Below are positions 1 through 64,000 of a DNA stretch of 64,000 nucleotides, piece after piece. The DNA comes from Moniliella sp. 'wahieum' (Eukaryota > Basidiomycota > Moniliellomycetes > Moniliellales > Moniliellaceae), in NCBI GenBank assembly GCA_003971905.1, contig RSEE01000111.1, forward strand, positions 62,001 to 126,000, given 5' to 3'. How positions within the stretch are numbered: position 1 is the stretch's first letter; every line of letters starts with the position of its first letter. The translations under genes and the position numbers were made by a program. The notes beneath the pieces were generated by a model, which saw only the letters and a program-made list of their open reading frames with translations, had not been told where the DNA came from and searched no databases.

Positions 1-620
1 CACTTTACTCCGATTCGTCGCGTTGGCCTCGGTCACCGCACCGGCTCCCACCAGCGCACCAAATACCTCCGCTTCAATCCTATCCATATCGGCGGGGACC
101 TGGGACCCCGCGTGGCCCAAGCCCGCTCCGGCATAACCAACCAACACGGCAAACTTACGTTTCACGCGCTTTTCCTCCGCCTCGGGCACGCTCTCGCCTG
201 CCAAGTCCGCTGGCGTGGGGTGCCATCCGGGCGGCTGAGCGCGGCGCGAGGAGGGTTGGGTGCGTTGGTCCGGGTGGGGGTGGGAGGAGAGCGGGCGCGG
301 AGGGGCGGGGCGGAGGGGGGCGCCGAGCCAGACGTCTGCTGCCGGATCAGGTCTTCAAACGTGCACGCCGACGCGGCGGGCGGGACGGACGAGGTGGACA
401 GGGAGGACAGGGAGGACGGGTGGGGGGAGGAGGCGCGAGCGGAGCGACAGAGGCCGCACGACAGGTGGAGTGTCCTGCGCGGGACGAGGGGCGCGCGGGG
501 CCGGGGCGCGCACAGCGGCAGACGCACGACGGCCATCGTGGCGATGCTGGTCGTGCGAGTGGCGGAGGCGGAGGTGGAGGCGGTGGCCAATGGCCGGTGG
601 CCGATGGGGTGGACCTTCAA
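1..620 (-). CDS. PUS1: tRNA pseudouridine synthase, PUS1-type (N-terminal part, runs off the window)
   Basis: Reading leftward from about 200, the segment KRKFAVLVGYAGAG, then a GSQ, then IEAEVFGALVGAGAVTEAN matches the first conserved block of eukaryotic Pus1 (KRK-hydrophobic-GY-GxG, Q, IE..LF.A.V.AGA). Pus1 converts uridine to pseudouridine at several tRNA and snRNA positions in nucleus and mitochondria. The catalytic aspartate motif (ARTDKGVHA region) lies beyond the window edge. The region 240-620 is in a different frame and reads as a Ser/Pro/Arg-rich leader starting MAVVRLPLC, which could be a mitochondrial presequence; an intron or a frame break must join the two. The start is therefore uncertain. 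A GTAAGT inside the conserved block looks like a splice donor but interrupts conserved protein, so I read through it. Confidence 0.68.
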
Positions 621-2795
621 CGGGCGCGGTGGGCGTGGAAGCTGGACTGGGGCGGTGTGGTGGGCTGCTCAGGCGGCAGCGCACAGGCGTGAACGAAGGA
701 AGGTGGGAGGGAGGGGGTAGGAATGGGAGTGGGTGTGGTTACTTGATTGGCTGGTTTCATGTCATCGATCATGCATCATCCTTCCTCCACACACCCGCAA
801 GAAGGCACAGACACTGCCCCCGCGCCAGCCGCGCCGCGTTAGCTTGTTCCTTCGCGTGGCCATTTCTAAAGTCTGTGGCCCAAGTCGATTGTCGACGAGA
901 GAGGATCCGACGCTGCCACCCAGTGCTCCACCGCCCCCCCCCCGACAGGCCATCCAGCTCGACTCCCCCCGCTACGTCCTCGCCCTCGTCGCCTGTCGCC
1001 AGGCCCCAGGAACAGGGCCTGGCGGGGGAGCGTGTGACTGTCGTGGTCGCGTCAGGCAGTCAGGCAGCATCGCTGACTATGGCCCCGTCAAAGCAAAAAC
1101 CAATCCCAATGGACCATTGCATCATCGCAGCTTGGCAGTGGCCGCTCATCTGTACTATAGCACTCGCCTGCAGCGCTTGGCCGGGGTAGCGTGCTAACCC
1201 TGCGCGTGGCCTGGTCCCACGCCCACGCCCACCTCCCACTTCCGCCTTCCTTCGTAGTCAGTCATCGAGCAGGCCAACTATGCGAATTTAGAATGCCGAC
1301 GGTACTTGGAGGTAATCGATCAAGTGGATCCAGGCCGTAGCCGTAGCACCAGGCACGGCGGACCCAGTTGTCAGACACGCTGGCTGTCGTGTCACCAGTC
1401 CACACCTCATACTCAAAGCGTAGTCAACGTAGTCCACTGTGCGTCCGTCAGATTCATAAACGGGTCTTATGTGGAGCGGATGGCCAAGAGTAGGTCGGAG
1501 CTTTTGGAAGGTCGAGGCGAGGGGTATACATATGCTCATTCGTTTCCACCACAATCAGTGCACCTACTGTGACGTCTCTGGCGCGTACTCGAAGAGGATA
1601 CAGCCAGAAGGTGGATTTGTCTCAACCCATGGCGCAGCGTCTAGTCTTGGCCTAAGTGGCTCAAGTGGATCAACCGGCACAAAGCTTTTAATTGACTGGT
1701 CGCAAACACCAGTACCTACTCTACAGTCTATGGTACCTGGTACCCCTCCGTTTCGGGCGTGGCGGTGGTACGAGCACGAGAACCGAGGTTTCTGCAATGT
1801 CCTAGAGGTTTCTGTTGTCGTGCGGGATGTGGGACACCTCGCAGCCACAATGGTGGTGGGGGACATTTTTGTACTCTTGATGGAACTTTTACGAAGAGGA
1901 CCAAGTCGGACTATGCTCAGATACGTCTGTTGGGCCGTGCACACCTGTTTGGCACACTGACTTTTTGGTTTTGGGACCGGGAGCGGACGTACTCTGGAAC
2001 GAAGGGTAGGGCCGAAGACCTGTTGGTACTGCGTAAGTACAAGTACTGTGACATCAAACGATGATCTTACCTCCAACCGGGGGGGCGGTATACCGGATCA
2101 ATACATGTGCACATCACTATAGCGTCACTACTGGTGCCTGTACTGGTACCTGTATCCCACCAGCGGTGGGAGACGGGGGGGGACGGGTAGGGATTGTGCG
2201 GATGGCCAGAGGTTGATGAGAGACAAAAAGCGATACGAACGTTCTCGTTCTCGTTCTCGGTCGCTTGATCCTTCGTCATCGGCTTTGGTGCGCTGTTGGG
2301 CGGGAGGATGCGCTGGGCTGAGATCTGAAATCTGAGATCTGGGATGCCTTGCAGCACGGCAGCTTGATCCGAAGAAACGGTCGCCCGACCGACGGAATCA
2401 GAAATCAGAAAGAACACAATGCACTACACGTCTATCAAAAGTAGCTACTGCTACTGCTGCCGCCCTCGGGCCCTAGGGCCTGGGCCCTGATTCCCTGGTC
2501 TCACGAGAGGTGGGGCACGTACGGTCGCTAGATGACTAGATCTATACTACGTGGTGAGGATGGGGCGAGGCAAGCCATCGAGTAACTACTACTCGGGCAA
2601 AGCAATGCGTTCGGGCGGTCCGTGCAAGGCAAGGCGGCAGTGCCAAGGGCATACAACTGGCAACTGGCATTCTCATCGGTGATCAATGAGAATGAAAATG
2701 AGAATGAGAATGCGAGGCGAAGCCCGAGACGAGGGGGAGAAAGTACATAGGGGGGGGGGGGGGTATGCGAGGCCAACAGAGAAGGGGAAACAAAA
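621..2795. other. intergenic region, no supportable gene
   Basis: Open frames on both strands here lack the GC3 bias of the neighbouring genes and match no family I recognise. The stretch holds short microsatellite-like runs (AATGAGAATGAGA near 2690, a G run at 2750-2763) and an ATCTGAG-type repeat near 2325-2342. It probably contains the upstream regions of the two flanking minus-strand genes. Confidence 0.5.
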
Positions 2796-3790
2796 TCATA
2801 CACATGATCCACGGCCAAGAGGAAGAGGCAGGCTTAAAACATGGCCACGGTCAGGTACTGTCCGGACCGATCTTGGCGCGGCGTGGGGCCGGTCAGGTGT
2901 GGGTCGGTGTGGGTCCGGGTGGGGGTGGGGTTCGGGCGGGGAAATGAGGATGGCCGGGACGGGTGGTGGGGCGGGCGGGGCCGGGGGCGGGGGGCAGTGT
3001 GCGTCTGGGAGCGGTTTGGGCGCTTGGCGCGGGAGCAAGGCAGCGAAGGGCAGGAGGAACGAGGTGAGGGGGTAGACCCAGAGCGGAAGGATCCATTCAG
3101 GCACGGGCGGGAGCGGCGGGAGCGGGGGCACCCGTTGCGCAGCAGCGCACGCCACGAGTCGTCGGCCGTGGGGTCGGGGGGCAGCGGGAGGTAGGCGACG
3201 TGGCCCGAGACGGGGTCGAGGAAGAGCTGGCGGCCAGTGCGGATGGCGGGGTCGAGCCACCAGTCGTCGATGCCCGCGCGGCGGGCGGCAGGCGGCGGCC
3301 AAACACGCCCCGGCGATGGGCATCATGGTGCGCGTGTGGCGGGGGGGCGGGGGGGGGTCCGCGGGGGGGAGGAGGGGCAGGGGGTCGTCCATGGGGGGGG
3401 GGGGGGGGGGGGGTGGGGGGCGGGGGGGAGATGGCGATGGAGAAGCGCGGGTGTCTATACTGGAGCTGCCAGGCACGGGTGGGGCAATGGTGGGAGCAGA
3501 CGGAGGGCGGGCACGGGGGCAGTGGGGGGCGGTGCGCTGAGGCGCATGCGCGCCTTCCGATCTGGCCCGCGCTGTCGCACTCAGCGCTCAGCACGGCTGC
3601 CCCGTGCGGCGACGGGTGGAGTACCAAGTACCAGCGCACGCCTGCGTCGTCAGCCGTTCGCTCCCCGGCCGCGTCCGGCTGCCTTCGGGCCGTCTGGATC
3701 GCCTGCTGGAAGGGGTACTGATAGTGGTAGTGGTAGTGGTACTGAGTACTGACGCAGTCAGAGTAGCCTACGCCCCCATTCCATCGATAG
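2796..3790 (-). CDS. hypothetical protein, frame-broken
   Basis: I do not recognise this gene. On the minus strand a segment near 3640-3750 (reading PFQQAIQTARRQ, then RWYLVLHPSPHGAAVL) and a segment at 3120-3270 (reading IDDWWLDPAIRTG, then LFLDPVSGHVAYLPLPPDP, then WRALLRNGCP) look like real protein. They are separated by a poly-Pro stretch encoded by G runs at 3340-3430. The segments are in different frames, so homopolymer errors or an intron must connect them. The strong G/C bias makes long open frames likely by chance on both strands, which is why confidence is low. No targeting signal or catalytic motif is visible. Confidence 0.33.
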
Positions 3791-3849
3791 GAGTTCTGAG
3801 ATTCAGATTCAGAATCACCACACCCGTCGATCCGTGACATCATCGATCA

Positions 3850-4790
3850 CACATGCTCTCGATCACCCACCTGCACCCCTGCATCCACCGGGCGACGGCC
3901 GATCAGGCGCATCGATCATCCCGCGCATCCCGCCGGCCCACGGGCGAATGATGTCATGCATCATGCACTGCAGCTGATGACACCCAGCCAGGGTGCTAGC
4001 ACATCAGTACTCAATTCTCCCATCGTCTACCCTCACCATTCCCATGCCCACTCCATTCCCATTCCCATTCCCATTCCCATGCCCATGCCCACTCCCACTC
4101 CCGCTCCCATCGCAACGCAAAGCAAGGAGGCAGATTGAATCGATACGAGATGAAGATGAAGATGATGAGGGAGGCGGAGAAGAAGAGGGAGATGGAGATA
4201 AGGATGGAAATCGAGCACATACATGTCAAATCGTCTTTTGGCACTGGCCCACCCCATCCACCCAACCCAACCCATCCACCCCATCCACTAGGTACACCAC
4301 CCAGGCAACCTAGACAGCAGACCAGGAACTTGCACTCATGCCCAAGTGCGTACCGCGTACCGCGTACCACCTTCCGCGTAGGAACCTCAGGCACTGGAGT
4401 GCGTGGCAGCCAGCAGAGGGAGAAAGAACTGCTTGGACAGGGGCACGCTAGCTACTCGCTCGGTTCTGCGAGGGGGGGCAACAGTGAGCGGTGACATGTG
4501 ACATGTGACACCGCCGATGACATGGAACGCCCAGCACCGATCCTCGCATCGCGCATGTAGGATGTAGGATGTAGGACGAGGTAGGGTGTAGGATACAGGA
4601 CGTGGGATGGGGAAGCATGGGAAGAAGGGTGTCTGTGACTGGTCTTCGCTCCAGCGTCAAGCGTCAAGATGTTCGCTTGGGTCTGGGTCTGGGTCTGGAC
4701 CTGGGTCTGGAGTTGGAGTCGAGCACGGATACGGACCTCCGAGGGACCCCAGTTGGCAGCTGGGAGAACCTGTTCGCCCCCACTTCGTCC
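3850..4790. repeat. intergenic with simple-sequence repeats
   Basis: Contains CCCATT-type hexamer repeats at about 4034-4110, a GATGAA-rich run at 4147-4200, a CCCATCCA run at 4250-4290, a GATGTAG run at 4556-4575 and TGGGTC repeats at 4679-4710. No gene is supported. The right end lies just past the 3' end of the MDM31 gene. Confidence 0.5.
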
Positions 4791-7700
4791 CTAAACAGGG
4801 ACCAAGAGCGTGCAAGAGCGTGGCAGAGCGTGGCAGAGCGCCAAGCTGCCAGAGTGTGCTAGTGCGCGCGACCGGAAGGGAGCAAGGGCGACGAGCCATT
4901 TTTTCCGACTCAGAGCAAGCCGGGGGAAGGTTCGAGTTGAGCCGGGACCAATCCGCGGCGGGTGAGACGGTTCGCGCAAGTGGCGTAAGAGTTGCAAGGA
5001 GGAATCAGCGAGGAGCTGCAAGGTCCAAAAGGATACGTTGCGGTAGCGTTCCAAGTTAGCGTTTTGGGACATGACGTGAGCCGCTAGAGCCTGGTACACT
5101 TTATCGTACATGATGGGCATGAGACCAGTTTGAGCCAAGTCCATCGACCCATCAAATTCGCTAAGGTCCATCACGATGCGCGCATGGATCGGGATCAGCG
5201 TCCGGTTCGCATTCATAAATGCTACAATTGGTCGGACGAACGCATGGTTCTTGTAGCTCAGCTGGTTGGTGAAGAGTGGCACGGCCGCTTTGATGTCTTT
5301 GAAGCGCACGTCCATGTCGATCACCACAGTGGGAGAGGGACGTTCGAGCGGGAGCGGACCTGCGTCGGGCTCGGAGGGCGGACCAAGGTCCGTCCCAGTC
5401 TCCGAGGAAGAGAGCACCGCGCGCTCGCGCTCAGTAGGTGCAACGGGAAGGGGGGACGATGACGACGCAGAAGCTGACGGGGGCGCCGTGCGACTGGCTC
5501 AGTCACTGGCTGTACCGCGGTGCACCTTGTTCTGCTTCGCTCACGTCTGCCTCCGCCTCTGCCGACGGGACCAAGCACGACGCATGTGGGTCATCCGTGA
5601 TGACGCCCAAGAAGGTCTGACGTCCGTCCTCGGAGAAAAGACTGAGGGTATCGGTCCAAATTTCGCCCGATGAATACGTTCTTTCAAGCGATGCAAAGCG
5701 ACGCGGACGCGTTCTTGTTTGACGTGGAGGGTACGTTGGCGCTCCGCCTCTGCTTCGGACGACAGGGCGACCTGGGACTCCTCGGCTTTCCTTGGGCCAA
5801 CTGGGCACCAGCGCCGACGGCTGTGACGGGGACCTCGATTGCCGGTTCGTTGAGGTCATGTTGGCCCGAGACAAAGCCTCCGCTCGGGCTGGGCGAGCAG
5901 AGACGCGCCTTGCTCAACAGGCTGGGAGGATGGCGTGTGCGTGTGCGGGTACTGGTCCCTGTCGCGCCGACCAGACCAGACAGGTTGGATGCAATCTCAC
6001 TAAAGATGGCGTTGATGTCCATGTCCTCGGTCAGGTCGCGCGGGAAACGCAGGTCGGCCACCACGTCGAACCGGCCACTGAGGATCCATGCAATGGGGCC
6101 AGTGGCCTGGGTCGACTGCGACTGGATGTGGTCAAAGTTGACACCGTCGATGCGGATGCGGGAACTGGTACGAAACGCGCAAAGTCAGTCTGGATTGTCC
6201 CCTGGCATGCGATGTCATAGCCCAGGAGTCGAGGAGGGGCGGGGTAGGCGTAAGGCAGGGGTTAGGGAGGGAAGAGAGGGGGTGGGGGGGGGGGACGTAC
6301 CACGCGGTCCCATTGGCTCTGCTGGTTCTGCGAGCGTTCTTCTCGACGGACTTGCCGACAGACTGGGGCGTGTATGGAGGGAGAAGAGGCATCCATCGAA
6401 CTCCCCGTAATGGAGTTGGCCGAGAGAATGTCGTAAAAGATCCACTGTTTGCGGAAGCGGGGCAAAGAAGCCGAGAAGACAGACATGTTAAACGGCCGGA
6501 ATGTTGGGCTGGTAAATCGTGATCAGCACATCCTCACGTCGAGTCGTTCCAATTCAAAGTCGCCATGTTTGGCAGTACGTCGTGCGGCCTTGGGGTCGTA
6601 CACCGGTTCGGTCCCAAAACACTTGGCGCCGATCCACCGTGCCACGCACACCACGTACCACCGCGCTGCGCAAGATGCCCTTTCCGTCCCACCATTGCCC
6701 AAAATCCAGTTGCACATCAATGCTGTCGACCGACAAGTCAAACATGGTAAAGTTGTTGTTCAACAACTCTTCCTCCAACCCACGCGCGCGCGCCGACATG
6801 GGCATCGCCATCTCCTGGTCTTCGTAGTACATCCCGTCCCACGCATGACCACTGTGGTTGTCCTGTGCACCAGGTAGGGACGGGGGCAGGAGGGCGGGGG
6901 GTGGCGACGTGGGTCTGTGTGCCCGAGGTGGAGTGTAGAGTAGTAACAGAGGAAGGGTACATAGGCCGCATCTCTTCGTCGTCGGCGTATACGGCGAGCG
7001 CCTTTGGCCCGCCAACACTTCCAGACGATTTGGCGCAACGTTTCGGGGTCGTAAGAGGGCGACGGGAGATGAAGACGTTTTTGAAGCTGATTCGCCCTTC
7101 GCGCCACTTGGGCACAATCGCCGACTCGAATACGACGCTCACCCCGTTTCGGCCGTGAGGTAATCGGTCAACTTGCGTGCGATCAGTGGTCCAAGTTTAA
7201 CAGCTTGGCACCGGCAAACACGACGCTGACAAACGTTGTCGTGCCACTACAAACAGCAAGATCGTACCCACTGAACCCAGGGTAAAAAAACGCACTGAGA
7301 TCGTCCGCTTGAACGCCGAAAAGAGCGGATGGTAAACCACTTGAACGGATCTGGAGCCGCGTCCAAAACCCGCGCGCGTACCGCAACAGTTCCTCTTTGG
7401 TAGGACGGTGCCAGGGGGGGGAGGTGCGGGTCGTGGGGATGTGGGTCGTGATCGAGGCGAGGGTGGTAAGGTCGTCGTACAAGCGCGCCCATCGTGGGTT
7501 TCCACAGCGGATCGTCGAACCCGCCCGGGCCAACGTAGGCCGGGAAGGCAAATGCGATGACGAAGGCGAAGAGGAAGATGGAGATGAAGAGGAAGGTGAG
7601 GTGTGAAGGTGAAGTGCGACCGTTGGGATCGGGACGTTCGCCCTACCAGCGGCTGGCGCCGCGGGAGGAATGGAAGGGAGATGAGGCAAGACGACCCCTG

Positions 7701-7832
7701 GATCTGACTCATCTTTTTGTTGAGTGAGAGGAGGGCGAGGTCGCGAAGGCCGGGCGGGTAGTTGTGGAAGAGTTTTGCATCACCGGATAGGACATGGGGG
7801 GCGACCGAGTGGGGAGGGGGAAGCAGGAGCAT
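4791..7832 (-). CDS. MDM31: mitochondrial distribution and morphology protein MDM31/MDM32 family
   Basis: The protein belongs to the Mdm31/Mdm32 inner-membrane family needed for normal mitochondrial shape, nucleoid stability and lipid homeostasis. Visible family blocks in order are WFTIRSFRR and GTTTFVSVVFAGA (7210-7350, first membrane segment), FESAIVPKWREGRISFKN (7060-7140), FDLSVDSIDVQLDFGQWWDG with VVRGVRGTVDRR (6640-6780), LPRFRKQWIFYDIL (6420-6480), RIRIDGVNFDH (6130-6170), DLRFPRDLTEDMDINAIF (6000-6060) and the C-terminal VRPIVAFMNANRTLIPI and FWTLQLL (5040-5260). An intron fits at about 6170-6297, with donor GTACGT and acceptor CAG. Several single-base frame breaks separate the blocks. 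The start at 7832 is a guess; the N-terminal leader is Pro/Ser/His-rich. The tail after FWTLQLL is longer than usual for the family and may be another frame break. Confidence 0.82.
6170..6297 (-). other. predicted intron of MDM31
   Basis: On the minus strand the coding sequence ends at a GTACGT donor followed by a pyrimidine-rich stretch and resumes after CAG with the conserved SRIRIDGVNF block. Donor form and size match other introns in the window. Confidence 0.6.
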
Positions 7833-8570
7833 GAGCAGGAGCAGGAGCAGGAGCAGGAGTAGGGGAGGGAGGACAGGGCTGGAGGACTTCAGCGACGACG
7901 GTATTGGCGAGTGGCAGGGTGTGGGGTCGGAGGGATGGCGACGGGGGGAGGAGGCACGGCCGAGGAGGCAGGGCGCTCAGCATCGTTGGTGGTGGAGGCG
8001 GCGTGGGCGGAGGCGGAGAAGGCGCGGGCAGAGGACAAGGGGGATGGGCATGCGCATGCGCAGGGGAAGGCGCGGACAGCGGCTGGGGCGCAGGAGCGAT
8101 GGTGGCGGAGGAGGGAAGCGAGGGCGCGGTCGCAGCACGGCGGCGGCGGGGGGCAGGGTGCGTGTGGCGGTGCAGGCGAGGGCGCGGGGCGTGCAGCACG
8201 CCGAAGGGGGTGGGCCGGCATGGCGGCGGAGGCGGCGGCGGTGTGTGGGAGGACGAGGCGGGAGGGCGATGCTACGCGTGCGGCATGCCGGGTGGCGGTG
8301 GTGGTGAGTATGATGGTGGTGTGGTTCGCCTTCGCCTTCGCCTGGGCGTCCGTCGGCTGGCAGCCAAGAACAAATTTTTGCCAGCCATCCGAATTGAAAC
8401 GGGCCGGCGAGCGTCGTGTGCTGGCACGGCGCCAGTCTCCCATGCTCCCGGGTCCGCCCTGTGTCGAGACAAGCTACTATAATCAATCCACCTATGCTGC
8501 CCTCATGTTATGGCCATTGGACCATCCCTCGATCCATCCATTTGCTCGTGCTTCTCCTCCTCCCCCCCTC
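7833..8570. other. intergenic, GC-rich, upstream of MDM31
   Basis: Both strands are open over long distances because of GC bias, with imperfect GGAGGC/GGCGGA and GGAGCA repeats (7830-7860 and 7995-8060). No reading frame shows family similarity. It separates the MDM31 start region from the AFG2 stop; a longer MDM31 leader inside this stretch cannot be excluded. Confidence 0.45.
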
Positions 8571-11268
8571 TCATCGCCCCGCCACCGCGTTCCTCCGCCA
8601 CGCCTCAAACCGCATCAACATCTCCGGCGTGATGGAGCGGCGGGTGGAGGCAAGCGCCGTGTCCCAATCGCGTTTCGTGATCGTGCGTGCGGGGCGGAGG
8701 GGGCCATGCCAGCGGCCTGGGCGAGAGCCACGACGTCCGCGCCCGAACATCCATCACTAGCCGCCGCCACAGCTGCCAGGTCTACGTCGTCGTCGAGCGG
8801 CATGGCGGCCGTGCTCTTGCGCAGCAATGATAGCCGCTGCGAGCACGGCGGCGGCGGCACAAATAAGTGCACGTCCAGTCGACCTGGACGGAGCAGGGCC
8901 GCGTCCAGTGCCTCGGGTCGATTCGTCGCTGCTAACACCACCACGCCTTCGCCTGCTTTGGTACGTGCTGTCCAGGCCATCGAGCTCGGTGAGCAAGGTG
9001 CCTAGCAACCGGTCCGATACTGCGTCCCCACCACCACCGCTGGCGGCGCCCATACCGCTCCGAGCGGTGGTCAAGGCATCGATCTCATCAAAGAACAGGA
9101 TGCAGGGTGCGGCAGCGCGTGCCTTGCGGAACAGGGCGCGCGTGCGCCGTTCCGACTCGCCCACATACATGCTGTACAGTTCCGGGCCTTTGACAGTGAC
9201 GAAGTTGGCGCCGCTTTCGGTGGCCAGCGCGCGCGCTAGGAGCGTCTTGCTGCACCCCGGTGGGCCGTAGAGCAGTACTCCGCGCGGAGGCGCGATGCCC
9301 AAGCGCGAAAACGACGCTCCATGCTTAAGTGGTGCCTCGACCGCTTGGCGCAACTGCGCCACCACGTCCCACGACCCACTGTCCGCCTGCGCTGGCGTCG
9401 GGTCCGAGCCATCGGGCACAGCTACCTCGGACCAGTGCACCCGTGGCACCTCGACGGCCAACTCGCGCAGCCCCGAAGGACGAACCACATTCAACGCTTC
9501 CAATACGTCTTCCAGCCGCACCGGCTCGAGCGTAGGTGGATGTGGATTCGAGTGCGCCAGATCGACCTGTGCCAAGTCCCGCGCCAACGCCTCCATCTCC
9601 CCTCTGCCGCCCCCTTCCACCTGGTTAGGGTGCGGCGGACGGACGAACGGCGCGGCGGCGAGAGGATCCATACGACCAATCGCGCGCATCGCTGCTTCCC
9701 GCACCACGGCAGCCAAGTCGGCACCGACATACGCATGCGTCTTTCCTGCGACCAAGCCCAGATCGTCCGACGACAGCTCGTGGGGGACCTTGCGCAGCAG
9801 CACGTCCAAAATGTCCCTTCGAGCGGGCAAGTGGGTACGCCCAACTCGATTTCGCGGTCCAAGCGGCCGGGTCGGCGGAGCGCCGGGTCCAGTGCGTTTG
9901 GTCGGTTGGTCGCTGCAATGACGGCGACGCGAGCGCGAGAGCGGGCACGGCCTTTGGTGCCTGCTGTGGCCGAGGAGGCAGATGGGGTGCTCGTACCCAT
10001 ACCATCCAACAGAGTCAACAGCGTAGCTACCACCTTCGATCCACATCGCCCGCGCCTGACGCAGCATCATCACTGGCGCCCGCGTCGGTCGAGGGGCCAC
10101 GCATCAATCTCATCAATCACCACGATGCACGGTTCTCTCCGCTGAGCTTCCTGAAACAGGGCGCGCAACTTGGCTTCCGTTTCGCCGTGGAACGCGCTGC
10201 CGAGTTCAGGCCCGTTGATCTGGACCACACTGGCGCCCACGGCTGCGCACACGGCACGCGCCAAACTCGTCTTGCCCGTTCCCGGGGGACCGTAGAGCAA
10301 TACCCCGCGCGGCGGCTTGAGACCGTACTGCTCAAACAACTCGGGCTGCAGTAACGGCATTCAATCAGTTTGCGCATCTCGTTGATTTCCGTCTCGAGAC
10401 CACCAAGCACCGAGTAGGCTTGGAAGGGGGTCGATGGCCTGCGGGGCGAGCTCGCGGCGTCGGACGAGGGAGGTGCAGCAGTGGCAGTGCCAGGAGCCGG
10501 AGCCCGATCAGGACAGGAGCAGGAGGAAGAAGCTCAAGAGCCGTCTCGGGGGTCACTTTGCACCCTACTCGGTCCCGTGAGGACGGGGATCGGCCATGCC
10601 ATCGACAGCCGCGAGGCGGAAGGTAATCTGCGACGTTGTAGCTCGACACTGGCCTGTGTGCCAAAGTGGAGAAACGTGCGGCTGGTGAGGGTCTGGCGGA
10701 GCAAGGCGACCAGCAACGGGCTTTCCTTGTCAGAGAGCGTTTCCGGCAGGGGCACCGGCACGCCCTCGTCAGAGTCCTGTACATCCTTCACGTGCTCCAA
10801 GCGCCATGCGACCGACGTGGCAGCTGGCAGGCTGTCGGGCGCAACGGCCGCACGCGCAGCGATCCCAGCGGATGTTTGTCGCTCTGGCCCTGTTCGCGGC
10901 GGGAGGAGGCAGGCGCGCACGGGCTCCGGCAGCGCCACATCGTTGTCCAAGATGGTGAAAGAAGGCCAGGCCATGCCGACGTACCACTGGGTGTCGGGGT
11001 CTGCGTCGGCCAGCTTGGCTACCACCTCGGTCGCGTGTCCTTCTTGCCGACCAAGGCGGGCGAGACGACGAGGAGCGGGCTGCCGGCGGGGACGTGCTGG
11101 AGGCGCATGGCCAGCGCGCTGAGGTGGATGGGCAGCGCCGGGTCGTCCGGCTGGGCGGCTATGCCGACGCGGGCGAGGCGAGAGGCCCAGCAGGAAGCTC
11201 GCCTTGGCGCTCATCGGGGCCGGCGGTGGCGTGGACGGCCGAGAGGAAGGACGAAAAAAATAATCCAC
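8571..11268 (-). CDS. AFG2: AAA+ ATPase AFG2/DRG1, 60S ribosome maturation factor
   Basis: Afg2/Drg1 is a Cdc48-type hexameric ATPase that strips shuttling factors such as Rlp24 from cytoplasmic pre-60S particles. Two AAA modules are visible. D1 begins after [16 protein letters not shown], with Walker A GPPGTGKT at 10268-10291 and Walker B VVIDEID near 10103-10126, then [19 protein letters not shown]2 has Walker A GPPGCSKT at 9245-9268, Walker [10 protein letters not shown] near 9068-9100, then [18 protein letters not shown]; the GCSKT form is typical of the Afg2/SPATA5 branch. The C-terminus [16 protein letters not shown], then [12 protein letters not shown] ends at a TGA at 8571-8573. The N-terminal domain (10534-11268) is more divergent. 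At least four frame breaks interrupt the gene, each leaving conserved sequence on both sides. The start at 11268 is tentative. Confidence 0.87.
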
Positions 11269-11731
11269 GCCAACAAAATGGACCAGCAGCCTGGCCGGAG
11301 TTTACGTCACGTGATGCACCTGCTCGTAGTAGCCCCAACATCCACATAACAAGAGGTAGTAGTAGTAGTGCGCTTGTCTGCTACGTAGCGCCCCCTGACT
11401 CTTCTTGGTCCACAGTACTGCTTTGCATAGCCAACACCATTCCTTCCACACACACGCATGCACGACATCTTGCCCGCACACAAGATGCTGGCGGTGATGC
11501 AATCACGATATTTCTGGGGGACCAGGGGGGAGATTGCGCGGGGGACAGGGGGGATATAACGGGCAAAAGAACGAAGAGACCAATCGAAATGCAGCTGACG
11601 AGCCAGCGCCACAGAAATGACAAAAAAAAGAACAAACCAAAGAGGGGTGACCAACCGTACCCGTCGCAGCCGCGTCAAGGGGCCAGGGGAGGTAGGGGGG
11701 GAAGAAGGGTGGGGGGGGGGTATGCGCACGG
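11269..11731. other. intergenic between AFG2 and the secreted DPBB gene
   Basis: Both neighbours are on the minus strand, so this holds the AFG2 promoter region and the 3' end of the next gene. It includes A-rich and G-rich runs (11618-11640, 11690-11722). I see no gene. Confidence 0.4.
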
Positions 11732-12729
11732 TTAGGCAGAGTGAGCCTTGTTGGCCATTTGGACAAACGCATTGTTGATCACGCCGAGGCGGTCAACGTT
11801 GCCGGCGGCAGGCGCCGAGGAGGCGCTGGCAGCAGGCGCGTTGGTGGGCACGGCCGAGGTGGGGAAGATGGTGGTAGCCTGCTCCGACACCTCCGATACC
11901 CCTTCCTCGAGGGACGCCGCGGCGGAGGCGGAAGCGACGGATGCCACGCTGACCGAGGACGCCGAGGCAAGGCTGACGTGCGACAAGGACGCCTCGGGAA
12001 GCCGCAGCGAAGCGGCGGCGGCCGACGAAGCAGCCGCGGCCGAGGCAGAAGAAGCAGCAGCAGCAGCAGCAGCCGAAGCGGAGGCCTTGGACGCCGAGAC
12101 GGACGACGCGTGGGCACGCCACGCCGAGGCGGCCGAGGCGCTCGAGACGGACGCCTTGGACGCCGAGACGGACGAAGCGTGGGCACGCCACGCCGAGGCA
12201 GCCGAGGCGCTGGAGACGGATGCCTCGGATGCGGCCGAAGCAGCGGCGGCAGACTTGGAGGCGGCGGCAGCCGAGGCACTGGACGCGGCGGCGGCGCATC
12301 GCCAAAGACCCAGGTGATGGGGATCTTGCCGGCGCCGAGCGGGGAGAAGAAGGAGAAGAGGGCCTTGGTCATGTCGAGGTCGGAGCCGCCACAGTTGCCC
12401 TGGCCAGTGGGACAGGCATCGGCGATGGTGGCGGTGTGGGATTGCCGTTGGCGTAGATGGTGATGGTCTGGCCGCAGTACTGGGACTGGGCGTTGAGGTT
12501 GCCGTACATGGGCTGGGCGAGGGCGACGTGAAGGCGTCGGGGAGAGGGCGCCGCAGGCGCCGAGGTCGCCGTGCTGGATCTCGTAGAAGGTGCCGGATGT
12601 TTCGTGGCGGGCAGCGTCGCGGGGGTGGTGGGCGCGGGGGCTGTGGAGGGCGTGGTGCGTGTGCGTGTGCGTGTGCGTGGGCGAGGAGGGGGCGGCGGCG
12701 AGGGCGCCGAGGACGAGGGCGGAGCGCAT
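11732..12729 (-). CDS. secreted RlpA-like double-psi beta-barrel (expansin-like) protein with Ser/Ala-rich tail
   Basis: The protein starts MRSALVLGALAAA at 12729, a plausible secretion signal. It continues with a double-psi beta-barrel domain: GTFYEIQHGDLGACGAL near 12550-12610, CGQTITIYANGN near 12440-12475, then ATIADACPTGQGNCGGSDLD, then LFSFFSPLGAGKIPITWVFGD near 12310-12430. The Asp in the DLD motif and paired cysteines fit fungal RlpA-like/expansin-related proteins that act at the cell wall. The rest (11800-12300) is a Ser/Ala-rich stalk with a 23-residue tandem repeat around SAWRAHASSVSASKAS, and the protein ends with VINNAFVQMANKAHSA. Two or three frame breaks occur, one at the domain-tail junction near 12300. 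It is divergent from MTR10 across a 420-base shared upstream region. Confidence 0.7.
12080..12232 (-). repeat. 69-base tandem repeat in the Ser/Ala stalk
   Basis: Two nearly identical units, each containing GCGTGGGCACGCCACGCCGA (plus-strand reading), encode a 23-residue unit containing SAWRAHA. Length change by recombination is common in cell-wall stalks of this kind. Confidence 0.7.
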
Positions 12730-13148
12730 GGTGGCGGCGGTGGGGGGGATGGGTAGGGCAGGAGTGGGGATGGGCAGGAGAAGGTGGTGTGTGAGTGCTA
12801 GCAGTGCGAGGGGCTGTGCGGGTGCGCCCACACTGCCCCTGCGCCTGCGCGGGTGATCGGCGGCGGGGGTTGCGGCTGCGGCACGGGGCAGTGTGTGGCG
12901 GGGGCGCAGCGCCACTGTGGCGGCAGGCGAGCAGGTGGGCTGGAAGCTGGAAGCGCGGCGCGCGGCAGGCACTGGCGGACCTCCCTAACACACCCACCCA
13001 CTGCAATGTTGCATCCCGTGACCCCGCCACGTGACCCCGAAAAGCCTGCGTACGTCAGCCGCCGCCGCCCCCCCCATGGCGCAGCGGCGGCAGAAAACAC
13101 CCCCACCACCGCCTCTGCCCCCCCCCCCATCTCATCCTGCCCGCTACC

Positions 13149-16110
13149 ATGAGTGGGCCGCCGACCATGACGGCCTTCCTCAGGCCGCCGACGCGCTCTA
13201 CAAGGCCAGCGACCCCGCCGCCCGCACCCGCGCCAACGACTGGCTCCAGGAGTTCCAGCAGACCTCCGACGCCTGGGCCGTCGCCAACGACGTCCTCCTC
13301 GCCCAGTCCCTCAGCCTCGAGCCCCGCCTGCTCGCCCTCACCTTCCACAAGAAGGTCGTCTACGACCTCGCCCAGCTTCCCCCCGCCGCCCAGGACTCTC
13401 TCCGCGACACGCTCCTCGTCGCCCTCGCCGGGTACGCCGCCGGCCCCCGCGTCATCCAGAACCGCATCTGCCTCGCCCTCAGCGCCCTCGCGCTCCAGAT
13501 GCCCACCTGGGCCAACCCCGTGGGCGACATGATTGCCCGCTTTGGTTCCGACCCCCCACAGTCAACGTCCTCCTCGAGTTCCTCGCCGTCCTCCCCGACG
13601 AGGTCACCACCAACAACCGCATCCCCATTCGTGTATGTATGCCCTCCCCTCTTCCTCTCCCCTCTTCCTTGTCCTCCTCTTGCTGACCCGGACCGACGCC
13701 GGCAACCAGAACGAGGAGTACTATGCGCGTGTGCCGCAGCTTCTCGGCGCGCATGTAGAAGAGGTGCTGGGCCTGCTTGCCATGTACCAAACCGCCCAGG
13801 GCGTCACCACGCCCATCCAAGCCTCCGTCTTCCGCTGCATGCAGAGTTGGCTTGCCTCGGGCGAGGTGACCGCCTCGGACTTTGCCGCGACGCCGCTGCT
13901 GGGCGAAGCGATCAAGGCGCTGGGCGAGGACCTGCTGTTCGACGAGGCGGTCGAGGTGGTGTGTGTGTGGATCAAGGAGACACAAGAGATCCACGACAAT
14001 ATGAGTGCCATCACCTCGGTTGCGCCGCTGCTGATTGCGCTCGCGCCCCAGGTCCAACAGGCCGGGGACGACGAGGACCGGGTGCGTGGGTATACGCGTG
14101 TGTTTTCCCAGGCTGGCGAAACGTGGTCGCCGCTCTTTGTCTCCCACCCGGCCGACTTTGAGCCTTTGGTGGTCCAAGTCCTGCTCACCTGCACCGCCTA
14201 CAACGACTTGGACATTGTCGGCATCACGTTCCGCTGTTGGTATTTCCTTGCTGCTGCCGTGTGGCGTGCGCAGGAAAAGGCGTCTCGACCGGACCTCGAT
14301 GGTCTGCGCAGCGCCTTTGTCACGCTCCAGGACACGCTCATCCGCCACCCCGCTTCCCCGACGATGACAGCAGCTTGACCGGCCAAGAGCGTGACGATTT
14401 CCGTGACTTTCGCCATGCCATGGGCGACACGCTCAAGGACTGCTGTGATGTGTTGACCCCCGAACGCTGTCTCGCCCACTCGCTCGAATTGATCCAACAA
14501 GCCATGACGCGCACCCCGCTGAAATGGCAGGACATTGAGGCTCCGCTCTTCTCCATGCGCGCCATGGGCACCCGTGTGGACCCGCACGACGAACAGATCC
14601 TTCCCCAGATTATGGAACTGGTACCGCAGTTGCCTGCCAACCCGCGGCTCAAGTATGCCGGCCTCCTCGTCCTGGGCCGCTACACAAGTGGGTCGCGTAC
14701 CACCCGGACCGCATCCCCACCCTGCTCACCTACATCTCCTCGGCGTTTAATGATGGCCAAGAAGACGTGACGGCGGCAGCGGCGCGGGCGCTGCGGTTCC
14801 TATGCCTCGACTGTCGTTCCAGTTTGTCTTCGTACCTGCCGCAACTATTTGAGTTCTTCAGTATGCTCAACGCAACCTTGTCGCGGGAAGAACTACTGGA
14901 AGTGTCCGAGGCGATTGCGCATGTCATCTCGGCCCTGCCGCCGGGCGAAGTCTGAGATGCTACTCAAGTTTGTGCAACCTATTCTGCAAGCTGCCGCGTC
15001 GACGGCGACGACGGCAGGTGCGACGATGGAGCAGCTGAAACGCTCGGCCGATGCGTTGAAGCAAGTCGATCTGATGCTCAAGATCAACCTGGAGAACGCG
15101 AGCAACTACCGCCCAGCAGCTGTGCTGCCACGGCCCAGCAAGCCTACCTCTTGATTGACGCCATGATCCAAGCGCAGGCGACAAGACGGTCATGTCGGAA
15201 GCGACGTGTGCGCTGCTGCGGCGCGGGATCCAGTTCTTTGCCAGACGGCCGTCGAGGTGGTACCGACCATGGTGCTCACACTTGGCGCAGGCCTTCCAAG
15301 CGTCGGTCACCCTGCGTACGTGTGGATCGTAGGTGCAGCCATTGACAATTACGGTTTGCGTCCTGAGCCAGAGCTGCGCGAGGCGCTCAGCACCGGCATT
15401 CACCCTCGTATCGGGCAAGGTGATGCAAGTGGTGGATGCGGCGGCGCCGCGACTGGACACGGTGGCCGATGTGATTGATGATTATGTGCATGCGTGTGCG
15501 CTGTGCTGCTCGACGGCACCGTGGATCCTACTCTTATCGCCGCACCTGGACCGAGCGGCGCACTTGGCGCTCGATGCACTGGACCTGTACCAGCCCGCTA
15601 CCGTCCAGGCATCGCTAAGCTTCCTGCGTGACTTTGTAGGGCACGATGCGTTGCTCTTACCTCCTGCCGAGGGGTGCCGACGGCGGAGATGATGGCCGCG
15701 GCAGCGCAAGCGCCCGCGAGCGGGACCGACACACAAACGCTCACCACTTTCTCCCTTTTGTTGCGGGGGGTGCTTGCTTCGGGTCCTGCGCCGCTAGGAC
15801 CCCCGTTGGTGCACACCTTGCTCGTTGGTTTGACAGGCAAGTTTGATGCGGAAGAGCAGCCGATCACGGTATCCATTCTGCGCATGTTGGCTGGCGCGTT
15901 CCCAGCGCAGTCGGTCGAGTGGGTACGCGCAGCGCTGCCCAGTCTGTCCGCTAGCAACGTGGCCCAAGCGGACAAAGAAGCGTTTTGGACGTCGTACCAG
16001 ACCGCCGTCGCTAGCCACAACCTCGACCACATCCTGTCGCGCTCAACACGCTCTACCGTGCCTCGCGCCGCACCCGCGAACGCGCTCGCATGGATCGCAT
16101 CCAAGATTAA
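13149..16110 (+). CDS. MTR10: karyopherin beta MTR10/KAP111 (transportin-SR family nuclear import receptor)
   Basis: Mtr10 imports SR-like mRNA-binding proteins such as Npl3 and acts in tRNA traffic. The N-terminal HEAT block AADALYKASDPAARTRANDW, LQEFQQTSDAWAVANDVLL and LSALALQMPTWANPVGDMI (13190-13530) matches the importin-beta N-domain of this family. An intron lies at about 13633-13709 (donor GTATGT, acceptor CAG before NEEYYARVPQLL). HEAT repeats follow (ASVFRCMQSWLASGEV, then SVAPLLIALAPQVQQA). The C-terminus LYRASRRTRERARMDRIQ ends at TAA 16108-16110, as expected for the family. Frame breaks occur near 13185, 14350, 14690, 14955, 15120, 15330, 15680 and 16045, each with conserved sequence on both sides. 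The start at 13149 gives MSGPPTMTAFL directly before the first helix; an upstream ATG at 13075 is possible. Confidence 0.85.
13633..13709 (+). other. predicted intron of MTR10
   Basis: Starts GTATGT, is pyrimidine-rich and ends CAACCAG; removing it joins TNNRIPI to NEEYYARVPQ, which keeps the HEAT-repeat protein continuous. Confidence 0.7.
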
Positions 16111-17820
16111 GCTTCGCACCCTGGTCTGGCTACGCGCGCCGCCTAGGTCCCGTTCCACCTCCTGTTTCTGTTTCTGTGTCTGTTTCGGTACCCACACCAG
16201 CACACCGCACACCGCACACCGCACCCAACTTCCCCGAGCCGCTGGAGGAGCGCTTGGTTTCGAATGCGCGGCCTCGACGCGGTGGGGAGGGGGGTACTCC
16301 CTCGGTCGCGTGGCCAAGAGACAAAGGAACGACGACGTTGGTGGACGCAGTGCAGTGGCGAAGATGGGAGGACGAGGACCGACGTGCGTGCCGAGCTAAC
16401 CGTATAATGACACCACCCCCAGCCAGCCTCGTTCTCTGGCGCAATGCATCCGGCGAGAACGAAGGAAGCAGGCACGGCCTGGCGCGTCGATGTGTAGGTG
16501 TTAGGCAGGTCGGATCGACGGGAAAGCAGGAACGTAGGAAAACTGGAACGCGGGAAAGCAGGAAAGCACTGAAGGAAAACAAGAAACAAACGTGAGTAGT
16601 TCCGACCCCAACGGGCCCCTAAGCTCTCGCGAGGGAAACTATACATGGCAGGGGTGAAGCCGGCGAATTAAACCGTGGTAGACAGAGGAGATATAGGTGA
16701 GCACCGCCGCCCATCAGACCGACTTCCAGGGACACGGGTTACAATCACTAGTACTTCGAAACGCGGCATTAGTTCGACCCCCTCCCTCCCCGGTAACGGT
16801 GCTGCTCTTGTAGTAGTTCAATACCTTTCGGGCGGCATTTGTTAGCCGAGCCGGCCTGCGCTCGGGTGCCTGCCCCGGCCTGCTCTCAGCTGGTGCTTCC
16901 CTCAGAGAGAGACCTGGATCCTTGGGCACACGCTTAGTTAGTCACTGTACGGACGAGCAGGTCTTCTCTCTGGTGCTTCGCACTGAGAGAGCCATTAGAG
17001 CTCATGCGTAGTTAGTCAATGTAGTGGGGAGCTCTTAGTCACTGTACTGCCGAGCTGGCCTGCTCGTCGTACTTTTGATCCGTCGCAAGAGCTCCCATGG
17101 ATGCCCTGTGAGGGGCTCCAACAACCATTACAGTCGTGGTTGTTTTTCTACTGAGACGGCGCCAAAGTTGGTTACAGCACCGTTGCGATCATCTCACCAC
17201 TTCGGGCGTAGAGAGCCTGCAAACCTGTGCAACATTCGCTGTTACACTGTTGGAGAAGAGCTGTCAAACACGATATGATTGTCATCTCAAACATCTCTGA
17301 TGTTCGTCATACGGTGCCTCGAAACCTGATTGCAAGGTGCTGGTGTACTCCTAGTTCACATGCCCCAACAATGTAGTTTTGCTGTTCAAACTTATTGCAG
17401 ATCAGTCCTCTAAACACAACTGATTGGCAGTTCAACCATCTCCAAAGTTGAACATACTATGCCTCGAAACATCTGCAGAAGTTGTTGTTATACTCCCAGT
17501 TCGCATGTCCGAACAATGTGCACTTGCTCTTCAAACAGCATCAACAATCGCATTAACCATCGCATTGATGCCATCCGATAGCCGTGCTGTGGTTTTGTTT
17601 GAACACCGTTGATACTTGCTGAGGAACGCCTATTGATCATCTCTCAAAGTGCATGTCATGCTGCGCTGGACCAACTGGGGCAGTCGTTCTTATGTTCGCC
17701 TCAAAGACTCACGATCGTTGCTGTCATTGTTTGCGCTTCAACACATCCATGTCAGGTGCTCAGATGCTTCGGTGGTGCATGTTCCCAACAAAACTAGAGT
17801 GGACGGAGAGATAGGCTGAA
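16111..17820. repeat. gene-free region with decayed tandem repeats
   Basis: GC content drops after 16900. Two tandem patterns are visible. A motif of the type TAGTTAGTCACTGTA with GGTGCTTC and CTGAGAGAG recurs at 16885-17055. A longer degenerate unit containing GCCTCGAAAC, TACTCC.AGTTC.CATG, CAACAATGT and GCT.TTCAAAC occurs at 17313-17394 and again at 17459-17537. I find no coding potential; this may be an old, mutated transposon or satellite remnant. Confidence 0.5.
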
Positions 17821-19040
17821 TGATGACATGCATTAGTACGTTCCTATACATGCGTGAGGTGGAGGACGGGGAGCACAGGCTTGATGGGGAGTGCTGGGTT
17901 GGGGATGAGGAGCACAGGCTTGGAGGCGGTGGCACATGCTTGCTGGTGGCGGACCCAAGCTCAAAAACGGTGGCACAAGCACATGGCAAGCTCAGGCTTG
18001 GAAATGGCGGGCGCATGCTAGGACATGGCCGGCACGAGCTTGGAGACGCCTGACACAAGGTGGAACCAACAGTTGCCACCGGGCGAGCGCAAGCGTGGAC
18101 GCAACTATCAGACAGAGCACCACGTTGTACTTGCACATGGGCAATTCGAGCTTGAGAATGGCCGGGATGAGCGTTGAGATGGGGGTAACGATGGGGAACA
18201 ACGACGTGGTGAGGGGTAAGCGGCTGATGCGAGCGGGTCGGAATGAGGAAAGGTGGGATGGGATGGAATGGGAGACGGCATACTTACCGATGCGCGCGAC
18301 CAGGTTGCACATGGCCAAAAGACGACGTTTGAGATGAGGAACTCAAACTCAGCGACAGCAGGGGCGGGCAAAGTGGTGCGCATGGGCCGGCAGAGCGTCG
18401 GAAGCGGACGGCGCGGCAAGCTGCACGGTCTGCTTGACATGGGCGAGGCAGGTAGGAGGTGTCCCGAGACGAGGATCCGGATGGCCACGACGAGTGTCCA
18501 GACGGCCAAATCAAGAGCGGCGGTGCTGGTGGCAGGCGAGGCGGTGGCCATGGACGGCCAGTGCGCCAGACTGCGGCCAGAAGGCATGCGCAATGACATG
18601 TACCATCGCCTGCTTCCGCTTGGTCGACCGGACGGTGGCGATGGCCTAATGAATGGCGGGGATGGCGAAGCGAATGGCGGGGATGGCCTGTGGGTGTGTG
18701 GGAAGGAGGGGCGCGGCACTGGGGCGCGTGGGGAGGGTGGTGGACGTGAGAACGAGACCCGGACGGGTGGGAAGTGGCTGGCCAGACGCAGAAGCTGGCC
18801 AGATGACAGAGAAGAAAGGGTTAGTGGAGGGTAAGGGGGTGGCAGATGAGGCGCGGGAAACGGAGTCTGTGAATGGGGGTTAAACGAAGCAACAGACCTT
18901 GGGGGCTGGGCAAAGCCAGGCAGGTTAGGGTGGTAGTGGTAAGAACTCAAATAGAACCATCGCCAGTGTAGCGACGCGTGAAGGCTCTGACGTGGAGACA
19001 CCCAGTCGCTCAACCACAGACGGCGAGTAGAACCAAGCAA
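17738..19040 (-). pseudogene. possible remnant of a membrane-protein gene
   Basis: I do not recognise this locus. On the minus strand hydrophobic stretches appear (LDLAVWTLVVAIRILVSGHLL near 18470-18530, then LFPIVTPISTLIPAIL and KYNVVLCLIVAST at 18080-18210), and an intron-like segment at 18190-18287 begins GTAAGTATG and ends CATCAG. The hydrophobic segments are in different frames, and the 5' part (18650-19040) is Pro/Ser-rich low complexity. It could be a decayed multi-pass protein or chance. Short G-rich repeats lie on the plus strand at 17870-18050 and 18645-18690. Confidence 0.22.
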
Positions 19041-19925
19041 CGAGGTGAGCGAGAAGAAGAGGAAGGGGGAAGGAGAGGTAGTGGCGAAGAGGACAGCAAG
19101 CCGGTAGTTCTAGCGTCTAGCTTTCACATGATTAGCGCTGGCGCTGATCGGGCTGATGTTTTCGGGACTTGGGACTGAGACTGATTGATGATCGATGATC
19201 GAGATCGAGTCGCGTGGTGGGTTTAACGCTTAGCTTGCAGGCCGCAGTGTGAAGGTGGTGGAGATGGGACGGATGGTTGAGATCATCTCGGCGTTCGAGC
19301 AAGAACACGGAGAAGTTGGCGCGCCCGCCTGCGCTCTGATGTGGCCGGATCCCGATGCCAAGCGAGAACAGCAATCAAGAACTGGAGGCCAATCGACGAT
19401 AGGGATTGAATATTGATTGCTGGTGAGCGATAGTACTAGAGAGTAGCGGAGAGAGAGTAGGAGGAGGGAGTGGAAGAGAGGGAAGACTAAGAGCTACTGA
19501 TTGCCGAGGCTTCTAGAAGTAGGCTTGGCACACTGCACTAGTAGTATCCCAACAGTGGGCACGCACACATATCCTGTTCCCCCCGGCAACTGGCAACGGC
19601 AACGGCAATGACAATTAACTAACGATTGTGCCCGTCCGCCGTGCCTGCCCTTCCCCGCGTCCAGCCTGCATCCACCTGGTCTGGCTTCAAGCTTCAACCG
19701 CACTCGATTTGCCTATAGACGGCGATTGTAGGCCGCCCGATTCACACCGCACCCAGAGCACACCTCACAGGTGGGTGGCTGCACCCAGCCCCGGCGGTAC
19801 GATGCACAGCAGTCGACTTTTTTCTTCCGATGACACCTGAGCGTGGTGAGCGGCGCACAGGCCTGAAGCACACTATCTCTATACTACGTGCCTTCCCGCG
19901 CAGAATGCAAACCGAGTCGATGCAG
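19041..19925. other. intergenic, nothing recognised
   Basis: Mixed-composition sequence downstream of RPN9 (minus strand). No frame on either strand looks coding. It contains an imperfect GATTGATGATCGATGATCGA run at 19171-19190 and an AGAG-rich run at 19437-19490. Confidence 0.4.
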
Positions 19926-21163
19926 TTAGGCCGTGCCCAAGAGTTCGGGCGCGGTCTGGTCCTTGACATAAGCCGAGACCGACTCGACCTTATCGCACCA
20001 AGTGGCGAGGCGAGTACGCAGTTCTTCAATCTGCGTTCGGTCCAGGACGCGGGGCTGGACCCAATCCACCTTGACAGTCGCCTGGACCTGGTCCATGGTA
20101 CCGCGAATCAAATGGAGCGAGAGGGCCTTCATCACCAGATGTTCCACCTCGTCGAGCGGCAGGCGCGTCTCGCGCGCAATCGAGCCAAACGTGATTGCCG
20201 CGCGCTGTTCGGGCGAGCGGGCAAAGACAGACTGGATCAAGGCCATCAACACATTTTTGGCGCAAAACGAAACGTTGGCACCTAGGATCGGTTCCGCCGT
20301 TTTGGCAGGGAGTAAAATGGCTTCAAACGCGGCCAAGTCACCGGCATTGTACGCATTGAGCAGTTGCACCAGCAGCGCATGCGGCGTGCCCTCCAGCGCG
20401 GCCACAATCGGGTGCAACAGCAACTCGCCAAAGTTGTAAATCGCATCCGATAGCAACGCAGCCAAGGCCAGGTCGTGCGCACGTTCCACCTTGTCCTCGG
20501 CGGTCAGGTCCGTGTCGAGGTTGACACAGGCAAGGTAGAGCAACGAGTTTTTGTAGTAGGGCGCATACTCCGCCTTGGCTTTGTGGTAGTCGCCTGCGAC
20601 GCGGTAAAACGCACCGTACACGGCCGGGTCTACCGCGTCAAACTGGGCCAGCAGGGCGGCACAGTCGTCCATCGCCTGCTTGGTCGCGGGCAAGTTGCCG
20701 TGGAGCAGTTCGAGATGGGCCGCTTCCATGGCGAGGAGGATGTAGGCCTCGCGTTCTGGAAGGGCGAGTTGACGGCGGCGCGGGCGCCCGCGGAGGCCTG
20801 GTAGCGCGGCTCGCGCTCCTCGTCGGCGTCGGGCGCGGCGGGCTTGACGCAGCGACCTGGGCGGCGAGGAAGGCGCGGGCATCGGCCGGGCGCGGGAACC
20901 GCTTGACGACGCGCACGGCAATCTGGGCGCGGCGGAGCTGGTTGATCTTGCCCTCGAAGCCGGCGACAAAGTGGTGTAGAGGGCGACGGTGCGCGAGGCG
21001 GGTGGCGGCCTCGGGGACTGGAGAAAGTGCTCGAGGGCGAGGGTGAGCTGGTACCAGAGCTTGCGCTCGTACAGGTCGCGCATGGACTCGTACAGCGCCT
21101 GAGCACGTCGGGCGTGCTGGGCGCGACGGCCTGCTCGGCCACGTACGTAGCGGTGGCGTCCAT
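19926..21163 (-). CDS. RPN9: 26S proteasome regulatory subunit RPN9 (PSMD13)
   Basis: Rpn9 is a PCI-domain scaffold subunit of the proteasome lid. The protein begins MDATATYVAEQAV at 21163, followed after a frame break by ESMRDLYERKLWYQLTLALE. It continues with EAYILLAMEAAHLELLHGN, YKNSLLYLACVNLDTDLTAE and ALLSDAIYNFGELLLHPIV, all diagnostic of Rpn9, then the PCI winged helix (ITFGSIARETRLPLDEVEHL, IRGTMDQVQATVKVDWVQPR) and ends near APELLGTA at 19926. Length is about 390-410 residues, as in yeast and man. The segment 20780-21000 contains two frame breaks around FEGKINQLRRAQIAVRVVKR. The gene is divergent from the coiled-coil gene, with about 1 kb between starts. Confidence 0.9.
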
Positions 21164-22176
21164 GGGGGTGGGGGTGGGGGCGGTGGGGCGGGCGAGGGCG
21201 AAGACGGCGGAGAAGGGGTTATTACGTCCTGCGGCAGGCCACGCGTCGTCCGCACGGGGCGGGGGCGCTGAGGTAATGGCACGTGTCCGGGGCGAGTGAA
21301 ATTGACAGCGGGGCGGAATGGAATGGAGAGTGGTGTACGTAAGCAGCGGAAGGGCGGGCTGGGAGCTGAGACCCAACGGGACGTGTGGCATGCGGGCAGC
21401 GTGTCTTCCCCATGGGCGCGTGCCGGCGTGCAAGGGGGGCCGCGTGGCACAGGGCCAGTGTGCTGCGTGTGTGGGCGGGCCCATGCGCTGCCAGGAGTGC
21501 AGCAGCACACGCGCCGGCGTGGAGCACTGGCACACTCGCCCGCCGCCCACCCTCGCGCAGCGCTCAGCGATCGGCACGCCCGCCGCGGCCACACCGCTGC
21601 CGTGCCGGCGCTGGGCGAGCGAGCGCCACAGCAACCCTAGCGGCGCGGCCGCCAGCGCGTGCTGGCACGCGGCGGGTGTGCGTGCGCACGCGCCAGCACA
21701 GGCGCCGTGCGGCGCTGCGGGCCGGCGGGGGACGGGGCGCGCCAGCTGGGCGGACGCTGCCGCAGTGCCGTCCCCTGCGCCGCGGCGGGCGCCACGCGGC
21801 GAGTGTGGTGGGAAAAGGCAGCCTGGCGCCCAGCGCGTTTCTGCAGCGCTGCGTTTGGGAGGCGACTTTACTTTCTCTCTCTCATCCACCCACACCATCC
21901 ACAGCCACACCCGCGCGCCTGGAGCACACGGCATTCATCCTCACCTCCATCTCCACTTCCACTTCCACGCCACCTCCATCTCCATCTCCATCTCCACCAC
22001 CACCACCACTTCCACCGCCACCCCTCCATCTCATCTCCACCCCCTCCTCCTCCTCTCCTCCACCCCCCATATTTATGGCCCCCACCTAACCCCCATCCAC
22101 CCCCAACCCCAAGTACGTCCCCCCCAGCCCATCGTCGCCCACACCTCCTAACCCCCCCCCACCCCAGTCTTTACCC
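21164..22176. promoter_or_regulatory. shared upstream region of RPN9 and the coiled-coil gene
   Basis: Divergent 1-kb intergenic region. The right third is a pyrimidine-rich microsatellite (CCATCTCCA and CCACCACCA type, 21945-22065) ending in a TATTTAT box at 22070-22076, 101 bases before the ATG at 22177. Open frames in the left part are GC-bias artefacts. Confidence 0.5.
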
Positions 22177-25100
22177 ATGGCCGACCCTTCCGCCCCCCGA
22201 CCGCCAGCAGCGCCTCGCTGCCGCCAAGAAAATCGTGCGTCCCCCCCCCCCCCCCCCCCCCCCCCGCGCTCCTGTCTTCCTGACTCTCCCCCCCCGCAGC
22301 TGCGTGCCCACCGCGCCAAGCACGCCCGCCGCCCCCCACCCCCTCCCCAGCCCCCGCCACGACTCCCCTGCCCCCCCGGCTAGCGTGTCGCCTCCGCTGC
22401 AGGCAGCGCGCGGCACGCCCGTGGCCACTCCCGCACCTCCTCCTCTCCCTTCCCAGCGCACTCTGCTGTCCTCCTGCCCCCGCTCTCCCCCGCCGCCGCC
22501 TCCTCCCGCCGCCTCTCCCGCCCGTCTCCTCCCTCGACCCCCACCCCGCTCCCACTCCCGCTCCGACTCGCGTGGCGTATTGTCAAGCCACTGCCCAGCC
22601 CCCGCCGCAGCAGGATAGACGCGCCATTCCAAGCGCCAGAGCACCAAACTCAATGATGTCTCCCTCTTGTTTGGCGGTGTCCCCACCACCCTTCGACCGA
22701 CTGGCTGGACGACGAGCCTCGTTCCACTCCTCCCGTCGTCCTGGCCCCGGCCCCTGCTGCGCCGCGCCGCGCCCGTCCCACCGTCCGTCCGGCTGTCCCG
22801 CACCATCCCCGTCTCGGCAGCATCTCTGTTTGGTCCGGTGCCCTCCACGCCCGCTACGCCCGCCACGCCCCATTCTCACGACAGCAAGCCCTCCGCCACG
22901 CCTTCGAGCAAGCGCAACAGTCGCCACCTTCGCCATGCTAGTGTGTCGACAAAACGCGACAGTCTCGAGATTATGGCCTCGTCTGGCTCTAGCTTTTACT
23001 CGCCTGCCGACCGGCGTCGATCGGCACGCTTGTCGGGCGCCGTGCCGGCGTCGATGCTGTTTAGCCAGTCGGGGTCGGGGCTGTCGCAGGCCTGGTCCTG
23101 GTCCGCGGAAGAGGAGCCAGAAAGTACGGACGACAGTCGGTTGACCGCGCTGGAAAAGCTCGAAGGCAAAACACGTTCTTCTTCCGAATCCTGCCAGTCG
23201 CGTCCGTCGGCCAGCGACCCACGGCCTCCCTCGTCGCCGTTCCCCTTTGCACTGGAGGAGAGTGCGAGTCGGAACTCGGTGGCGCTTCCGTCGTTTGATG
23301 CGCTTCACGGATCGGAACCGATGGACCAGCGCGTGTCCCGTACGCTGCTGCAAGAGAACGAACACTCGACGCAGCAAGATGCCTTCCCGCTTGGGGTGCA
23401 GGACTTTGACCGTGCAGCTTCCGACACATCCTCTGACGATACCGAGGTGGCCGAGGTAGACACCTCGACGCCGCCGGCAGAATCTGAAGCCGAAGGACTC
23501 AGCACGTTGCTGGAAGAAGAGGAGGAGGAAGACAATTCCTTTGCCCCGACTGAATCATCCGAGGTGATTGAGCATCAACGTGTGCTTCGGCGCAAGAGTC
23601 TGGCGCCCGCACCGCTCAAACTGCAGTCCCGTCCGCTCAGCATGCGATTCCAAGGTGGTCCTCTCCTCCGTTCGGGCGGGACCATGGTGCCGTCAACGTC
23701 GATGCCGGACCTGTCTGGGCGCGGCACCCCGTCCCCGTCCCCTACCCCGGCCCAGAACCAAACCCAGAACCAGAACCAGGGCAAGGACACGAAAGAGGAG
23801 GACGTGGCGACGCCGCGTGCCAAGCGCTTGTCGTTGTTCATGGACGATGTGCCCCAGTTTAAAGAACTTCAGCTGTCCAGTTCCAGTCCCGTGTCTGCCA
23901 CGACCGAGCTCCCAACCAGCGCATCGACGAGCAGCGTCAAGGCCCGTCGTCGCAGTTCCATCATGTACAAGACGGATACGGGTGCGATCGTGCCTGCGCG
24001 TCGGGGCTCGACTGCCCGTCGCGGCTCGGGCAGTTTGTCCTCGATCCTGCTGGACGAGCTACGTGGGAAGGCGGCGCAGGATGCACAAGCGCTCGAGCAA
24101 GCTCGGCAACAACTTGCCGTTGCCCGGCTCGAGTTGGCTGAAACACGCGGCCAGTTGGACCAAGCTTGGTCCGAAGTGCACGAGCAGGAAGATCGGTTCA
24201 AAGCCGTGGAACGCGACTTGCTTGACCGCATCGAGACGCTCACACGTGCGCAACACGAAGCGATGGAAGCCGTAGCTGTGGCGGAGCGCAAGGCCAGTCA
24301 GCTGGCTGACCAACTCGAGTTGGCCGAAGCTGAACGGGACACGTACAGGGACGATGTGGACGGGTGGCGAGAACGGTGTTCGGAGCTGGAGCAGCGTGCC
24401 GAAGTGGAGAAGGCACGTGCAGACCGAGAGACGGAGGCACGCAAAACCGTAATGGGCAAAACGGAGCGACTGATTGCCCAGCTCGTTGCGCTTGACCAGC
24501 CGGTTGCTCCGGAGGACCAGCTGACCCGTGAGGACACTACGGTCCAAAGCGAGACCAAGGTGCACGAGCGTCGTTTCAGTCCTGTTTCTGCTTCGCCCGT
24601 CACGCCTTCGCCCGAGGCGACGGTCAAGTTGCTGTCGGACATGCGGCAGCAAATTTTCAACTTGGCGCGCACGCTGGAGCACGAACGGGAAGAACGGCGT
24701 GCTGTCGATACGCAGTTGGCCGAAACGCGAGCCGAGTTGGCCTCGCTTCGCAGTCCCACCCAAGACGAAGGAGACGACTCGTTTGGCGCAGGGGAAGATG
24801 CGTTTGCGCTTGAAGGGCTGGGCGCACCAGAGATTATGGTGACTGCCTCGCGCACCGGACGTAACCGACACGTGTTTGCCTACGACTCGAGCAACGACAG
24901 TTACTCGCCTCCCAGCACGGTGGCCACCAGCGCACACGACGGATCCGTCTCGATCCTTTCGGACCGTCCGTCGTCGGAGGATGTGTGGAAGACGGGTGGG
25001 TTTGGCGAGATGACGGACGAAGAGGATTTGGGGTTGGGCAACAGCCACCATACTCATGCCTCGCTCGCGCTCGGCCGACGCGACACGCTCCACACGCTCC

Positions 25101-26387
25101 CCGAGGCCGATGAGGAACCGACCGCCGCGACGCCCGTCCTGGACTCGGGGGCGTTCCAGCCGTGTGTTCCTGACCCGGAAGCGCACTTTGACCCGGAAGT
25201 CGATCCCGAGGCCGAGGCCGAGACTGATGCTGCGGCTGAGAACGCTGTCCCGTCCGGTGCCGAGGCAAGCTGGATGACAGACCCCGAGGCGGAGACGACG
25301 CCAGTACCTGTGGACGCGGATCCGGAAGCAGAAGAAGGGTGGGAGGACGAATCGCATTTGATGCCGCGCGAGCTGTTTGGCGGTGCAGCGACGCCCGAGT
25401 TGAGTGTGACGGGTCCGACGTCGAGCCAGACAGAGGGCGACGAGACGCCGACGCCGCTGGAGGAAGAACAAGAGGCGGTGTTTGACTTGGGGCAGGGGTA
25501 CGACGGGTGGGAGACCGAGTCGGACTCGTCCGAGACCAAGGCTAAGGAATTCGATCGCACCTGGTCCTTCTCCAGTGCGTCAAGCAAGACCCAGGAGATT
25601 GCGCGGCAACGCGAGATGGTGGCGCAAGCGCACGGCGGTAAAGTGCCATGCAACTTTACCCCTGGGCCCAAGCTGCCTGGACACGACTTTTTCGGGATCA
25701 ATACCGAGTTGGATATGCCGCCGTTGGCTTCGTCGTTGCCCAGTTTGGACTTGCCTCCTATCCCGCTCACGGGGCTGCCTGTCCGTCACGTTCGTCGCGC
25801 ATCCAAGATGATGCGGGAGAACCTGGACGCGTCGACGAGCAAGATGGTAGCGCGCAACTCGTTGTTGGGCATGACCAGTTCAGCGCTGTACGGTCTAAGT
25901 GGGTACTTTCTCGCTCGGCCCACGTCGATGGTGGGTGCTGTAGCTGGCGCTGCAGCGCATGCGGCGCATTCCTGTGTGGCCAACACACCCCGTTCCAATT
26001 TCACTTCGTCCACTGCACACCAGGCAAGCACGCCAATGCCGATTTACGCAACAGTACCGCCCAATCCTTCTCCAGTGCCTACTCGAACGCTTTGCCCGAC
26101 GGACGCGCCGATGCCGCCCTGCAGACGCTGATCCAGGAACAGGGGGCAACCCGACATGGCAAGCACCTCCTCGCTTGCCCGTCCCGGCTTCTACCCCTGC
26201 GCGACTGACCTTGGCACCGCCCGCACCTGCACCAGCAGGCGCAGGACGGGAGAAACTTGCCCCCCGCCGTCTGGTGCCCAGGGTAGGCGTGACCAACCCC
26301 CCCTCGCTCTTCCCGGCGCCAAGGGATACGCTCGACTTTGGTCCGGCCACCGAGGGCGTAGGTGCCTGGCCGCTCATCTGCATCTAA
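22177..26387 (+). CDS. large Ser/Glu-rich coiled-coil protein (golgin-like N-terminus)
   Basis: The start MADPSA at 22177, read with one frame correction, gives DRQQRLAAAKKI, an intron at 22235-22299 (GTGCGT...CGCAG), then LRAHRAKHARR. This helical opening resembles the amphipathic start of some golgins. From 22619 to 26131 a single uninterrupted frame of over 1,150 codons follows. It is Ser/Glu-rich with STKLNDVSLLFGG near its start, a coiled coil at about 24050-24480 (LEQARQQLAVARLELAETRG, ELAEAERDTYRDDVDGW) and a second at 24640-24750 (LARTLEHEREERRAVDTQLA), then acidic repeats of PEAEAE type (25180-25350). After a break near 26050-26120 the end REKLAPRRLVPRVGVTNPP is followed by a stop at 26385-26387. 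Function unknown; a structural or trafficking role is only a guess. Confidence 0.72.
22235..22299 (+). other. predicted intron 1 of the coiled-coil gene
   Basis: Begins GTGCGT, contains a run of over 20 C residues and ends CCGCAG. Splicing joins the codons for LAAAKKI to LRAHRAK in one frame. The long C run is a likely place for length errors. Confidence 0.6.
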
Positions 26388-28107
26388 CGTCAGTCTTGTG
26401 AAACGGACCTCCCCCCCCCCTCTCCCCTCTCCCTCTTCCCCCTACCTCCTACTAGCTTCTACTAGCTCCCACTACCTTTTCACTGCATCCCCCCCTCCCC
26501 CCCTCTCTCTCTCGATTGGTGTCTTTTTTTTCTCTTGGTAACGCTCCTCTGCATCCTGATGTATTTTCTTCACTTCCCCCCCCCCCGCCCCCTCTTTACC
26601 GAAAACTTTTGTCCTCTCCCATCTGCCCATCTGCCCATTTTGTCCCTTCCCCCCCCGCTGTGCTCTTGACTATTTTTTCCGTTTTCCCTGTTGCTCGTCC
26701 CCCCCGGGGTTTATCTCCGTGGTTTACCTCTGGGGTTTACCTCTGGGGGAGCAGTAGTTACCGGACACAAGAAAGCTCTGCGCTCTTCATTTGATGTTTT
26801 TTTCCTTGTTTTTTCTTATGGTTTTCTCTTGTTTTCTCTTTGGGTGAAGGGGGGGGGGGAGGGTGCGCCTTACTACATACGCTTAACACCTCGGTGCTTG
26901 TATCTGCCCTATGCCCCCCTCCCCCCTTCGTCCCCCGCCTCTGGTGCCCCACTCGCTTGGTGGTCCAATGGACCGACTCTGTTCCTGCTCCTGCTTCTGC
27001 TTCTGCTTGCATTTGGGTTACTTGGGTTGGTTTCAGGTTGGGGTTGGCGGTCGGGTTGGTGGAGGGGGCGATTCGGGTACGGTAGGGTGGCAGCTGAGGC
27101 TGCGGTGGGTAGCTGGCGAAGTGTCAGGCCTCAGGTTCAATGTGGCGACGGCATTTATTGGCATGGGTGTGAGTACGTTGAGTCCGGAGGACGGGAGTAT
27201 GGAAAATCGATGGCAAGATCGAATACCGAACGCCGTGAGTAGTACTCCGAACTCAGAGTAATAATGACGAGTGACAGTAACAATCAAAATGCAGATGGGT
27301 GCACCACTGCATGCCGAGCACAGAGATAGCAGTATTGTGTTGTGCAACGACCGACGACGACGAAAGAGGAGGAGGGTGGGCTACTGGATGTTCCTACGGA
27401 GGCGCGGGAAGGTGGCGGTGCCTGCAGTAGCCTCGAGCGGAGGATGGTGGCAAACACGTGTACGGACTTCGGAATCTAAGGACTAAGTACTTGCGTGTAC
27501 CACTCGACCGTTGGGCCGGCGCCTCACTGAGCATATACGGTATCCAAAGCGGGCGTGGAACAAGAACTAAAATCAAGGCATTGATCCATTAGTCGTTGAA
27601 TGGTCGTAGAATCGCTTTTGTTGTCGTCCAGTGGACGGACGAGAGCGACGGAGAGAGGAGAAACCTGCTCGAGTTGGGCGGGCGCCAGAGGCAATAAGAT
27701 GCGAGGTGGAAGCCCTGGGGCACAAGGGAAGCATCAGGGTGTGACAAGAAAAGGGGGGTCAGACACTCTGCGGTTGGCAGATGAACGGGTGGGCAAGGTG
27801 GTGGAGGTGAGGGTGGGCTACAACAAAGAGACGTTGGCCTCTGTGGGGCTGAGATTCTGAGAGGATCGCCCCAGCTGAAAGCCAAAAAAAAAAAAAGCGA
27901 ATTAACCCGTCAGAGGAATAGTGTGGGGTTTATTGCAGTTTAGTATTAATTGCAGCGCGCCAACTCCGCCTCGAGTTCATTCCGCCGGGAGTCTGCTGTT
28001 AATTTTTTTTTCTCAACGCCCGCCCCACCACATCCATCCATCCATCCATCCATCCATCCATCCATCTTCCCTCCGCTCATCCCGCCAGCTCCCCCCTCTC
28101 GCCCACG
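26388..28107. other. intergenic: pyrimidine-rich 3' region and NOP10 upstream region
   Basis: 26400-26840 is almost pure C/T with T and C runs, as in 3' UTRs and terminators of this genome. 26840-27900 shows no convincing coding frame. A CATC microsatellite (about 9 units) lies at 28028-28066 shortly before the NOP10 ATG. Confidence 0.5.
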
Positions 28108-28458
28108 ATGCATTTGATGTACACGCTCGACAGCGTACGTGCCCCGCCTACGCTGCTGCCTCCGCGCCTGCGTCGCGTCTCTCTCTCTACTGACACCGCC
28201 TCCGCTCCAGAACGGCAAGCGCACCTACACGCTCAAGAAGGCCACGCCCGAGGGCGAGGTGACCAAGAGCGCGCACCCAGGTACGTTTTTATTTTTTTTT
28301 TCTCCTCTCCGCCGCCTATGTGCCATTGACCTAACACCACCCCTCACCTCCTTTGCCTGCCATCCAGCCCGCTTCTCGCCGGACGACAAGTTCCCCGGCA
28401 ACGCGTGACGGTCAAGCGCCGCTTTGGTGTGCTGCCCACGCAGCTGAGCAAAGAGTAA
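28108..28458 (+). CDS. NOP10: H/ACA snoRNP protein NOP10
   Basis: Nop10 is the 60-odd-residue subunit of H/ACA snoRNPs (with Cbf5/dyskerin, Gar1, Nhp2) needed for rRNA pseudouridylation and telomerase RNA stability in many eukaryotes. Three exons: 28108-28134 (MHLMYTLDS), 28211-28280 ([20 protein letters not shown], then AHP) and 28368-28458 (ARFSPDDKF, then [18 protein letters not shown], stop TAA 28456-28458). Introns start GTACGT and end CAG. The last exon needs one extra C in the CCCC run at 28393-28396 to keep frame; as written it stops early after FPGNA. The family is so conserved and essential that this is almost surely a homopolymer error. It is convergent with the ubiquitin-like gene. 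Confidence 0.93.
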
Positions 28459-28600
28459 CTTGCAATGCACCATCTTTTCATGTCGTGGTTGTCTTGGTTG
28501 TCGTGGTTGCCGTGGTGGTTGGTTCGTTGGCGCTTGTGGGCTAGCACTGCGCCACAGCGCCCAACAAACTCAGCGGCACAACCAACTTGTGTTTTGGGGG

Positions 28601-29118
28601 TCAGTCTGTGCTGTCGGTGTCTTGGCCTTGCTCCCGTTTCTCGGGTCGACGTGCGGGGGGAAGGGGGACAGAGGAAGCAGGACGTACAAAGATGGTGTCG
28701 CCATCTTCAATGCCGGCACTGAGGAGGGACTGCGTGCCTGGCTCGCTGGGTGTGGTATGGTATGGTGTGGTATGGTGCGTTGGGTTTGGGTCGTACTCAG
28801 TATCCTTCCTCTGCCCACCTGCCGGGGGGAGGGGGAGAGCACGCACAGGGTCCGGCCATAAAACACGAGCCGCTGCCAGCTGGGGTCAATGGACAGCGGC
28901 AGGACAACAAGGTCTTGAGGTCTACCACTGTAGCAGTCGGGGGGAGATAGAACTCATGGTCTGGGGCACAGCGTTCCACGTTCTACGGTCAACGGTCCGG
29001 CCGTGGCAGGCTCTCGTGACGGGCTCTCGTACGAGGGGATGCTGCGCGTGGACGAAGGGGGAGGGGGACGCACCGATCCAGCGGGGGTCCTTGACAGTGA
29101 TGGTGAGGGTGGTGCCAT
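28601..29118 (-). CDS. ubiquitin-like domain protein
   Basis: On the minus strand, ATG at 29116-29118 followed (with one base restored) by TTLTITVKDPRWIG gives the first strand of a ubiquitin fold. After an intron, HEFYLPPTATVVDLKTLLS gives the second strand and helix. Then LPLSIDPSWQRLVFYGRTL gives the central strands, and after another intron SLLSAGIEDGDTIFVRPAS gives the last strand. The pattern (DLKxLL, QRLVFYGRTL, GIEDGDTIFV) is typical of UBL domains in adaptor proteins such as those of ubiquitin-receptor or Dsc/Herp type. No C-terminal diglycine is visible, so it is not an obvious conjugated modifier. Exon borders are uncertain because of frame breaks near 28905 and 29110. Confidence 0.6.
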
Positions 29119-30033
29119 GGCGAGACGCGAGACGCGGGCAGGGGCAAGTGGCAGGAGGGGCGGAGGGATGAGGGCGGGAAGGGGCAGCAAGGGAGGGGTG
29201 TTATTTATAGTTGTCTGATATCCTGGCCATTCCCCTGCTTCCCTAACAGGGGGGGCGCTATCAAGCAACACACGCAAGATAAACGGGTCGGTTTAGGCGT
29301 GGCGTTTCGCTGTCCCAGGCTTCAGCTCAGTGAATGATATGGATGAAGAGTGTAGGATGCGAACACGTAGGCTGCGCAGCTGCGCCAGACCAGCGACGCA
29401 GACACATCGCAGACGCCCTGGAGAGGGCTTGGATCTTGCAGGACGCCTTGGTTTGATTGGAGACGCCTCGGATCGATTGCTTAATGATTGCAGACGCCCT
29501 GGAGCGATTGGACAGGCGCCGGAAAAGCGTGGCAGGCGTCGGCTGGGCGGAGGAGCAGGGGCGGCCCGAGGGGACTGATGATCGATGATCACCCACCAGC
29601 GCACCCACACTCGTCTGCTGCCGCGCACGCACACTGGCGCCCTGCCGCGTCGGCCAGATGGGTGCCGGGACGCAGGGTTGGTTACGTACGCAGGACATGG
29701 CGCTGTGCGGCTGGCACACACACGGCGTCTCCCCTGGCGCATGCAGCGAGCCCAGCCGAGTCCCTCGCGGCTCGCGGCTCGTCACTGCTTGGTTGTTCTC
29801 ATCGCCATCCTCATCGCCATCCTCATCGCCACCTCATCGCCATCCTCATCGCCATCTCATCGCCATCCTCTCGCCATCCCATCGCCATCCCCATCGCCAT
29901 CCTCATCCCCCTCGACGACACCCTCCCCCTCGCCTCGCCATCCCCACCCCACCGCCCATGGCCCGTGGCGGGCTGCACTACGACGGCAGTGTCCCAGCCC
30001 GCCCTGCGTGCTGGGCGGCATCAGTACGCCGAC
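29119..30033. repeat. intergenic with dispersed-repeat copy and CATCGC microsatellite
   Basis: Includes a copy of the dispersed element described separately (29288-29342), a run of AGACGCC motifs (29408-29520) and a long CATCGCCATCCT microsatellite (29795-29915). No gene is supported. Confidence 0.5.
29288..29342 (+). repeat. dispersed 55-bp repeat, copy 1 (divergent)
   Basis: Matches, with substitutions, the element also found at 36402-36457, 40902-40953, 42234-42291 and 47568-47625. The shared core reads CGGTTTAGRCGTRGCG, then CTGTCCCAGSCTT, then AGCTC, then AATGATATGG. This is the only copy I see outside the mating-type region. Confidence 0.6.
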
Positions 30034-31333
30034 ATGGCCTCCCTCCTCCCCCACCTCAACACCACCGACCCCGTCATGGCCGCCTATGCGCGCGTCGTGT
30101 ACACTGCGCTGGCCTACGAGCAGGCGGCGGCCAGTGCACCGCTGTCAAGGCCCTGGCCGACGTGCGTCTTGCCGTGACCTACATCATCATCTACACCTCA
30201 CTGTGCACGGTGCTGTTTCTGCTGCTCACCACCGTCCTGCTCAAGGGCGGCCTGGAGAGCGCCAAGCGCCGCTCGCCCATCGTCTGGCTCCTCGCTGCTC
30301 CATCCTCCTCGGCCTTGTCGCCTCTGTCTTTGACACGGTCTTCTGGACCGTCGAGATGGTCAATGCGCGCATCCCGTCCCAGGTCGCCAATGGCCTGTAC
30401 GTGGTGGAAGACCTGATGCTTTCTTGTGCCCTGGGTTGTTGTCTGGGCGCTGATCCTCCGCCTGGCTGTCTTCTGGCCCCCAGCTCTGTTTGGGCGCAAG
30501 AAACAGTTGCTGGTCATCTTGCCTCCTTCGGTACTGCAGTGTGCCAGTTGGCCTGCTACGGCCTCGTCCTGCGCAGCGTCCACCACAGCGACAGCCGCAT
30601 TGCCTCTGACTTCTCGCCGCAAGTCAGCCAGCCCAAACCTGCGAGCATGGTGCTGGGTCAGCACGCGTCTGCCATCCGCATGCGCTGGGACCACGCGCAC
30701 TACGCGACGTTGTCACTGCGCTTCTCTATGTCAACGTGGGCTTGTCACGACAATGGTGGCGGATGCGCTCCCACCGTGGCACAGGCACCTTGGCACAACT
30801 GCGTCGGTGGATTGGCAAAGCACCTGATCCTATCTTACGTCTTGCTTTGCCACCTACCATGGCCACCGCTGCGCCGACTCCTTGGCGCGGGAAGAGGAAG
30901 CGCGGCTCTACCGTTCGCTCCGACCGCAACGAAGGGTCGGGCTGTGGTGGACGTTGATTCGTACACTGCATTTTCTCGCGTTTGGGTTCTGGGTGCCGAC
31001 AGCTACGGCGGTAGCTAGTTGGGTCGTGCTGGCTACCCAGAAAACTGGAGGTGGCCATGTACCTCGAAGGGCGTTGGTGTATGTCTTCCCCTTGGCGGGC
31101 ATGTGGCCTGCTTGGGCGCCACATCCCGATCTGGATCGAGAAAACCACTATACCCTTCGGCCACAACCACGTTTGTTACGCCCCCGAGGAAGGGGAAGAG
31201 TCCAAGTACGATCCTGGCGAGAAAGGAAACCGGAGCTGGAGGCGGATCCGGAGCAGGGCAGGAGCAGGAGCAGGAGCAGGCACACGAAAACGAGGGCATA
31301 CCCAAGCCCATGGGACCGAGGTGGTATCTCTAG
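30034..31333 (+). CDS. multi-pass (about seven-helix) membrane protein of unknown function
   Basis: Start MASLLPHLNTTDPVMAAYAR at 30034 has an N-glycosylation sequon and no signal peptide, like a receptor-type N-terminus outside the membrane. Hydrophobic helices follow: VTYIIIYTSLCTVLFLLLTT (30175-30235), LLGLVASVFDTVFWTVEM (30300-30360), PWVVVWALILRLAVFWPPAL (30430-30490), LACYGLVLRSVHH (30548-30590), YATLSLLYVNVGL near 30700-30740, TLIRTLHFLAFGFWVPTATA (30953-31010), and ALVYVFPLAG with more near 31060-31110. The hydrophilic C-tail is rich in Glu/Gln/Gly. The topology looks like a seven-helix protein but I see no GPCR family signature. At least five frame breaks occur in 1.3 kb. It is not STE3-like in motif. 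Confidence 0.55.
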
Positions 31334-33230
31334 CGGACTTTTTGATGGACTCACCTCCCTGACCGACTCATTTTCTTCCCCCTGTCCTGGGCCACCTTCG
31401 CCTCCGCTCCAGGACAGGTGCGAGAGCCGGACCGGTGGGTTTCCCCTGCTGCGGTCTGGTCCGAGTGCGCTTCCGACGCACGAAGTGTCAAGGGAGCGGG
31501 GTAAGGGGGTAAGGGCAAGCAAAAGGAAAGAAAAGAAAAGCCAAAAAAAGTGGTGGTTGGGGGGGGGCTTCGGTCCTCCATGCCATGCCTTGCCTATGTT
31601 GTCGCACTATGTACCTTACCTTACCGTACCTATCTTGCCTTACCTTGCCTCACCGGCTCGCCGCCCACCTCTCCGCACCATGCTAACACGCTCACGTTGC
31701 CCCCCGCCTCGTTCCAGCTTGCCCCCTGCCCCTTTTGCTCTCTATATCTACTGCTCTGGCCTCGCGGATGCGAGGTCCCAATCGTTGTACTTGTGCGTTG
31801 GACGATCGATGGTGATACCCTTAATGGACGGCCGTGGTGGTGGTGGTGGTGGTAGTGGTAATGGTAGTGGGAGGGTGCAATGGCGGCGAGGGGAACTTTT
31901 CAATAGTGTGTGTGGGCGACTGTGCTTTTTGGGCGACTGTAATCTTACGCTACATACTGGGGGGGCGGGCGGGGGGCTGGTGTGTGGGTGTGTGACAGGT
32001 GACACAAACAGCTTGTGACTTATGAAGCTTGAAGTTCAAGTTGAACCTTAAGGCCTAAAGGGGATAATAGGGGTCGGTAATGGGGTGGTTGTCCACTGAT
32101 ACTGGTTCCTGACCCGTCTGTCCCGCTGCTGTAGCCGGGGCGCCCCAGGGCGGTCTGTGGTATTCCGAGTGGGAGAGAAACGCGGGGGAAAGTAGGATGG
32201 ATCGCCGGGGAATGCACGGAAGGAGGGGGGGCGAGGGAGCAGGTATGCGTGGATTGGGTGGGCACGAAGCGGGGTTTGGTCGATCGTTTGGTCGATCGTT
32301 GCGTGCAAAAGCCTAGCGATGGACGTTGGACGTTGGACGTTGGACGTTGAGGGCGAATGGCAGCAAGCGGACCCAGGCGCGTCTTGCCAGTGTGTGGGCG
32401 CAGGATGGGTGGGTGTCGAGTGGAGCGGAGGCGACGGACGCTGTTGTGGCGGCCAGCCACAGCAGCGGGTGGTGCGTGCGGTGGCAGAGGCGGGAGGACT
32501 GCGGGGATGTGGAGCGTTCGGGTGGGCGGCGGGGGTTACCGTTGCGTTGGATGGGAGGATGTGGTGGCCGCCGTCGAAGCACTAAACACGGCAAGCAGGT
32601 GGCTGTCGACAAGCACACTGGCCCTGCCGCTCCCTCGGTTGCAGCGTCGGTGGGGCGGCGGCGTCTGGGAGGCGGTGGGGCTGCTCTTAGCCGGCGCTGA
32701 TCCACGCCCACTGCCCGCCCGCCACGTTCTCCGCCCCCGATCGCCGTTGCCGCGGGCGGTTCGGGTTAGGTCGCTCTCGCCTCCTCTCTTCCTCTTCCTC
32801 TTCTTTTCCCCCCCTCCTCCACCTCCCTCCCCCCCCCTCTCTCTTAGCCCGTCGCCCGACCTTGTGCAAACTCCTTTTTGCTTTCTGCCGTTCCCCCCCC
32901 ACACGCGCCCTTTGCACCGGCGCAGAGGTGCCCACGCCTCGTTACCCGCCCAGCAGCAACTTGCTTCGTATGTCCGCCCCCACGCCTTCCCCTGGCCCGA
33001 ACAGGACGGTACGTGTGCCCCTCTCCTCTCCCTCCCGCCCCGACGGCAACGCCACATCGGATCGGCCCTCGCCTGTGTCCCCTCCCAGGGGGCGGGCGGG
33101 CGGCTTGCTTGTGGGCCGACGGTTGGGTGTGGTGGCAGAACCCCGACGGTGGATTAGATTCGACGCGTCGAGAGGGACCGCGGACGGAGGGCTCGTATCC
33201 CACAAAAGTGGCTACTTTACTAACCCGCCG

Positions 33231-33271
<41 letters not shown>

Positions 33272-33322
33272 GCTCTTCTGGCCTGGCTGTGCATGTCTCG
33301 ACGATGCATGATGGCCACCATG
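31334..33322. other. intergenic, mostly simple sequence
   Basis: Contains a TACCTTACC run (31609-31650), GGTGGT repeats (31832-31870), four GGACGTT(G) units at 32322-32349, C/T-rich stretches (32780-32860) and a perfect TGTC microsatellite at about 33231-33271. A short segment at 32969-33007 (MSAPTPSPGPNRT followed by GTACGT) could be a first exon of the next gene. Confidence 0.45.
33231..33271 (+). repeat. TGTC tetranucleotide microsatellite
   Basis: About ten uninterrupted CTGT/TGTC units directly upstream of the zinc-finger gene region. Confidence 0.9.
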
Positions 33323-36287
33323 GATGACCCCCGCCTCGCACCCGCCCCCTCTCCGCCGCTCCGATCGGGAAATGGGTCGACGGGAACGGGGCCACCACCT
33401 CGATCGCCGCTGTTGCCTGGTTGCTTGTCCCCCGGTGCTTGTCCCGCCATGCTTGGGCCCTGCCCGCCGTCCGTCGTGATGGCGTGTGTGTGCGCCTCTG
33501 CCTCTGCCTCTGCCTCCGCCTCCGCCTCCGTCACCACGCCCCCTTGGCGCTCCAGCCCGCCCCGCCATGCTCAACCCCCCGCCCGCCGTGCCGGACGACC
33601 GCCGCTCGGTGCGCCGCCCGGCGCCCTTGTCCTTGTCCCCCCACGCAGCGCGCAGCGCGCACCTCACCGCGCCCACCCCCCCGCTCGTCCGAGTTTCCCC
33701 TCTCGCCCATCTCGCCTCTTGACCGCACCCCGCACGCGCGGCTCGGATCCGGATTCGACCCCCTCTGCCCCTGGACGCTGCCCGACACGCCCGACACGCC
33801 CCTCGACCCACGCAGCCCCTCCCTCGGCTGCCCGCCCGCCGGCGGCGTCGCTGTTGGCGCACCCACGGGCGTTGGTGTTGGTATCGGGCTTGGGCTTGGC
33901 TTCCTCCCCACCCTCCGGCCCCAGGACCTGGACCGTCGCCTGGATCGGGACCGTGCGGACCATCGTGCGCCCACCTCGGCGGCGCCTTTCTTCCCCGCAC
34001 CCCACTTATCCTCCCCCCCACACCCACACCCACACCCACCCACAAGCACGAAGCGGAAACGTCCGAGGCAACCGCACGCGAGATTCACTTACTCCGCACG
34101 GCATCTGTGCCGGACTTCCACGCTGGCCGTGCCAGTCCCGCCGCCACACGGTTGCCCGCCTCTTCCCAGCACGCTTCGCACTTTGGCCTGGCACGGTTCC
34201 CTCCGCACACGGTGCCTCGTGGTCTAGGTTCGCCCTTGATCAACCCGCCCCGTTCGGCACCTTTTCACCACGGCATTTTCCCCCTCTTTGCCTTCCCTCC
34301 CTTCCTCCTCCTTCCCCCGCCTACCTCCTCCCCCTCGCTCCCCATCCGCGCCGACTTGCACTTCAAGCCGTTTGGCGCACATGCGTCCCCGCACCTGCTG
34401 AGCCACCCAAGCCTCCTTGGCCATCCCAGTCACCCGAACCATGCGAGCCACCTCACCAACCCGAGTAACCCGAGCAACCTAAGCAACCAGAGTAACCTAA
34501 GCAACCTAAGCAACCCGAGTAACCTAAACAACCTGAACAATCCGAGTAACCTCAGCAATCCGAGCAACCTCAGCAACCTCAGTACCGATCCACTCGAATC
34601 ATCCCACCTACCCCAACCGCCTGTGCTCCTACGCCTCCTCGCCGAAATGGAAGTGGACTCGCCCACGCCCACGCCACTCCCTTCCCACCCCCTACTACGA
34701 GAGACGACGACCGCGCCAGGGACGGAACGCTGGGCCGCTGCACCCTTGTCCGTATCTTATCTTTTGGTCCTGTGTGGGCAGCCCAAGTGGGCAAGGAGGA
34801 AACCGTGTTGTTTTCACGCCAACAGGATATGGTACGTCCCCCCCCCCTCCCCCTATCGCGCCGTACACGTAACCACTTGAATTGGCATGGTCAGCCGTTC
34901 TAACTCTTCTTCTTTTCCAGCTCATCTTTGGTGGTCGGAACGGGTTCAACCCGCGCCATCCACTTGGCTTTGTGCGCACGTTGCACAGCTTTGAGCGATG
35001 GGAAAAGATTGTGGATACGGGAAACGTAGGAGCGTTCCGGTTCCAGCGGGGCGACTGGTTTTGTGACTTGTGTGGGGAAAAAATGTGGCGGTGGCGCTTG
35101 TCGTGTCGGAAATGCAAGACGGAGCATGCGGCAACGCGGTTGCAGGATCGGAACCAGATTGGGGTCAGCTTGACCCCGGCCGCACTGGCAACTGCTTGGG
35201 AACGGGTCAAACGGACGGAACAGGCCATGTTGTCCGCTACTCTCTCGGCTCTTCACACTATCCCTTCCCTTCCCTTGTCTTTGTCTTGTCCTTGCCCTTG
35301 CCCCTGCCCAGCCCGGCCGTTTTCTACTCCACCGCTGGCTCAGACGACCGACGTCCCCCCGTCCCACCCGTCCCATCCGTCCCATCCGTCCCATCCGTCC
35401 CATCCGTCCCATCCGTCACTTGCTTCTCTCCCCCCTCGCCCGGGACGGGCTCCCGGGCTGGGCATGCCATCCGGGGTACTATCTCCTTTGGCACTTCGTG
35501 CGTTCGCCTGCGCCATTGCTCCAACCCGTTTCGTCACGCTGTACCCTTCGCCGCTGGCCGATGTAGGATACGGACCGGAGCCCAGTCGTCGTCCGAGCTT
35601 TGTCCCGAGCCCAAGCCCTACCCTTGGCCCCATCCCCACGGCACCTGCTACGCCCCTGGCCCAGACGGACCTCGCCGCCCACCCATCTCCCACCCCAACC
35701 CAGCACGACAGCACCAACGGGCCAACAGGACCAACGGGACTAACGGGACTAACGGGACCAATGTGACCAACGGGGCCAACGGGGCTGATGCCCCTACCAC
35801 CCCAGCGGCGTCCCTCCCCACCAACCCGTTCTTCCACCCCACGCCAACCTCCACCTCGCACGTGACCGTAGCCGCGCCTTCGAACGTCAATCCGTCCTCG
35901 CATCCCAGCCCGAATCTGAATCTGATCTGAGTCTGAGCCCGACCTGGGTCTAAGTCCCACCTGTGTCTGAGCCCGAACTTGGGTCTGAGTCCCAACCTCA
36001 ACGCGAATGCGAACCTGAATCCGAATCCGAACCCGAACCCGAATCTGAACCCGAATCTGAATCCGAGTCTGAATGCGACTGCGACCGCCACCGTGATGGC
36101 GACGACGCTGGATCCGGACCTGGCTTACGTCCCGGACCACCGAGCCACACCACCCGCCTCCGCACTACGTTCTCACCTCAGCCCGTTGACCCAGATGTCC
36201 CCCCTCCTCGCTCACCTTCCTCTCCGCCCGAGCGTGCGTGATACGCTTCACCCTACCAAGGGTTTGACTCCTAAGTTCAGCGTGTAG
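33323..36287 (+). CDS. Asn/Ser/Pro-rich protein with one RanBP2-type zinc finger
   Basis: The best-supported part is the exon starting after an intron at about 34828-34920 (donor GTACGT, acceptor TTCCAG). It reads LIFGGRNGFNPRHPLGFVR, then FRFQRGDWFCDLCGEKMWRW, then RLSCRKCKTEHA. GDWxCxxC...CxxC is the RanBP2-type zinc-ribbon, often an RNA- or ubiquitin-binding module. The preceding exon ends GKEETVLFSRQQDM. Upstream and downstream are low-complexity repeats made by microsatellites: SNPSNLSN-type at 34440-34590, PSHPSH at 35360-35420, TNGTNG at 35715-35780 and NPNLNPN at 36000-36085. The last frame ends PTKGLTPKFSV at 36287. The start is uncertain and frame breaks are frequent. Fungal Asn-rich RNA-binding proteins with this finger exist, but I cannot assign an orthologue. 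Confidence 0.58.
34440..34590 (+). repeat. 9-bp coding microsatellite (SNL/SNP repeats)
   Basis: Degenerate units of AACCTRAGY type in tandem, encoding Asn-Leu-Ser and Asn-Pro-Ser repeats in the zinc-finger gene. The units have diverged by third-position changes, which suggests the frame is under selection. Confidence 0.75.
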
Positions 36288-36889
36288 CTGGGATTCTCCT
36301 GCCCCCCTGACTTTCTGAACATGTTCTCTTTTTTACCGTCCCAGTAATCGTATGCGACACTGACACCAGTACATATTGTTGGCCTTTTAGCTGATGCGTC
36401 CTATCATTGACAGAGCCTAAGGCTGGGACAGGGGGAATGCTACGCCTAAACCGAACCGTTCATCTGCGGGGGTTACCTGGAAGCGCCCCCAGGTTAAAAG
36501 TAGCTTATTCAGTACACCATCGATCATCTGCATCATCAATAGTATCAGACGCAGATCACGTGCATCATGTATTGTTGCCACGTCACCCACCGGTGCCTTG
36601 CCTGATCGTAGATGTGAAAGCTAGACCCTAGAGTTGCCGCGCGCAGGCCAGCAGGCCACGTGTACATTCCTGTCCCACTGCTTGCTCTGTCCTCTTCGCC
36701 ACCACCTCTCCTTCCCCCTTCCCTTCTTCTCGCTCACCTCGTTACTTGATTCCTACTCGCTGATCGTCTGTGGTTTAGAGACTAGGTGTCTCCAGGTCAG
36801 AGCCTTCCACGCGTCGCTACAGTATGCGTCATGTGCATCATGCAATGATCAATTGATCTCGGTTGTAGAATGGATAAGCACTTGGTCCA
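36288..36889. other. left edge of the mating-type region
   Basis: Non-coding, with copy 2 of the dispersed repeat (36402-36457). The segment after it keeps an open frame reading TEPKAGTGGMLRLNRTVHLR, so the repeat may derive from a transposon gene. GC content falls from here on. Confidence 0.5.
36402..36457 (-). repeat. dispersed 55-bp repeat, copy 2
   Basis: Inverted relative to copies 1, 3 and 4. On this strand it reads CATTGACAGAGCCTAAGGCT, then GGGACAGGGGG and ending CTAAACCGAACC. Confidence 0.7.
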
Positions 36890-38244
36890 GCCCCTTGCCT
36901 CTCAGTTGGGGGACGAGCATTCCATGTCACCAGCAGCTGTGGCCAAATGAATAGCCGTGGTTGTTTCCCCCTTGGTGCATCCAGCATTGACCCACCCGCA
37001 ACTCCCACATTTGCGAAGACGTAGCCTGTTCCTGTCCATACACGTGTGTAAAAGGTAAGCACCACTGGTGGAGGCTGAACTCGATCGCCTTTGACCACAA
37101 ATGTTGTTGTTCTGGATAGATGACCAATGACATACCGAGGATGGATTGCGCTTGAAAAGTTGAACCCAAAAGTAGATATCTTCTTTGTACCCCGAACGAG
37201 GAAACTCTTGACCCTTGTACCAATCCCTGTACGCTTGAATCTGCTCCCTGGTGAATCGTATGTAAATATCATGAAGGGTACACCAAAGCGAGAAGCAGCG
37301 TAGCATTTCTCCAGACCTTATCGTTGTCGTGCACCCAATATGAGAGGTTGTAGTCTTCATGTTCATAATCCCACGACACTCATGAGAATGGGAATTTAAG
37401 TCAGCCTCAAGTTACTGTTACACAAATATGAATGTACAGTACGCACCGTAATGGTACAAGGGCTGCTTCGCCCTTTTCGAGAACTGAAAAATGACCCATA
37501 TAAGGTACAAATGGCCACCGTCACTCCGAAAACGAGGAGTCGAACGAAGGCTGCTGGTTGACTGCTTCCTTCGTACCCTTGATCAAGAATCGCGTCTTAT
37601 CGTGCTCCACAGTCGAATGTACGCCAACTGGTGACGCTATTACAGGCCAAATATTGGTTAATATTCCTGTGAGATAGTTCGACGGACCAGAGGAAGAGCG
37701 TACTTACCGGCATACCCCCGCTACCACAGGCAAATCAGCAACCATAAGAATGAACGAAGATCCCGGAACAGTGAAGTCGATACGGGGTGCAGCCACTTGG
37801 TCCAAGGACGTCGCTGCGGTGCCCCCTGCGCCACGTATTGCAATCCGGTGAGAACACTCGGTATACCAACGCCAATACTATGTTGATAATGAGAGATCGC
37901 TTGGTCTTGGCATGGTTGGTTGAGTTGGTTGACAGAATGGCCAAAATCTCTCTAAACAAAATCACCTCGGTGCAGGATAACCCGGTTAGAGACCACTGTT
38001 CGATTGGCAACGATATATCGCACCAATCAATGGTCGTGCACGGTCTGAGTGTTACCGCCGATAGCATTTTGACATTGGAATATTTCCAGATGTTGGTCGT
38101 CATGATCGTGCTTGACACAATCGAGTAAAGCAGTACTCGGTACGCATAGATGCCCGCCCTTCTTGAGTTGCACAGGAGGAGAAGACGACCAAACATGCTC
38201 AAGACACCGAGTGTACCTACGATGCCGGAATATGCCGTTACCAT
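36890..38244 (-). CDS. STE3: STE3-type pheromone receptor (seven-transmembrane GPCR), frame-broken
   Basis: Receptor for the lipopeptide pheromone of the opposite mating type, acting at the plasma membrane upstream of the G-protein/MAPK cascade. From the ATG at 38244: MVTAYSGIVGTLGVL, NSRRAGIYAYRVLLYSIVSS, IDWCDISLPIEQWS (the WCDI motif after TM2) and LFREILAIL. Then KRSLIIN, a shift to SIGVGIPSVLTGLQYVAQG, a shift back to HRSDVLGPSGCTP, and a further shift to RIDFTVPGSSFILMVADL. The GIP...QYxxQGHR...GC order is the STE3 signature across TM4 and the second loop. An intron follows (GTAAGTACG at about 37709 to AATAG near 37640), then RHQLAYIRLW, FVRLLVFGVTVAICTL and, near the end, LTFYTRVWTGTGYVFANVGV. 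At least three frame shifts mean either indel errors or a decaying allele. The 3' end is uncertain. Confidence 0.72.
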
Positions 38245-38717
38245 GGCTGGTGTTTTGAGGGGGATCGAAAGACTGAGTTGGAAAGAAGAGGTGAAAATGA
38301 TATAAAAGAATGTGGGAGGACCACGTATATATGTACTTCGGGATTACTAAAATACTATAATGCTGCTATATATAGGATCGGACGATCCGGCAAAACGATA
38401 TGGGGAAGATTATCGATACTAACGGTCGGTGTTGTCACGCGTGACTCATTCATTAATCATGCAGAAACACTTTTACTTACACATATTGACGGAAAGACTT
38501 CACTCTTGAGAAGCTTGAAGCTTGAAAGCACACAAAAGGAGGCAAACGCATATATTGCCTTTGGGCCTCTCCCATACAGGCTGCCACAAGGCCGGGTCGC
38601 GTGCACAGAGAAATGAGCGTAGCCGAAGCAACACCCCCCAGAACGGGTTTAGCTGTAACAGTCAGTTTAATCGAAGGAACAATACCGGAAGGGGCGATGG
38701 GTGATACAAAAAAGGAC

Positions 38718-38726
38718 ACAAAGGGA
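38718..38726 (+). promoter_or_regulatory. pheromone response element ACAAAGGGA upstream of pheromone gene 1
   Basis: Exact match to the PRE bound by the HMG-box factor Prf1 in Ustilago. It lies 300 bases before the ATG and about 48 bases outside the block shared with copies 2 and 3, so it was not simply co-duplicated. Confidence 0.55.
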
Positions 38727-38901
38727 AAATGCTGCAAAAGGGGGGAGACCAAAAAAGCCGCACCTGCCGATACACCGCCTTCCAGCAACATACATAATAT
38801 CGGTACGTCAGCAAAACTGGCGTGTAAAAGGAGCCGCGGGGGTTCCGGCTAAAGAGATAGGAAACAGACGATAGTATACTCTGCTAGGGACAGTGCACTG
38901 C

Positions 38902-38909
38902 TATTTAAG
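38902..38909 (+). promoter_or_regulatory. TATA-like box of pheromone gene 1
   Basis: TATTTAAG, 109 bases before the ATG, conserved at the same relative place in all three copies (109, 111 and 115 bases before the ATG). Confidence 0.65.
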
Positions 38910-39017
38910 AACCCATTTTCCACAATGCCGGACGCACATCACCACTACCCTCACCCACTCTTTCTCTCCTCTTCAGCCTCTGCCGTCGCGCATCAGCACA
39001 CCGTATCTTCCATCAAG

Positions 39018-39204
39018 ATGTCTCTTTTCACCATGTTCACCATCCCTACCAACACGATGGCGGCCGAGCCTCTTGGCCCTGACCAGGACCCGAGTATGTA
39101 ACGCAGCTCCGTTTGGTCTGATTCGACCGCCCCAACCGTATGTTGCTAACACTGTGCTGTTTGCACGCCCAGCTGGTTCCATGACTGGCTGTGTCATTGC
39201 CTAG
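39018..39204 (+). CDS. lipopeptide mating pheromone precursor, copy 1
   Basis: A 35-residue precursor encoded by exons 39018-39093 and 39173-39204, split by a 79-base intron (GTATGT donor, TGCTAAC branch site, CCCAG acceptor). It starts MSLFTMFTIPTNTMAAEP and ends TGSMTGCVIA, a CAAX box for farnesylation of the cysteine, removal of the last three residues and carboxymethylation. Length, N-terminal Phe/Thr-rich pro-region and the MTxCVIA end resemble Cryptococcus MF pheromones. Residue 19 is Leu here and Ile in copies 2 and 3. An upstream ATG at 38925 is in frame but lies only 16 bases after the TATA box, so probably before transcription starts. Basidiomycete pheromones are exported by an ABC transporter (Ste6) and recognised by STE3 receptors of the opposite type. 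Confidence 0.9.
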
Positions 39205-39445
39205 AGGGGCTTTCTGGTAAAGCCCTCCCATGCCGGTCAATCCCCAATCCTCCCTTCACTGCTGTTAGTCAGCTTAGGCATATCAGCAGTTCTCCTTGGC
39301 ATCCCTATAGTTGATGCTGATCTCTGCGCCTGTTTGGCCCGTTGAGATGCTGAGAGGCGTGCACCATGATGTGTTTGTCTTTCAGTCTCTTCTAGCGCGG
39401 CCCCGGTATTTGATCACTCTTCTCTTTTACCTCTTATACCCCCGG

Positions 39446-39469
39446 ACCCCCCCCCCCCCCCCCCCCCAC
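39446..39469 (+). repeat. poly-C tract downstream of pheromone gene 1
   Basis: About 20 C residues between CCCCGGA and ACCTATAGGAG. The same tract and flanks occur after copy 2 (about 43290-43312), so it belongs to the duplicated block. Confidence 0.8.
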
Positions 39470-39713
39470 CTATAGGAGAGAGCAGACACTTTGTGTGTTG
39501 CATTGATCAATGGTCCGTGAGCAACAGAGAGAGGCCTGGAAATATCCCTGTTTCCCAGTAAATATTAAGGAAGAGCGTTTGCACGGAATCGACACACCGA
39601 CTACTAAGGTTTGACCTAACCTCAATATTTAATGCCCTCTTACCCCCTACTGTGGCGTCACCCCCTAGAGAGGCGTTGTCAGCGCATCTCTCCCTGCCCG
39701 CCTTTCTTGTCCA

Positions 39714-39768
39714 AGTCCTGGCCGTTTAGTCCTGGCCGTTTAGTCCTGGCCGTTTAGTCCTGGCCATT
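39714..39768 (+). repeat. 14-bp tandem repeat, four units
   Basis: AGTCCTGGCCGTTT is repeated almost perfectly four times, the last unit changing GTTT to ATTT. It lies just outside element copy A and probably arose by slippage. Confidence 0.85.
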
Positions 39769-40722
39769 TCCAGCCAATTGATTGAATAATACATGCAACC
39801 TCTCTCGTCTCTCCACTTAGCTGCCTCCTCTTCATCATCCAGCCTCTCGTCCTCCAGAGAGTTCCATGCGCCCAGTGGCGCGAGCCTTCCTTCAGCCGGT
39901 CAATTCCCGGGCCGTACCACAGCATATCGCGTGGGTTCCTTTCCAGCCACGTCGACAGCCGCCCCTGGACAGCCTCAGCTCTGGCAGTGTTTGTTCTCCA
40001 CTGACTCTACCCGTCCCTAAGTCCCAGAGGCTTCAGACACGTTACTATACGGCCCAAGCCGGTGCATAGGCAGCCTTGCCACACGTGCAGCCGCCTCAGC
40101 TTCATACTCAAAGGCTTCTCCTCGTCCCTAGCTCCACTCGGATCCACCAAGTAGCCCAATCCCGAAACTTCCTCGAGTCGTCTTTCTGTCACCTAAGGAA
40201 TTGTACCCCCAAAACGTGGGCGATCCCCTTGGCGGGTCCCGCCTGTGACAGGGTCGGCGTAATTCGCGTTGAATGGATCGAGCCCACCGCATCCTCGGTA
40301 CCACCTATCAGCCCTGATGCATTTTTCTCCACATCTCCGCCTTGCTGTACGACTCCGCCTGTTGTGCCACGGATACTCTTTTCACCACTGCTCCCCTTTG
40401 ATCCAGTAGTAAAGTCCCCATAGGATGGAAGGCATTATATAACACACTCATCCACCTATCGAGCGTAAACGCTAGGTCATTGGAGGATTATCCGAACGGA
40501 GCTAGGGCCAGGGCAGAGACGCGTCGGGTGGTGATCGGTCTTGCAAAATAAGCATTGTGGGCACAGTCGGCAGTCTTGTGGCCAGGGCGACGGCATGGCG
40601 GCACAACGCTGGTCGTGGATTGAAGGTACACTACACCGTGTGCGAGTGTGGTCGTTGGTGCGGCAATGAGGGCACCGCCAACAGTGAGCACGGTAGGGGG
40701 CATTTTAAGGTAGTGGACGGGC

Positions 40723-40734
40723 GCGTCGACGCGA
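40723..40734. repeat. 12-bp palindrome CGCGTCGACGCG, site 1
   Basis: Perfect palindrome just upstream of the zinc-knuckle ORF of copy A. The same 12-mer occurs at the matching place in copies B (41075-41086), C (48485-48496) and D (49392-49403). Confidence 0.8.
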
Positions 40735-40799
40735 CCCTGTGTCATACACAGCGGATTTCAAAAAGAGGTAAAAATATCAGCGATGTTCGGGAGCTGACA

Positions 40800-40925
40800 T
40801 CGGCGACGTGTTTGCATGGTTTTGAGGAAAATGATGTCAGCGACATCGAAAAAGAGGTCGTTGATATCAGCGACGGCGCAAAAGAGGTCGTTGATGTCAA
40901 TGAAGTAGCGTCCCCCTGTCCCAGC
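40800..40925 (+). repeat. short tandem repeat encoding KEVVDISD-type units
   Basis: AAAGAGGTCGTTGAT recurs 27 bases apart at 40851 and 40881, with a weaker relative at 40835. Read on the plus strand it gives EKEVVDISD and AKEVVDVNE. It sits between element copy A and dispersed-repeat copy 3 and belongs to no recognised gene. Confidence 0.5.
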
Positions 40926-40953
40926 CTTAAGCTCTGTCAATGAAATGGACATG
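40902..40953 (+). repeat. dispersed 55-bp repeat, copy 3
   Basis: Same core as the other copies, lacking the first CGGTTTAGAC bases. It abuts the KEVVDISD-type tandem repeat on its left. Confidence 0.7.
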
Positions 40954-41074
40954 GTCTAGAGATCTTTTATTACCATACGCGAGGGAGGTGCAAGAAATCC
41001 GCCAACAACCCTACTGCCCCCCCCCACCTGCACGTGACGGGGGGCTGCGCCAACGATCGGGCATATGACAGAGT

Positions 41075-41086
41075 CGCGTCGACGCG
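41075..41086. repeat. 12-bp palindrome CGCGTCGACGCG, site 2
   Basis: Lies 18 bases before the ATG of the zinc-knuckle ORF in element copy B. Confidence 0.8.
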
Positions 41087-41104
41087 TCCCTCCACTCCCT
41101 TAAA

Positions 41105-41381
41105 ATGCCCCCTACCCGTACTCACCGCCGGTGCCCCCATTGCGGCACCAACGACCACACTCACGCACAGTGTTCCTTCAATCCACGCCGAGAGTTGTGC
41201 TGCCACTGCCGTCGCCATGGCCACAAGGCTGCCGACTGCGGTAGTTTCGGGTTTGGGCTATTTGATGGATCCGAGCCGAGGAGAAGCCTTTGGGCGTGAA
41301 GCCGAGGCGTCCGCACGCGCGGAAAGGCTGTGTATGCGCCGGATTGGGGGTAGTAACGTAACTGAAGCCTACGGAGCTTAG
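41105..41381 (+). CDS. small double CCHC zinc-knuckle protein
   Basis: About 90 residues. It starts MPPTRTHRR, then CPHCGTNDHTHAQC and CCHCRRHGHKAADC, two perfect CX2CX4HX4C zinc knuckles 12 residues apart. After one frame break it continues as GLGYLMDPSRGEAFGREAEA, then ARAERLCMRRIGG, and stops at TAG 41379-41381. Tandem CCHC knuckles are typical of retroviral/retrotransposon Gag nucleocapsids and of small single-stranded nucleic-acid-binding proteins. No protease, reverse transcriptase or transposase is attached. Copies A, C and D carry damaged versions. Whether it is a mobile-element gene or a host-like gene is unknown. Confidence 0.55.
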
Positions 41382-42233
41382 GGACGGGTAGATGCTGTGG
41401 AGGAAAGAGACTGTCAGGGCTGAAGCTGGGCGGGAGCTGTGCACGTAGCTGTGAAAGGAACCCACGCGATATGCTGTGGTATGCGGAACCGACCCCGCTG
41501 AAGGAAGGCTCGCGCGACTGAGCAGATGGAGAGCTGGAGGACGAGGTTGGATAGTGAAGATGAGACAGCTAAGTGGAGACGATAGGTTGCCTGCATTACT
41601 CAATCAGTTGGCCGGAACCGTCAGGAGTTGGACAAGAAAGGTGGGAAGGGACGAGAATGGAAGGTGGGATAAAGGATCCCCACTGATTGAGGATGCTGAC
41701 TGTTGGCTGACCCTGTTTTGGTAACCCCCTCCTGTCTAAGCCTCACCGCACTGGCATATAGATGTTGACAGAGCGAAGCAGACGAAGCTGCTACAGAGTG
41801 CCACTTGGGAGCACTCATCGCGATCCTATGGATCAGCTGCAACGCAGCCTTCAGACAAGGCGTGAAGGCAATGTTCAAGCAACATCTGAATTGAAGGAAA
41901 GGAGACAGGAGAGAGAGAAGGGAGATGAAGCGAGCAGGGCGCGCGCGCCCTGCGAGCGGAACTCTTCCGCCCGGGTAAGTGAGCGTCACCGATCCACCGA
42001 GAGGGCCGTGCAAGGGAACCCCAGCACTACCCTCCAACAGAAGCAAGCGAAGACTGCGAAGGCACTAAGAATGTCATCCGATAGCACTTCCTCGTAAATG
42101 ATAATGTCTTTTCGTGATCCGCTGTGTAATATGCCCGATCGTTGGCGTAGCCAGCCTCACCTACCCGTCACGTGCAGGTCGGCGAGCAATAGGGTTGTGG
42201 CGGATTCTTGTTCACCCTCTCTGATATAGAGGT

Positions 42234-42291
42234 TCGGTTTAGACGTAGCGTTCCCCCTGTCCCAGCCTTAAGCTCTGGCAATGATATGGAT
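42234..42291 (+). repeat. dispersed 55-bp repeat, copy 4
   Basis: The best-preserved plus-strand copy: starts CGGTTTAGACGTAGCG and ends GGCAATGATATGG. It lies at the left edge of the duplicated pheromone block. Confidence 0.75.
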
Positions 42292-42394
42292 TCGAAAGTA
42301 GTAGAGATCGCAGTAACCTCTCTTCAAGCTGCAAGCAGTTGGCTTCATTGACCCTGTGTGAAACATAGGTCAGGTGGAACAGCGAGCAATGTAC

Positions 42395-42403
42395 ACAAAG
42401 GGA
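42395..42403 (+). promoter_or_regulatory. pheromone response element ACAAAGGGA upstream of pheromone gene 2
   Basis: Exact PRE, 471 bases before the ATG at 42866. Confidence 0.5.
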
Positions 42404-42747
42404 ATTATTTTTCGACCCAACAGCAGCCACAACAGTCATATTGAAGGAAGTATACTATGTAGCTGAAAACCTTGGATTGGCGTATGAAAATATGGCTCAA
42501 GACCTTCACTGCCAGTGGGGGTGAACGAGATTCGCTCCACCCACCCCGAACAGAGAGGGCGGACCTTCCGAAAGAGATTTGGAACTTCCGAAAGAGGGAG
42601 AGTCGACTTGCCGATACACCCTGCGTTCCAGCAACGTGGACATCGGTACGTCACAGCAAACCTGGCGTGTAAAAGGAGCCGCGGGGGTTCCGGCTCAAGA
42701 TAGGAAACAGAGGATAGTATACTCTGCTATTAGGGACAGTGCACTGC

Positions 42748-42755
42748 TATTTAAG
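42748..42755 (+). promoter_or_regulatory. TATA-like box of pheromone gene 2
   Basis: TATTTAAG, 111 bases before the ATG at 42866; same sequence as in genes 1 and 3. Confidence 0.65.
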
Positions 42756-42865
42756 AACTCATTTTCCGCAATGCCGGACGCACATCACCACTACCCTCAC
42801 CCACCTCTTGTCTCTCCTCTTCAGCCTCTGCCGACGCGCATCAGCACACCTTAACTTCCATCAAG

Positions 42866-43054
42866 ATGTCTCTTTTCACCATGTTCACCATCCCTACCAA
42901 CACGATGGCGGCCGAGCCTATTGGCCCTGACCAGGACCCGAGTATGTAACGCAGCTCCGTTTGGTCTGATTCGACTGCCCCCCGACCGTATGTTGCTAAC
43001 ACTGTGCTGTTTGCACGCCCAGCTGGTTCCATGACTGGCTGTGTCATTGCCTAG
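42866..43054 (+). CDS. lipopeptide mating pheromone precursor, copy 2
   Basis: Exons 42866-42941 and 43023-43054 with an 81-base intron. The 35-residue product starts MSLFTMFTIPTNTMAAEPIG and ends TGSMTGCVIA. It is identical to copy 3 and differs from copy 1 only at residue 19. The ATG at 42771 is out of frame with this one, which supports 42866 as the true start. Expression should be induced by pheromone signalling if the upstream ACAAAGGGA acts as a PRE. Confidence 0.9.
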
Positions 43055-43289
43055 AGGGGCTTTCTGGTAAGCCCTCCCCATGCCGGTCAATCCCCAATCC
43101 TCTCTTCACTGCTGTTAGTCAGCTTAGGCATATCAGCAGTTCTTCTTGGCATCCCTACGGTTGATGCTGATCTCTGCGCCTGTTTGGCCCGCTGAGATGC
43201 TGAGAGGCGTGCACCATGATGTGTTTGTCTTCAGTCTCTTCTAGCGCGGCCCAGGTTTTGATCACTTCTCTTTTACCTCATATATTGGA

Positions 43290-43312
43290 CCCCCCCCCCC
43301 CCCCCCCCCCCC
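43290..43312 (+). repeat. poly-C tract downstream of pheromone gene 2
   Basis: About 22 C residues followed by ACCTATAGGAG, as after copy 1. Copy 3 has diverged before this point. Confidence 0.8.
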
Positions 43313-43547
43313 ACCTATAGGAGAAAGCAGACAGTTGGTGTGTTGTTATAGACCCGAGAGAAGGTAGTTGGTACTAGTGTATTGCATTAGTTGCACATGA
43401 GCTACAGAGGATAGAGAATATTCCTGCCCGCCAGGAAGGAATATTGCATGGAACCAACCAGAAGGTTCCGGACTTGGGCTACCGCCGCCACTACACCAGT
43501 GTGGCGTCACATCTCCACAAGCCCAAGGACGGTACCGACGGTTTTCC

Positions 43548-44255
43548 TCAAGCGCTCGAGCTCTTCAATCCCCACCAAAACCTATAGGCACCGGAGTGTC
43601 CAGGTGGGGGGAGATCAGGAATAGGACCCAATTCGCGGTCACGCAGCGGCTCCAGGGCCATGTATGCCCGGCTCTTGCTGTGGAGGTCGGAGACGTTGTC
43701 CACACCTTTTAAGGACACAGGAGTAACAATCCCTGCTCGGTTGCTCTCACGTATATAGGTGTAGGAGCGGGCAACGTGGCGCGTCCCTTTGGCAGAACCC
43801 CAATTATTCGCGCAGGCGACTGCTGCCACGGATGAGTCGCGCCGAAGCGCGAAAGGAATACCTGCGGGAAAAGCACCAAGCTCCGCTAACAGTTCACGCA
43901 GCGCCATAGCATAAGCCACACCCTCACTCGCTGCCACATACTCCGAGTCGCCCGTGCTGCGTCCCACCACGCGCTGCTTGGCCGAGCGCCAGCCAACCAA
44001 GGCTCCAAAAACGTAGACTGCCAGGCCAGAGGTGGCCTTGCTGCCCCACCTTTCGTTCTTGTAGCTACTGTCGGTAAAAAGTTCCAGCGGTGGGCCAAGG
44101 GTAGGGTGGAGTCGGAGCGCTAGACCAGCATTGTGACCCAGATAGCCCCCTACCCCGGCCAAAGCCGTCCAGTGTTGGGGACCAGGGTCAGCGCAGAATT
44201 GTCCAAGGGAGCGCACAGCAAAAGCAATGTCCGGCGGGTGCAGGACGCGATCCAT
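43548..44255 (-). pseudogene. copia RNase H domain
   Basis: Open for over 230 codons: HPPDIAFAVRSLGQF, YLGHNAGLALRL, ELFTDSSYKNERWGSKATSG, RSAKQRVVGRSTGDSEYVAA (the SKKQ...STxxSEY motif) and GSAKGTRHVARSYTYIRE (the KHID-like site is altered to RHVARSY). This is the best-preserved domain of the element. Confidence 0.88.
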
Positions 44256-44318
44256 CCTAGTGTTCCCACTTCACTGGCGAAGCGATGTGTCTCCTCCTCC
44301 GGACACTGTCGCTCGCCT

Positions 44319-44836
44319 TCAGCGCGGGGGACAAGCTGAGTCCCCGTAGGAAGGGCTGACGATAAGGTGGCTCGCCCTCACGTCCAAATCTTCACGTGCT
44401 CGCCTTAATATAGTCCTCCTGAGAGACATGGCACTCTCCAGGTCGGAAGCGAAACGCACACTCAGAAAGTATGCTAACGGACCGCCGTCCTTGACATCCA
44501 CATGTTGGCGTAGGTCCCATAAGAAGTTGTAGTATGCCTCAGCAGATGAGGCAGCGACGCAAGGATCATCCACCATATACAGAGGATGATCACTTCTTCA
44601 CCGCGTACACGGGTAAATACGCACGGGTCGGCGATAGTGGAGGTGCAGCCGATGAGTTGGAGCAACCCGGTAAGTTTCTCATACCATCTCCGCGAGCTCT
44701 GCTTCAGGCCATACGGGGCTTTCTTGAGTAGCCACACCTTACCATCTTCCCCGCCGAAGCCCTTTGGCGGTTCCATGCACACGTATATTCGCTTGGCTGG
44801 ATGTCGGCATAAAAGAAAGCGAACACCACATCGCAA
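44319..44836 (-). pseudogene. copia reverse transcriptase domain
   Basis: IYVCMEPPKGFGG, KVWLLKKAPYGLKQSSRRWY, TIADPCVFTR and, in a shifted frame, LYMVDDPCVAAS with the catalytic VDD. A frame break separates YGLKQ from VDD, so no intact enzyme is encoded. Confidence 0.85.
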
Positions 44837-45015
44837 GTGAAAACGGGTCAGTCATGACGCAGAGCAAGAACGATAACGGTTAGCAGTGCCATGAAGCGTA
44901 CAGTGGCGGAAGATTACGTAGTAGCTGGATCATAGTCAAGGCCCGGGCGTTGAAGGAAGCCCTGGCCTACCCACCGGGCGCGCCGCCGAACTAGTCAACC
45001 GGCCTCGGTTTTGTA

Positions 45016-45600
45016 ATGGCAGACAAAGCGAACCCTCGACACCATGGCATCACTCCCTTTCGCCGTCACTCCCTTTCGCCGTCACTCCCTTTCGCCGGCC
45101 GCTGCACGCTCTCCCAAACCCCCCCGGTCTTCCAGATTCTTCACCTCATCCCCGAAAGCCTGCTCCCACTCGCTTGCATCCGCACCTCGTCGGGCTTCAT
45201 ACTCATTGCGGGGATCCACCAACAGAGGAGGGACATCCCCACCATTGTCCCCACCATTGTCCCCACCATTGCCCCCACCACTTCCCACTGTGGTCACAGC
45301 CGCGGCAATGGGATGGGACGGTTGATATGCTTCGTCCCTAGTTTTGCCCTGATAGGGCCCAAAAGTTTGGACCAAACTGATTGCGCAAATCAGCCTGTAG
45401 GGCCGCCTGCCGTCTCGGGCGTTCATTGTGGTCCGGTACCGCAGCATTCGGCGCGGTTGGCTCCAACTCCGCAATCGTGGCTGATGGAATCAACGTGCGC
45501 CTGGGGCACAGGTCCAGGTAGTTGGTGTCATCACCCCATCGTAACATATCCCTCACCCAGGTGAACCGCCACTGCGATACTTCCCACTCGCCCACTAGCC
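45016..45600 (-). pseudogene. copia linker between integrase and reverse transcriptase
   Basis: Minus-strand frames read VSQWRFTWVRDMLRWGDDTN and ERPRRQAALQADLRNQFG, the variable spacer of copia Pol. It contains an 18-bp tandem repeat (CCCTTTCGCCGTCACT, three units at 45055-45102) and a CCCCACCATTGT repeat (45237-45285). Confidence 0.55.
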
Positions 45601-46747
45601 ACTTGCTTTGGCCCACGTCGTATCCAAGCGAGGAGCACCACGGGACGACAAGCGATTCTCCCGATCCTCTTCGTTCACGAGCGCATGGGCCACTGCACCA
45701 AAGCGATGAAGGTACGCTGGCGCAGCTGGTTTCTCCAGGTAACGCGTGGCAGGATTCGGAGGGCCAAGCTTGCCGATACTCATGTTGTGTATATATGCTG
45801 CGGCCTCAATGGCGAGCGGCCAAAGGTCCACATTCATCCGCCATGCCCGCATCTTGCAGTAGGGCTCGCGTAGTCGTGACAAGTTCTTGTTGGACACGCT
45901 CCACTTTGCCATTGCTGGCGCTAGCATTACACACCGTCTGGATGTGGCGAATCCCCATTTCAGAAAAGAAGGAAGCAAGAAGAAGCAAACTCAGTACCTT
46001 GGTCCGAATGGACGACAGATACCCTGTACCCCTTGTGCTGGAAACGTCGCTCCTCTTGGACGATGTGATTCCGGAGGAAGTAGCAACCTTGTCCTTTCCC
46101 GCCGCAGGATAAACGGAGCAGTACCTGGTGTGATCGTCCAAGATCATGAGCATGACAGTGGCGCCAAAAGCGTCTGACAGGGGGAACGTTGTCATCACGT
46201 CAACATGTAGCTTGTAGAGCGGTTGAGGGGAAGTCACGGGTTCGGCTACCCGATGGTGGGGAGCGTGGCGAGCTTTCTCGGTGGCACACACGGTACAGAA
46301 CCATTTGCTTTCCGCGCGGCGGACAACTGCGGCCGGTACCTCACAACTGTGTCCTTTGGAGGATTCAACCAGGCGGCCGAGTCCTATATGCCCTAAGCTC
46401 CTATGAGCGTCCATAACGCGCTCAAGATCGCCCTTCGAGGGTGTGGCCCGTGCAGAAGACGCGCTTGCTGTCGCCACGATTGGCGTCGGGGCCAACACGT
46501 GTGGCTGGGCTAAAAAAGTGGGAGTCGAGCACGACCTTGGCTGGCGGCGGCGTGTGCTGGTGTAAGTTGCGCATCGCCGCCCTGGGCGCGTCAGGTTCCC
46601 ACGGCAGGCCGACATCGCTCCGGGCGGCCGTGGTAGGTGGTGGAGTCTAAAGTGGGGCTGCTTGGGCTGCGCTGACCGGACTGGTTTCAAGGTTTCACAC
46701 AGGTCGACGTGCAACCAGTTGCACGCGCGGCCGGCAATCAACGTCAC
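45595..46747 (-). pseudogene. copia integrase domain
   Basis: HHCC zinc-binding part (AHRSLGHIGLGRL ... KWFCTVCATEKARHAP), the core with DVMTTFPLSDAFGATVMLMI, then LDDHTRYCSVYPA, the FFSEMGIRHIQT and NGKVERVQQELVTTTRALL helix, and then LAIEAAAYIHNMS and LHRFGAVAHALV from the C-terminal part. A frame break separates the core from the C-terminal part near 45850. Confidence 0.82.
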
Positions 46748-47118
46748 TAGTCACTAGTCACTAGTCACTGCTATGCCTGAAGTTGCCTCGCCAAGTGATC
46801 ATCGATCACTCGACAGAAGCGGGTCTACCAACCCTTCCACTAGACGGCACTCTGGCATGTAAAGGGATACAACTTCAAGCTTCATCGTTTACGCGTTAGG
46901 CCTTAGGGCGCGTACCCAGACGCGAACATCACCGATGTGGTTGCACAGCACAAGTTCACCATTTGCCAGCTCCGCCTTTTCCCGCGTCAGTGGGCCGCAC
47001 GTTCACCACCGGCCATCCGAGTCATTACGCAGAAGTGTCCATGGATCCTGAGAGATGCGTGCCTGCTTGAAATAGCCTCAGATTGTAGACGCCAACAGGG
47101 GGCCAGAAAGGCTGTCTT

Positions 47119-47476
47119 TCAGGGCCCGGTGAGGGGACGTGAGCCCGTCCCTGTCCAACATGTTCTCAACAGGACTAACTGCCCCCTCAAAATCAGCCTG
47201 GTAATTGTACCCACAGTCTCAGAGCTTGCCTTTTCCAAACAGGAGGATACTTGTCTTGATTTTCCTATCCAATATTCGCTCGACAGATCCAAACAAGTCT
47301 TGAACATACGACGACCAGGGACCATAAGATGTGGCCTTGGCTGTGAGCTTGGGAAGACTTGACCAGCCACCGCTGCGATTCACAGCAGTTTCAACCGCGG
47401 CGTTGAACGTAGGAAGCGAATCTTGGGATACGACCGTAGACAAAGGTGTCACGACGCTGGGGTTGAACGTTGACAA
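47119..47476 (-). pseudogene. copia gag start
   Basis: MSTFNPSVVTPLSTVVSQDS, then LPKLTAKATSYGPWSSYVQD and LFGSVERILD. The pattern LTA.NY..W......L resembles the start of copia gag. It is truncated after about 120 codons by frame breaks. Confidence 0.55.
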
Positions 47477-47567
47477 CTTACACGCGTGATTACCTGATGC
47501 ACCTGCAGTGCTCCCACTCAGTTGTGTTTTTGTTCATGTCAGGTTCTCTCTAAGTTGCGTCCACTGC

Positions 47568-47625
47568 ATATCATTGACAGAGCTTAAGGCTGGGACAGGG
47601 GAGTCGCTACGTCTAAACCGAACCT
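47568..47625 (-). repeat. dispersed 55-bp repeat, copy 5
   Basis: Inverted relative to copies 3 and 4, lying just right of the copia gag start and just left of element copy C. Confidence 0.75.
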
Positions 47626-47644
47626 GTGAAACATATAGAACGAG

Positions 47645-48515
47645 GAAGTGCTATCCGATGATATACTCTTAGTGCCTTCGCAGCCTCCACTTGCTTCTGT
47701 TGGAGGGTAGTGAGCTTCACGGGCCCTCAGTGGATCGGTGACGCTCGCTTAACCGGTTGAAAGAGTTCCGCTCGCAGGCCGCGCACGCCTTGCTCGCTCC
47801 ATCTCCCTTCTCTCTCTCCTGTCTCCATCCCTTCAGACGGTGCTTGATTCCTTCATGCCTTGTCTGAAGGCCGCTTTGCAGCTGATCCATAGGATAAGTC
47901 GCACTCTAGCAGTTTCGTCTGCTTCGCTCTGTCACCATCTATATGCCACTGCGATGTGGCTTAGACAGGAAGGGGTTACCAAAAAGGAGTCAATCAATAG
48001 TCAGCATCCTCGATCAATGGGAATCCTTTATCCCACCTTCCATTCTCGTCCCTTCCCGCCTTTCCTGTCGAACTCCTGACTGTTTCCAGCCAATTGATTG
48101 AGTAATACAGGAAACCTTTCGTCTCCACTTAGCTCCTTGCCAAGCGTGCGGCCGCTTCGGCTTCACGGCCAAAGGCTATCCAGCAAATAGCCAAAGCCCG
48201 AAACTACCGTGAGTCGTTCTGCACGTAAGGGATTGTACCCCACCAGCCTGGGTGAGCCTCCTGGCAGGGCCTCCCTGTACGCCTGTGACAGGGTTATCAT
48301 CGTAATTCACGTTTCATGGATCGGGCCTACCACCTCTTCCATCCCCTCCCTTGGCCACCGAGTCCCTTTGGGTTATCCCCCCCCCTCTCAATTGCTCTCC
48401 ACATCTCCTCCTTGCTCTATCACTCCTCCTTGCCAGGGTTACTCTTTGCACCACCGCTCCCCTTGTAAGGTATGGGAGAGGGGACGCGTCGACGCGACTC
48501 TGTCATATGCCCGAT
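47645..48515 (-). mobile_element. double zinc-knuckle repeat element, copy C (truncated)
   Basis: Starts at CGAGGAAGTGCTATCCGATG (47647) like copy D (48530) and ends near the palindrome at 48485-48496 followed by ACTCTGTCATATGCCCGATC. The zinc-knuckle ORF is missing. It is head-to-tail with copy D. Confidence 0.55.
48485..48496. repeat. 12-bp palindrome CGCGTCGACGCG, site 3
   Basis: Remains in copy C although the neighbouring ORF is deleted. Confidence 0.8.
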
Positions 48516-48527
48516 CATTAATCACGA

Positions 48528-49470
48528 GGAAGTGCTATCGGATGACATCATTTTTTGTCCCTTCGCAGCCTCCGTTTGCATCTGTTGGGGTGGTAGTGTT
48601 AGGCCTCCCCTGCACCCCTCAGTGAATCGGTGACGCTCTTGCTTAGCCGGTCGAAAGAGTTCCGAAAGAGTTCCGCTCGCAGGGCCCGCGCGCCCTGCTC
48701 GCTCCATCTCCCTTCTCTCTCTCCTGCCTTCTTTCCTTCAGATGCTTGTAGACTTGTGGTCACCCCTTTGCCTTCACGCCTGCAGTGTCTGAAGGCTGCT
48801 TTGCAGCTCATTGGTAGGATCTTGAGTGCTCCCAAGTCGCACTCTATAGCAGCTTCGTCTGCTTCGCTCTGTCAACATCTACGTATACGCAGCCTTGCCA
48901 CGCGTGCAGCCGCCTCGGCTTCACACCCAAAGGCTTCTCCTAGCTCGGATAGCCCAGGCTCAAAACTACCGTGAGCCGTCTTTCACGTAAGGGACTGTAC
49001 CCCACCAACCTGAGTGAGCCCCCTGGCAGGGCCCGCCTGCGACAGGGTCGTCGTAATTCACGGTACATGGATCGAGCCCGCCACCTCTGGATCATCGATC
49101 ATCCTTACTCCATCCTTCCACCAATCCACTTTGTCCTCCCCTCTCTTCTTGTCCTCCCCCCTCTTCTTGTCCTTCCCCCCCCACCTTATTTTTGTCGCAA
49201 AGACCCCAATTGCTTTCCACATCTCCTCCTTGCTCCACCGCCCCGCGGCAGTCTTTAGCCAGGTCGACGGCCGTGGGGGCACAAACGTGGGAGTGGATTG
49301 AAGGGGCACCGTGTGCCAGTGTGGTCGTTGGTGCCGCAATGGGGGCTCCGACGGTGAGTACGGGTAGGGGCATTTGAAGTGGGTGGAGGGACGCGTCGAC
49401 GCGACTCTGTCTTATGCCCGATCGTTGGTTGGCGCAGCCAGTCCCACCCACCCGTCACGTGGTCCGCGGG
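48528..49470 (-). mobile_element. double zinc-knuckle repeat element, copy D
   Basis: Same orientation as copy C. The coding part begins at ATG 49371-49373 (minus) as MPLP, then in a shifted frame RTHRRSPHCGTNDHTGTRC; the first zinc-binding Cys is changed to Ser, and the second knuckle is reduced to LCPHGRRPG before a stop. The palindrome lies at 49392-49403, followed by CCCGATCGTTGG and CACGTGG. Confidence 0.55.
49392..49403. repeat. 12-bp palindrome CGCGTCGACGCG, site 4
   Basis: Matches sites 1-3 in sequence and position relative to the zinc-knuckle ORF. Confidence 0.8.
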
Positions 49471-49636
49471 CAGTAGGGTTGCACATTTCTTTTGCCTGCT
49501 CGAACATGGAACTAAGAGATTGGCGTAGCCAGCCCCGCGGAGCAGTAGGGTTGCACATCAGGGAGCAGTAGGGTTGCACACTTTCTTTGCACCCTCGCAT
49601 ATGGAAAGTAACCGGTAACCGGTAACCTCTCTTCAA

Positions 49637-49680
49637 GTTTCAAGCTTCATTAAGCTTCAAGCTTCAAGCTTCAAGCTTCA
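49637..49680 (+). repeat. AAGCTTC heptamer tandem repeat
   Basis: Five HindIII-containing units with a small interruption. The corresponding place in unit 2 (about 42320) has only CAAGCTGCAAGC. The same heptamer is scattered at 59-63 kb. Confidence 0.8.
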
Positions 49681-49737
49681 TTGGCTTCATTAAACCCTGT
49701 GTGAAACATAGGTCAGGTGGAACAGCGAGCAATGTAC

Positions 49738-49746
49738 ACAAAGGGA
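49738..49746 (+). promoter_or_regulatory. pheromone response element ACAAAGGGA upstream of pheromone gene 3
   Basis: Exact PRE, 480 bases before the ATG at 50218. Confidence 0.5.
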
Positions 49747-50095
49747 ATTATTTTTCGACCCAACAGCAGCCAACAGTCATATTGAAGGAAGTATATGTAG
49801 CTGAAAACCTTGGATTGGCGTATGAAAATATGGCTCAAGGCCTTCACTGCCAGTGGGGGTGAACGCGGTGAACGAGATTCGCTCCACCCACCCCGAACAG
49901 AAAGGGCGGACCTTCCGAAAGAGATTTGGAACTTCCGAAAGAGGGAGAGTCGACTTGCCGATACACCCTGCGTTCCAGCAACGTGGACATCGGTACGTCA
50001 CAGCAAACCTGGCGTGTAAAAGGAGCCGCGGGGGTTCCGGCTCAAGAGATAGGAACAGAGGATAGTATACTCTGCTATTAGGGACAGTGCACTGC

Positions 50096-50103
50096 TATTT
50101 AAG
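50096..50103 (+). promoter_or_regulatory. TATA-like box of pheromone gene 3
   Basis: TATTTAAG, 115 bases before the ATG at 50218; same sequence as in genes 1 and 2. Confidence 0.65.
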
Positions 50104-50217
50104 AACTCATTTTCCACAATGCCGGACGCACATCACCACTACCCTCACCCACTCTTGTCTCTCCTCTTCAGCCTCTGCCGACGCGCATCATCACACCTTA
50201 CCTTAACTTCCATCAAG

Positions 50218-50406
50218 ATGTCTCTTTTCACCATGTTCACCATCCCTACCAACACGATGGCGGCCGAGCCTATTGGCCCTGACCAGGACCCGAGTATGTA
50301 ACGCAGCTCCGTTTGGTCTGATTCGACTGCCCCCCGACCGTATGTTACTAACACTGTGCTGTTTGCACGCCCAGCTGGTTCCATGACTGGCTGTGTCATT
50401 GCCTAG
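50218..50406 (+). CDS. lipopeptide mating pheromone precursor, copy 3
   Basis: Exons 50218-50293 and 50375-50406 with an 81-base intron; 35 residues, same protein as copy 2, ending TGSMTGCVIA. The in-frame ATG at 50119 would add 33 residues, but the added sequence differs from that of copy 1 and is out of frame in copy 2, so it is treated as promoter/leader sequence. It lies at the right border of the mating-type region, directly before a housekeeping-type gene. Confidence 0.9.
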
Positions 50407-51025
50407 AGGGGCTTTCTGGTAAAGCCCTCCCAATGCCACGGCAGGTCAATCCCCAATCCTCCTTCACTGCTGTTAGTCAGCTTAGGCATATCAGCAGTTC
50501 TCTCTTGGCATCCCTATAGTTGATGCTCATGTCTGCGCCTGTTTGGCCCGCTGAGATGCTGAGAGGCATGCACCATGATGTGTTTGTCTTTCAGTCTCTT
50601 CTAGCGCGGCCCTGGTACTTCATCTATCCATTTCCTCATCCCTTTTCCTTTGTTTCTGCGCGTTGCTACAGTGAGGGTGATCCAATGGAGGGTGTTTGCG
50701 ATAGTTATAGACGGGGTGAGGATTGTGATGCAGGGGTGGATGCGCTGTTGGTGTGCGATTGAGAGTCGGCGGTTGGCATTGCGAGTTGAGATGTTCGGTC
50801 TGAGAGAAAAAGGCGATGGTGGTGTTTTGAGCTGGCAAAGGCGCACTGCCATGTGGCACGCTGCCGGCGTCGGCACACGCGTGTGGCCTGCTGACGTAAG
50901 GGGTGGACGCGTGCGGGTGTTGGCTGTGCTGGTCTGCCTGGGACGCGCCACGCATTTCGCCATCGCCATCGCCACCGCCATCGCCACCGACTTCACCATC
51001 GTCTCTGCCATCCCCGCCGGGTTCC

Positions 51026-54000
51026 ATGTCGCGTCGGCACCAGACGCGTCCTCCCTCCCCCCGCCGCAGCTGGGCCTGGGCGCCGCGCCGATGCGCACGC
51101 CCGTCGCCTCCTCTGCCCCCCGTCTCCCGTCGCGCGCTGCCTCCGCGAGCCTCGGCCGCCGTGCACGCGGCAGCCTGGTCGGCCACACGCGCAGCGCCAG
51201 CGGCGCCAGCACCAGCACCAACCTCAGCGCCAGCCGTGGCATGCGCTTCCCGCGGTTGTCCGCCCTCGACCTGCCCCCATCCTCCCCCGTGGCTGACGCA
51301 GCGGCCGAGCTGTCGAGCGTGCTGGGCGTCGTGTCCTTTGCCGCGGACCGCGTCCTGCGCGAGTACCTCGCGTTTGACCCCCACTTCCATCTCTCCGCTC
51401 TTTGGCGCCAGTGGCTCGCGTTTGCCACTGTCAAGCAGACCCAGCTCTCCCCACTGCCGACTTTTTCTTCGAGTTTGTCGACCTGCCACGTCTCGCCAAC
51501 ATCTGGGCCCTGCCTTCTCACGCGCTTCCTCCGGCTGCCGCGACGGCTGTCCACAAGGCCAATTGTGCCACACTGCTCCATTTTGCCTGGCAGCTTCCTG
51601 AACTCCCAAGCCTGATCCAGAGCTCGATCCAGACGGCTCGGCTGCCGCCAGAGAGGCACAGTACTTTGACCCAGACCTGCTCGATGCACCGCTCCAGGTG
51701 CGGGACGATAGCCAACTTGCCATCACTCCCCGCCACTTTCTTCTTCACGTGATTCCAGCTCATTGGCCCTCCATCGATGCCCCAATTGTCAACGCCTACT
51801 TTTTCCTCCGCATTCGTTACACACCTCTCTCCCAGATCGTCCATGCGCTCCGAGGGTTGGACGAGAGGGTAATGACCCATCACCAAACGCGGGCTACCTG
51901 CCAAGCTGCTCTGGTTCAGGTTGGCAAGTCTTCAACTGTAGAACGTGACTGGGCTCAGCTGGTCCAAGCCGGTCGCCTCTCCACCGAAGAGCAAGCCAAT
52001 GCGGTCAATGAGGTCCTAGCGCTGATCAACGACTGGGTCGAAGCTGTGGAGGATATCCTGGTTCAGTACCTCGCTGCTCCCGCCTCCTCTTCTGATGCTA
52101 AAGTTGGCCAATTGGCGGCCGAGGAGATTACAGCAATTCTCCCGGTCGCACATGGGGCCGAGGAGTTGACGCTTCTCGTGCGCGAATTTTTGGAGCATCC
52201 CGAGTACCTCGACGCCCCCCCAGCCAACGAGCCTAGCTTCACCCTACCCAGCCGCTCTGTTCTTCGATCGGGACTCTCCTCGGCGCACTCTCGCCCGCCA
52301 CCTTCTTCAAGACGAGAGGTCCGGGCATCGTTGCCCCCGAACCTTCACCGCCAGAGATCCACCTCAGTCTCTTTTACCTTGCCCCACGTTCGGCCGTCAT
52401 CCGTTGCCCTCACTTCGCGTATTGGTGAGCGCATTCTGTTTGCCTCGGATGATGATGAGTTCACTTCGGCCCGGGCGGAGCAGCCGGATGCCAACGAGAC
52501 AGGTCTCAGTCGATCTCAGCGTCGCGCCATCCTCGAAGACTTGTCGAGCGACGAGGAAGAATCTGAGGTGGAGCAAGCCCAGTCAGACGCACCCAGTTCG
52601 GATGCCGAGCAAGCTCTGCCTGAAGCGACCCAGGACCCGGATGCACCTCATCCCGATATGGAGTCGGCATCGGAAATGTCCTCTGTTGCAGAAGACGTCG
52701 ACTCGGGCTCGGCTCTGCGTATTCCACCCCGACCCAAGGTCCCTCGTCCCCCGTCAGAGAAAGAGAGCCGCCGCGCCTGTCCAGGAGGAAGAGGCTGAAC
52801 CTGCCCCCATGCCCGAGAGCGACTACGACTATATCCCCCGTGAACAGCCTCAGGAGCGGGAGGCACGACCTAGCGTGGTACTCCCGCGCCGGCCACGGGC
52901 AGAACAAGGCGTGGCAAGACAACCCGAGGAGAGGCTGGCCTTTGGGCCCAACAATGAGCTTATTCGTACTACTGCGCCTCGTCCCCGCACCGGGCTCGTG
53001 AGTCGCCATCGAGGCCGAGGAGAAGAAAATGTGCAAGATCAAGAGCAGGGAAGAGACTCGTTTGATTCCCAAGGGGTGTGGCCCTCACCCTTTACCAAAC
53101 GCCGACTTACCAATGTCGAAAGTTCCACCCCCCTCGCCTCGCCCCAGCGTCGCCGTAAGAATCTGACCCAACCCGCAAAGAAGGCATCCAAAAGGCAGGA
53201 ACGCAGATTCGAGCGTTCTGATTCTGGTTCACGAGACGAGTCAGAGCAGCAGCCCCGGCCGAGTCATCACAACAGCCTCAAGAAGAAGAGTCCGAAAGGC
53301 TTGCGCCCCAGCCACCGCATCGAACCCGCCCTACATCCGCATCGGCAAGTACTGCCACTGGCCAAGTCAAAGCTTCAGGCCGAAGGAGCCAGCAGAGAGA
53401 TGCCGAACTGGTCCAAAGGTTATCGCTTGAGCAACGGAGGCAAGTGCTTCTCAGTATGATGGACGAGTCAGATGTGTTGGAGTTCGATTCCCAGCCTTTA
53501 TCCGAATCCCAAGGATCAATTGGGAACCAAGGGCGCACTGGGGCCACAAGATCTGCTGAGATGGCCCTAGGGTCGCAAGCCTCCCCCGAGCCTCAACAGG
53601 ATGAGGAGGTGCGTCCTGCACCGGCACCTCCAGCACTCCCAGACTTGGGGAACATCGAGAACGATGGAGGCGCGCTAGAGTTTACCACTCTCGATATAGA
53701 ATTTCCGCCGCTTGAGGACGCCCCCGAGCCGCCTGGAGAACAGGAGGACCAGCCATTGCCTGTTTCGCCCCCTCCACGGGACACTCCTCTTGTCGATTCA
53801 GGGCGTCGTGCGGCGACGCGTCCTGTGGCACCCGTCACAGAAGAGACGGAAGGAGGTTTCGAAGAATGAATTTGCTGAGAGGGTGCAGCTGGAACACACG
53901 CATCAATTGGGAGAGGGAAGGGGCCGAGCAGCTGCACTCGGGGGGAGGCTGCCCCATGCCTCAAAGATTATGACCCCCCAAGAAATGCAGAGGAATATCC

Positions 54001-55277
54001 GACACCTCATGGAAGCTAAGGAACTTGCTGACCGCGGACAGAGGTGGGCCTATGTTCCCCCCACTCGTACCGATCCTCCGCGGCCCAAGGTTTCCATCCG
54101 CCAGGCACCCCCGACAGCCTCCACGCGTCCCCCGCATCTTGCTCCGCGGCGCGATCCCCCCGCTGGGTTCCGATCGATGGCAGGCCTGGGCCGTCAGAGG
54201 TGGACGGAGAAGGAGTCGGATACGTTGGTCAAGCGAGTGGCGTGGATCAGCTATTGGCTCGCCAGGGATGGTGGAGCATCGAGAGCAATCCCAACAATGG
54301 GAGAGAAGCGGATTTGGGGGCTGGTGCGCTACTACCACGGCACCAACGGCGTTTATGACCACTCTCTCGTCCGTTTTGAACAGGGCACACGCTTCCGCGA
54401 TCGCGTTCGCACGCTGCTCGATGAGCAAATGAGCCGAGGACTGCCAGAACCGTGGTGGGTCAAGCGCTTTATGGGCTACAGTGAACACGTACGTCCTCTT
54501 TCCTTCAGTTTTTCATTTGGATATGACCTAACCCTCCCACCACCAGCTACTTTTTAAGCAGGTCCGTCTTCAACAACGTGAGCGCCAGCGCGCCTGGGAC
54601 CTGCAGCACGGCGCTGACGTGTCGGATGAGGAGCTGCGCATGTCCTCCGACTCGGAGGCGGAGCGCATCCCTCTTGATGAGCTTACCCCGGAGCAGAGGC
54701 AGCTCCTTGAAATGCCGAGCTGGTCTGGGCGCGCGACTCGGAACCCCACCCCAAGCGGGAGCTTCTCCGGCTCTCTGCGGTTCATAACCAAGCCCAGGCC
54801 GGGATCCGGGTAATGGAGACGTTGGAAGAGCGTCGGCGGATCCTCCGGGGAAATGAGTCAGAAAACGAAGATCGTGGTTGGTTCTCTGAACTTGAAGAAA
54901 CCGACGGCGCAGATGGCTCCGAAGAGGAACAGGATGAGTTGGACGAAGGCAGTCAGGGGCAGCGGGAACAGGACCAGGACCAAGACCAAGATCAAGATCC
55001 TGATCAAGAAAAATTCCATGAAGAGCAAGACATGGAGGCAGACCAAGCCCCCGCTCGTCTTGGAACGGATCATTCCCAACGAAGTGATAGTCATGCCCGA
55101 CCCCGAGCCTCTTCTTCCCCTCCCCTGAACCTCCCACGACTGGTATGCAGCTTCGCTCCAGGGCCAACCCTTCTCAGTCGTCCCATCCGTCCCAGCTCAT
55201 CCCGGCCGCGGCCTCGGCCCCGGCCACGCCCAGCCACCGATGAGCCTCTTTCCAAGCGCCTGCGTCGGCGGGTTTAA
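51026..55277 (+). CDS. large nuclear protein with Myb/SANT-like domain (possible telomere/chromatin-binding factor)
   Basis: The N-terminal part (51300-52200) is helical: AAELSSVLGVVSFAADRVLR, then DPHFHLSALWRQWLAFATV, TPRHFLLHVIPAHWPSI, VNAYFFLRIRYTPLSQIVHA and LALINDWVEAVEDILVQYLA. A long acidic Ser/Pro/Arg-rich middle follows (52250-53870). Near 54190-54440 a Myb-like region reads RQRWTEKESDTLVKRVAWIS, WGLVRYYHGTNGVYDHSLVR and FRDRVRTLLDEQM. Its spacing recalls the C-terminal Myb of TRF/Taz1-type telomere proteins, whose N-terminus is a helical dimerisation domain, but similarity is weak. An intron fits at 54490-54546. The C-terminal part has a DQDQDQ acidic stretch (54970-55010) and ends with the NLS-like SKRLRRRV at 55277. 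The start and several frame joints are uncertain. Confidence 0.5.
54490..54546 (+). other. predicted intron of the Myb/SANT gene
   Basis: GTACGT donor after GYSEH codons and CCACCAG acceptor before LLFKQVRLQQRERQ; 57 bases, typical size for this genome. Confidence 0.6.
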
Positions 55278-57240
55278 CCTTTGGCATTGCTCTCTCCCGC
55301 TCCTATGTTTGTGTCCCTTGTTTGATGTGATTGTTTTCTATTCTGTGATTCTTTTGTATTCTCGATCGCGATCCCCCTTTTGCCTGGGCAGGGAATACGA
55401 CTGGGACTGGCTCAGGTACAGGTGAGAAGTCCGGTTGCCCGTCAAAGGGTCTCAGGCACCCCAGACCCTTGGGCCGCAGCTGCAGCGTATATATGGAACG
55501 TGCGTGAAAGAGATTGGATTCAAGGTGGTGTATATGTATGCGAGAAAAGGACGAAGTATAAACTATTGCAGTGGCTCAGCGCCGAATGCGTTTGAAGGAC
55601 ACGTTCATGCGGACAAAGCGAAGTATGCTGGGCGCGGCTCAGTACCTCAATACTCAACAACACTGATTCAGTGGGCAGAATCAGCTAAGGGGACTGCAAT
55701 CTCTTCACGGCTTCGCGATGGGCAGGAGGAATCGGCGGATGGCTGGCGATATAAACGTTAAACTCTATGGTAGCTCTATTAACACGCGCCGATAAGATAA
55801 CAAAATCCAAACACCTGTCGAGACTGTCCCTGAATGTCTCCTATACCAACCTCCAACCCCTGTACGCGTTGTCCCGGCTACGCCAGTCACCTACTCCCCT
55901 CCTGTCTTTCTTCGGCACTCCACAGAGCCAGAACTCTCTCAGCTAGTGCCTGCTGGTGCTCTCATCAAACGCTCCTATCTACACGCTTTCAATAACGTTT
56001 TCACCAAACATCGTAGATCTCAGTTTGACTGACATGTTGACATCCGATCGGGGTGTTATCGTTATCAGCGCTCTCTGACAGCATTCAAGCTTTGAGTGAT
56101 GAGCGTGTGTGGCTCGTACAATTAGTTTATAGTCCTGCTGTTGCTTGTCACATCTGCCTATCACAAAAGCTCTTTTTTTGACGCGAGCACCCCTCTTGCT
56201 TCACCTTTGTGACTTGCCATGATCTAACACAAAACGAGATCGGGAAGCTGAGCCACCTCCGTAGTTTGGCTTGGACATTTAGTGGTGGCATGCCGAACAA
56301 AAGTGATTGGTGGGGGCTTTTACCACGGCGGATGGCAAATGATTAACCGTGGAACATGCTACTCGCACAGCTGTCTCCACAGAGAAAGGCTCTCTGATCG
56401 TTCCGACGACTGCTCATGCACTCATGCATCATGGAGACGTTGGTTCCAAAAGAAGCGGCACATGGCTGCAATTAAACCATGGCTTGTCCGGGAGGGGGGA
56501 TGTGCACGTTGGAAGCGAGTCAAGAACACGAGAAGTACGTGACGACGTGTGAAAATGATAAGGCACAGAGCCGTCTCGGCTCTGTGGAGACGCGTCGAAG
56601 GGAGATCACAGGTGAGGCCAGATCTTTTTATCGAGGTAGAGGCAGCATTGAGAAGAGATTGGTTGCCAGGATGTGGGAATCAGTATCTAGCGGTGAAAGG
56701 GTATTGCTCCCAAGTGCTAGAAGTGAATATATATGGCAGCTTGACCTGATTCAGGATCGACAAACAAAACAGGCAGTATCCATGGTATCGACAATGGAAG
56801 GGGATTGGTCAATCGCAGATAAGGGAACACAGAAAGGAGGGAGAAGAGCAGCGAGACCGATATCAAGCCGAGGAAAGAAAAGCGAAAGGGCGAGGGACTG
56901 GTTATAGACCGAATATAAGCTGGACGCACATAAAAAGTGGGATCGAGATCGGCGATAGTATCGCTAAACACAGCCGGGCGAAGATAAACGCAGGATAACT
57001 TAAAGATAAACAGAGGATTGATGTGGTGATAAGGCAGAAGAGAGTGGCGGGTGAATCTTCGTCACATGCCAGAAGGAGTAACTAAGAAGCCCAGCGGTGT
57101 AATCAGTTTGGTCGTTCAGTACATGAAAGAGATAGAGAGTGTAGAACGGCATTGACATTCCGTCTTTCCAATGCTTTTTTTCGTTTCTCTCTCTCGGCAT
57201 GGACGTTTACCTTTTCTCTCACTCTCGATTAGGCACTCTC
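55278..57240. other. gene-free region with a possible copia RNase H relic
   Basis: At 55470-55760 a plus-strand frame reads LQRIYGTCVKEIGFKVVYMY, then EGHVHADKAKYAGRGSVPQY and LIQWAESAKGTAISSR, which loosely follows the copia RNase H order (RxLRYLKGT, GYxDADxAGD, xxWxS). The catalytic residues are not clear. The frame at 56479-56907 matches nothing I know. No host gene is supported. Confidence 0.35.
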
Positions 57241-57283
57241 ACTTAGGCAAGCTGTAAGTTCATAAGTCACTTTCCCCGGGAGG

Positions 57284-57291
57284 CTATAAAA
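57284..57291 (+). promoter_or_regulatory. isolated TATA box with pyrimidine-rich downstream region
   Basis: TATAAAAT in AGGCTATAAAATGCACTG, followed by a C/T-rich stretch (57300-57360) as in strong fungal promoters or LTRs, but no gene follows. It may be a solo LTR or a promoter relic. Confidence 0.3.
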
Positions 57292-57299
57292 TGCACTGT

Positions 57300-60200
57300 A
57301 GTCTCACCTTTCCCTATACGCTTTGACCACACCTATACTCCCTCCTTCCTTTCACGTTGAGCATATGCGTTGACTACCTCTGTTACTGTCATTCCTGAGT
57401 TATATTGATCGTCGCGACCACATATGCTTTCACCTTTATCGGCCACCTATAGTTATCGCCTTTGTACTTCCCACATAGGGTTCTCAGATCTCATGTCCTG
57501 TCTCGACGAGGGGTATACATCGACCTCTCGTAATAGGATGGAGATCAGGTCATGAAGAGACAAGGCAAAACCAAAAAGCCTCGAGACTACAGCTACTAGG
57601 GGAAGTGGCTGTTGGTTGGGCAGAGACCTTTTAGTGGAGGTCCCTCACAGTTTCCACGTGATGTGCGAGGTATTGACAGGCTGCCAGACCTGAGATCTCG
57701 GAGCCAACTGGACCTTCAAGCGCTTCAAAAGGGAAACATTATGAGCGCACCGGCACGGTCCTTGTTGAGTGTTGTGTTGGTCAGTAACACGATCCCCCCA
57801 AGCACTGATCGCCGTGTGTGCAATAAGCTGAACGCTCACATACGCCTCCGATCGGTCAGATCGGTGGCATACTGCTCTTACGGCAAAAAGGTGAGGAGAC
57901 GATGTCGATGATGCAGAGCCCCCACCACGCTTGTGTGGGGTTAAGCTCCAAGACGTTTGGGGGCAGACGTGTGTCAGAGTAGGGTGATGGATGTCGATGA
58001 TCTGAGCCCAGATCGCCCGATCCGGCAGGAGGCAGCAGTGCACTGGTCTCATCAACTCGAGCGATCCCTTGCTAACTGACTATCCACTTTTGTCCATCGA
58101 ACCGCATTCTATTCTTCTCGTTCCACCATCGCGGTTCTAAGACTCTGGCCACCGCTCTGGGAGTTCAACACACGCGCTCTGAAGAAGGCTCAGCAGGGCT
58201 CATCAGCAGCTTTTAACCACTGAGCTTGAGAGCGCGCTGAGCTCAGACTGAGCTCTCAGCACCAGGCTCAGTCTACTAGTAGAGAGAGCACGATCCATGG
58301 TATCTGAAGTGTCCCCAACACATGATCCACTGCATGTGTGTACAGATGGTTGTGGTTCGTGGGGATGGAGAGAAGGAACGCATCCGGCCTCAGCGCACTC
58401 AGCATCAGTGTCACAAAATGGCACGAGGTCTGATGCGTTTCTTTCGTGCTGAGAGCCTCAGCGCTGAGGGTCAGCGATGGGGCTCATCGCTCCGAGCTCA
58501 GCTACCATGCATATGAGTGTTTTTCTTATTGACTTTACTTCCTGCTGACTGCACTTCCTAGTGCATATATTTGTCGGTCGGGTTGGTCCACACCCCGGAT
58601 TTGCATACCCAGCACACGCCGTGCTTTAGCGCGTATTGCGCTCAGCCTGAGCACTCAATAACAGGTAAGTGTTCGTGAGGTACTTTCGGGCTGTGTGGGG
58701 TACAGGTAGTGGTGCGTGACCGGGGCACAGTGCATGACCAACGAAGCTTTTGATGGGGCGATGCGTGGCGTCACCTGGCGGCCTTACGCGGTCTGATGTC
58801 GCTCTGAGATCTGAGCCTTTCTGAGGTCTAGGGACGCCTGAGTCGCGGGTGCGTCTGAACGTGAACGTTGAACGTTAACCTAAACTCTGATTGGATCGCT
58901 GTGGTCTATGACCCAAGCATGCACTGATTGGATGAACATGAACTGCACTCACATTCTTAATGGCAACAATGACCCAAAATCTACCATGAGAGAAGAGAAA
59001 CCCCAATCTGAGAGGTGTGCTCATACGTGAGGTCATGACGGCCGCGATGAGGTCGTCGGTGGCAACTCTTCAGCCCTGTTACGTGTTATGCCGCTCATAT
59101 GAGGCCATGCGGACTGCCCCACTTGGGCCCATATATGCCCTGTTTTGCACGTTTTGGACCCGTTCTAGTATCCCTCCCATTAACACCCTCTCGCGGTCAT
59201 TTCCTCAGACTCAGACAGGCTTCAAGCTTCAAGCTTCACTCCGCCCCCGCGTCTCACTGACATTGTTTAGCGTTGAACTTAGCCCTCTTTTATGGAGACT
59301 CTCCGACGAGCCTTGCTGGTTATACCGATTTAGCGCTTACCCCACATTTGCTGTGATGTGGTTGTGGCCAATTGTAGTTGCGGCGGTGGCCGTACAGTTA
59401 AACTGTTCTACGTGTAACTAGTAACTATTAACTGCGCCACACAATTGGGCTGCGGTCGTGTCCTGGCTGCCGGATATGCCGGGTATATACTGGGCACCGC
59501 TACCCCGCTTTGGGTGGCCAATATCCTATCCCATCGCAGTCAGTACCTAGCACGACGGGGTTCTACTCTACTACTACTGCGGCGGGAGGATGGGGGCCCT
59601 GGTCACTGGGCACATGTCGGACCATGTCAAAACGTCAATGAATACGGAATCGTCCCGCATCATGCATCGCACTGAATATCCTCCAACATGTAAGCATGCA
59701 GTACCTGATGCGAACGTGTCAGTTTCTCGATGTAGCACCTCGTAGCGGCCCCTGGTCGACTGGTCGAATCGTCCCTCCACATCCCCACTGACCTTGAAGC
59801 TTGAAGCTCTTTAAGCTTGAAGCATGACCGGTCCGGTGACCGGCCGTGGCAAGCCGCGGCTTTGGCGCAGGCACCTCAGACACTGGAGAGTTGGACGTTA
59901 GGTGGGTGGGGGCTGGAGGGCGGTGTGGGGTTTAGAAGCGGGCACCAGGGTCTGTTGGTTCGGGACCTATATCGTGTCGAACGTCCACATGCCTCCACAG
60001 CGCCTCTAGCACCTAGCTTGCGTTGCCCCCCCCCACCCGCCACCCGCCACCCGCCATTCGTACCGTGCATGGCGAAGGTGGTGCCACGACCACCAGTAGC
60101 TTGTAGTACCTTGTACCGTACCGGGTACCTTTCTCCGTTTTACTCGCACCAGGCTGCGCCGGGCTGAGCTAGCGCGGAGCTCAGCTGGGCCCCAGCCGAC

Positions 60201-63200
60201 GAGCTTGAAGCTTAACGTCTTCATCAATCCTTGTAATCGAGTAATCCCTGTAATCCCTGTGCGCGGTCATCGATCATCTCATCATCTAGCGGATTACGGA
60301 TGGTACGGCACTAATCAAGGCACCCTGATGCACCCCAAACCACCGCGGACCCGCCCCACCCCACAAGCACGTGTTGCGATGGGCAGGCTTGACGCGTGGA
60401 GGAGATGACAGCATGATGACAGCACTGCGTCTGGCGTAACACTTGCGCTGATGGAAGGTGGGACACCGATGCGCAGCCACGTGCGGCAGCGTCGTAGTGG
60501 ACCAACCACATCCCCTGCACCCCTGGCGCCATCAGTCTCTGCCAGCCTGAAGCTTCAAGCTTCAATGATTGGGCGCTCAGACTGAGCACGGCGCACTACT
60601 GGGTCGAGATTGGGATGGAGTGATGGTGAGATCTGCCATCTGCCATCTGAGATCTGACGCGCGGATGGCGCGTAAGCGGGACAGCGGGGGGGGTTCTGAT
60701 CGAACTGATCCGAGTAACGCCTGCGAGCATCAGGCGTTGCTTGGTGCGTGCCATCATGCAACACGTGTCACACATCACGTGTTTCCATGTCATGCATGTC
60801 ATGCATGTCGCATGTCGCATGTCGCATGTGCATGCTTGATCACCAATCACCGACCATTGCATCATCCATCATCCTCAGACGTCACGCATCACACGTTACA
60901 GAACATCTCGATCAGCGATCGATCACTAACACTAAGGTACTAAGTACTAACTGGCTAGGGTTATCGATCATCGTGCATCATGCATCATGCATCATGTCGG
61001 TCTGAATAGGGTTTGCCCTGGTCTGTAACCAGGTAACGTGTAACCTTCTGTAGCCTGCAACATGCAACTCTGGTTAAGAAAAGAAAGCCACCGACTCAGA
61101 TGGACCCGCCGCCCACACTGGCTTGCATCTTTTGGCCAAGCCAGGTCCCTGTGCACCACACCAAAGTCGCGCAACCCGCATGACGATCTCCTTCTGCGCC
61201 CCCATCCATCCTCCCACTCACAACTACACTGCACCCACTTTCCCCCTGTAATCAATAATTGCTCAAACAGAATAGTGTTTAGCCGACCTTCTCCCGTCAA
61301 AAGGGTCAAGCTTCCAACCTCATAGGCCAGTGGTACCCATTGCATCAACGGTCAAAACGGTCACCTCTCTCTATACGCACCAAAAAGTCTGCCCCCAATA
61401 CCAGATCTCAGTCTCCGATCACCAGTCGCCCCATACCGCGATGGATCGGCCCTGAATGAGCCTCGTTTGACCTTGCGCCAGCTTGCAGCAATAAGATCAA
61501 TGAGATCAATGAGATCAATGAGATCTGCGATTCTGAGAGCCCTGGAGCCGGTGCCTGCCAAAAAAGCTTACCCTAGGAGACGGCGCAACCATCTTCATGA
61601 TCCATTCAACGTTGAGTTCAGCGTTCATGCCACCTGTGGTGAAGGTAAGAGGCTGTGTTTGACGTTTATACCACCACACATCAGTACATAAGTCAAGCCA
61701 AAAAAGAACAGAAGAAGCTCAGGCGGAGGCTGCCACCGAACACGCGATGGATTGACCCCGGATGCGTTTGATGGTGGTACTGAGTACTGAGACTGAGTAC
61801 TGATGCTGAGCGCGATGGACCACTTAATTAGGCACGCTTTCGAGCGGACAGGGCGTATGGGTTGAGATGTCGCCAAGCCAAGCAGGACACACAGCAAACT
61901 ATTATATACAGCCGTGACAAAAGCATCTCTGACAAGAGGTGGGATCTGAGATCTGAGAGAGCAGGTGAGTGTGCAGCCCCAACCCTCGACTGCTCTGCGG
62001 ATTCTATGGCCTGAGGTCTGAGGCTTAGACCTGAGGGTGAAACACTGCGGCTGATCCGCGGAGACGATCGTATGATGGGGCGCACGGTCCTGCCCGCGTG
62101 GTCTGTGCGTGTCTGTACTCAAAAGTATTGAACCACCAAAGGGATTCTTGATGAAGACATCTCGAGCACGATGGTCGATAGGCAAAGTGTCGTGTTTCGA
62201 CCATCGATCATTTGTGGTATGAATACGATGAGAACCCACGAAACATATGCTCTGCGGGACATCCAGCCGAGAGAGGGCTACGAGGCCTCCGGCGATCTGA
62301 CGCGGACACAGGATCTGAGATCTGAGATTCTGAGGTCTGAAATCGAGAGGGGGAGAAACTTTTGGAGGATCTCTTACCGATGTTCCGATCCTGGGCGCAT
62401 CACATGCTCACATGACTTGCACGAGAGTGTTTGCATGAGCATGAGCAGGACTAAGTACTAATGGGCGACGTATGGCGTGGCATACGCATCAACAACGCCA
62501 CAACCTAATGGAGGTAAATGGGCTTGTCTTATCTGCCCGCATCATCATCGTCATATCAGGACACCTAAGTTGGTGATCGGCCGGTCCGGTGATCGATCTT
62601 CCCGACGGAGCACCGGGGACCCAGCCATGCCTGCCGCGGTTCGATGGCGGTATTGAACTTGAAGCTTGAAGCTTGAAGCTTGACCGGCTGGGAGCACAGA
62701 GGTATTATACTGAGGCCCGAGGTCAGCCAGGTCAGTCTCAGTGCCCGACCGTAGTAGTGGTAGGCGGAGCATCGACCTGGCACATGTCACGTACATCACA
62801 CAAGGGACAGTACAGTTGGGCATTGCGGCCGATGATGGTTCGGGGGAGAGCAACGGTTACCGGTTTTGATTATCGCGTTACGTGTTACGACTGAATTATT
62901 GCATGGCGAACGAACGGAAAGCTTAAAGAGATCGTTGTCATTTAATCCACCCCCGGGCGTTTGCGATCGAGGTCCGAGAGCCCGACGCCCTGCCGTCAAG
63001 CTATGCTCTCTACGAAGAACCAACACGCTGGAGTGCTTGGTGCTTGACAAGAGGCTTGACACACACTTGACAGTTGCGAGGAAGCTTGAAAGCAAACCCA
63101 TAACGCGTAACGCTAGCAACACATACGCTCAGCGCGCTCAACGTCTTGTAACGTAACGAAAGAGAGGCTATACCGCTAAAAGGTATCTAAGACGAGGCTA

Positions 63201-64000
63201 TTCTCAACGCTCAGCGCGCTCAGCCCCGCTCAGCCTGAGCGCTCTCATCGACAGGACCACACTTGAGTCGGTGTTGCATATGTAGCTCATCGAGAGTAGA
63301 AGCAGAGGCAAGCAATAGTCAGGCCGACCTTCATTCCGAGAGCCTCTTACTTCTCGATCACGTCTCAATGACAGCCACGCGCCACGAGCGCGTCAGCACG
63401 ACCGGAACCCTTGGGGTGCCTATACCTACATCCACCGGCCACATTAGGCCGTAAGGATGACTCCGACGACTCGGCCGGATTGAAGCTTGAAGAGATGGTG
63501 AGATGGTATCATTCACAACTCAGACTGAGTTCAGTATACTGAGTCGGTAAGGCCTAAGGAACAATGGCGCTTATGCATGTTATGCGCTTATGCGCTTACA
63601 CCCGGTCAGCCAAGGGCTATGTATACCCGAAAAGTGCTCTAGGCGATACGGCTCTCCTCGGCGCTGCGTACGATCCAAGCGGCTCGAAGCGACGCAGGTG
63701 GCAGCACGGCGCCCTCGGGCCCAGCTGGTCCGTCCCAACGTGCTTGGCGCGTAGCGTGTGCCAGCCGATCGCCACGCCCGCTCGAGTCGGCCAAGTTGAT
63801 GCCTGGGATGGCCTGAGGCTCAGGGCCAAACGTCTGATGTCTGATTGGTCAACGGGCCAGCGTGGGGCGTGGGGGCCAATCATTAAATTCATCACGCGCG
63901 CGTCGGCGCGCCACCATGCACCATGCCACCTCGCGGACGCAAGACGGGGCTGCTGCGCTGGCCACGGTCGAGGTTCGACAGTGGTGCGTCACGTGTCACG
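57300..64000. repeat. gene-free, AT-richer region with interspersed palindromic short repeats
   Basis: No supportable gene. Repeated short motifs include GAAGCTTGAAGCTT blocks (59220-59240, 59795-59825, 60205, 60549-60565, 62658-62685, 63481), ATCTGAGATCTGAG blocks (58805, 60627-60655, 61944-61958, 62310-62340), GCTCAG/CTGAGC clusters (58200-58275, 58450-58505, 63130-63245), ATGCATC blocks (60790-60830, 60970-60995), AGTACTGA blocks (61780-61805) and GAGATCAAT tandem units (61494-61525). All are short and mostly palindromic. This suggests mutated satellite-like or heterochromatic DNA. Confidence 0.5.

Follow-up and report, generated by a model that had tools for sequence, protein, structure and literature searches.

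Within the 64-kb stretch of DNA analysed here (the window), a section of contig C111 in a genome of 69.5 Mb and 223 contigs, the segment from 37,120 to 50,406 harbors one gene for a STE3-family pheromone receptor and three pheromone precursor genes, as the original prediction of a pheromone/receptor (P/R) locus had proposed. The receptor gene is encoded on the minus strand and spans about 37120..38244. The low end of this interval is approximate, and so are the splice junctions, the last one most so, which were read from an alignment to a second copy on contig C104. The first exon alone matched the STE3 profile (PF02076) with an E value of 1.3e-6 and 28.3 bits, slightly below the family cut-off of 29.2, and in a genome-wide scan the same stretch, containing one internal stop, reached 30.6 bits, above the cut-off. 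The C104 copy, read through one frame change, matched profile positions 3-292 of 292 with an E value of 5.3e-31. The receptor segments noticed earlier therefore do belong to the STE3 family, and to speak of them as joined segments was apt, the window copy being broken by many small indels. A search for homologues yielded one match among 5665 candidates, a metagenome protein with 48% identity over 52% of the query, which is itself a STE3 protein by Pfam. All three Pfam matches and all ten protein matches obtained genome-wide, the latter with the C104 read-through as query, are located at the C111 and C104 loci. No further STE3 gene was found in the genome by these exon-by-exon searches, which could miss a strongly diverged one.

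The first pheromone gene is separated from the receptor gene by about 770 bp and is transcribed divergently from the opposite strand. The three precursor genes are located on the plus strand at 39018..39204 (intron 39094-39172), 42866..43054 (intron 42942-43022), and 50218..50406 (intron 50294-50374). As predicted, each specifies 35 residues ending in CVIA, and each is spliced at one intron of 79-81 nt beginning with GTATGT. The spliced product reads MSLFTMFTIPTNTMAAEP(L/I)GPDQDPTGSMTGCVIA, with MTGCVIA as the C-terminal tail, and had no match to a Pfam family at an E value of 1. When all six frames of the 64-kb window were searched for C[VIL][VIL]A tails followed by a stop, three were obtained, all from these genes. 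A STE3-family receptor gene and linked CAAX precursor genes, three in the window and two on C104, are the constituents of a basidiomycete P/R mating locus.

Of the flanking genes predicted, RPN9 was confirmed by Pfam (19,926-21,218, minus strand, PSD13_N, E 4.6e-55), and exon pieces at 28.2-28.4 kb are presumably NOP10-like, judged from matching peptide strings. The genes described as Myb-like and zinc-finger are open frames with no Pfam match at an E value of 0.001. Between the second and third pheromone genes, a fragment of a copia-type reverse transcriptase is found on the minus strand at 44474..44851 (PF07727, RVT_2, E 1.8e-9).

The copy on C104 is part of a second haplotype. In the 100 kb of this contig that were examined, most of the window has a collinear counterpart between 83.7 and 140.4 kb, with long blocks of 87-94% identity and 5.6% substitutions over 53,951 aligned bases. 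The order of elements is that of the window, receptor, pheromone, reverse-transcriptase stretch, pheromone, and flanking gene, and C104 121629-124074 with the reverse-transcriptase stretch aligns with 42606-45065 of the window. Window parts without a collinear partner are found mainly in the region of the pheromone genes, at about 39.5-42.6 and 45.8-49.7 kb, and bear repeats. Other regions of the genome are also paired, at about 90-94% identity (C105/C82, C11/C28, and C35/C46); for C10 no full partner was detected among the regions examined. Judged from these alignments, both haplotypes carry one P/R type, with the same receptor and pheromone lineage. They may reside in one nucleus, as in a diploid or hybrid, or apart, as in a dikaryon. 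A looser scan for CAAX tails, which gave nine in the window (36,000-57,500) and seven on C104 (118,800-134,000), did not add a further pheromone type: when the final letters had to agree exactly, the two haplotypes had just MTGCVIA and a single tail in the reverse-transcriptase stretch in common.

The pheromone genes are contained in a duplicated cassette of promoter, gene, and 3' region, all on the plus strand, which was delimited by alignment at 42351..43265 for the second gene; the other window copies extend over about 38,765-39,415 and 49,694-50,624. Five cassettes are present in the genome, three in the window and two on C104, none of them more than 13 kb from a receptor gene. In the first C104 copy, one base is deleted from the coding sequence. 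The C-terminal tails are identical in the window and on C104, and all ten pairwise comparisons of the coding exons (107-108 nt) gave either no difference or one of 1 nt, whereas the 5' and 3' flanks show 13-25 differences per 192-250 sites between haplotypes. Near-invariant exons within diverged flanks therefore speak for selection on the predicted peptide.

Comparison of the cassettes among each other over about 640 bp revealed 97.3% identity for the C104 pair and the same value for window copies 2 and 3, 95.1-95.5% between window copy 1 and the latter two, and 91.5-94.3% for pairs of a window and a C104 copy. At 38 gap-free sites the five cassettes are split two versus three; 20 of these sites join the C104 pair and 12 join two of the window copies, while the remaining six group window copy 1 with its positional counterpart, C104 copy 1. 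In a tree, the C104 pair had a support of 1.0, and the order among the window copies a support of 0.46. Since their flanks match in both haplotypes, the first and the last cassette predate the haplotype split. Cassettes mostly resemble those of their own haplotype more closely than those of the other, and concerted evolution by patchy gene conversion within each haplotype would be the simplest reading.

The state of the receptor gene was less clear. The coding parts of the window and C104 copies are distinguished by 23 indels, 20 of them frameshifting, and in 21 of the 23 bases are absent from the window copy. These frameshifts, together with the single frame change of the C104 copy itself, count against the mating-locus interpretation. 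So does the ratio dN/dS of about 0.45, which indicates modest constraint only (dS 0.064 and dN 0.029, calculated from 307 codons after exclusion of 26 at gaps, dN being inflated by codons near gaps). A plain pseudogene was suspected first from the receptor alignment. In a wider form, this explanation sees the P/R locus in decay; the window STE3 gene, at the very least, would be a pseudogene in a long-asexual strain with two haplotypes, and the pheromone genes would have been kept by gene conversion. The density of small gaps fits such a view, 23 window-side gaps of 1-2 nt being located in 1,257 bp at STE3 (18.3 per kb) versus 289 in the 53,951 aligned bases (5.4 per kb), and the 500-bp bins at 37,500 and 37,000 ranking first and fourth in the window for short gaps. 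Against it, a frame of 1170 aa that is uninterrupted in the window has 21 similar gaps on the C104 side, and the MDM31 region has 25 on the side of the window. The substitutions between the receptor copies are few (33 in 921 sites), and the two copies are broken at different places, a pattern that noise would yield. Because small indels run through both contigs, as the survey of the whole window revealed, assembly noise is the likelier source of the receptor indels. We therefore regard true decay of the window receptor copy as doubtful, and a decaying locus as a whole is equally a minority explanation.

The mating-locus interpretation was examined further in the promoter regions. The motif ACAAAGGGA has been reported as the pheromone response element of Ustilaginales P/R loci (PMC3248468). 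Exact matches are located on the plus strand at 38718..38726, in the STE3/pheromone intergenic region 300 bp upstream of the first pheromone gene, at 42395..42403, 471 bp upstream of the second, and at 49738..49746, 480 bp upstream of the third. These three are the only exact elements in the window, where 0.31 were expected, and all are situated upstream of pheromone starts on the pheromone strand. Three or more exact elements were also obtained in two out of 100 shuffles of the window, which counts against the interpretation; what matters is the position of the elements at pheromone genes rather than their number. Moreover, genes 2 and 3 share one duplicated, identical 79-nt block that includes their elements, which reduces the independent cases to two. 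The element of gene 1 is conserved at C104:121583; in the alignment, no exact element was found at the second C104 cassette. This counts against the interpretation, as do the deletion in the other C104 pheromone gene and the lack of a Pfam match for the precursor. Elements with one mismatch were not in excess in the window (14 versus 11.65 expected), a further point against it.

In 15 stretches comprising about 267 kb, 11 exact elements were detected, three in the window, one on C104, four on C29, two and one in the STE12 regions, and none in the other ten. The four on C29 are located within 9 kb at a candidate homeodomain locus, where 0.08 were expected, which suggests a putative shared regulon. 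The occurrence of two and one elements in the two STE12 regions, with 0.06 and 0.05 expected, counts against the mating-locus interpretation.

The candidate homeodomain (HD) gene on C29 matched the Homeodomain family with an E value of 4.7e-6 and has relatives on C6 (86%), C11 (84%), and C5 (69%, over part of the query). Near the receptor, no match to a homeodomain, a STE12 domain, or the PBD of STE20-type kinases was listed on C111 or C104, and the STE12-domain and PBD matches are on other contigs. The arrangement of a fused bipolar MAT locus of the Trichosporonales and Cryptococcus type, with homeodomain, STE20, and STE12 genes close to the receptor, was thus not found. The candidate HD gene and the P/R locus reside on different contigs; if they are linked at all, the distance is at least about 240 kb, the sum of 84 kb to the end of C111 and 159 kb to the end of C29. 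Provided that the C29 gene is the HD mating gene, a fused small MAT locus is thereby excluded, whereas a pseudobipolar one would be compatible with this distance.

How two haplotypes of the same P/R type came together has to be considered as well. Pheromones of heterothallic smuts are reported to leave receptors of their own mating type inactive (PMC10262431). Mating controlled at the P/R locus would therefore not be expected to bring together two diverged haplotypes that share one P/R type; their presence suggests fusion or hybridisation within one type, an event far back in time, or a P/R locus that plays no part in mating type. Loss of heterozygosity at P/R after an ordinary a1 x a2 mating would produce the same picture, and it has a precedent in the H1 hybrids of Malassezia furfur, in which MAT a1 is described as lost and a2 as possibly duplicated (PMC9040865). 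Here, however, the receptor and its flanks differ by several percent (dS 0.064; 5.6% overall), which would make it an ancient event rather than a recent copying. Recent loss of heterozygosity is disfavoured because the copies would be near identical and are not, and this route to the two haplotypes appears improbable. Their origin is probably fusion or hybridisation of lineages of the same P/R type, not mating controlled at this locus. It is conceivable, and we put it forward tentatively, that the Moniliella P/R locus no longer decides fusion at all; diverged lineages of the same type would fuse, homogenised pheromone repeats would signal to their own cell type, and compatibility would be set by the homeodomain locus alone.

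The assignment to Moniliella rests on the identity of the assembly. For ASM397190v1 of Moniliella sp. 'wahieum', 3-hydroxyanthranilate dioxygenase is given on RSEE01000002 and DyP peroxidase on RSEE01000034 (PMC7778628, table 4). The corresponding family matches were obtained on C2 and C50 and on C34 and C145, respectively. If the C numbers follow the record numbers, as was assumed, the published contig was recovered for both rows tried of a table of 24. The second contigs, C50 and C145, would be the other haplotype or carry a paralogue; these additional matches and the small number of rows tried (2 of 24) count against the interpretation. By taxonomy, Moniliella is placed in its own class, Moniliellomycetes, within the Ustilaginomycotina. 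At least 14 matches to 5.8S rDNA were listed, with 39 of 1571 candidates scored, and the 5.8S letters of the one copy examined looked Ustilaginomycotina-like, a lead and not evidence.

A Tremellomycete origin had been proposed from the CVIA ending and the MTGC context, which resemble Cryptococcus pheromones, but it is ruled out as far as the assembly identity, with its two agreements of gene and contig, holds, and a Tremellomycete MAT locus of unusual layout is accordingly a most improbable explanation. In addition, Trichosporonales MAT loci are described in which about 55 kb separate the P/R from the HD genes, with STE11 and STE20 in between (PMC6730849), whereas no PBD, STE12-domain, or homeodomain match was among those listed for the two contigs here. 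Since the organism belongs to the Ustilaginomycotina, the gene set of Cryptococcus MAT is not to be expected.

Among known systems, the a locus of the Ustilaginales (mfa/pra; U. maydis, Sporisorium, Pseudozyma) is similar in its single STE3-type receptor, its CAAX pheromone genes, and its ACAAAGGGA elements (PMC3248468). Membership of the Moniliella locus in the Ustilaginomycotina a loci is indicated by these elements at the pheromone genes, the second C104 cassette having no exact match, and, indirectly through the assembly identity, by the organism. It differs in that its three pheromone genes, nearly identical and each with an intron, specify a single type, whereas individual smuts are reported to have one or two pheromone types (PMC10262431). 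Neither panC nor rba was recognised among the neighbours identified; the border genes lba, rba, and panC are described as variable even within the Ustilaginales (PMC3248468). Malassezia is another Ustilaginomycotina relative, and M. furfur hybrids likewise contain two diverged subgenomes, but these hybrids were inferred to result from a1 x a2 mating and later alteration (PMC9040865), whereas the Moniliella haplotypes share their P/R type. The MAT loci of Cryptococcus and the Trichosporonales also combine CAAX pheromone and STE3 genes, and multiple identical pheromone genes occur in Cryptococcus. They belong to a different class, and in searches for STE12-domain, STE20-type (PBD), and homeodomain genes no linked match was found at the Moniliella locus.

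All in all, and including the mechanism outlined next and the proposed origin of the haplotypes from one type, we consider it likely that the locus is the Moniliella P/R ('a'-type) mating locus. The precursors would be farnesylated, trimmed, and exported, and the peptide would activate the STE3 receptor of a partner with another P/R allele, an allele not found in the searches of this genome. The signal would pass through a pheromone MAP kinase cascade to a Prf1-like HMG factor and lead to more pheromone transcription. Allele-specific recognition is putative, as no second P/R allele was seen. The locus is a further example of a type of mating locus already known. That it was considered possibly undescribed agrees with the open-access PMC literature, in which no description of a Moniliella mating-type locus or a Moniliellomycetes pheromone locus was found.

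The genus has been studied for erythritol (PMC5319944), and the strain name appears in papers on biodiesel tanks. The locus provides precise targets for testing for sex in these yeasts. Should the sites prove functional, the ACAAAGGGA pheromone circuit would extend beyond the Ustilaginales. With two diverged haplotypes that share a P/R type, the genome also offers a case for the origin of same-type hybrids outside Cryptococcus.

A candidate homeodomain mating locus was located on contig C29 of the genome assembly G000, at positions 939-5050 of a 9 kb stretch (L053, C29:155001-164000). The gene concerned, which is apparently split by an intron, matched the Pfam homeodomain with an E-value of 4.7e-6, and relatives of it are present on contigs C6, C11 and C5. 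Upstream of it lies a possible second homeodomain-like frame, which has no Pfam support. The 9 kb contain four exact copies of the Ustilaginales pheromone response element ACAAAGGGA.

A short sequence, aaggctgggacaggg or its complement, accompanied by tcattgacagag, recurs near the borders of the pheromone cassettes (window 36397-36480, 42217-42295 and 47560-47638) and also on C29 (L053 ~3200-3260); possibly it represents an element terminus. Long inverted repeats lie around the cassette region (window 39758-42300 and 47640-49660; 89% over 181 and 110 nt), and to these sequence at 132850-134060 of C104, the contig carrying the second haplotype, is related. These repeats are probably mobile-element remnants.

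When a set of 5.8 billion proteins was searched with the STE3 receptor, the only match returned was a 184-aa STE3 relative encoded on a metagenome contig of 3933 bases (P0001), with 48% identity covering 52% of the receptor.

Alignment of the window with C104:83684-140431 (53,951 aligned bases) revealed 289 gaps of 1-2 nt on the window side and 278 on the C104 side, conserved frames being affected too, as expected for a poorly polished long-read assembly. Matches to 5.8S rRNA, with 39 of 1571 candidates scored, were found in at least 14 places on 13 contigs of the assembly (C21, C33 (twice), C37, C83, C89, C195, C178, C41, C103, C39, C137, C6 and C2 among the matches listed). Since scores among the listed matches range from 148.6 down to 120.3 bits, several rDNA sequence variants are present within one assembly.
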